Shown: positions 1 to 29,655 of the stretch, in pieces
Numbering within the stretch: position 1 is the stretch's first letter
Layout of the letters: each line of letters opens with the position of its first letter
DNA from: a virus
IMG/VR virus record: IMGVR_UViG_3300022542_000814
Span: 1-29,655 of that record
Length of the DNA: 29,655 bases
Reading direction: 5' to 3' (one strand)
Made by a program: the position numbers and the translations under genes
The notes under the pieces: generated by a model
The model's database searches: none
What the model saw: only the letters and a program-made list of their open reading frames with translations
What the model was told of the DNA's origin: nothing

Positions 1-1
1 C

Positions 2-307
2 TTCACCGCCCAGATGGAAGAGGGCAGTTTTGACGTCCTGCACAAGCCAACGTTCTTGGGGCAGGCCATAGCGGAGCCGATGCTACAGGCGATGGACCTG
101 GTTGGCCTTGTGGAAAAGACCGGGCCAAAAGTTGCTACGCTATCATTCGACAGAGCCGATGCAGTGACCAAGGACCGTTTTGGAGTATTCACTGGCGCCA
201 AGATGGACAACCCAACCTGGGCCGTGATGAAAGGAAAGGTGAGCAAGAAAAAGAAACCGAAAAAGAAACTGCCCGCAGTACAGAAGGGAACACCATCCAA
301 AGGCTGA
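2..307 (+). CDS. C-terminal end of a replication/recombination protein, possibly a Sak4/AAA-type ATPase (partial)
   Basis: The reading frame is open from the first bases of the window, so this is the 3' part of a longer gene; the ATG at 14 is probably internal. About 100 residues are visible. They include a short block (residues ending KDRFGVF) that resembles the C-terminal part of phage AAA_24/Sak4-like recombination ATPases, and then a very basic Lys-rich tail (KKKKPKKK). No Walker motif can be checked because the N-terminus lies outside. The neighbour is a probable ssDNA-binding protein, the usual partner of Sak4-type annealing and recombination ATPases, which supports the guess. The family assignment is weak; the gene itself is likely real. 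Confidence 0.55.
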   Translation, partial: FTAQMEEGSFDVLHKPTFLGQAIAEPMLQAMDLVGLVEKTGPKVATLSFDRADAVTKDRFGVFTGAKMDNPTWAVMKGKVSKKKKPKKKLPAVQKGTPSKG

Positions 308-342
308 AAAGCCATAACTAGCAAAAGGGGAGTGTGAAAACA

Positions 343-924
343 ATGAATGATTCAGCAATTAGCAAAATCGACATACCGTTGAAACGGACCTCTGGGCTGC
401 CGCCTGCTGGCGTGTACCGTTGCGTCATCCGCAAGGTGGACTTGAACGATGGGCCCAGCAACTACCAGTACTTGTCATGCGAGTGCTCCATCGATGACCC
501 GCGCCACAAGGAATGGAGTGGCAGGGTGTTTTACGCCAATTTGTCCATGTCGCCATCGGCACGCTGGAAGATGGAAGAGGCGCTGAATGCGCTGGGTGCC
601 CCTGATGATGGCAAGATTGGCAACACCCAGTGGTTCATGGGCAAGCGATTCTATGCCAAGTTGGACCATCACGAATGGGAAGGACGTTCACGGCTACAGG
701 TGGGTGAGTTCATTGCACGAGAGGATGTTGCCGAGCGGGTCAAGAGCTGGGCTGAGGAATCGGCCACGGCAGAGGCTGAAGAGACGGCGGTGCGAGAGGC
801 TGCTGAGGACGTTGCGGCTGAGATGGCACCTGACCTGGACGATGAGCCCGAGGTTGCCGAAGCAGAAGCAGAGGCAGAAGTGGAACTGGACGATGCCCTT
901 GACGACCTCTGGGGTGACGACTAG
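343..924 (+). CDS. Probable single-stranded DNA-binding protein (DUF669-like)
   Basis: The first 130 residues look like the beta-rich OB-like core of phage DUF669 proteins: a PPAGVYRC opening, a stretch about core and variant bases of the fold, then a WFMGKRFYAKL block. The last 60 residues are almost all Glu, Asp and Ala and end LDDLWGDD, an acidic tail like that of SSB proteins, which recruits replication partners. The start is ATG 343, because the AGGGGAG ribosome site at about 326-332 is well spaced for it; the GTG at 334 lies directly on that site. It likely coats ssDNA during replication and recombination, next to a possible ATPase upstream and a resolvase downstream. Function rests on fold and context, not on a specific motif. 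Confidence 0.65.
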   Translation: MNDSAISKIDIPLKRTSGLPPAGVYRCVIRKVDLNDGPSNYQYLSCECSIDDPRHKEWSGRVFYANLSMSPSARWKMEEALNALGAPDDGKIGNTQWFMGKRFYAKLDHHEWEGRSRLQVGEFIAREDVAERVKSWAEESATAEAEETAVREAAEDVAAEMAPDLDDEPEVAEAEAEAEVELDDALDDLWGDD

Positions 925-949
925 GACCTGAGCGAACCGATGAGTGTTG

Positions 950-979
950 GGGAGCGCAGGGCACACGCTCTGCGCTCCC
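950..979 (+). promoter_or_regulatory. Strong RNA hairpin directly upstream of the resolvase ribosome site
   Basis: A perfect 10-bp inverted repeat (GGGAGCGCAG / CTGCGCTCCC) can be extended inward by a G-U pair and two more pairs to 13 bp closing on an ACAC loop. It lies in the 67-nt gap between the ssDNA-binding gene and the resolvase and ends 2 nt before the GGAGAG ribosome site. No T-run follows it, so it is not a classical intrinsic terminator. A role in translation control, mRNA processing or partial termination is inference. Confidence 0.6.
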
Positions 980-991
980 ATGGAGAGCCGA

Positions 992-1384
992 ATGAAAATC
1001 GCAGGACTTGATACGGGAGAGACAAATGGGTTTGTTATCGTCAACGACGCTGGGACTGTTATCTGCAATTTTGCTACTAACCGTTTGTTGGATGTATACG
1101 CCAAGCTTGGGCAATACCGCTGCGATGACCTGGTTGTGGTGCTTGAACGAGCGGCACCAAACCAACCGGAATACATCCAGGCGCTAGACGCATTGCTTGA
1201 GTATGGCTATACCGTTCACCTGGTTTCACCGGGCGACTGGAAGCCCAATCCTCAGTGTAAGACTCTGATGAGGGGCCACAAGGGATGGACTCGGCACGAG
1301 TGCGATGCCCTGAGTCTTATCAAGTATTACAGGCTGCTCCGAGCGGCCGCAACGAAATCAACCAAGAAAAGGAAGGGAAAGTGA
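992..1384 (+). CDS. RuvC-like Holliday-junction resolvase / RNase H-fold nuclease
   Basis: The protein has 130 residues. It opens MKIAGLDTGETNG, the first beta hairpin of the RuvC/RNase H fold with the catalytic Asp at residue 7. A second acidic residue sits at Glu52 in LVVVLERAAP, and a C-terminal HECDALSL supplies His102 and Asp105. This D-E-D order is that of RuvC-type resolvases, which cut branched recombination and replication intermediates before packaging. The C-terminus is basic (STKKRKGK). ATG 992 is chosen because GGAGAG lies at 982-987; an upstream in-frame ATG at 980 would overlap that site and the hairpin at 950-979. It is followed after one base by the next start codon, so the two genes are probably translationally coupled. 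Confidence 0.72.
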   Translation: MKIAGLDTGETNGFVIVNDAGTVICNFATNRLLDVYAKLGQYRCDDLVVVLERAAPNQPEYIQALDALLEYGYTVHLVSPGDWKPNPQCKTLMRGHKGWTRHECDALSLIKYYRLLRAAATKSTKKRKGK

Positions 1385-1385
1385 C

Positions 1386-2216
1386 ATGAACGGAAAAGCA
1401 CTTGTCCTGGGAGCTGGGCCAACCGGGTTGTTGGCAGCCAGAGAGCTATATGACCGTGGTTTTGCAGTGACGATTCAGGCTGCTGAGATGGCTGCGCTGC
1501 CGCAAGGCCCATTCTATTTCCACGACCTGCCCCAATCACTCAAGGACCGTTTTGCGGGTACAACTATCAGTCACGTGGGGCTGGGTCTGAAAGAGACTTA
1601 TTCAATCAAGCAATGGGGTATCCTTTACAATAGCTCATTCCCAGGTGGAGACGGCCAACCCAGAACCGTTTTCAAGGCCTGGTGGCCGCATAGAGACATC
1701 AAAAAGGCCCTGCTGATGTATTGTCATATGAAGTATGAACCCATCCAGCCTGTGTTAGACTCGTTGCTACAACTCGCTGCACAGTATGATTTCATCGTCC
1801 TGACCTTCCCACTTGCGGACAGAAACCAGCCATTTTTGTATTCTACCCCGATTGCTCGTGTACCCCTGCAGGATTTGAAAGACCTCTTGCCTGATTTCCC
1901 AATCCGACCGGGTTGGTTCATTTATGATGGTCGATTGGCTTTGGCCCATAGAGACATTGTCCGTGTGGCGTTGCCGCTGGCAGACTACGCAATAGGCTAT
2001 GGCTGGATTGAAATGACCAAGACCGCTGAGTTGCCGATGCGCTGGCCTACACAGACCCGTTACATCCACGACCTACACCCATCACAAAAGCTGACCACTT
2101 TTGAGACTGAGCTTCCAGACCACGTTTTGGTCGCAGGACGTTTCGCCACAGGTGACAGACGATACCTTGCCAGCGACGTTCTCCCAGCTATCCGGCGACG
2201 ATTGGAGACAATTTGA
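1386..2216 (+). CDS. FAD/NAD(P)-binding Rossmann oxidoreductase-like protein
   Basis: The protein has 276 residues. It begins with a textbook dinucleotide-binding motif (ALVLGAGPTGLLAAREL, GxGxxG at about residues 9-14). Near the C-terminus HVLVAGRFATGDRRY resembles the second FAD-contacting strand of flavoprotein oxidoreductases. The middle is not recognisable, so the substrate is unknown. It sits between a resolvase and a dNTP-hydrolase-like fusion, four genes before a ThyX-type synthase that itself needs FAD and NADPH. A role in nucleotide or base chemistry is a guess from this company. GGAAGGG precedes the ATG. Its TGA overlaps the next ATG by one base. Confidence 0.65.
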   Translation: MNGKALVLGAGPTGLLAARELYDRGFAVTIQAAEMAALPQGPFYFHDLPQSLKDRFAGTTISHVGLGLKETYSIKQWGILYNSSFPGGDGQPRTVFKAWWPHRDIKKALLMYCHMKYEPIQPVLDSLLQLAAQYDFIVLTFPLADRNQPFLYSTPIARVPLQDLKDLLPDFPIRPGWFIYDGRLALAHRDIVRVALPLADYAIGYGWIEMTKTAELPMRWPTQTRYIHDLHPSQKLTTFETELPDHVLVAGRFATGDRRYLASDVLPAIRRRLETI

Positions 2217-3262
2217 TGCCGACAACACACAAGAACTACAATATTCAATCTCAGGGTGCAGTGCCTGGGCACGGCTATCCGGTTGGGGATTTGGCGCAGT
2301 TAGCTCATGCCAGCAGAATTGTCCAGCTGGGCAGAGATTTGGTAGCTGCCTGGAATGGGCAGAGTGAGTACAATGACCTTGTTCGGGAGAGAGACGGCTC
2401 AAAAGACCCGACTGAGTGGACCCTGACTTATATTCTGGGCATGGTCAGCGAAATGGATGAGGTGCTCAGAGAGCTACACTGGAAAAAGAACAGAGCCAGG
2501 TCAGGGAAGGTCATTGAATCCAATCTTGCCCGTGAACTTGCGGACTTGACGAAATTCGTGCTATCTCTGTGGCAACAGTGGGGATTCACCCCAGAGGATA
2601 TGCTGGGGTATGTGCTGGAGAAAAATGAGGTATTGAGCTTTCAATGGCAACAAGACCAAGACCTCACAATACCTTACCATCGTGTCATCCTCTTTGATAT
2701 GGATGGGACCGTTGCCGACTACCGAACCGGGTTGGTAAGCTACCTGCGTTCAAAGGAAGGTGCTGAGGACAACCGTCAGGAGCACTACGAAATGGACCTG
2801 GCGACCGGGCTAGACTATGAAGTGTACCATCGCCACAAAAATACGTTTGAAGAAAATGGCGGCTACAAGGACCTGCCGTCATATGTCGATGCTACCAATG
2901 CTCTGAGGCTGATAGGGCAGAACGTAGGATTGTGTGCGGTGACTGCCCGGCCAAAATACTTGAGCCGTTCATGGATAGACTCCTACACTTGGCTCAAGCA
3001 CCACATCCGGCAGCCGGACCAACTCTGGCTAATGGGGGGAGAGCGGCTGGCCCTGGCAAAAAGACTCCGAGAAAAAGGCCACGATGTGGTGTGCTGGGAG
3101 GATGCGCCAATGGAGGCGCTGCGATACGCTGAGCATGGATTCCAGGTTTGGATGCGCAACCAACCGTACAATTTGGATTCGCCTGACCATCCCAACATCT
3201 ACCGGGTGGATACTTTTTCGATGGATGTAGCAGAATACTTTGGAGGCGAAAGCAATGACTAA
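2216..3262 (+). CDS. MazG/dUTPase_2-like NTP pyrophosphatase fused to HAD-family phosphatase
   Basis: Two enzyme domains lie in one 348-residue chain. Residues about 65-145 are all-alpha and carry the paired acidic motif of MazG/dimeric-dUTPase enzymes: SEMDEVLREL (Glu79, Glu82) and RELADLTKF (Glu107, Asp110). Residues about 155-345 are a HAD phosphatase: motif I VILFDMDGTVA (Asp161, Asp163), motif II Thr in CAVTARP, a Lys in LALAKRL and motif IV WEDAP. Together they could turn a dNTP into dNMP and then remove the last phosphate, or the HAD part may be a 5'(3')-nucleotidase. The start is ATG 2216, with GGAGA eight bases upstream; the TTG at 2213 is less likely. It overlaps the neighbours on both sides. 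Confidence 0.75.
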   Translation: MPTTHKNYNIQSQGAVPGHGYPVGDLAQLAHASRIVQLGRDLVAAWNGQSEYNDLVRERDGSKDPTEWTLTYILGMVSEMDEVLRELHWKKNRARSGKVIESNLARELADLTKFVLSLWQQWGFTPEDMLGYVLEKNEVLSFQWQQDQDLTIPYHRVILFDMDGTVADYRTGLVSYLRSKEGAEDNRQEHYEMDLATGLDYEVYHRHKNTFEENGGYKDLPSYVDATNALRLIGQNVGLCAVTARPKYLSRSWIDSYTWLKHHIRQPDQLWLMGGERLALAKRLREKGHDVVCWEDAPMEALRYAEHGFQVWMRNQPYNLDSPDHPNIYRVDTFSMDVAEYFGGESND

Positions 3263-3782
3263 CGATTCTCCACTAATTCCTGGGGTGCCCTACGAGGACC
3301 AGCCTGGACTATCTGATGGCTTCATTGAGGGAGAAGATGGGCAAGAAATTGATGTCCGGTCAATCGATGAGGCTGCCACAGAATTTGCCCGACAAAGGCC
3401 AGAGATTCTCAAACAACTGGACCGGGTGAACGAGCTATTGGAAGCAGCAGAGCGGATGAAAAAGCCAAAATGGCTGGCTCACCGCATCGCGGATTTTCAG
3501 GCAGCCTGCATAGCGGGTGAAGAAATCTATTGGGACCGTGGTTCTCAATACGGTGATGCGACCGCTGAGACTGGGTTGCTGGGCGCTGCCATCACTCTTA
3601 CTACCGACGTTGCCCGCATCAGGGGCATCCTCCTGAACTTGGAGAACCTGACCAAACTCGTGCACGGCGACCAAGAGTTGCGGAAATCCTTGGAGGATGC
3701 GCTACTTGATGCTCACAACTACGCAGCCATCGCTTATTACTGGCTGAAAACAGATAACATCTTTGGAGCGAAAAATGAATGA
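3255..3782 (+). CDS. DUF1599 (nucleotide-modification-associated)-like protein
   Basis: The protein has 175 residues. The N-terminal 80 residues are acidic and helical. The C-terminal part has the pattern of DUF1599: an RGSQYGDATAE block, then DVARIRGILLN, and at the end SLEDALLDAHNYAAIAYYW, matching the family's K-x-DYGD ... R-x-L ... ES-x-DTLLDLANYA layout. DUF1599 proteins in phages occur beside thymidylate-synthase-like and base-modifying genes, but their reaction is not established to my knowledge. The start is ATG 3255 with GGAGG at 3242-3246; it overlaps the end of the fusion gene before it and the methyltransferase after it, so the three are likely co-translated. The family match is from memory of motifs. 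Confidence 0.6.
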   Translation: MTNDSPLIPGVPYEDQPGLSDGFIEGEDGQEIDVRSIDEAATEFARQRPEILKQLDRVNELLEAAERMKKPKWLAHRIADFQAACIAGEEIYWDRGSQYGDATAETGLLGAAITLTTDVARIRGILLNLENLTKLVHGDQELRKSLEDALLDAHNYAAIAYYWLKTDNIFGAKNE

Positions 3783-4599
3783 GGCAAGAGCAAGACGGCA
3801 GGGAGAATACAGCACCAACCCAAAAGGCAAACCAGGCCGACCCAAAAAGGTCACTCCAGACTATCCACCTGGGGTGTCGGTAGGAGAGCTGTCTCCATTG
3901 TTTGACTTCTCCCGCAAACCCTGGCTGGTACTTGCCGCGACTCTGCGTCAACTCATCGTCGCACACAATATCCTGAAATGGACAAAAACAGCAGCGAACT
4001 GGGCCAACAGGGAAACAGGACGGCACTTGCGAGTGCTGGATGCAGCGTGTGGGTACGGTGAGCAATACACGCTGCTCAGAGATGCGCGCAGAACCAAAGG
4101 AACCAGCTTCACCTATATCGGGGTTGAGCTGGACCAGGAAAAAGTTGCTGTGGCGAGATTGCTGCGCAGAAATATCGATGTGCGTGAAATGGATGTACTC
4201 AATATCAGCAGCCTGGATGAAGAGCCGTTTGATGTTGTCATTTCAGCCGATACGTTGGAGCATCTGACAAAACCAGATGGCATCGACTATTTCCAGCAGC
4301 TGGTTGATGCGGTGGCTACAAATGGCATCATCGTGATGACTGTTCCTACTCCGAACCACCACAACAAAACCCACAAGTATCACCTGTACGAGTGGTCCAG
4401 GGGAGAGCTGCTGAATCTGGTGGAGGATAGCGGATTGCTCATTCTCGATGAGTTCACGTTGTTTTCCCACAAAAGAGAGTGGGATGCTGTTTTTGACCCA
4501 CAAGGCCGACTGCCCGTTGATATTGTCCGACCAGTCGCAAGCTGTGCCCTCAATGAAATAGAAGGAACCACTCAGATGGTCATAGCGGAGAAGCTATGA
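3775..4599 (+). CDS. Class I SAM-dependent methyltransferase
   Basis: The protein has 274 residues. Motif I (RVLDAACGYGEQ, near residue 90) binds S-adenosylmethionine, YIGVELDQEKV ends in the acidic residue that contacts the ribose, and FDVVISADTLEHL is the motif IV strand. The pattern is like UbiG-type small-molecule or nucleotide methyltransferases; I see no NPPY or PC motif of N- or C5-specific DNA methylases. The N-terminal tail has KGKPGRPKKV, an AT-hook-like GRP core flanked by Lys, which hints at DNA binding. ATG 3775 with GGAG at 3765-3768. It overlaps DUF1599 upstream and ends ATGATG into the ThyX-like gene. The substrate is unknown. Confidence 0.75.
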   Translation: MNEARARRQGEYSTNPKGKPGRPKKVTPDYPPGVSVGELSPLFDFSRKPWLVLAATLRQLIVAHNILKWTKTAANWANRETGRHLRVLDAACGYGEQYTLLRDARRTKGTSFTYIGVELDQEKVAVARLLRRNIDVREMDVLNISSLDEEPFDVVISADTLEHLTKPDGIDYFQQLVDAVATNGIIVMTVPTPNHHNKTHKYHLYEWSRGELLNLVEDSGLLILDEFTLFSHKREWDAVFDPQGRLPVDIVRPVASCALNEIEGTTQMVIAEKL

Positions 4600-5324
4600 T
4601 GAAAGGGAAAAATCAAATGTCTGACGGATTGAATTTTGAAATTGTAAGACCTCCAGCGTTTCAAGTGAATCTGGTAAGTCAGCAATCGGATGCGGTGCCG
4701 CTTCTGGCGACGTTGACACAAGCATACACCGGAGTGTTCACGCCAGAGTTAACAATAAAGCTGAGCTGGACCAAGGAACTGGAAAAGACCTCTCTGCAAA
4801 CGCCACTCGAATTTATCAACTTTGTATTCCTACTCCAAGGCGTGACCAGGGCATTCACCCACCAGCTGGTGAGGACTCGCATCGGCGTGGCCTATGTTCA
4901 GGAGTCCATGCGCTTTGCGAACCTGAGGACTATCCGGGTGCTGGCTACAAACGAACTGCCGAGGAATGAGCTGATGACTTACGAACTGGCAGTGCGCCAT
5001 GCTGTTTCCAGCTATCGGGCGATGGTTGAACGAGGTATCTCAAAACAGGCTGCCAGAGGCTTGCTCCCAACGAACATCCTGACCGATGTCTATTGGTCCG
5101 TGAACCTACGAACGCTACAGACCGTGATGAGGCAGCGGCTATGTTGCCAGGCCGATACCAATGAGTGGGTACCGATACTGTTGGCAATGCGCCGTCTGCT
5201 CATCCGACGTGTTGGCCCAGAGCTAGGGCCATTTCTGCTCAGCAACAAAGAACGTGGTGAGGAATGTGGCTATGGAGCGAAATTTGACCGTCCCTGTACC
5301 TGGGTCAATGGACCAGAGGACTAG
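4596..5324 (+). CDS. thyX: Divergent flavin-dependent thymidylate synthase (ThyX-like)
   Basis: The protein has 242 residues. ThyX makes dTMP from dUMP with FAD, NADPH and methylene-tetrahydrofolate. The family signature region is clear: FTHQLVRTRIGVAYVQESMRF, then ARGLLPTN and LRTLQTVMRQR further on. However, the usual RHR is RTR here (residues 93-95), and eight rather than seven residues separate it from the Ser (Ser104). The substrate-contacting SxR remains. It may be a working variant, an altered-specificity relative, or an inactive copy. The start overlaps the methyltransferase stop (ATGATGA) with GGAG at 4587-4590; an inner ATG at 4617 preceded by AAAGGGA is also possible. Family confidence is good, exact activity less so. 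Confidence 0.75.
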   Translation: MMKGKNQMSDGLNFEIVRPPAFQVNLVSQQSDAVPLLATLTQAYTGVFTPELTIKLSWTKELEKTSLQTPLEFINFVFLLQGVTRAFTHQLVRTRIGVAYVQESMRFANLRTIRVLATNELPRNELMTYELAVRHAVSSYRAMVERGISKQAARGLLPTNILTDVYWSVNLRTLQTVMRQRLCCQADTNEWVPILLAMRRLLIRRVGPELGPFLLSNKERGEECGYGAKFDRPCTWVNGPED

Positions 5325-5325
5325 G

Positions 5326-5520
5326 ATGGAAGGCCCAATTGAAGTATACCGCAACCTGAAGCAATACCGGAAACAACTCATCAGGATGGCCCGAAAAGGA
5401 TTTGTGCCCTGTCAGGTATACATTGACCAGGGACCTCCAGGGATTTTTGAAACGCTACTGGGTAAGGTAGAATCAATTGAAATTCGTGTCGCATACATTG
5501 CTATTGAGAAAAGGACCTAA
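5326..5520 (+). CDS. Small hypothetical protein
   Basis: The product has 64 residues and is basic in the first half (NLKQYRKQLIRMARKGF), followed by a short strand-rich end. I do not recognise it. ATG 5326 lies one base after the ThyX stop with AGAGGA just before it, and the TAA is one base before the next ATG, so it belongs to the same compact transcription unit. Longer starts upstream in this frame would overlap the ThyX gene and are not needed. It could be a small DNA- or protein-binding factor, but nothing in the sequence proves that. Confidence 0.6.
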   Translation: MEGPIEVYRNLKQYRKQLIRMARKGFVPCQVYIDQGPPGIFETLLGKVESIEIRVAYIAIEKRT

Positions 5521-5521
5521 C

Positions 5522-6094
5522 ATGAATCTTGTTGATACCCGCACCGGAACTGTACTTGAGAAGCTGATGGAGCATCACATTCACACGATTGAACTTTGGA
5601 TGCGCAAACTTGACTGGGATGCCGAGAGACGAACTGCCTACTGGTTGGACGTTGCTTCAGAATCTCAGGTGGATGAAATCCCCTGGGAGAAGGGACTGTT
5701 CAAACGACCTCCGATGCCCGTGACCGTGACCCCAGAAACGGGTGAAGGAATCAGCTGGCAACCGGGTGTGGTACGCTGGGCACGGCCATACCGGATAGAC
5801 TGGGACACTAACACATTTCCATTTGACTTTCCGCTCAACGGTGCCCAAATTCATGAATTTCGCAAGGCAGGCTATCGACTATCGGTATTGCCTGACGGGA
5901 CTGGTTTCACCTATCAGTCGGACCACACAGAGGAATGGGGCACTGATGCTTCTAAACAGGGGCTGTTGAGACTCTTGTCTGAGCACTTCCATTTTGACCC
6001 AAAACTGGGAAAGGGAGAGAAAAATGAACAACCGGGATTTCGCACTGAAGATGTTGGCGCTGGGGGATTTGATGGACCAGGTTGTGGCACTTGA
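5522..6094 (+). CDS. Hypothetical protein with odd C-terminal overlap
   Basis: The protein has 190 residues: a helical start (EKLMEHHIHTIELWMRKLDWD), a Pro- and Trp-rich middle, and a helical segment GLLRLLSEHFHF near residue 155. I do not recognise it. AAAGGA precedes ATG 5522 with good spacing. The last 24 codons (6024-6094) overlap the next gene by 71 nt in another frame, and that tail (GAGGFDGPGCGT) is low in complexity and unlike the rest. This suggests either a true long overlap or that a one-base indel has moved the stop downstream of its original place. Confidence 0.6.
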   Translation: MNLVDTRTGTVLEKLMEHHIHTIELWMRKLDWDAERRTAYWLDVASESQVDEIPWEKGLFKRPPMPVTVTPETGEGISWQPGVVRWARPYRIDWDTNTFPFDFPLNGAQIHEFRKAGYRLSVLPDGTGFTYQSDHTEEWGTDASKQGLLRLLSEHFHFDPKLGKGEKNEQPGFRTEDVGAGGFDGPGCGT

Positions 6095-6389
6095 GATTGA
6101 ACTCGCCGAGCATGTGTTGCTTATGGGGCGTACTCAAGCTATTGGAAATCTTGAGGCGAAATTCAATCCAGGCCGAACCATCTACGATTGGGAAAAGACC
6201 GTCATGAGTCATCCCACGGCGACTGCCGAACCAGAGGCTCAGGCAGAGCTAGTGGAGCAGTACACCAAAACTGTACACCCCAAACCCATCGTCAAAATTG
6301 ACTGGCGCGGCATTGCCGACCACATGGATTGGGATGGCGTCATCAAGAAGGATGCGGTGCCGAGTGTGTCCTTCAAACTGGTGGGCTAG
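6024..6389 (+). CDS. Hypothetical protein
   Basis: The protein has 121 residues. The first half is helical (LALGDLMDQVVALEIELAEHVLLMG); the second is strand-like and ends SVSFKLVG. No family is recognised. GGGAGAG at 6013-6019 is the ribosome site and sets ATG 6024, which lies inside the previous gene in a different frame. The stop TAG is followed at once by another ATG at 6390. Position between nucleotide-metabolism genes and the DNA polymerase suggests an early gene, with no more specific clue. Confidence 0.6.
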   Translation: MNNRDFALKMLALGDLMDQVVALEIELAEHVLLMGRTQAIGNLEAKFNPGRTIYDWEKTVMSHPTATAEPEAQAELVEQYTKTVHPKPIVKIDWRGIADHMDWDGVIKKDAVPSVSFKLVG

Positions 6390-6596
6390 ATGAGTCCCCA
6401 TATCCTAGCATTTCGTTTTGATATTGATAATAGTTGTTTCAGGAGAGCTAAAGTCATCCTCAGGCTCAGGGACGTTTGGGACAATTGGCTCATGGTCAAA
6501 GACCAATTCCCTGACCCGGCTGATGGACTCTTGGCTGCCCTCATAGCAAATGAGCACCTATATGTGGAAGGGAGAGAACAATGTCGTGAATCATAG
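6390..6596 (+). CDS. Small hypothetical protein, possibly degraded
   Basis: This 68-residue reading frame begins directly after the previous TAG and ends inside the AT-rich stretch before the glycosyltransferase. It contains DIDNSCFRRAKVILRLRDVWDN, a plausible amphipathic helix, but there is no clear ribosome site (only GGTGGGC upstream). Coupled translation from the preceding gene is possible. A strong ribosome site (GGGAGAG, 6570-6576) lies within its 3' end and points at ATG 6581, which opens only a two-codon frame. The surroundings look like decaying small genes, so the reality of this one is uncertain. Confidence 0.4.
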   Translation: MSPHILAFRFDIDNSCFRRAKVILRLRDVWDNWLMVKDQFPDPADGLLAALIANEHLYVEGREQCRES

Positions 6597-6668
6597 CAGG
6601 CATACCATCCCACAAGATGTATATCGAAATCCATTCAACAGGGTGAAGAACCCAAAAAGGAGGCAGTT

Positions 6669-6740
6669 ATGTCTAATCCAGTTGTAGCGGCAGGAGTAGT
6701 GACCCGGAATCGAAAGTCTGCACCGAAAGTAGCAGCCTAG
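6669..6740 (+). other. N-terminal 23 codons of the glycosyltransferase, cut off by in-frame TAG
   Basis: AAAAAGGAGG stands just before ATG 6669, the strongest ribosome site in this region. The 23 residues include VVAAGVVTRNR, the first beta strand and nucleotide-binding loop typical of GT-A glycosyltransferases. TAG at 6738-6740 then stops translation, yet the same frame continues without another stop to 7490. The missing amino acid lies between KVAA and LLDSKYIDTV, where Gln (CAG changed to TAG by one transition) would fit. This is the true gene start; the stop makes it a nonsense allele, a readthrough site or a sequencing error. Confidence 0.65.
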
Positions 6741-6743
6741 CTT

Positions 6744-7490
6744 TTGGACTCAAAATACATCGACACAGTTTGTGTAGTAGAACGAGATTGTGAAGAGCTG
6801 GACTTTGGAATAAATGCGCCAAACGTCTATGTTCTACCATCATTAGGTGGACTCGCAGAGGACCGCAGTCTGTTAGTCCAAGAAGCAAGACGACGGGGAG
6901 CATTCTTTTCCATCCAATGCGATGATGATACCGTTTTCACTGGGGAAGCCATCGATGCGATGATTGAAATCGCTATTGAAAATCCTTTCCTGGGGGGAGT
7001 ATGTCTTCTTTCGCAGCTTCACTTTTACTATGCCCGAGAGCTGAAGCCAAACAAAAACTGGGGGCTTAGTCAGCGCCCAGCTACCGTCTTTGGGGCGCGG
7101 CTAGAAGCATATGATGAAGTAGGGGAGTATGACTTTGCTGTTTGTGAGGACCTGGACTTTGGACTCCGTTTGTGGAGCAAGGGCTGGGGAGTGGCGCACG
7201 TCCATAATGAAGGACTCACATACGCACACAAAGTCCCAGCTCGCAAGAAGACACTAGAACAGGGGGGAATTCCAGAATTGGAACGTATGGCAGATACTGC
7301 AAAAGTTATTCCCCCAATCGTTGAACGACATGGACCGAATGGGACCGGGACACTCAAATTTCTGAGGCTTTCAGCTCCAGGCTCTATGCGGGCATTCAAC
7401 GTTCGGTATGATTGGGATGTCATGCTTCAACGATTCTCAGAGCGGTGGGGCTCAGTAGGGTATACAGACGCTAAAGGCAAGAAACTCTAA
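6744..7490 (+). CDS. GT-A fold glycosyltransferase (body of the amber-interrupted gene)
   Basis: The 248-residue body of a GT-A enzyme. FFSIQCDDDTVF carries the DDD metal-binding motif (DxD type) that holds the sugar nucleotide. FAVCEDLDFGLRLWSKGWGV is the acceptor-side ED-x-D-x-x-LR-x-x-x-x-G block, and VAHVHNEGLTYAHK supplies a late His. The pattern is close to that of phage GT-A enzymes, including TET-associated glycosyltransferases that decorate modified bases, though I cannot place it firmly. The first codon available after the upstream TAG is TTG 6744, three bases beyond it, so reinitiation is conceivable; no good ribosome site serves it. The normal start is ATG 6669. It may add sugar to DNA bases or to virion or cell-surface targets. 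Confidence 0.7.
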   Translation: MDSKYIDTVCVVERDCEELDFGINAPNVYVLPSLGGLAEDRSLLVQEARRRGAFFSIQCDDDTVFTGEAIDAMIEIAIENPFLGGVCLLSQLHFYYARELKPNKNWGLSQRPATVFGARLEAYDEVGEYDFAVCEDLDFGLRLWSKGWGVAHVHNEGLTYAHKVPARKKTLEQGGIPELERMADTAKVIPPIVERHGPNGTGTLKFLRLSAPGSMRAFNVRYDWDVMLQRFSERWGSVGYTDAKGKKL

Positions 7491-7506
7491 CCAGAGGAGA
7501 TGGCAG

Positions 7507-9456
7507 ATGACCGTATCAATATCCCCAAAGGAATATCACGCTCAACTAGAGAAGTTGCGGAGCTGTAATGGTCACTCAGTTGCGGTTGATACAGAGACCA
7601 CTGGTCTGAGTTGGTTCAAAGACAAGCCCATTGGAATCGGCTGGTACTGTCCTGAGGCTGACTCTGAGGGGTATATTGACCTGCGCCCAGAAGGGACCTT
7701 GGACCAAGTCAGGCGAGTGATGACCCAAATGTGGAATCGGGAAACAACCACGGTCATCTGCCACAACCTCAAGTTTGACTTTCACTTCTTGGACATCCCA
7801 CCCAGAACGTTCAAACGGATTCTGGATACGACCGTGATGATACATCTTATTGACTCACGCCACAAGAAGGCCCTGAAGCAAGCTGAGTTGACGTTTCTTG
7901 GGATAACCACCAAAGCAGAACACGTTGCGAGTCACGGCAGGAAAAAGATTTGGGATTGGCCCGTTGAGGACGTGGCCAAGTACTGTATTGATGACTGTCG
8001 CTCCACCTGGAAGCTAGCTGAATTCCTGATGCCTTTCCTACGAAAAATGATGGTGCTGGAGTTGCTCAAATCCGATATGGATTATCTGAAAGAACTCTGG
8101 GCCATTGAGAGGCACGGGATGTATACCGACCTGGAATTTGCCAGATACGGGGTTGCCCGGCTACAGGTGGATATTGACGAGTTGGAAGAGAAGCTGTATG
8201 AAGGCGTGGGCTATACCTTCAACTGGCGCAGTCCTCAGCAGCTCAGTAAGGCCCTGTACGAGCATATGGGCATCGAGAAACCAAAGGACCCGTATGCTGA
8301 CCCAGATGGAGTCTATCGAGGAAGATTTGCAACTGGCACAAAATACAATAGCACATCCACCAACACGTTCATCCTCTTGGAAAAAGTTGTCTGGATTGAT
8401 GAGGAAGGGGTTGAACATACCGGACATCCTCTTGGCGATGTCGTCAGCCTGTTGAGAGAAGCCAGAAAGTTGCAAAACGTTCTGAAGAAGTGGCCCACGC
8501 TGGTAGATGACCAGGACCGACTACACACCAATTTCAATATCACCGGGACTAGGACTGGGCGCCTGTCAAGCTCAAAACCAAATCTACAGAATGTTCCAGG
8601 CTCATGGCGAGTCAAGTTCACCCAGACTGTGTTCTCAGGAGAGTTGGAGCGACCCATTGCCTACAACCTACGCAAAGCTATCGTTGCACCGCCAGGAACC
8701 GTACTGGTCTCAATCGACTGGCGTCAGCAAGAGCTGCGGATGTTCGGGCTATTGGCCGAGGACCCCAACATGGTCCCTGCCCTGGAGACTGGTCAGGATA
8801 TCCACTCATTCGTTGCTGACCAGGTGTGGGGTGCGCACGACGTATTCCACAGGGGCATGGCCAAATCTATCACATTCGGGCTCATCTATGGGACAAGCAC
8901 GGCGAGTCTATCCCACAGGCTGAATATGAGCCGGACAGAGGCCAAGCAGGTCACGGACCAATATTGGACTGCGTTTCCGGCTATCCGGCCATTCAGAGAC
9001 CGTACCGTGGAGCATTGCCTCAAGTATGGCTATGTTCGCAACTGGGCAGGGCGCTATTGGTGGGAAGAGGCGCAGGACCGTGCCTACAAAGCAGTGAACT
9101 TTCTGGTCCAGGGGGGAGCAGCCGACCAGCTGAAGTATGCTGTCATCCGCTGTCAGAAATTCCTACGAGATACAAATGCTGAATCACGCATCGTCTCAAT
9201 CGTCCACGATGAACTGATATTTCAGATGCCCAGGGAAGAGTTGTGGATGGTTCCCGACCTCTGCAAAATCATGGAGCTGCCTGATGTTTTTGGTGTGGTG
9301 TTTCCAGTCGATGTTGAGATGGGATTGAATTGGGGAGAGAAACGAGAAATCCCAGAAGCCGATTTGCCAAAGCTGACCACAGGGGCGCAGCCAAAGCTGC
9401 CGAATGATGAGGGCTGGCGAAAGGAATGGGCAAAAATGCAAGCAACTGGGCCATAA
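7507..9456 (+). CDS. polA: DNA polymerase I family (family A) with 3'-5' exonuclease
   Basis: The protein has 649 residues, the length of a phage polymerase without a 5' nuclease. The proofreading domain has Exo I VAVDTETTGL (Asp28, Glu30), Exo II NLKFDFHFL and Exo III YCIDD. The polymerase domain has motif A SIDWRQQELR (catalytic Asp404), motif B R449-x3-K453-x3-FG-x2-YG on the O helix, and motif C IVHDELIF (His567, Asp568, Glu569). Phe457 is in the position where Tyr makes some enzymes tolerant of dideoxynucleotides, so this one should discriminate. It is the phage replicative polymerase. GAGGAG at 7494-7499 sets ATG 7507. It closes the early module; a promoter follows. Confidence 0.95.
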   Translation: MTVSISPKEYHAQLEKLRSCNGHSVAVDTETTGLSWFKDKPIGIGWYCPEADSEGYIDLRPEGTLDQVRRVMTQMWNRETTTVICHNLKFDFHFLDIPPRTFKRILDTTVMIHLIDSRHKKALKQAELTFLGITTKAEHVASHGRKKIWDWPVEDVAKYCIDDCRSTWKLAEFLMPFLRKMMVLELLKSDMDYLKELWAIERHGMYTDLEFARYGVARLQVDIDELEEKLYEGVGYTFNWRSPQQLSKALYEHMGIEKPKDPYADPDGVYRGRFATGTKYNSTSTNTFILLEKVVWIDEEGVEHTGHPLGDVVSLLREARKLQNVLKKWPTLVDDQDRLHTNFNITGTRTGRLSSSKPNLQNVPGSWRVKFTQTVFSGELERPIAYNLRKAIVAPPGTVLVSIDWRQQELRMFGLLAEDPNMVPALETGQDIHSFVADQVWGAHDVFHRGMAKSITFGLIYGTSTASLSHRLNMSRTEAKQVTDQYWTAFPAIRPFRDRTVEHCLKYGYVRNWAGRYWWEEAQDRAYKAVNFLVQGGAADQLKYAVIRCQKFLRDTNAESRIVSIVHDELIFQMPREELWMVPDLCKIMELPDVFGVVFPVDVEMGLNWGEKREIPEADLPKLTTGAQPKLPNDEGWRKEWAKMQATGP

Positions 9457-9486
9457 CGACAGAGTTGGCCCAACTTTACTTTTTTT
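9447..9486 (+). terminator. Possible intrinsic terminator after the DNA polymerase gene
   Basis: TGGGCC (9447-9452) can pair with GGCCCA (9467-9472) over a 14-nt loop; alternatively AGTTG pairs with CAACT at 9463-9475 in a compact hairpin. A run of seven T follows at 9480-9486. The stems are short, so termination may be weak. The site separates the replication genes from the packaging genes and lies just before a promoter, which is the expected place. Confidence 0.4.
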
Positions 9487-9503
9487 CGATTCTAGGGTAT
9501 AAT
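9475..9503 (+). promoter_or_regulatory. Sigma70-like promoter for the packaging/structural genes
   Basis: TTTACT (9475-9480, four of six bases of the -35 consensus), a 17-nt spacer with a T-run, and a perfect TATAAT (9498-9503). It is in the only sizeable gap between the two main modules. The predicted start of the transcript, near 9510, falls on the AGGAG ribosome site of the next gene, so the 5' leader would be only about 10 nt, which is unusual. Confidence 0.55.
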
Positions 9504-9520
9504 AAGACTAGGAGCAAACT

Positions 9521-10153
9521 ATGCCACGTGATGCCGTGAAGAGTACATCTTCACCCATCGATGCCAGGCGTTTGGCAACTCAAGGAAAACGCTGCAAGGG
9601 CAAAACAAAAAGGGGCACTCCTTGTCGGAGATGGGCTATCATCGGCAGGGATTATTGTCATTGGCACAGTGCAGACGATAAGCGACCTGAGCCGAAAAGT
9701 GATTTCAAAGCTGAGCCCTCAAGTTTGCCCGGGATGACCTTGAACGATGTACACGATAATGAAAGGCAAATCGCAGCTAAAATCAAACGCAAAAAGGCAG
9801 CTGAAGTAAGGACCGAACTCAAAAAGAAAAAGAAACAACAGGCGACTGCTGAAAGAGCCGCAAAAGACCTTGTTGGCGCAGTAGACAAGCAGTTGGTTGC
9901 GGCCGGCAATACCGCATTAATCCCTATTGGAGACACCAATCTCAGAACTCTTGAAAACTGTCTGATGTTGATTGAATACGCAGTCGATGAGATTCTTGAC
10001 CTTGCACCCAGTCTAACCAAATCCAAAACTCTCATCCAGGCGGCGAGAACGGCTGGGCAACTTATCATTCAGGCAGGGGTTGCCGATAAGGCTGTCCAGT
10101 GGTTCCAAGACAATGTTAAGCTAGTGGCTAATATAGATTTGGACCAAATCTAG
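9521..10153 (+). CDS. Zinc-motif protein in the small terminase position (putative TerS)
   Basis: The protein has 210 residues. Residues 25-49 carry a Cys-x9-Cys-x10-Cys-x2-His motif (RCKGKTKRGTPC ... YCHWH) like the small zinc-binding motif found in many phage proteins encoded next to terminases. Residues 80-115 are a Lys-rich coiled coil (KIKRKKAAEVRTELKKKKK), and the C-terminal third is helical. Place before TerL and a DNA-binding, oligomer-type build suggest the small terminase subunit, which recognises the packaging site. The radical SAM gene separates it from TerL. AGGAG at 9510-9514 sets ATG 9521. The TerS role is an inference from context. Confidence 0.55.
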   Translation: MPRDAVKSTSSPIDARRLATQGKRCKGKTKRGTPCRRWAIIGRDYCHWHSADDKRPEPKSDFKAEPSSLPGMTLNDVHDNERQIAAKIKRKKAAEVRTELKKKKKQQATAERAAKDLVGAVDKQLVAAGNTALIPIGDTNLRTLENCLMLIEYAVDEILDLAPSLTKSKTLIQAARTAGQLIIQAGVADKAVQWFQDNVKLVANIDLDQI

Positions 10154-10162
10154 GAGAAAAGC

Positions 10163-11140
10163 ATGCTAGAAAAGCACGCCCAGCAACAGCCGTACCATCC
10201 TTGGAGTATCCAGGTAGCACTGGTCCAAGGTTGTAATCGTCGCTGTTGGGTCTGTGGTATCAACGGGGTGCCTAAAGAAAAACAAATTGGCCGCAACCGC
10301 ATCGAACTGGGTGTACTTGAAAAGACATTCACGCAGCTGGCCAAGTGGCTGCCCAAGATTCGAGTGGAAATCAACTCCCATGGGGAGCCGACCCTGCACC
10401 CGAAGTTTTACGATTGCCTACGAGTGATGCGGGATGTCTTCCCAAAAGCATCGCTCCAGCTCCAAACCAATTCCGACCTCTGGTACAAAAACCCAGTGGA
10501 TGAGATTGAGCGGATGTGGGATGCAGGACTCGATGCCCTCATCATCAACTGCTATGCTCAAGGCCGCAGGGAGTATTTTGTCAAGACGCTAACCGCTGCA
10601 AATATCCCATTTGTCGATTATTACTACAACAACCCAAAGAATGAATCTGGGAATCGGTACAGAAAACCAGGGAGTCAATTCATTTTGCTATGGGAAGATT
10701 TGGGGATGGTCAACGAGACATCGGTCAGGGGAGACACGAAACGAACCAACAAGAGACTCCACAACTCAGGAGGCAACTGCGACCAAGATGAAATTGCTCT
10801 CAGGACGGGACAGAGAGTATATCCCCTGCCCTTACCGTCCAAGTGCTCCAAAGTATTCAGGGAGCTGATTCTCAATTGGGATGGGACCATACCTCTGTGC
10901 TGTCAAGATTGGAACGATGTTCAGCTGATGGGGGATATTCAGACCACTCACATCAGAGACATTTGGTTTGGGGAAAAGTATCATCTGGCCCGACAACTCC
11001 TATACCGAAGGCGTAGAGATTTACTGAAGCCGTGTAGTGCTTGCAACGACCCGACTACACGAGTTGGACTGATACCAGCACCCCAGGCGATGCTTGAGAT
11101 GTCGGATGAAGAAATTTACCAATGGTGGCTGGCGGCATGA
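10163..11140 (+). CDS. Radical SAM enzyme with SPASM-like C-terminal cluster domain
   Basis: The protein has 325 residues. GCNRRCWVCG gives the Cx3Cx2C site (Cys24, 28, 31) for the 4Fe-4S cluster that cleaves S-adenosylmethionine. NSHGEPTLHPKF is the family's GGEPTL-like strand with Gly-Glu. The C-terminal half has a SPASM pattern: CSKVFRELILNWDGTIPLCCQDW, then GDIQTTHIRDIWFG, then CSACN, so seven or more Cys for an extra cluster. Such enzymes modify peptides, proteins or small molecules; the target is unknown and no obvious precursor peptide lies nearby. AGGAG precedes ATG 10163, and the gene ends overlapping TerL by four bases (ATGA). It is an unusual insert between terminase genes. Confidence 0.85.
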   Translation: MLEKHAQQQPYHPWSIQVALVQGCNRRCWVCGINGVPKEKQIGRNRIELGVLEKTFTQLAKWLPKIRVEINSHGEPTLHPKFYDCLRVMRDVFPKASLQLQTNSDLWYKNPVDEIERMWDAGLDALIINCYAQGRREYFVKTLTAANIPFVDYYYNNPKNESGNRYRKPGSQFILLWEDLGMVNETSVRGDTKRTNKRLHNSGGNCDQDEIALRTGQRVYPLPLPSKCSKVFRELILNWDGTIPLCCQDWNDVQLMGDIQTTHIRDIWFGEKYHLARQLLYRRRRDLLKPCSACNDPTTRVGLIPAPQAMLEMSDEEIYQWWLAA

Positions 11141-12408
11141 TTAAGCCAGTGAAGCAGGCACCCTACCGACCATATGGCGCCTGCCGTGACCTATTCCACA
11201 ACCGGCGTGCCGAGCTGCTTATTGAGGGCCCAGCAGGAACTGGAAAGTCAAGAGCCGTCTTGGAGAAGATTCATTTGGCTGGGTTGAAATATCCAGGGGC
11301 AAGATTCTTGATGCTCCGAAAGACAAGGACCAGCTTGAATACCTCTGGACGGGTCACGTTTGACCAGAAGGTCAAAATCCCAGCCGTTGTCTGGGAGGCC
11401 AGCAAAAGCCAATACCTGTTTCCTACTGGCTCCGTGATGGTAGTGGGGGGGATGGACAACGCCAGTCGCATCCTATCAACTGAATATGACATTATCTATG
11501 TTCAAGAAGCAACCGAAATTGACCAGGCCGAATGGGAAACGTTGCTGACCCGACTCAGGAATTACACGATGCCATATCAGCAAATCATCGGAGACTGTAA
11601 TCCCAGCTCAGAAACGCACTGGTTGCTGAGACGGCATAGCCTGGGCCACCTAAAGCGATTGTACTCAAAACACACCGACAATCCGATGTTGTATTCTCAT
11701 GCTACCGATACCTGGACAACTGAAGGACTAGACTACATCGACAAACTTTCCAAGCTAACTGGACACACCAAGGAACGTCTGCTGTTGGGACGTTGGGCAA
11801 GCGCAACCGGAGCAGTCTATCCAGAGTATGAACCAGGCCCGCATTTGATTGAGCCGTTTGATATTCCACTAGGCTGGAAGAGGTATCTTGCAGTTGATTT
11901 CGGATTTGTGAATCCGTTTGTCTGTCAATGGTGGGCCGAGTCACCTGATGATACCCTGTACATGTACAAAGAAATCTATTACACCGAAAGAACTGTCAAA
12001 GAACATTCGGCTCAAATCGTTGAGGAATGCGAGAAACACGAACCAGCCGGAAAGATACCACTAGCCATTTGTGACCATGACGCAGAGGACCGCGCCACGC
12101 TCCGAGAGAACGGCATCAAGACCAAGCCAGCGCAGAAGGCAGTGATACAAGGAATTGAAAATGTCAAATTCCGGCTGATTGAGGACAAAATCAAAATATT
12201 CAGGGGAGCAACACTTGAGACCGATGTCCGACTATTGGATGCAGGTATTCCGACCTGTACTGCTGAAGAATTTGGCGGCTATGTTTGGGACCCGAAAAAA
12301 GAACAACCGGTGAAGCAAAAAGACCACGGGATGGACAGCATGCGATATATGGTTCAGCAACTGGATGGCTTGAATCCGAGACGAAAAGTCAGGAGCATGA
12401 GGAAGTGA
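11137..12408 (+). CDS. terL: Terminase large subunit
   Basis: The protein has 423 residues. It is the ATP-driven DNA packaging motor and headful or site-specific nuclease at the capsid portal. ATPase domain: Walker A GPAGTGKS (residues 31-38) and Walker B YDIIYVQEATEID with catalytic Glu. Nuclease domain (RNase H-like): LAVDFGFVNPF with the first Asp, AICDHDAEDR with further acidic residues, and DHGMDSMRYM with the last. Length and motif order are standard. ATG 11137 overlaps the radical SAM stop (ATGA); an in-frame ATG at 11122 is possible, but neither has a strong ribosome site, so translational coupling is likely. Confidence 0.95.
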   Translation: MIKPVKQAPYRPYGACRDLFHNRRAELLIEGPAGTGKSRAVLEKIHLAGLKYPGARFLMLRKTRTSLNTSGRVTFDQKVKIPAVVWEASKSQYLFPTGSVMVVGGMDNASRILSTEYDIIYVQEATEIDQAEWETLLTRLRNYTMPYQQIIGDCNPSSETHWLLRRHSLGHLKRLYSKHTDNPMLYSHATDTWTTEGLDYIDKLSKLTGHTKERLLLGRWASATGAVYPEYEPGPHLIEPFDIPLGWKRYLAVDFGFVNPFVCQWWAESPDDTLYMYKEIYYTERTVKEHSAQIVEECEKHEPAGKIPLAICDHDAEDRATLRENGIKTKPAQKAVIQGIENVKFRLIEDKIKIFRGATLETDVRLLDAGIPTCTAEEFGGYVWDPKKEQPVKQKDHGMDSMRYMVQQLDGLNPRRKVRSMRK

Positions 12409-12437
12409 CCCAACTATTTACAAAGCTGAGGTGTTGA

Positions 12438-13898
12438 ATGTCTGAGGAATTTTCAAGGACCGATCTACAAAAAGCAATTCTATTCAACCAAGCACTTGGC
12501 TCCGTAAGACGTCAATTGCTGGATGGGATGTCAACACATGGCGGCAAACGTCAGTTCAATATTGTACTTGGCTATCCTGAAGAAATCACCACAGACCAAT
12601 ATCTGACTCGATACTACAGACAGGATATTGCCGGCCGCATCGTAGACCTCCCGGCGACCGATACCTGGAAAGACCCACCCAAGCTAACACAGGGGAATGA
12701 GGAAGAGACAGAATTCATCAAGGCCATCAAGCAGTTGGTAGAGAAACTCAGGCTGTGGTCCGTCATCACAAGAGCCGACCGTATCAGCGGCATTGGTACA
12801 TTCGGTGGAATCTTCATCGGCTACAAAGATGGGCTGGACCCGGCTGAAGAAGCAATCAAAGGCTCAGCGAAGAACCCAGATGGTGTCCTCTTCATGCGCC
12901 CATTCAGCGCAGCGAACGCCAAGGTCAAAACATTTGTTACAGATACTCAGTCCGAGAGATTTGGGCTGCCGCTGATGTACCAGCTGACTGTGGAAAACAA
13001 CAAGACCATCGACGTTCACTGGACCAGAATACTCCACATCGCAGACAACCGCATCGACTCCGACTGGGAAGGCATCCCCAGGCTACAGCAAGTTTGGAAT
13101 CGGCTGGACGATTTGTACAAAGTTGTCGGTGGCTCGGCAGAAGCAAGCTGGCTCAACATGCGACCTGGAACCGTCATCACTACGCAGAAAGATGCAACTC
13201 TGGACCTGGACGATGACGAGGTCAAAGAAGGAATTGAAGCAGAGATTGAAGAATACATCCACGGCATGATGCGTTTCTTGACGCTGGAAGGAATTGACGT
13301 CAAGCAGCTGCAGGGCCAGATGATGGACCCGAAAAGCCAATTTGAAGTGGAGATTGCCCTCATCAGTGCAGCCAGCGGAATCCCACAACGGGTGCTCTTG
13401 GGCAGCGCAGCAGGAGAGCTAGCAGCAGCGCAAGAGGATACCAAACAGTGGTACGGCACAATCACCTCACGTCAAGCCAACTATGCGGAGCCGGACATTT
13501 TGCGACCGCTGTTGGCTATGTTTGTTTGGATTGGGGCTATCCCTGACCCTGGAGAGGACGGCTATGAAGTTGAATGGGTGTCCTTGTTTGAAGCCAGTGA
13601 CCAAGAGAATGCCCTGACAGCAGAGACGTGGGCCAAAGCTGTTTCGGCTATGGGGGCTGAAGTATCCAACAAAGAGAAACGAGTCATGCTGAATCTGCCA
13701 GACGAAATCCCAGACGATATGAGGGACCTGGTTGAGCCAGTTATCCCTACCGCAACCGATGTTGAAAATGTCGCACCAGAATCTCTGGTTGTGGCGGCAG
13801 CGGCCAGGAATCTAGCCAAGGGGCTCATTACCAACGAGCAGTATCAAAAATTGCTTGAAGGACTGTTGGAGGATTTTGGTGCAGCTGACAGCGAATGA
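12438..13898 (+). CDS. Portal protein (DUF1073-like)
   Basis: The protein has 486 residues. It forms the ring at the capsid vertex through which DNA is pumped and to which the connector binds. The N-terminal part has the DUF1073 hallmarks: DIAGRIVDLPATDTWKDPP, then ISGIGTFGGIFIGYKDG and FMRPFSAANAKV. The C-terminal clip/stem half has SGIPQRVLLGSAAGELAAAQEDTKQWY followed by a Q-x-N stretch, as in other portals of this group. It directly follows TerL and precedes a MuF-like protein, as expected. GAGGTG before ATG 12438 is the ribosome site. One of the only two GATC sites outside the 16-kb cluster is at its fourth-to-fifth line of codons (12462). Confidence 0.88.
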   Translation: MSEEFSRTDLQKAILFNQALGSVRRQLLDGMSTHGGKRQFNIVLGYPEEITTDQYLTRYYRQDIAGRIVDLPATDTWKDPPKLTQGNEEETEFIKAIKQLVEKLRLWSVITRADRISGIGTFGGIFIGYKDGLDPAEEAIKGSAKNPDGVLFMRPFSAANAKVKTFVTDTQSERFGLPLMYQLTVENNKTIDVHWTRILHIADNRIDSDWEGIPRLQQVWNRLDDLYKVVGGSAEASWLNMRPGTVITTQKDATLDLDDDEVKEGIEAEIEEYIHGMMRFLTLEGIDVKQLQGQMMDPKSQFEVEIALISAASGIPQRVLLGSAAGELAAAQEDTKQWYGTITSRQANYAEPDILRPLLAMFVWIGAIPDPGEDGYEVEWVSLFEASDQENALTAETWAKAVSAMGAEVSNKEKRVMLNLPDEIPDDMRDLVEPVIPTATDVENVAPESLVVAAAARNLAKGLITNEQYQKLLEGLLEDFGAADSE

Positions 13899-14481
13899 CA
13901 CATACAGTGACTATCTGAGGTCACTGCGGGCAGTAGCCAGGGGATTGTGGCTTGGGGTGATGGACTATTCTCAAGCATTTGATGCACTGGATGTTGCTAT
14001 CCGAGTAGGAATTACAAAAGCCTGGTATGGTGGACTCGATGAGGCAGGGATTGCTCCAGTAGAAATGAACGAGCAAGAACGGCTGGCCCTGAAAGATATG
14101 ATAATGGACGAGCAACTGCAAGTTGATGGATTCTTGTCTTTCTGTATCGAGAACAGCAAGGCTGCAGGGGCTGCTTGGGCGACCTGCGATTACAAAGCCC
14201 ACCAATGGGCGATGCGGGCAAAGGATGCTCGCAACAAAGCACTAACGATGGCGAAATCCGACCCAAAGCTGATGTGGCAGTTAGGCGGGACAAAAACTCA
14301 CTGCCCCACCTGCTCAAAGCTGAATGGGAAGGTCAAACGAGCATCTTACTGGAGAGCCAAAGGTATTCAGCCGCAGAACTATCCAAATCCGCTGCTGGAA
14401 TGTGGGGGATGGCGATGTGACTGCGAACTGACACCTACCGATGAACCGTTGAGCAAGGGACCATTACCAAGTGTACCATAG
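13879..14481 (+). CDS. MuF-like minor head protein with C-terminal zinc site
   Basis: The protein has 200 residues, shorter than full MuF proteins. The N-terminal two thirds are helical. The last third has the Cys pattern of phage minor head proteins: HCPTCSKLNGKVKRASYW, then LLECGGWRCDCEL, four or more Cys plus His that should bind zinc. It is made in small amounts and sits inside the head near the portal. GTG 13879 is chosen since GGAGG (13868-13872) is six bases upstream; it overlaps the portal gene's end by 20 nt. TTG 13855 would be an alternative longer start. Confidence 0.72.
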   Translation: MQLTANDTYSDYLRSLRAVARGLWLGVMDYSQAFDALDVAIRVGITKAWYGGLDEAGIAPVEMNEQERLALKDMIMDEQLQVDGFLSFCIENSKAAGAAWATCDYKAHQWAMRAKDARNKALTMAKSDPKLMWQLGGTKTHCPTCSKLNGKVKRASYWRAKGIQPQNYPNPLLECGGWRCDCELTPTDEPLSKGPLPSVP

Positions 14482-14490
14482 GAGAAAACA

Positions 14491-14946
14491 ATGATACTTG
14501 CATCAAGTCTGATTGAGCTGATTGGCCCCGATGAACAAGTTGACCAAAATGAGTACAGCGCCAGCGTGGCCCTGTCCCTACAATCAATCGGAACCGGAAA
14601 GATTGAAGCTGTCACACTCAGGACAATCGAAACAGGGTCAGGAGTAATCTTGACCCCAGCAGGTACGCTCCTATTCCTGAATGCAGACCCTGCTACAGCT
14701 GCTGGAGACACCGACCTGACTGCGGCTGAGTGGGCAACGGTTGTCGGCATCATCGAGATTGCGGCAGCCGATTGGGTTGCTGATACTGCTGGAGCTGCTG
14801 TTGTGGGAATCCCTGACAAGGCATTTCCATTTGAGACCTTGAGCAATTTGTATATGGTCTGGCTCCACACCGATGCAACGTCATTCAATAGTCTTGCAGG
14901 CGATGATGAGAGTCTACATGTGGTGGTTAGGCACGTCATCAACTGA
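14491..14946 (+). CDS. Hypothetical virion-associated protein
   Basis: The protein has 151 residues, rich in Ala, Thr and Ile and predicted to be mostly beta, without membrane segments. It contains SGVILTPAGTLLFLNADP and SNLYMVWLHTDATSF, patterns seen in small phage decoration-type proteins, but no family is certain. AGGAG six bases before ATG 14491 overlaps the MuF stop region. It opens the block of beta-rich genes between MuF and the protease, so a virion surface role is likely by position. Confidence 0.6.
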   Translation: MILASSLIELIGPDEQVDQNEYSASVALSLQSIGTGKIEAVTLRTIETGSGVILTPAGTLLFLNADPATAAGDTDLTAAEWATVVGIIEIAAADWVADTAGAAVVGIPDKAFPFETLSNLYMVWLHTDATSFNSLAGDDESLHVVVRHVIN

Positions 14947-14958
14947 AAGAGAGCTACC

Positions 14959-15414
14959 ATGAATCAAACTCATACGGTTGAAGTTTGCGCAGGCAATTTG
15001 GAATTCCCAGGCCAAATGCTAGGGCGTATGAATTTGGTTCCAAAAGATGGGCACTGGACATTTTCAGAAGATTGGGCCACTATCAGCGGTCATTTCCATA
15101 CCTCTGGAGTAGAACGTTTGGCTTTGTGGGCAAGAATTGAAATCAATGACTCTGAGAAGATTCAATTCAGGCTCAGGGGAAAGCTACATCAAATATCAAG
15201 CACGTTCATCCTACCGACGAAAAAGGCAATTGGGCTGGTAGACCAGAGACTGGAGAATGGAAAGTTGATATTGACTGACCAGGACCAAAACATTGCGATT
15301 TGCTGGGAACTGTGTGCGTGTGTCCCCATCACAATCATCCAGGCAAGAGTTGTCACTGCTGGGGAGAACCCGGCGCAAATTCTATCGGCTTGCATGACTA
15401 CATCAAGCCACTAA
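14959..15414 (+). CDS. Hypothetical virion-associated protein
   Basis: The protein has 151 residues and looks all-beta: alternating strands such as MLGRMNLVPKDGHWTF and ERLALWARIEIND, with several Cys near the C-terminus (CWELCACVP). I do not recognise a family. GAGAG stands before ATG 14959. It has the same length as the gene just upstream, but I see no clear sequence likeness between the two. Likely a structural protein by location. Confidence 0.55.
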   Translation: MNQTHTVEVCAGNLEFPGQMLGRMNLVPKDGHWTFSEDWATISGHFHTSGVERLALWARIEINDSEKIQFRLRGKLHQISSTFILPTKKAIGLVDQRLENGKLILTDQDQNIAICWELCACVPITIIQARVVTAGENPAQILSACMTTSSH

Positions 15415-15428
15415 CAGGAGAGTGAACT

Positions 15429-15782
15429 ATGGCACGGACAGACGTTTCAGTTACAGATTTGATTGGTGCATACGGCGACTATAGCGTTGCCAATGTCGCA
15501 GACCTGACCTGGCAGGTTGCGGACATAGTCAACGACAACCAGGTGCTTTTGAAAGAAGGTGACATCTTGTTGTTCTGGAATCAGGGCGTAGGCGCCCAGA
15601 CCGTCACCATCAACTCCGTGGACTTGTATGGACGAACCGGCGACATCACTGCCTATTCCGTGGGCATAGATGAAATTGCCCACTTTGGTCCAGTCAAGGC
15701 ACCGGGTTGGCGCCAGACAGACAGCTATCTGTACTTTGAAGCCAGCACCGTTGACATCTATTGGTGCGTGCTCCGAGCGTAA
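15429..15782 (+). CDS. Small decoration-like structural protein
   Basis: The protein has 117 residues. Its order of elements resembles a group of roughly 110-residue phage head proteins: MARTDVSVTDL at the start, an asparagine-rich loop before KEGDILLFWNQG, then a TVTINSVDLYG strand, HFGPVKAPGW, and a final YFEASTVDIYWCVLRA. In that group these are beta sandwiches thought to sit on capsids. AGGAGAG precedes ATG 15429. The assignment is by pattern and place only. Confidence 0.6.
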   Translation: MARTDVSVTDLIGAYGDYSVANVADLTWQVADIVNDNQVLLKEGDILLFWNQGVGAQTVTINSVDLYGRTGDITAYSVGIDEIAHFGPVKAPGWRQTDSYLYFEASTVDIYWCVLRA

Positions 15783-15800
15783 GCTAACGAGAGGTGACTG

Positions 15801-15863
15801 ATGATAAAACTATCGACTGGAACAATTGTGATGGACTTCGCAGAGAAATCAGGAGACAGGTAG
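15801..15863 (+). CDS. Tiny reading frame with ribosome site, possible remnant
   Basis: Twenty codons (MIKLSTGTIVMDFAEKSGDR) start at ATG 15801 behind GAGAGGTG and end in a TAG two bases before the next start. The AGGAG of the next gene lies within its 3' end. It could be a small peptide that couples translation, or the stump of a gene cut when the adjacent compositionally foreign gene arrived. There is no independent evidence that it is expressed. Confidence 0.25.
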   Translation: MIKLSTGTIVMDFAEKSGDR

Positions 15864-15864
15864 C

Positions 15865-16473
15865 ATGATACGCTTTTATCTCGCACCTTATGGGCCAGGC
15901 TACATTCCCAGCCGCCCCGACACCAATGCCAGCAAGGTGATTCTCTACCTGTCAGGGAACGATAGTCATGCGGCGGTCCGCGCGAATCCTTGGAAAAATT
16001 GGTGTCTGTCTTGGGTGAACGTGGTTGAGGCAACGCACACGGCAATCCAGGCCGACGCCGCGATCACGCTTATCCCGCTGTGGGACAGCGGCATGGAGTA
16101 CCTGCCCGTATCAGCACAGGTGTCTGAGATCGTGGAACCGTACCGCACTCAGATCGTGACGTTCCTTGAGAATCACTACGTGCCGACCGAGTGGATCGTC
16201 GGCACCACGACTATCGCTCAGGTGCTGCGGCGCATCATCCAGATTCTCTTGACTGTGCAGCGGCTCAAGGAGAATTATCCGGAGTTCAGCCTGGAAACGC
16301 AGATCAGCGCCATCCCGTCGCAGCAGCGGCAACGCATTCTGGCTTGGATGGTGGACCACGGCATCGAGACGGCTGACATCGATCTGAACTGGACGATCCG
16401 CCAGGTGTTACGCCGCATCATCCGTGACTATGGATGGCAACCGATTTATCACTTTGGGACCGCACTATTATAG
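15865..16473 (+). CDS. Unknown protein, compositionally foreign, with repeated QVLRRII motif
   Basis: The protein has 202 residues: a strand-rich N-terminus (IRFYLAPYGPGYIPSRP) and a helical C-terminal half. Two helices share the motif I-x-QVLRRII (16213-16239 and 16396-16422), which suggests an internal duplication. I do not recognise a family. Seven of the window's nine GATC tetramers lie here (16062-16398), and it is richer in CG dinucleotides than its neighbours, so it was probably acquired recently from another phage or host. AGGAG at 15851-15855 sets ATG 15865. It may have come with the next gene, with which it forms a pair. A structural role is likely only by position. Confidence 0.65.
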   Translation: MIRFYLAPYGPGYIPSRPDTNASKVILYLSGNDSHAAVRANPWKNWCLSWVNVVEATHTAIQADAAITLIPLWDSGMEYLPVSAQVSEIVEPYRTQIVTFLENHYVPTEWIVGTTTIAQVLRRIIQILLTVQRLKENYPEFSLETQISAIPSQQRQRILAWMVDHGIETADIDLNWTIRQVLRRIIRDYGWQPIYHFGTALL

Positions 16474-16480
16474 GTGAATT

Positions 16481-17098
16481 GTGACCGTCGTTTCTGATAA
16501 TTTTAACCGCGCCAATGAAAACTTGGAGGCCAGCGCCAACTGGAGCATGGACGATGGCGGCACTGGCGTGCTGCGAATCGTCAGCCAAGCGGTGGAGGAA
16601 AGCACTGCAGCCTACATCGTCAAGTATCGTTGGGTTGGGACGGCACTGAGTGGAGCAGATAGTTATGTACAGGCGGACATTAACACCGGAACTGATGATT
16701 GGGATACGCCGATGGTTGGCCTGCGCCAGACAGCGGGCACGGGTGCCAGCAACAACGATGGCTATGCGGCAGGGCCATCGAATGCCGACACGCACTATCT
16801 ACTAGAAATTACCGATGGCAGTGAATCAGTCCTCGGGTCGTGGGGGACACCAGCCGACAACACAACCTATGCGTACTATCTAGAGGGCGACGGTAACAAC
16901 CTAGTAGTCGAGATAGATGGGACAGAACGGATTAGCACGACAGATTCCACGCAAAGTACCGCCTCGGTAGGAATATTCTGGGGTGGCTGGGGTAGTGCTC
17001 CGGATGGTCGTATTGACAACTGGGAGGCAGGAGATCTGGGTGTAAGTATCCCGATTGCAGCGATACTGGTAAGTCAAGCTAGACGTAGGAGAGCATAA
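16481..17098 (+). CDS. LamG/concanavalin-like binding protein (putative virion adhesin)
   Basis: The protein has 205 residues. The opening VVSDNFNRAN...LEASANW and the periodic beta strands ending VGIFWGGWGSAPDGRIDNWEAGDLG are typical of jelly-roll, laminin-G-like sugar-binding domains carried on phage surface proteins. The C-terminus is a short hydrophobic stretch followed by RRRRA (IPIAAILVSQARRRRA), perhaps an anchoring tail. The start is GTG 16481, with AGGTGA close upstream. One GATC lies at 17033. It is probably exposed on the virion and binds glycans or cell surface; that is inference. Confidence 0.6.
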   Translation: MTVVSDNFNRANENLEASANWSMDDGGTGVLRIVSQAVEESTAAYIVKYRWVGTALSGADSYVQADINTGTDDWDTPMVGLRQTAGTGASNNDGYAAGPSNADTHYLLEITDGSESVLGSWGTPADNTTYAYYLEGDGNNLVVEIDGTERISTTDSTQSTASVGIFWGGWGSAPDGRIDNWEAGDLGVSIPIAAILVSQARRRRA

Positions 17099-17974
17099 AT
17101 GCAAGAACTCAGACAATCTACAGCCACAGCAGTAATTGTTGGGCCATTTCTGGATGAGACAGATGGAATAACTCCAGAGGAGGCTCTTACCGTTGCCAGC
17201 ATAGATACCGACCTCTACAAATTTAGCAATACCCACCCACTTACTGCTACCAGCATTACACTGACCACCAGTGGTGGCAGCAATGACTGCGTCCATGTGA
17301 ATAACGGATACTACTCACTGGAGTTGACGACTACAGACTCCAATACGTTGGGTAGGATGCGGTTGACACTAAATATCTCTGGAGCAGTCCCGGTTTGGGA
17401 AGAGTTTGCTATCATCCCCGCAAACGTGTGGGACGCCAGGTATTCCACAGATTACCTCCAGGTAGATACTATCCAAATAGAAGGTGTGGACGCGACAAAT
17501 CAAATTAACGCAGAATGCGACCAAGCCCTAACTGATTATGACCCACCGACGATGGCTGAAATGGATACTGGTCATGGATTGCTCGCTACCGAGGCCAAGC
17601 AGGACATCATCGACACTGTGGTGGACGCTATCCTGGCTGACACAGGCACAGACGGGGTGGTACTAGCTACTGGGGCGGTAAATGCTAATGCTGTGGCTGA
17701 CAACGCAATTACTGCTGATTCGCTTGTGGCAGCTGTTTACACTAGAATCGCTGACTTCATTCTGAAACGGAACATGGCAACTTGTCGTGCTTCTTCAGAC
17801 GGTGACAAGACAGGACGATTCATCCTACAGGCATTCGCATTCTTGCGCAACTATCGGTTCGATGATTCTGGAACGCTGCGAGTCAAGCAGGAGGATGATA
17901 TAACAGATGACTGGACCGCAGCACTGGGTACCAATCCCAGCGCTAATCCAGTCGATTCGGTAGACCCGACATGA
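17099..17974 (+). CDS. Phage structural/adhesin-like protein
   Basis: The protein has 291 residues. The N-terminal 110 residues (AVIVGPFLDETDGITPEEAL ... NNGYYSLELTTTDSNTLGRMRL) match a recurring beta-sandwich unit in metagenomic siphophage surface proteins. The centre (TEAKQDIIDTVVDAILAD) is a helix, perhaps for trimerisation, and the end (CRASSDGDKTG ... RVKQEDDITDDWTAALGT) is the usual closing domain in that group. The start follows the previous TAA directly with AGGAG ahead. It overlaps the next gene by four bases. Likely a virion surface protein; no enzyme motif is seen. Confidence 0.65.
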   Translation: MQELRQSTATAVIVGPFLDETDGITPEEALTVASIDTDLYKFSNTHPLTATSITLTTSGGSNDCVHVNNGYYSLELTTTDSNTLGRMRLTLNISGAVPVWEEFAIIPANVWDARYSTDYLQVDTIQIEGVDATNQINAECDQALTDYDPPTMAEMDTGHGLLATEAKQDIIDTVVDAILADTGTDGVVLATGAVNANAVADNAITADSLVAAVYTRIADFILKRNMATCRASSDGDKTGRFILQAFAFLRNYRFDDSGTLRVKQEDDITDDWTAALGTNPSANPVDSVDPT

Positions 17975-18309
17975 CAAGCCCGTATCCAGTTATTGTCTAT
18001 GGTGATGGCTCCACCTATCAGGGACCGTGGGAAAAGGCACCCAGTCATCGAAATGTCCAGGCGATAGTGTTTTGGGACCTAAAGCTAGGATGGACCATCC
18101 GACACGGAGGTCAAGAAAACAGCCCATGTGATTTCTTTAGAGTGGCTAATGATGGCTCTGTGGTAGGAATGGACCAGGCGGGCATGATAGACTACGTGGT
18201 TCATGACCTGGGCCTTATCAAACAAGGTAAAATGCTATCTTCAGCCGAATGGCAAGAAATACTCCGACAGGCTATGAAGTTGAGAAATGAACTGAGAGAA
18301 GTCGACTAA
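17971..18309 (+). CDS. Hypothetical protein
   Basis: The protein has 112 residues: a beta-rich N-terminus (YPVIVYGDGSTYQGPW) and a C-terminal amphipathic helix (EWQEILRQAMKLRNELREVD). No family recognised. ATG overlaps the previous TGA (ATGA) and its TAA shares a base with the next ATG, so it is embedded in the adhesin-like operon. It might be a chaperone or accessory for the large repeat protein after it, a common arrangement for fibre genes, but that is a guess. Confidence 0.6.
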   Translation: MTSPYPVIVYGDGSTYQGPWEKAPSHRNVQAIVFWDLKLGWTIRHGGQENSPCDFFRVANDGSVVGMDQAGMIDYVVHDLGLIKQGKMLSSAEWQEILRQAMKLRNELREVD

Positions 18310-20423
18310 TGGGCACAGCAAACACCGTATGCGCTGACTGGAGATGGGCGCAAGATACGGCTGCTCGCAACTGGATAGAACTTGCTCACACGGACCTATC
18401 GAGTCCTGACTCATGGCTCGATGTCAATATTTGTATCCGTATTCTGCTAGATAATACTGGGTCAAAAGACGAAACAGATGGGTACAAAATTCAGTACAGA
18501 GTCAATGCCGAGACTTGGACAGATATTACAACTACATCCAGCTATGTCAAAGCAGTCAGCAGCAGCAACTTCACCGATGGGGATAGTACCAGTCAGGAAC
18601 TGGGCTCTGGCACCTTTGATGAGGGGTACTGGGATGATGACGGAGGCATTGCTAGCTTTACTCTGGCACAGGGGCAGGAATCAGAGAACGAACATTGTAT
18701 CCAGTTCATATCTACAGACTGTGCGGGAAACACAATCGAAATACGCGTTGTCTTTGATGATGGTAGCGCTGTTGACGGCTATACCTATTCCGACCCATCC
18801 TGTATCTTTGCTGCTGGTGGGGCAACAATCAACTTTTCAGCTACTATGGCTGGAGCATCGACAACTCCAACCAATTCTGTATTAGCAGTCACACGAGCAT
18901 TCTCTGCAATCCTACTAGGAGCAAGTTCAACTCCTGACAGCTCAATTCTAGGATTGAAATATCAGCTTTCCGCAATAATGGCAGGAGACAGTTCAACTCC
19001 TACAACCAGCGTCTTGGCTATCCTACGAGCACTGTCTGCTACTTTAGCTGGTAGTTCAACAACGCCAGACGATGCGGATTTGTCAATATATGCCGGAGCC
19101 GACCTGGCCTGGATATTGTGGGGTGGGTTGACTGGAGCAGCCGTCTCAGGAGTAGTGAGCTTTTCTGCCACGATGACCGGAGCAAGTTCAACTCCTGATA
19201 ATAGCGTCTTGGCTATAGTGCGGGGGATGTCAGCGACTATAGCGGGCAGCTCCACAACGCCTGACACTAGCGTTCTAGCCATTTTGCGAGCATTTGCTGG
19301 AACGATGGCAGGAGCATCTTCAACGCCTGACACTAGCGTCCTGGCCGTCCTGAGAACGATGTCTGCAGTCCTAACAGGAGCAAGCTCAACTCCTGATACT
19401 AGCGTTCTAGCTGTCTTGAGAACTATATCTGCGACGATGACAGGGGGCAGCTCAACTCCAGATACCGCTACTCTGGCTCTCTTGCGAGCATTGTCTGCTA
19501 CTATGTCTGGAGCCAGTTCAACTCCAGATGACGCAGTCTTGGCTATCCTACGAGCATTTGCCGCAACTATGACAGGAAGCAGCTCAACTCCTAATGATGC
19601 GATATTGGCAATCAAACGAGCAATGGCTGCGACAGTGACGGGAACCAGTACAACTCCTGATGATGTAATTTTGTCTTTGGCCGGAATTATCAGTTTTGTA
19701 GCAACAATGGCGGGGACCAGCTCAACTCCTATTGATTCTGTACTAGCCATCAAACGAGCTATGGCTGCAACAATGACAGGGGGGAGCACAACACCTGACG
19801 ATGTAATCTTGACTCTAGTAGGAATCATCAATTTCATAGCGACGATGGCTGGAACTAGCACAACGCCTGATGATTCTATACTAGCAGTCAAACGAGCACT
19901 ATCTGCAACTTTGACAGGGGAGAGCACAACGCCTGACGATTCTGTACTAGCAGTCAAACGAGCAATGACTGCAATCCTAGCAGGAGACAGCTCAACGCCT
20001 GATGATTCTGTACTAGCAGTCAAGCGAGCACTCGCAGCAACTATGACTGGAACTTCAACTACACCTGATACCGCGATGCTAGGACTTATCTTTGCACTAG
20101 CGGCGGTAATGACAGGGGATAGCTCAACACCCGATACTGTGGAGCTACTAAAGAAATTGAACTTCCAAGCAGGAATGGCAGGTCAAAGTACAACGCCTGA
20201 TGATTCAATACTAGGACTTGCTTTGTCACTTACAGCGACGATGACGGGGCAAAGCACCACTCCAGATGACGCAATCTTGACAATCTTGGGTGCCGCAATA
20301 CAAGGATTGATGCTGATGTCGCTATCAGGACGGCTGCCAAATATAGGTGTTACTGGACAAAAACCAACAGTGGGTGTAGCCGGGCAGCAACCCACAATAA
20401 TCATCGACAGGGAGGATTCATAA
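18309..20423 (+). CDS. Large repeat protein with 21 copies of a 22-residue motif (fibre/adhesin-like)
   Basis: The protein has 704 residues. Residues 1-175 form a beta-rich, acidic domain. Then come 21 copies of a unit built round S-[ST]-T-P-D-x-x-x-L, spaced mostly 22 residues (66 bp) apart: alternating A-x-M-x-G, STPD and VLAVKRA segments. One short break lies after the fourth copy (YAGADLAWILWGG), where the period is longer. The C-terminus has short GVTGQKPT / GVAGQQPT repeats. The regular pattern suggests a solenoid or extended fibre. Copies differ in codons, so selection keeps the protein pattern. It should be a virion surface or fibre protein; it may vary in copy number. Confidence 0.72.
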   Translation: MGTANTVCADWRWAQDTAARNWIELAHTDLSSPDSWLDVNICIRILLDNTGSKDETDGYKIQYRVNAETWTDITTTSSYVKAVSSSNFTDGDSTSQELGSGTFDEGYWDDDGGIASFTLAQGQESENEHCIQFISTDCAGNTIEIRVVFDDGSAVDGYTYSDPSCIFAAGGATINFSATMAGASTTPTNSVLAVTRAFSAILLGASSTPDSSILGLKYQLSAIMAGDSSTPTTSVLAILRALSATLAGSSTTPDDADLSIYAGADLAWILWGGLTGAAVSGVVSFSATMTGASSTPDNSVLAIVRGMSATIAGSSTTPDTSVLAILRAFAGTMAGASSTPDTSVLAVLRTMSAVLTGASSTPDTSVLAVLRTISATMTGGSSTPDTATLALLRALSATMSGASSTPDDAVLAILRAFAATMTGSSSTPNDAILAIKRAMAATVTGTSTTPDDVILSLAGIISFVATMAGTSSTPIDSVLAIKRAMAATMTGGSTTPDDVILTLVGIINFIATMAGTSTTPDDSILAVKRALSATLTGESTTPDDSVLAVKRAMTAILAGDSSTPDDSVLAVKRALAATMTGTSTTPDTAMLGLIFALAAVMTGDSSTPDTVELLKKLNFQAGMAGQSTTPDDSILGLALSLTATMTGQSTTPDDAILTILGAAIQGLMLMSLSGRLPNIGVTGQKPTVGVAGQQPTIIIDREDS
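18838..20290 (+). repeat. Tandem 66-bp coding repeats
   Basis: About 21 diverged copies of a 66-bp unit encode the 22-residue S-[ST]-T-P motif; the best-conserved DNA core resembles AGCTCAACTCCTGATGATTC. Copies 5 to 11 and 15 to 17 are most alike, as expected from recent local duplication. The even multiple of three also keeps frames on the other strand open, so long antisense frames there are artefacts. Confidence 0.8.
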
Positions 20424-21250
20424 TGGGCAGCCTATCAAACTTTTCAGAAGCAGAACTGCTTGACCATGTGTACAATGTGGCCTATTCAGCAACACCAACG
20501 CTGAGTCTTGCTCTTGCCTCAGCAGACCCAGGGGATGCAGCAACTGGGGCAAGCATGAATGAGCTGGCTAACGCCAACGGATATGCCAGAACAACTATCA
20601 CGTTTGGAGCGGCTGGGTCCAGGCTCATCACGCAGAACGCTGATGTTGACTTTCCACAAGCAACTGGTGGGGGTTGGGGCACCGCATCTCACTGGGCAGT
20701 CCTTGACAATAGCAGCTATGGCCTTGGAAACGTCTTGGCCTCAGGAGCATTTGCTGTAGCCAAGCTCATCAACGACGGCAATACCCCGACTGTTGCATCG
20801 GCTGAGGTATATGTCCAGATTGATGCAAATGAGATTTCAGACTATTTGGCCCTGAACTGGCTAGACCTGATGTTTCGGAATCAGGTATTTGCCAAACCTG
20901 CGACGTATGTTGGGCTGACCACAGTCATCATCACCGATGGTATGACTGGCACAACTATCACAGAGCCGAGTGGTGGGGCCTATGCTCGCAAGCAAGTCAA
21001 TATCAACGGTGGCGCTTCACCGACCTGGGACATCGCAGTTGAGGCCGACCCATCCTATGTCGACAACACTCACATCATCACATTCATCACCGCAACGGCA
21101 TCATGGGGTACCATCGTGGGAGTAGCAATTTGCGATGCGGCAACGGTGGGTGAGTTGCTGATGTACGATAACGGGATGACCGACCAGCTAGTGGACAACG
21201 GAGACACGGCAGAATTTGCGGCGGCAGCACTTGTAGCGCAGCAGTCCTAG
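20423..21250 (+). CDS. Phage tail-fibre/virion protein with duplicated domain
   Basis: The protein has 275 residues containing two related halves. Each has the order of the common small phage virion domain: helix with ELLDHVYN or YLALNWLDLMF, PTLSLALAS or PATYVGLTT, then YAR-x-x-x, then WGT-x-x-x-x-x-x-x-D, and a loop before a final strand. The pairs YARTTITFG/YARKQVNING and TASHWAVLD/TIVGVAICD show the duplication. Members of this family are surface proteins in siphophages. GGGAGG precedes ATG 20423. It follows the repeat protein and could cap or accompany it. Confidence 0.65.
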   Translation: MGSLSNFSEAELLDHVYNVAYSATPTLSLALASADPGDAATGASMNELANANGYARTTITFGAAGSRLITQNADVDFPQATGGGWGTASHWAVLDNSSYGLGNVLASGAFAVAKLINDGNTPTVASAEVYVQIDANEISDYLALNWLDLMFRNQVFAKPATYVGLTTVIITDGMTGTTITEPSGGAYARKQVNINGGASPTWDIAVEADPSYVDNTHIITFITATASWGTIVGVAICDAATVGELLMYDNGMTDQLVDNGDTAEFAAAALVAQQS

Positions 21251-21273
21251 TATTCGACTAGGCTGGAGGCATC

Positions 21274-21609
21274 ATGGCAATAAGCACGCTGAGTACTGTA
21301 GCCAAAGAAGGTGGGACTTGTATTCTCACTCTTACATTTCTCGATGAGGATGGAAACGCAGTCACGCCTACGTCAGCGACCTGGACGTTGACTGACTCCG
21401 ATGGAGCAGTCGTCAATTCCAGATTGAATGTTGTTATCTCAGCTTTGGGCCCAACAGCCAGCATTGTTTTGACAGGAAATGACTTGCCTTCAGGCAGCCA
21501 CTACCTGGAAGAGCTACTGCTGACTGTAAACGCAGTTTATGATTCAGTGGCTTATGGAAATGGTTTGCCCCTTATCGGTCAAGTCATAATCCCAGTGGAA
21601 GCAGTATAG
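21274..21609 (+). CDS. Small Ig-like virion protein
   Basis: The protein has 111 residues. A single beta sandwich is suggested by KEGGTCILTLTFLDEDGNAVTPTSATWTL, an opening typical of Ig-like folds, followed by ASIVLTGNDLP and a regular strand pattern. It lacks any enzyme motif. GGAGG before ATG 21274 is a good site. It may decorate the virion. A 57-nt gap with no clear gene follows. Confidence 0.6.
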   Translation: MAISTLSTVAKEGGTCILTLTFLDEDGNAVTPTSATWTLTDSDGAVVNSRLNVVISALGPTASIVLTGNDLPSGSHYLEELLLTVNAVYDSVAYGNGLPLIGQVIIPVEAV

Positions 21610-21666
21610 TAACAAAGAACGGTTGCATGAATTGCGCAAAATAGTGAAAACACAGGAGGCAAGACA

Positions 21667-22206
21667 ATGGCAGGAAAAAGTGTAGCAATTCTCAAAACTC
21701 AGTTTCTGGGGACCGACCCTCAACACCAAAACGACGATGTTTTGGACCTGGTGGATGAGTTGGATGATGCATTGGATGCGGAATCCAACTCATATGGAGA
21801 ATTGGAGGCCACTGGAGCATCAGCTGCACAGACGCTGGCTCTGGGTGTAGCCGAAATTCTGGATGCGTTCGATGCTGATGGACCATCCAGTTCAGACATT
21901 ACCCCTGCTCACGCAACCAACCTCATCACTTGTGCTGCGGCCGGGGTATACTTGGCGATGTTTCACGCATCGTTCATCAGCTCCACAGACGGCGAAACTT
22001 ATCTATTCCAGTTTGCCATCGATGGAACTCCTGCAGGCCCTGGTGTCAAGAAGGAACTGGTGCTGGGCGCTGACCAGGAATCAATTGCGATGAACCGTGC
22101 CCTGACTTTGACCGCTGGTCAGACGCTTGCTGTCTGGGTCACGACCACGGCCAATGGCAACATCACCGTTGACGAGTGCGCCCTGGTTGTCCAGAGACTC
22201 GCATAG
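21667..22206 (+). CDS. Virion protein with C1q/TNF-like C-terminal domain
   Basis: The protein has 179 residues. The N-terminal 60 residues form an acidic helical segment (DDVLDLVDELDDALDAESNS) that could be a trimeric coiled coil. The remainder resembles C1q/TNF-like jelly rolls of phage fibres: CAAAGVYLAMFHASFISSTDG, then FQFAIDGTP, then LTAGQTLAVWVTT with the typical ending VDECALVVQRL. Such domains make trimers and may bind receptors. CAGGAGG precedes ATG 21667. It ends the adhesin-like block just before the protease gene. Confidence 0.6.
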   Translation: MAGKSVAILKTQFLGTDPQHQNDDVLDLVDELDDALDAESNSYGELEATGASAAQTLALGVAEILDAFDADGPSSSDITPAHATNLITCAAAGVYLAMFHASFISSTDGETYLFQFAIDGTPAGPGVKKELVLGADQESIAMNRALTLTAGQTLAVWVTTTANGNITVDECALVVQRLA

Positions 22207-22217
22207 GAGAGAGAATT

Positions 22218-23786
22218 ATGGGTGACCTACGATACAACATTTTCAAAACTCTTGAGGCCAACTATCGCCAAGACCATCTTTGGGGGCGACCGTACATTGT
22301 TGCCCCTGTGGTGCCGATTGTAGCTGGCGTTCTGAATGGGGAGCTAGTGCCCTTGGGCGAAATCGCACCCGGCTATGAGTCTTGGAATGGCAGGCCAGTC
22401 ACGCTGGGTCACCCGGTTGTTGACGGAACGCACGTGACGGCGAATCACCCACAAGTGGTGGAAGCCTTCACTATCGGCCAGCTCTTCAATGTCGCACTGG
22501 ATGACCAACGTCTCACTGGAGAGATTTGGATTGACATCCAGGTGGCTGAGCAATCAGAAGATGGCAGAGAACTTTTGGAGAAGTTGCGAGAGGGAGAACC
22601 TGTCGAGGTATCCACCGCATACTTCAGAGATTTGGAGCCAATGGCTGGGGACCTCAACGGCATCCCATACAAAGGGGTTGCCAGGGGGATGAAACCAGAC
22701 CATCTGGCAATTCTACTCCACACCCTGGGTGCTTGCTCCTGGGCTGATGGTTGTGGGGTGCCCAGGACAAATACAGAATCAGGGGAGAGCGAAATGAACA
22801 AGAAAAAGAAAACAGACCAGGAAATGGTACCTGTGGAGCCGGTTGAGCCGACTGAAGACCCCATCGTGAATTTGGAGAACCCAGTTGACCCTGACCCGGA
22901 GCCGAAAGACACACTCACGTGGCTGGAGAGGTTCACAAGCAACATCAAGGCAGCTCTATTTGGGAATGAGGAAGAGTCTTTTGAGGAGCAGTGGAATGCG
23001 GTGATTGGTGAATTCTACTATCTCATGGACTCTGGTCAGCCCATTGGAGACGTTGGAGACGGCTATGTCATGAAAGTGTGGACCGACCACATTGTCGTGG
23101 AACGTTCGGATGGCAAATTCTTCAGCATCGACTACACCAAGGACGCTGAAGGCAAAATTGAATTCACCACCGTGGTGGAAGGCGTCATGGCGTTTCAGCC
23201 AAATGCCGCTGAAGAAGAGAATGAAGAAGAGGATGACGGCGCAGATGAGCTGGTACCGGAAAGCGACAAGGCACCGGACCAAGCTGCCGTGAACGATGCT
23301 GCTCCTGAGGCAGATGACCCCGCTGATGTGGATGACGACAACACCGAGGACCCGGAAAGCGACAAGGCACCGGATGCTGAGCCGATTGTCGACAACGCAG
23401 AAGAAGATGATTCTGAATCAGAAGCAGAAGAGCCGACCGACCCAGTTGAGAACCGCTGCCAGGACTACATCGAACTGGTAGATTTTGCGGATGCTCAGGC
23501 AGGACCCGGCTGGGCCCTGACCGTGCTCCAGGATGCTGTGGAGGCAGAGGTTCAGCTGCGCCAGGGACTTATCGAGAAACTGGCCGCAAATGATGCCTGC
23601 GCCTTCAACGCCAAGGACCTGGAAGCGATGAACGACGAAACGTTGACCAAGCTGGATTTGACGGTAGGTGCGCCTGTTGCCAATTACAGCGGTCAACCCG
23701 AACCTGTGACCCCCAAACCAGAGAATCCGACTGGGACACGCAGGCAAATCACGCTACCACCGTTGAGTGGTGGCCCGACGCAATAA
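22218..23786 (+). CDS. Prohead protease fused to acidic scaffold (DUF2213-like)
   Basis: The protein has 522 residues. The first 190 residues look like DUF2213-type phage proteases: SWNGRPVTLGHPVV with a His, GQLFNVALDDQRLTGEIWIDI, and EGEPVEVSTAYF with a Ser in the place of the nucleophile. The next 330 residues are extremely acidic and Pro-rich, with PESDKAPD repeated twice, as expected for a scaffold cut and removed during maturation. ATG 22218 follows GGAGAGA; upstream in-frame starts would overlap the earlier gene. It precedes the decoration protein and capsid gene, the expected place. Catalytic residues are inferred, not proved. Confidence 0.72.
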   Translation: MGDLRYNIFKTLEANYRQDHLWGRPYIVAPVVPIVAGVLNGELVPLGEIAPGYESWNGRPVTLGHPVVDGTHVTANHPQVVEAFTIGQLFNVALDDQRLTGEIWIDIQVAEQSEDGRELLEKLREGEPVEVSTAYFRDLEPMAGDLNGIPYKGVARGMKPDHLAILLHTLGACSWADGCGVPRTNTESGESEMNKKKKTDQEMVPVEPVEPTEDPIVNLENPVDPDPEPKDTLTWLERFTSNIKAALFGNEEESFEEQWNAVIGEFYYLMDSGQPIGDVGDGYVMKVWTDHIVVERSDGKFFSIDYTKDAEGKIEFTTVVEGVMAFQPNAAEEENEEEDDGADELVPESDKAPDQAAVNDAAPEADDPADVDDDNTEDPESDKAPDAEPIVDNAEEDDSESEAEEPTDPVENRCQDYIELVDFADAQAGPGWALTVLQDAVEAEVQLRQGLIEKLAANDACAFNAKDLEAMNDETLTKLDLTVGAPVANYSGQPEPVTPKPENPTGTRRQITLPPLSGGPTQ

Positions 23787-23822
23787 CCAATATCAAACTG
23801 AAACAGGAGGATTGAAATGGCT
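23771..23822 (+). repeat. Duplicated translation leader, copy 1 (before decoration gene)
   Basis: TGGCCCGAC, then a CAA-rich spacer, ACTGAAACAGGAGGATT and GAAATGGCTG. The same order reappears at 24309-24363 before the capsid gene with a few single-base differences. Its first part is the end of the protease coding sequence, so copy 2 was probably derived from copy 1. Confidence 0.7.
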
Positions 23823-24290
23823 GGAACCGCACCCAAAAGGATTATGCTTGAATCCCGGAATTTCCCCATCATGGTCAAGGAAGCAGTGGCTGGTGAAGCT
23901 GGCATTGGACCCGGCGACCTGCTTGAGTATTCCACTTCCGTTGGGACCGTCCTGCGCCACAACGGCAGCGGGGCAGAAGTCATCCCGACGATGGTTGCTC
24001 TGGAGAAGTGGTGGAACGACGAAGACAGCGCCTTTGCTCTGGATGTGGACTATGCGAATGGCGACGTTGTGCGCTATGGCATTCCGCTGCCGGGCGACGT
24101 TGTCTACATGTGGCTGGCGTCAGGCCAGAACGCAGCTGCGCTGGCTCTTCTGACCAGCGACGGTGATGGTGCCTTGGAAGTTGAGACTGCCATTACCGAT
24201 GCTGACGTGGTCCACTCAATTGTCGGTATTGCCGTTGAGGCATCCGACGCATCGGCTGCGCTCAAGCGCGTGAAGGTGCTCATCGTCTAG
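23817..24290 (+). CDS. Capsid decoration/cement protein
   Basis: The protein has 157 residues, all-beta in pattern, with PGDLLEYSTSVGTVLRHNGSG, GDVVRYGIPLPGDVVYMWLASG and VGIAVEASDASAALKRVKVLIV; the last is a repeated feature of DUF2190-like cement proteins. Position between the protease and capsid gene is the rule for that role. AGGAGG (23805-23810) sets ATG 23817 within a leader nearly identical to that before the capsid gene, implying equal and high translation. A hairpin with a GCAA loop follows its stop. Confidence 0.7.
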   Translation: MAGTAPKRIMLESRNFPIMVKEAVAGEAGIGPGDLLEYSTSVGTVLRHNGSGAEVIPTMVALEKWWNDEDSAFALDVDYANGDVVRYGIPLPGDVVYMWLASGQNAAALALLTSDGDGALEVETAITDADVVHSIVGIAVEASDASAALKRVKVLIV

Positions 24291-24304
24291 TCTAGGCAAC
24301 CAGA
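24291..24304 (+). promoter_or_regulatory. GCAA-loop hairpin directly after decoration gene
   Basis: TCTAG GCAA CCAGA starts on the base after the stop. Four of five pairs match (one A-C mismatch), and the loop is a GNRA tetraloop. Two further hairpins of this kind follow the capsid and tail tube genes. This one is the weakest of the three. Confidence 0.4.
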
Positions 24305-24308
24305 TAGC

Positions 24309-24363
24309 TGGCCCGACTAGCAACAACCAAAATATTACTGAAACAGGAGGATTTGAAATGGCT
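24309..24363 (+). repeat. Duplicated translation leader, copy 2 (before capsid gene)
   Basis: Near copy of 23771-23822: TGGCCCGAC, CAACAACCAA, TTACTGAAACAGGAGGATTT and the start GAAATGGCTG. The AGGAGG ribosome site and 9-10-nt spacing are kept, consistent with matched strong translation of the two capsid shell proteins. Confidence 0.7.
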
Positions 24364-25443
24364 GAAGTTAGCATTCTTGACGCAAGACTGAATACCGACC
24401 TCATCACCAGCACGTCTGGTCCTACCATCGAGTTGGGAGAAGGGGTTGAGGCACTCGCATTCAACGAAACGCTGGATATGGCTGGCCTGCCCAAACACAT
24501 GTTGGCCTGGGCCCAGCGTTGGCAGCCTGTACTGCGTAACGATGGCGCTGTTGTTGTGAACTCTGCCCTGGACAAAAGGGAGTGGGCCGCTTTGGACAAG
24601 GAAGTCATCGCCATGGTCAAGCTGCGCCGAAATGCGATTGCTGACCTCTCTGGTGCTGGCCTGGTGAAGCCTGTGTCGCTGGCCGTGATTCTGGCCCAGT
24701 GGCGGCAGGCATCCGAACGCATCGCCCCATCCATCAACATCGATGGCGAATCAACCGCTGCTGCTGACCGCACTGGTCGCAAGACCTACAGCGTGCCCGT
24801 GCCGATGTTCAGGACCGATTACAGTTTTGGACAGCGTGAGTTGCTGTCTGGCCGTGCCCTGGGCAGCCCCATCGACACTTTTGAAGCTGGCGAGGCCGCA
24901 ATTGCCGTTGTGGAAGCGCAGGAGAACATGTTGTTCAACGGTGAGTCCAGCATCGTCATCCACGGCAACTCCATTCCCGGCTATACCACATTCTCGCCCC
25001 GTGACACGGCCAGTGCCGCTTCTTATGGCGGTGGGGATTTCGCCGTTGTTGGGAATCCCTACAAGACCGTTCTGGGGATGATTTCTGCCCTGGCGGCGAA
25101 ACGCTACCACGGCCCATTCACGTTCTACATCGCCAACGTCCAGTATCTGCAGATGCTCAACTACTATACCGATGGCTCAGGCCAGACCGACATAGACCGG
25201 ATTCTCGGCATCCCGCAGATTACCGCCATCAAGCCCAGTGACTTCCTTGCAGCCGAAAACGGCTTGCTCGTCCAGTTGACCCCGAACGTGGTTGACTACT
25301 TGGATGCTCTGTCGGTGGAGAACCGCGAGTGGACCAAGGGCGACAAGACCCGTGTCATGTTTGCCGTCTTGGCGGCAGGCACCCAGCGTCTGAAACAGGA
25401 CGTTGCGGGCAACACCGGAATCGCTCACGCCACAGCCTGCTAG
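24358..25443 (+). CDS. Major capsid protein, HK97-fold, encapsulin-like
   Basis: The protein has 361 residues. The central part (VPVPMFRTDYSFGQRELLSGRALGSP, then EAGEAAIAVVEAQENMLFNG) follows the order of encapsulin/linocin M18-type HK97-fold shell proteins: the E-loop region, the long spine helix with a Glu-rich face, and the GIPGYTT-like loop. The P-domain and A-domain follow, ending with DKTRVMFAVLAAGTQRLKQD. It assembles the icosahedral head. It has no long N-terminal delta domain; the separate scaffold upstream would replace it. ATG 24358 follows AGGAGG. Codons are the most GC-rich and uniform in the window, fitting high expression. Confidence 0.85.
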   Translation: MAEVSILDARLNTDLITSTSGPTIELGEGVEALAFNETLDMAGLPKHMLAWAQRWQPVLRNDGAVVVNSALDKREWAALDKEVIAMVKLRRNAIADLSGAGLVKPVSLAVILAQWRQASERIAPSINIDGESTAAADRTGRKTYSVPVPMFRTDYSFGQRELLSGRALGSPIDTFEAGEAAIAVVEAQENMLFNGESSIVIHGNSIPGYTTFSPRDTASAASYGGGDFAVVGNPYKTVLGMISALAAKRYHGPFTFYIANVQYLQMLNYYTDGSGQTDIDRILGIPQITAIKPSDFLAAENGLLVQLTPNVVDYLDALSVENREWTKGDKTRVMFAVLAAGTQRLKQDVAGNTGIAHATAC

Positions 25444-25462
25444 TCTTGGCTGTTGGAACCCG

Positions 25463-25488
25463 GCTGGGGGCAGGCAACTGTCCCCAGC
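25463..25488 (+). promoter_or_regulatory. Strong GCAA-tetraloop hairpin after capsid gene
   Basis: GCTGGGGGCAG, loop GCAA, CTGTCCCCAGC: 11 pairs including one G-U, 20 nt after the capsid stop. No T-run follows, so it is unlike a standard terminator and downstream genes can still be transcribed. It could protect the capsid mRNA from 3' exonucleases, as intercistronic hairpins do, or reduce readthrough. Confidence 0.65.
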
Positions 25489-25512
25489 TATCTGAAATGA
25501 AAGGATTGCGAA

Positions 25513-25791
25513 ATGAAGGCAATTGTAAAAGAGCATGCAAGCTATGGACCGGGCGGTGTACCCCCTGCTGGAACCGTTTTGGAAGTGAGTCAGAGCGAAC
25601 TCGATGCCTTTGTCGACAAGCTGCTGTTTCTTGAACCCTCAGGGGAGAATTGGACAGCAACTGCCGCTGCTGTGGAGTTGGCCGAGGACCACGGGGTGGA
25701 CTTGGCTACTGTTTCGGGAACTGGAGCTGGTGGGCGCATCACAGTCAGTGACGTGAGGGATGAAGTCAACGCACTGACTGTTGAGGACTAG
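25513..25791 (+). CDS. Small head protein with E3-binding (peripheral subunit-binding) domain
   Basis: The protein has 92 residues. Residues about 48-90 match the peripheral subunit-binding fold of dihydrolipoamide acyltransferases: TAAAVELAEDHGVDLATV, then SGTGAGGRITVSDVRDEV, with the invariant GTG-x-GGRI loop. In metabolism it links E2 to E3; in phage proteins similar domains are likely protein-binding or head-joining modules. The first 45 residues (AIVKEHASYGPGGVPPAGTVLEV) resemble a small head-joining beta hairpin. AAAGGA before ATG 25513. It lies between capsid and connector genes. Confidence 0.72.
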   Translation: MKAIVKEHASYGPGGVPPAGTVLEVSQSELDAFVDKLLFLEPSGENWTATAAAVELAEDHGVDLATVSGTGAGGRITVSDVRDEVNALTVED

Positions 25792-25799
25792 GAGAACCG

Positions 25800-26216
25800 A
25801 TGGCTGAAATCCTTGTAGGAGCAGTTGTTGACGTCAATGAAGTCCGTGAGATATATTCCACTGAGATGACAGACCCGCAGCTGGCCAACTTCATCAACAT
25901 GGCTTACGTCACCACGAACCAGCTGACCCTGAGCAGCTCAGAGTTGCTCAAGCAGATTCAACTTTTGCTGGCGGCGCATTTCGCCACAGCCTACGACGGC
26001 ATCATCAAGAGCCAGTCAGTGGGCAGCGGGGAATGGAGCGTCACCTATGCGATGGTTGTGGGGAAGGGGTTGAACTCCTCTGTGTACGGACAGAACGCAA
26101 TTGCGCTGGACGCTTCAGGGAAGTTGGCCAAACTGGGGATGAAACGAGCCAAGTTTATGGTAGCATCTGAGTATCAATTCTATGGCTCTACAACCCTACA
26201 GACGCTGGTGAGCTGA
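25800..26216 (+). CDS. Head-tail connector (DUF4054/gp6-like)
   Basis: The protein has 138 residues, mainly helical: EVREIYSTEMTDPQLANFINMAYVTT is the typical opening of head completion proteins (a D-x-x-L-x-x-x-I pattern), followed by ELLKQIQLLLAAHFATAY and a short hairpin with YGQNAIALDASG, as in DUF4054 adaptors. These form a ring below the portal. GGAG precedes ATG 25800; its TGA shares a base with the next ATG. Confidence 0.7.
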   Translation: MAEILVGAVVDVNEVREIYSTEMTDPQLANFINMAYVTTNQLTLSSSELLKQIQLLLAAHFATAYDGIIKSQSVGSGEWSVTYAMVVGKGLNSSVYGQNAIALDASGKLAKLGMKRAKFMVASEYQFYGSTTLQTLVS

Positions 26217-26578
26217 TGGGAAAACACTTCAACGCTATCTTAATCCACACCTGCACCATCCAGAGAAGCACCCCAGCTACTTCAACGAGTGGTGAGCCTA
26301 TCCCATCTTGGGCCGATGTAGATACCCTGGTGCTCTGCCGATACATCCAGCAACGCCAATCCTTCCCAAATGAGGGGCTGACCGCTGAACATATCCGGGT
26401 GGACCTGGTTCTGCTGAAGGCTGGTACGGATATCCAAGAGGATGACCGCATCTCAAGCATTGTCTTGGCAGCCGACTCAACGACTGTGCTCAGTGGACCT
26501 CTTACCGTGACATCTGTCATCCGACGAAATACTACTGAGACCAACCATCTGAGTGTCGCAGTTGAGGCAATCGACTAA
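26216..26578 (+). CDS. Head-tail stopper/adaptor (gp16-like)
   Basis: The protein has 120 residues and is all-beta: LIHTCTIQRSTPATSTSGEPIPSW with a flexible loop, then CRYIQQRQSF, RVDLVLLKAGTDIQEDDRI and TVTSVIRRNTT near the end, the standard order of phage head-closure proteins of the SPP1 gp16 group. It seals DNA in the head and receives the tail. It overlaps the neighbour genes by one base on each side. Confidence 0.68.
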   Translation: MGKHFNAILIHTCTIQRSTPATSTSGEPIPSWADVDTLVLCRYIQQRQSFPNEGLTAEHIRVDLVLLKAGTDIQEDDRISSIVLAADSTTVLSGPLTVTSVIRRNTTETNHLSVAVEAID

Positions 26579-27072
26579 TGTTCAAAATTGCCAATGTTAT
26601 CGGGGTGAAAGAAGTTGAACAGGCGTTTGGAGACATCGCTCAATCCTTTGTACCGCGAATGCGCTCCCATCTTCTGATACCGGGCGCAGAAGTCATCGCA
26701 GAGCAGGCTAGGAATAACATCCTGTCCCAAGGATTAGTGGACTCAGGCGACCTGTATGACGCAATCATCGTGTTCAAGGTCAACCAGTGGATGGCCGGAG
26801 TCAAAGTTGATATTGTCTATGGAGCCGTCCATGAATACGGACTGGAGAACCAAGTCATCACCCCAAAACAGCGGTCATTTTTCTGGGCGAAATTTGCCCA
26901 GACGGGTGAGCCGATGTGGAGAGCACTAGCCCTGAGCTATAGCTACACAATCCCTGCCAGACCGTATCTGCGACCTGCAATCGACAGCCATAAGAAGGAA
27001 GCTGCGCTGGCTGTGATGCACGCGATGTCAGCAGACCTAACGAAAAGGGCAAAACTGAGAGGACACGTATGA
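26578..27072 (+). CDS. HK97 gp10-like tail component
   Basis: The protein has 164 residues. The pattern is that of HK97 gp10 proteins: helix GVKEVEQAFGDI, long helix about LIPGAEVIAEQARNNI, SGDLYDAIIVFKV, VDIVYGAVHEYGLENQVITPKQ (V-Y-x-x-x-x-E-x-G), and the closing IPARPYLRPAIDSHKKE. It acts at the head-tail joint. The gene ends four bases into the next (ATGA). Confidence 0.8.
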   Translation: MFKIANVIGVKEVEQAFGDIAQSFVPRMRSHLLIPGAEVIAEQARNNILSQGLVDSGDLYDAIIVFKVNQWMAGVKVDIVYGAVHEYGLENQVITPKQRSFFWAKFAQTGEPMWRALALSYSYTIPARPYLRPAIDSHKKEAALAVMHAMSADLTKRAKLRGHV

Positions 27073-27461
27073 CGCTGAGAGAGACGATATACACCGCAAT
27101 CGTCACTGACGTCGCAGCCAGTGCTATCATCGGTACTCGCTGCTATCCTGACCGACTACCGCCTGACGTGATTTTGCCAGCAATCAGCTTCATCCGAGTC
27201 TCCGAAGTTGATAGCGACTATCGGACCCATGACCGGGTGCGAGTAACAAGAGCCGTGGCCCGGATTCAACTGAACATCTATGGCACCACAGGGGATGAGG
27301 CCGATGCGCTGGCGACAGCAATTGTGCTTCTCTTCACCAATTGTCAAACTGGCGCAATCGACTCATCCTGGGTTGAGAGTCGCAACGATGTGTATGAGCC
27401 ATCGTTGAATAGGTTCAGATGCATAATCGATGTTATGGTCAATTTTGACCGTACAAACTAA
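27069..27461 (+). CDS. Tail terminator/completion protein (DUF3168-like)
   Basis: The protein has 130 residues. The first helix and V-x-x-x-V-x-D-R-L-P-x-D pattern (TRCYPDRLPPDVILPAISFIRV), the central RAVARIQLNIYG with D-E-A-D-A-L-A-T-A, and the last strand (RCIIDVMVNFD) are those of tail terminator proteins, which set tail length and join it to the head. GAGGA precedes ATG 27069. Confidence 0.75.
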   Translation: MTLRETIYTAIVTDVAASAIIGTRCYPDRLPPDVILPAISFIRVSEVDSDYRTHDRVRVTRAVARIQLNIYGTTGDEADALATAIVLLFTNCQTGAIDSSWVESRNDVYEPSLNRFRCIIDVMVNFDRTN

Positions 27462-27482
27462 AGTAGAAATCAGGAGGAAAAC

Positions 27483-27905
27483 ATGGCACATCATCCATCA
27501 CACGGTGCTGAGCTTGACTGGGACAGCGCAGGCGGCTCAACCTATGTTGCGATTGGGCAGGTCAAAGATATCAGTGGCCCTGGGACCGTCCGTGGTACCA
27601 TCGAGGTCACTGACCACGACAGCTCAGGCTGGCGTGAATTCGTTGCGGGGTTGAGGGATGGCGGCGACGTCACTTTCACCGTTGGCTACGACAACGCCAA
27701 CACCCAGCACGCAGCTCTGCTTACGAGCATGGGCAGCGACGTGGTTCCAACATGGGAGCTGACCTTGAACATGACCAGCGGCACCGCCATCTGGACGTTC
27801 GCTGGCCAGGTCACCGCATTCAACGCCAGCACTCCCGTTGAGGGAGAGAACACCATCGACATCACCATCAAGGTGAGTGGTGCGGCAACTCTGACTGTCA
27901 CCTAG
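27483..27905 (+). CDS. Major tail (tube) protein
   Basis: The protein has 140 residues, all-beta. It opens with AIGQVKDISGPGTVRGTIEVTDHDSSGW, the family pattern of tail tube proteins with V-x-x-I-x-G-P and T-x-x-D; then WREFVAGLRDGGDVTFTVGYD and FAGQVTAFNASTPVEGENTIDITIKVSG, the usual final part. It forms the tail tube of a non-contractile tail. CAGGAGG precedes ATG 27483. A GCAA hairpin begins 4 nt after the stop. Confidence 0.85.
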   Translation: MAHHPSHGAELDWDSAGGSTYVAIGQVKDISGPGTVRGTIEVTDHDSSGWREFVAGLRDGGDVTFTVGYDNANTQHAALLTSMGSDVVPTWELTLNMTSGTAIWTFAGQVTAFNASTPVEGENTIDITIKVSGAATLTVT

Positions 27906-27909
27906 TTGT

Positions 27910-27921
27910 AGGGGCAACCCT
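27910..27921 (+). promoter_or_regulatory. GCAA-tetraloop hairpin after tail tube gene
   Basis: AGGG GCAA CCCT: four perfect pairs and a possible outer U-G pair on a GNRA loop, 4 nt beyond the stop. Short but G-C rich, and of the same loop type as those after the decoration and capsid genes. Confidence 0.5.
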
Positions 27922-27950
27922 GAAATCAATCTGAAGAGGAGACAACTGAT

Positions 27951-28424
27951 ATGAGGATTCTAACACGAGAAGACATCCTGAGCGTACAGGGAGTGCGGAC
28001 AGAGGAAGTGCCCGTGCCTGAATGGGTTGAAGATGGCGTTGTCATCGTCAGGGAGTTGCCTGCCGCTGCAATGACCAAAATGGGAATGGTGCTGACTGTA
28101 AAAGGTGCAGCCACCATGATAGATGACGATGGTCAAGAGTCCAAAGTTGCGGTGGTCAGTGAAATATCTGACCAATTCCCAATCATCGTTGCTGCTTGCG
28201 TCGTGGACAAGAACCTGAATCCACTCTTCACAGTACGAGACGTGATGCGATTTGCTTCCAAATCGTCTGCCCCACTCCAGAGAATCGCCATCAAGGCAAT
28301 GATTCTATCCGACCTCTGGGAAGAGGATGATGATGGGGATGAAACCGCAGATGAAAAGTTGATTGAAGAGCTGGACGAACACGAGCAGGTGGTGGCTGAG
28401 GTTGAGGGCGACGAAAAAAACTGA
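27951..28424 (+). CDS. Tail assembly chaperone, upstream product (gpG-like)
   Basis: The protein has 157 residues: a strand-rich N-terminus, a central helix and a very acidic end (DDDGDETADEKLIEELDEHEQVVAEVEGDEKN). Length, acidity and location between tail tube and tape measure genes are the rule for the first tail chaperone, which keeps the tape measure protein soluble and shaped. Its last codons are the slippery A AAA AAC at 28415-28421 with TGA directly after. GAGGAG precedes ATG 27951. Confidence 0.8.
   Translation: MRILTREDILSVQGVRTEEVPVPEWVEDGVVIVRELPAAAMTKMGMVLTVKGAATMIDDDGQESKVAVVSEISDQFPIIVAACVVDKNLNPLFTVRDVMRFASKSSAPLQRIAIKAMILSDLWEEDDDGDETADEKLIEELDEHEQVVAEVEGDEKN
28415..28421 (+). 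promoter_or_regulatory. -1 ribosomal frameshift site A AAA AAC
   Basis: The run A AAA AAC in the 0 frame of the chaperone gene is a canonical heptamer; a -1 slip avoids the TGA at 28422 and enters the frame of the next gene (continuing K-L-M-T-G-E-R-R), giving a G-GT fusion. This is the known expression mode of these two genes in lambda-like phages. I did not compute a stimulatory structure downstream. Confidence 0.8.
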
Positions 28425-28792
28425 TGACGGGTGAGCGCAGGCTGGCCTATCGGCTTGCGCTTGCCCTCTCAGAACCCATGCCCGACCGGATGCTTGAGAT
28501 GATTCCATTCCGGGTGTGGAAAGAGTGGGTCATCTACATGGGCCTGGAGCCATTTGGCGAAACAAGGGCTGACCTGCGCATCGGGGTGCTTTCAAGTTTG
28601 TTTGCGAACGCATGGATGCGGAAACGTGGAAGCCCAATGTATGGACCGACCGATTTTATGCCCTACTTGCAGGAGCTATCCAGAACAGAAACGAAAACAC
28701 CACTAGGGACCGCCACCACGCCCGATGAGATGTTCGCTCTCATCAAAGTTGTCAACAAAGAAGCAGGCGGCAAAGAAATATCTTTGAGGTGA
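28424..28792 (+). CDS. Tail assembly chaperone, T-domain (gpT/GT part)
   Basis: The protein has 122 residues: MPDRMLEMIPFRVWKEWVIYMGLEPFG is the gpT/DUF4035-like segment, with the W-x-x-W and P-F-G pattern of T domains, then a helix LRIGVLSSLFANAWMRKRGSP and a flexible end. It is in the -1 frame relative to the gene before it. It could start at ATG 28424, but no strong ribosome site is seen, so it is probably made mainly as a fusion. It helps load the tape measure protein. Confidence 0.78.
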   Translation: MTGERRLAYRLALALSEPMPDRMLEMIPFRVWKEWVIYMGLEPFGETRADLRIGVLSSLFANAWMRKRGSPMYGPTDFMPYLQELSRTETKTPLGTATTPDEMFALIKVVNKEAGGKEISLR

Positions 28793-28796
28793 GCTG

Positions 28797-29655
28797 ATGG
28801 TAAGTAAAATCAAAACGCCAACCATCGTTGTCCCCATTGAGGGGGATACAAGGAAACTGGCAGCATCCTTCAAAGACGCAAAGGGCCAGACCAGGGGATT
28901 TGCAGCATCCATCAAGAAACTGGTTGTAGGAACTCTGAAGATTATGGCGGCAGCAGCTATTGCTGCCACAGCGGCAATCGCTGGACTCACGCTAGGACTA
29001 GGGAAGTTGACCATTTCAGCGGCAAGAGTATCTGAGCTGAACGTGGTCTTGAAGCTGTTGGGTGAACGAGCCGGGTGGACAACTGAGCAAATCGACAAGA
29101 ACGTCATAGCCATGAAAGAGCTAGGCATTCGGACCGACGTGGCTCAGGGCCTGCTGGCTCAATTTGCCAGGTACCAACTCGATGCCGCAATGGCAACTGA
29201 CATCGCCAGAGTTGCACAAGATTCTGCTGTGCTCTCAATGAGCGATTCATCAGATGCGCTGGACCGGATTATGCACGGTATCTTGACCCAGAATACCAGG
29301 GTGCTGCGAACGGCTGGGCTCAACATCATGGCAGGAAAGGCCATGGAAATCTATGCCGCCAGCATCGACAAAACGACTGAAGAGCTGACTTCACAAGAAC
29401 GTATCCAAGGAATGATAAATGCTGTCCTCAAGGAAGGCATCAATATTTCTGGTGCTTACGTTGTGGCGATGAAAGAGCCGGGCAAGCAAATGCGCTCGTT
29501 GGGCAGGCACTTCTATGAGGCAGGGGTATCTATCGGCAAACACTTCCTGCCCGCGATGGGAAACGTCATCACCGGAATCACCGGGTGGATAAAAGGCATC
29601 CGGCTGCTGCTGGAGGAAGGTGAACCGCTGGCCAGGATATTTGCCGCTCTGGGCA
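28797..29655 (+). CDS. Tape measure protein (N-terminal part, runs off window)
   Basis: The visible 286 residues have no stop up to the window end. The protein begins IVVPIEGDTRKLAASFKDAKGQTRGF, the standard start of tape measure proteins, with a hydrophobic Ala-rich segment (KIMAAAAIAATAAIAGL) at about residues 48-66 and then the conserved ELNVVLKLLGERAGWTTEQID ... FARYQLDAAMATDIARVAQD helices. It measures tail length and is ejected into the host membrane. GAGG at 28786-28789 sets ATG 28797. Confidence 0.88.
   Translation, partial: MVSKIKTPTIVVPIEGDTRKLAASFKDAKGQTRGFAASIKKLVVGTLKIMAAAAIAATAAIAGLTLGLGKLTISAARVSELNVVLKLLGERAGWTTEQIDKNVIAMKELGIRTDVAQGLLAQFARYQLDAAMATDIARVAQDSAVLSMSDSSDALDRIMHGILTQNTRVLRTAGLNIMAGKAMEIYAASIDKTTEELTSQERIQGMINAVLKEGINISGAYVVAMKEPGKQMRSLGRHFYEAGVSIGKHFLPAMGNVITGITGWIKGIRLLLEEGEPLARIFAALG

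Follow-up and report, generated by a model that had tools for sequence, protein, structure and literature searches.

Near-complete loss of GATC from a tailed-phage contig and an unpurged two-gene island consistent with recent import

The word GATC has almost disappeared from the window (the whole stretch of DNA analysed, which is an entire IMG/VR virus record of 29,655 bases). The loss has acted at synonymous codon positions, and two adjacent genes, at 15865-17098, remain unpurged of this word and of two others, CGCG and TTAA. We consider it likely, with a probability of about 0.72, that these features reflect the avoidance of a GATC-directed host nuclease followed by the recent import of a two-gene module. 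In such a scenario, a tailed phage lineage would have been selected against GATC for a long time, most likely by hosts cutting at this word, the candidate enzyme being a type II restriction endonuclease of the DpnII/MboI/Sau3AI kind, or a DpnI-like one if the DNA arrives methylated. Nearly all GATC sites would thus have been lost through synonymous changes. A later recombination would have introduced the module 15865-17098, whose products are probably associated with the virion or a fibre, from a phage free of GATC pressure, and mutation and selection would have yet to purge it.

The window contains the gene set of a tailed phage (terminase, portal, DNA polymerase A, ThyX, capsid protein and tail genes), with all named genes on the + strand. 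The features relevant here are the following:

1-15864: left part, purged of GATC; its sole site, at 12462, lies inside the portal gene
4596-5324, + strand: ThyX (domain match)
7507-9456, + strand: DNA polymerase A (domain match)
11122-12408, + strand: terminase (domain match)
12438-13898, + strand: portal (domain match)
15865-16473, + strand: gene for a 202-residue protein, with seven of the nine GATC sites (GATC 7 against 7.7 and CGCG 3 against 3.0 predicted from its own codons)
16062-16065: GATC, Ala-Ile (GCG ATC)
16128-16131: GATC, Glu-Ile (GAG ATC)
16152-16155: GATC, Gln-Ile (CAG ATC)
16194-16197: GATC, Trp-Ile (TGG ATC)
16302-16305: GATC, Gln-Ile (CAG ATC)
16381-16384: GATC, Asp-Leu (GAT CTG)
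16395-16398: GATC, Thr-Ile (ACG ATC)
16481-17098, + strand: gene for a 205-residue protein, second member of the island, with one GATC at 17033
17099-29655: right part, with zero GATC; tail genes
22176-23786, in the right part: protease-like DUF2213 protein
24358-25443, in the right part: capsid

The first piece of evidence is the depletion itself. A sequence-only reading of this DNA had listed nine GATC sites, seven of them within gene 15865-16473, and a recount found every position to be exact. Its estimate of about 115 sites expected at random was close to the 113.6 given by base composition, while a maximal-order Markov model raised the expectation to 151.4 (observed/expected 0.06) and ranked GATC first in avoidance among the 256 tetramers. 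When the coding DNA was shuffled among synonymous codons, a procedure that holds protein and codon usage fixed, 144.6 +/- 8.7 sites were expected (z = -15.5). The avoidance can also be followed codon by codon in all genes except 15865-16473. There, isoleucine after a codon ending in G is never encoded by ATC (79 cases, all ATT or ATA), compared to ATC in 264 of 417 cases in other contexts; similarly, aspartate before a codon starting with C is encoded by GAC in 133 of 135 cases and by GAT in only two, compared to GAT in 295 of 518 elsewhere. The word has therefore been lost at synonymous positions while the protein was kept, which argues for selection on the DNA and not on the protein, and the shuffle and the codon contexts both back the notion of a specific avoidance acting on the DNA. 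However, GATC, although extreme, is not the sole avoided word: CGCG is the second most avoided tetramer (Markov ratio 0.30), TGCA stands at 0.45, and TTAA is low by the synonymous shuffle (0.15) and less so by the Markov model (0.63). As for the two palindromes said to be common, CTAG is indeed normal (0.98), but CATG is low (0.52).

The second key observation concerns the stretch that escaped. Seven GATC in 609 bp would occur with a Poisson probability of ~4e-14 at the rate found outside, so the clustering is not due to chance; the unit, however, is not a single gene but two, the next one holding the site at 17033. Gene 15865-16473 is neither purged of GATC nor enriched in it, and ATC is used after G in 6 of 10 cases, whereas gene 16481-17098 has one GATC against 1.6 expected, one CGCG against 2.1 and two TTAA against 1.2. 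When both genes were pooled, GATC amounted to 8 against 9.25 (0.86), compared to 1 against 131 (0.008) in the remaining genes (P ~1e-14). The same held for CGCG, with 4 against 5.0 (0.80) and 14 against 67.6 (0.21), respectively (P = 0.02), and for TTAA, with 2 against 2.07 (0.96) and 6 against 47.1 (0.13) (P = 0.03); these last two tests are based on few sites, and neither depends on the GATC count by which the gene was flagged. Since CGCG and TTAA are as unpurged as GATC in both genes, the stretch is better described as an unpurged island than as a GATC-specific device. Its right border may lie a little beyond 17098, as the next gene (17099-17974) has two CGCG/TTAA sites against ~1.9 expected and no GATC against 3.1.

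The proposal that the gene had probably been acquired recently, before its sites could be purged, is supported in the form of a two-gene import, and it is the several avoided words that indicate it, not composition or codon usage. The composition of gene 15865-16473 had been considered unusual, and its GC3 (0.729) is in fact the highest of 40 genes, but its codon score is typical (z = -0.24), which rules out unusual codon usage as evidence for import. Likewise, the repeats noticed in this gene are real (32 nt, 78%) but uninformative on recency; the internal repeat must be old, because the only relative of the protein has a corresponding one. This relative, 56% identical, was found in a search of viral contigs and is encoded by contig L002, in which a relative of the 16481-17098 protein is encoded directly downstream. 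Beyond this pair, L002 and the window have only two proteins in common, 25% identical, and such a module, shared by phages that differ in most other respects, is in line with modular exchange. The pair thus combines deviant usage of several words with presence in an otherwise different phage, as expected of a mosaic module. GATC avoidance in the open reading frames of L002 is slight (42 against 48.6 expected), and its version of the 15865 gene carries one site. The search for a source of this gene yielded no match among 50,697 phage records and no relative in genome contigs. The 202-residue protein had no match in Pfam, PHROG or NCBIfam, and its structure prediction was poor (mean pLDDT 52).

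With eight GATC sites in one stretch, the phage would be sensitive to a GATC nuclease, and was probably under no strict GATC restriction very recently. Strict restriction at this word would now be absent or bypassed: the eight sites could survive in hosts lacking the nuclease, through methylation of GATC, or because the import, being very recent, still rides on modified DNA. None of the window proteins searched was recognised as a DNA methyltransferase, and the protein encoded at 3763-4599 has its matches among general SAM methyltransferase families. A more specific version, which we regard as tentative, is that a lineage purged of GATC, CGCG and TTAA by several restriction systems has switched to a host lacking them, or has added one to its range, and now takes up unpurged modules. 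If so, unpurged islands could mark recent imports and relaxed restriction in metagenomes even where composition and codon usage are silent, and the island would date the host change.

Phages are well known to avoid GATC, and the window is a clear new case, involving no new mechanism. The literature attributes GATC loss both to restriction (PMC6286503, PMC7230728, PMC2194725) and to mismatch repair (PMC5014478). Regarding the former, a survey of type IIM systems found GATC below expectation in 46 of 46 phages of enzyme-carrying hosts (PMC6286503). The window resembles these data in the near-complete loss (<0.1) of a type II palindrome, which in that survey was typical of non-temperate dsDNA phages; it differs from those phages in the two-gene stretch that escapes avoidance. 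GATC is also absent or very rare in the HF1-group haloviruses (PMC7230728) and in BJ1 (PMC2194725), and the ratios for TGCA (0.19-0.45) and CATG (0.35-0.44) in the HF1-group isolates are close to those of the window. However, CTAG is absent or almost absent from these viruses but occurs at a normal level in the window. Nor is the window related to HF1: its resemblance to Halorubrum phage Hardycor1 is distant and confined to the portal and capsid.

The alternative based on mismatch repair holds that GATC was selected against because MutH nicks the unmethylated word, the island still being an import. It was proposed for coliphages: phiX174 has zero GATC against ~20 expected, its mutation rate falls once sites are put back, and in dam- mutH+ cells the yield of phage tends to drop (PMC5014478). 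The elimination of GATC is shared with the window, in which this is the most extreme word, but phiX174 is a tiny ssDNA coliphage and the effect is tied to Dam/MutH mismatch repair (PMC5014478). We consider this explanation unlikely for the window, because the avoidance extends beyond GATC to CGCG and TTAA, whose depletion MutH does not explain and which favours restriction over mismatch repair. Moreover, the same multi-word profile appears in contig L084, the nearest relatives point to no Dam/MutH host, and MutH-family proteins occur in only 2 of 59 genomes carrying terminase relatives; one of these proteins resembles Sau3AI and has two MutH domains.

L084 (IMGVR_UViG_3300032177_000100), which includes L003, encodes a terminase 50% identical to that of the window and is also low in CGCG, TTAA and TGCA; among 101 loci it is the best match to the palindrome profile of the window with GATC excluded (r = 0.76), which suggests similar host restriction repertoires. 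Unlike the window, it has no island (zero GATC), and no window gene besides the terminase was matched in it. This 18,952-bp phage contig has no GATC, its L003 part (15.3 kb) also lacks CGCG and TTAA, and it possibly avoids several restriction systems at once. Among ~140 terminase relatives, strong GATC avoidance is scattered (median ~0.9), with 0 against 64 expected in L003/L084, 0 against 37.5 in L018 and 2 against 71 in L121, as would be expected of a host-dependent pressure. The four of the 59 genomes with DpnII, MutH/Sau3AI or DpnI family proteins showed lower GATC at their loci (exact P = 0.0005). However, this association is suggestive only and was not relied on, because it is confounded: the same four genomes are also low in CGCG (P = 0.003). 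In addition, one DpnII match is also BanI-like. The genome with the most extreme provirus-like locus, L121, had no match to the DpnII, MutH/Sau3AI or DpnI families. A protein with two MutH domains, in a Sau3AI-like arrangement, is encoded at L158:643-1980 in a Saccharibacteria MAG; the phage terminase locus of this MAG has 0.44 times the expected GATC. The terminase relatives themselves (mostly from Planctomycetota, Chloroflexota and Actinomycetota) were rejected as evidence for the host, as were the matches of DNA polymerase, terminase, portal and capsid, which are distant and conflicting (Thermobifida/Streptomyces, Halorubrum and Brevundimonas phages).

Slightly less probable than mismatch repair is that the assembler created a chimera by inserting DNA of another phage as the two-gene stretch. 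The window is a metagenome contig, and the near-identical contig L089 (99.93%), the sole close relative recovered, spans only 19030-29655 and thus not the island. Nevertheless, two false junctions would be required, both at gene borders, and strand, operon spacing and intact frames are all kept across the island genes. Immediately before the start at 15865 lies the stop codon of a short upstream frame, and a similar gene pair is natural in L002. It is very improbable that the cluster, seven GATC inside 337 bp, is functional (a methylation-dependent switch, or a packaging or binding site) and kept by selection. Enrichment or function was rejected given the agreement of the count with the own-codon prediction, the unpurged state of the other words and the single GATC in the L002 relative; furthermore, the spacing is irregular and the codon pairs have synonymous alternatives. 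Finally, that base composition or codon preference explains the low GATC, as several moderately low palindromes of the sort common in phages might suggest, was ruled out almost entirely by the synonymous shuffle, with its z of -15.5 under fixed codon usage and protein, and by the codon contexts, in which ATC and GAT, both frequent codons, are shunned only where GATC would form.

Import of the module into a restricted lineage being the favoured reading, the sharply bounded escape, defined by three words, is a clean trace, left in nature, of recombination between phages of differing restriction histories. Words that are missing can expose recent imports to which codon usage is blind, as with the 15865 gene, and the island opens the timing of a host change or of relaxed restriction to test.

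Several minor observations were made on the contig and its relatives. Repeats of 22 residues (66 nt), for instance SATMTGGSSTPDTATLALLRAL, are numerous in the 704-residue protein encoded at 18309-20423, a probable fibre or surface protein whose gene has the least typical codon usage in the set (z = -5.8). L089 gains one GATC through a change at 19187, inside this repeat-rich gene and close to the end of L089; the change could be genuine or an artefact of the contig edge. The window and L089, which belong to different records, stop at an identical base (29655 and L089:10626), possibly the genome end or the result of assembly from shared data. The C-terminal part of the protein encoded at 2213-3262 weakly matches the 5'-nucleotidase NT5C, and with the nearby ThyX gene it might form a nucleotide-metabolism group. 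A radical SAM protein with a SPASM domain is encoded at 10163-11140, just upstream of the terminase, which is an unusual position.
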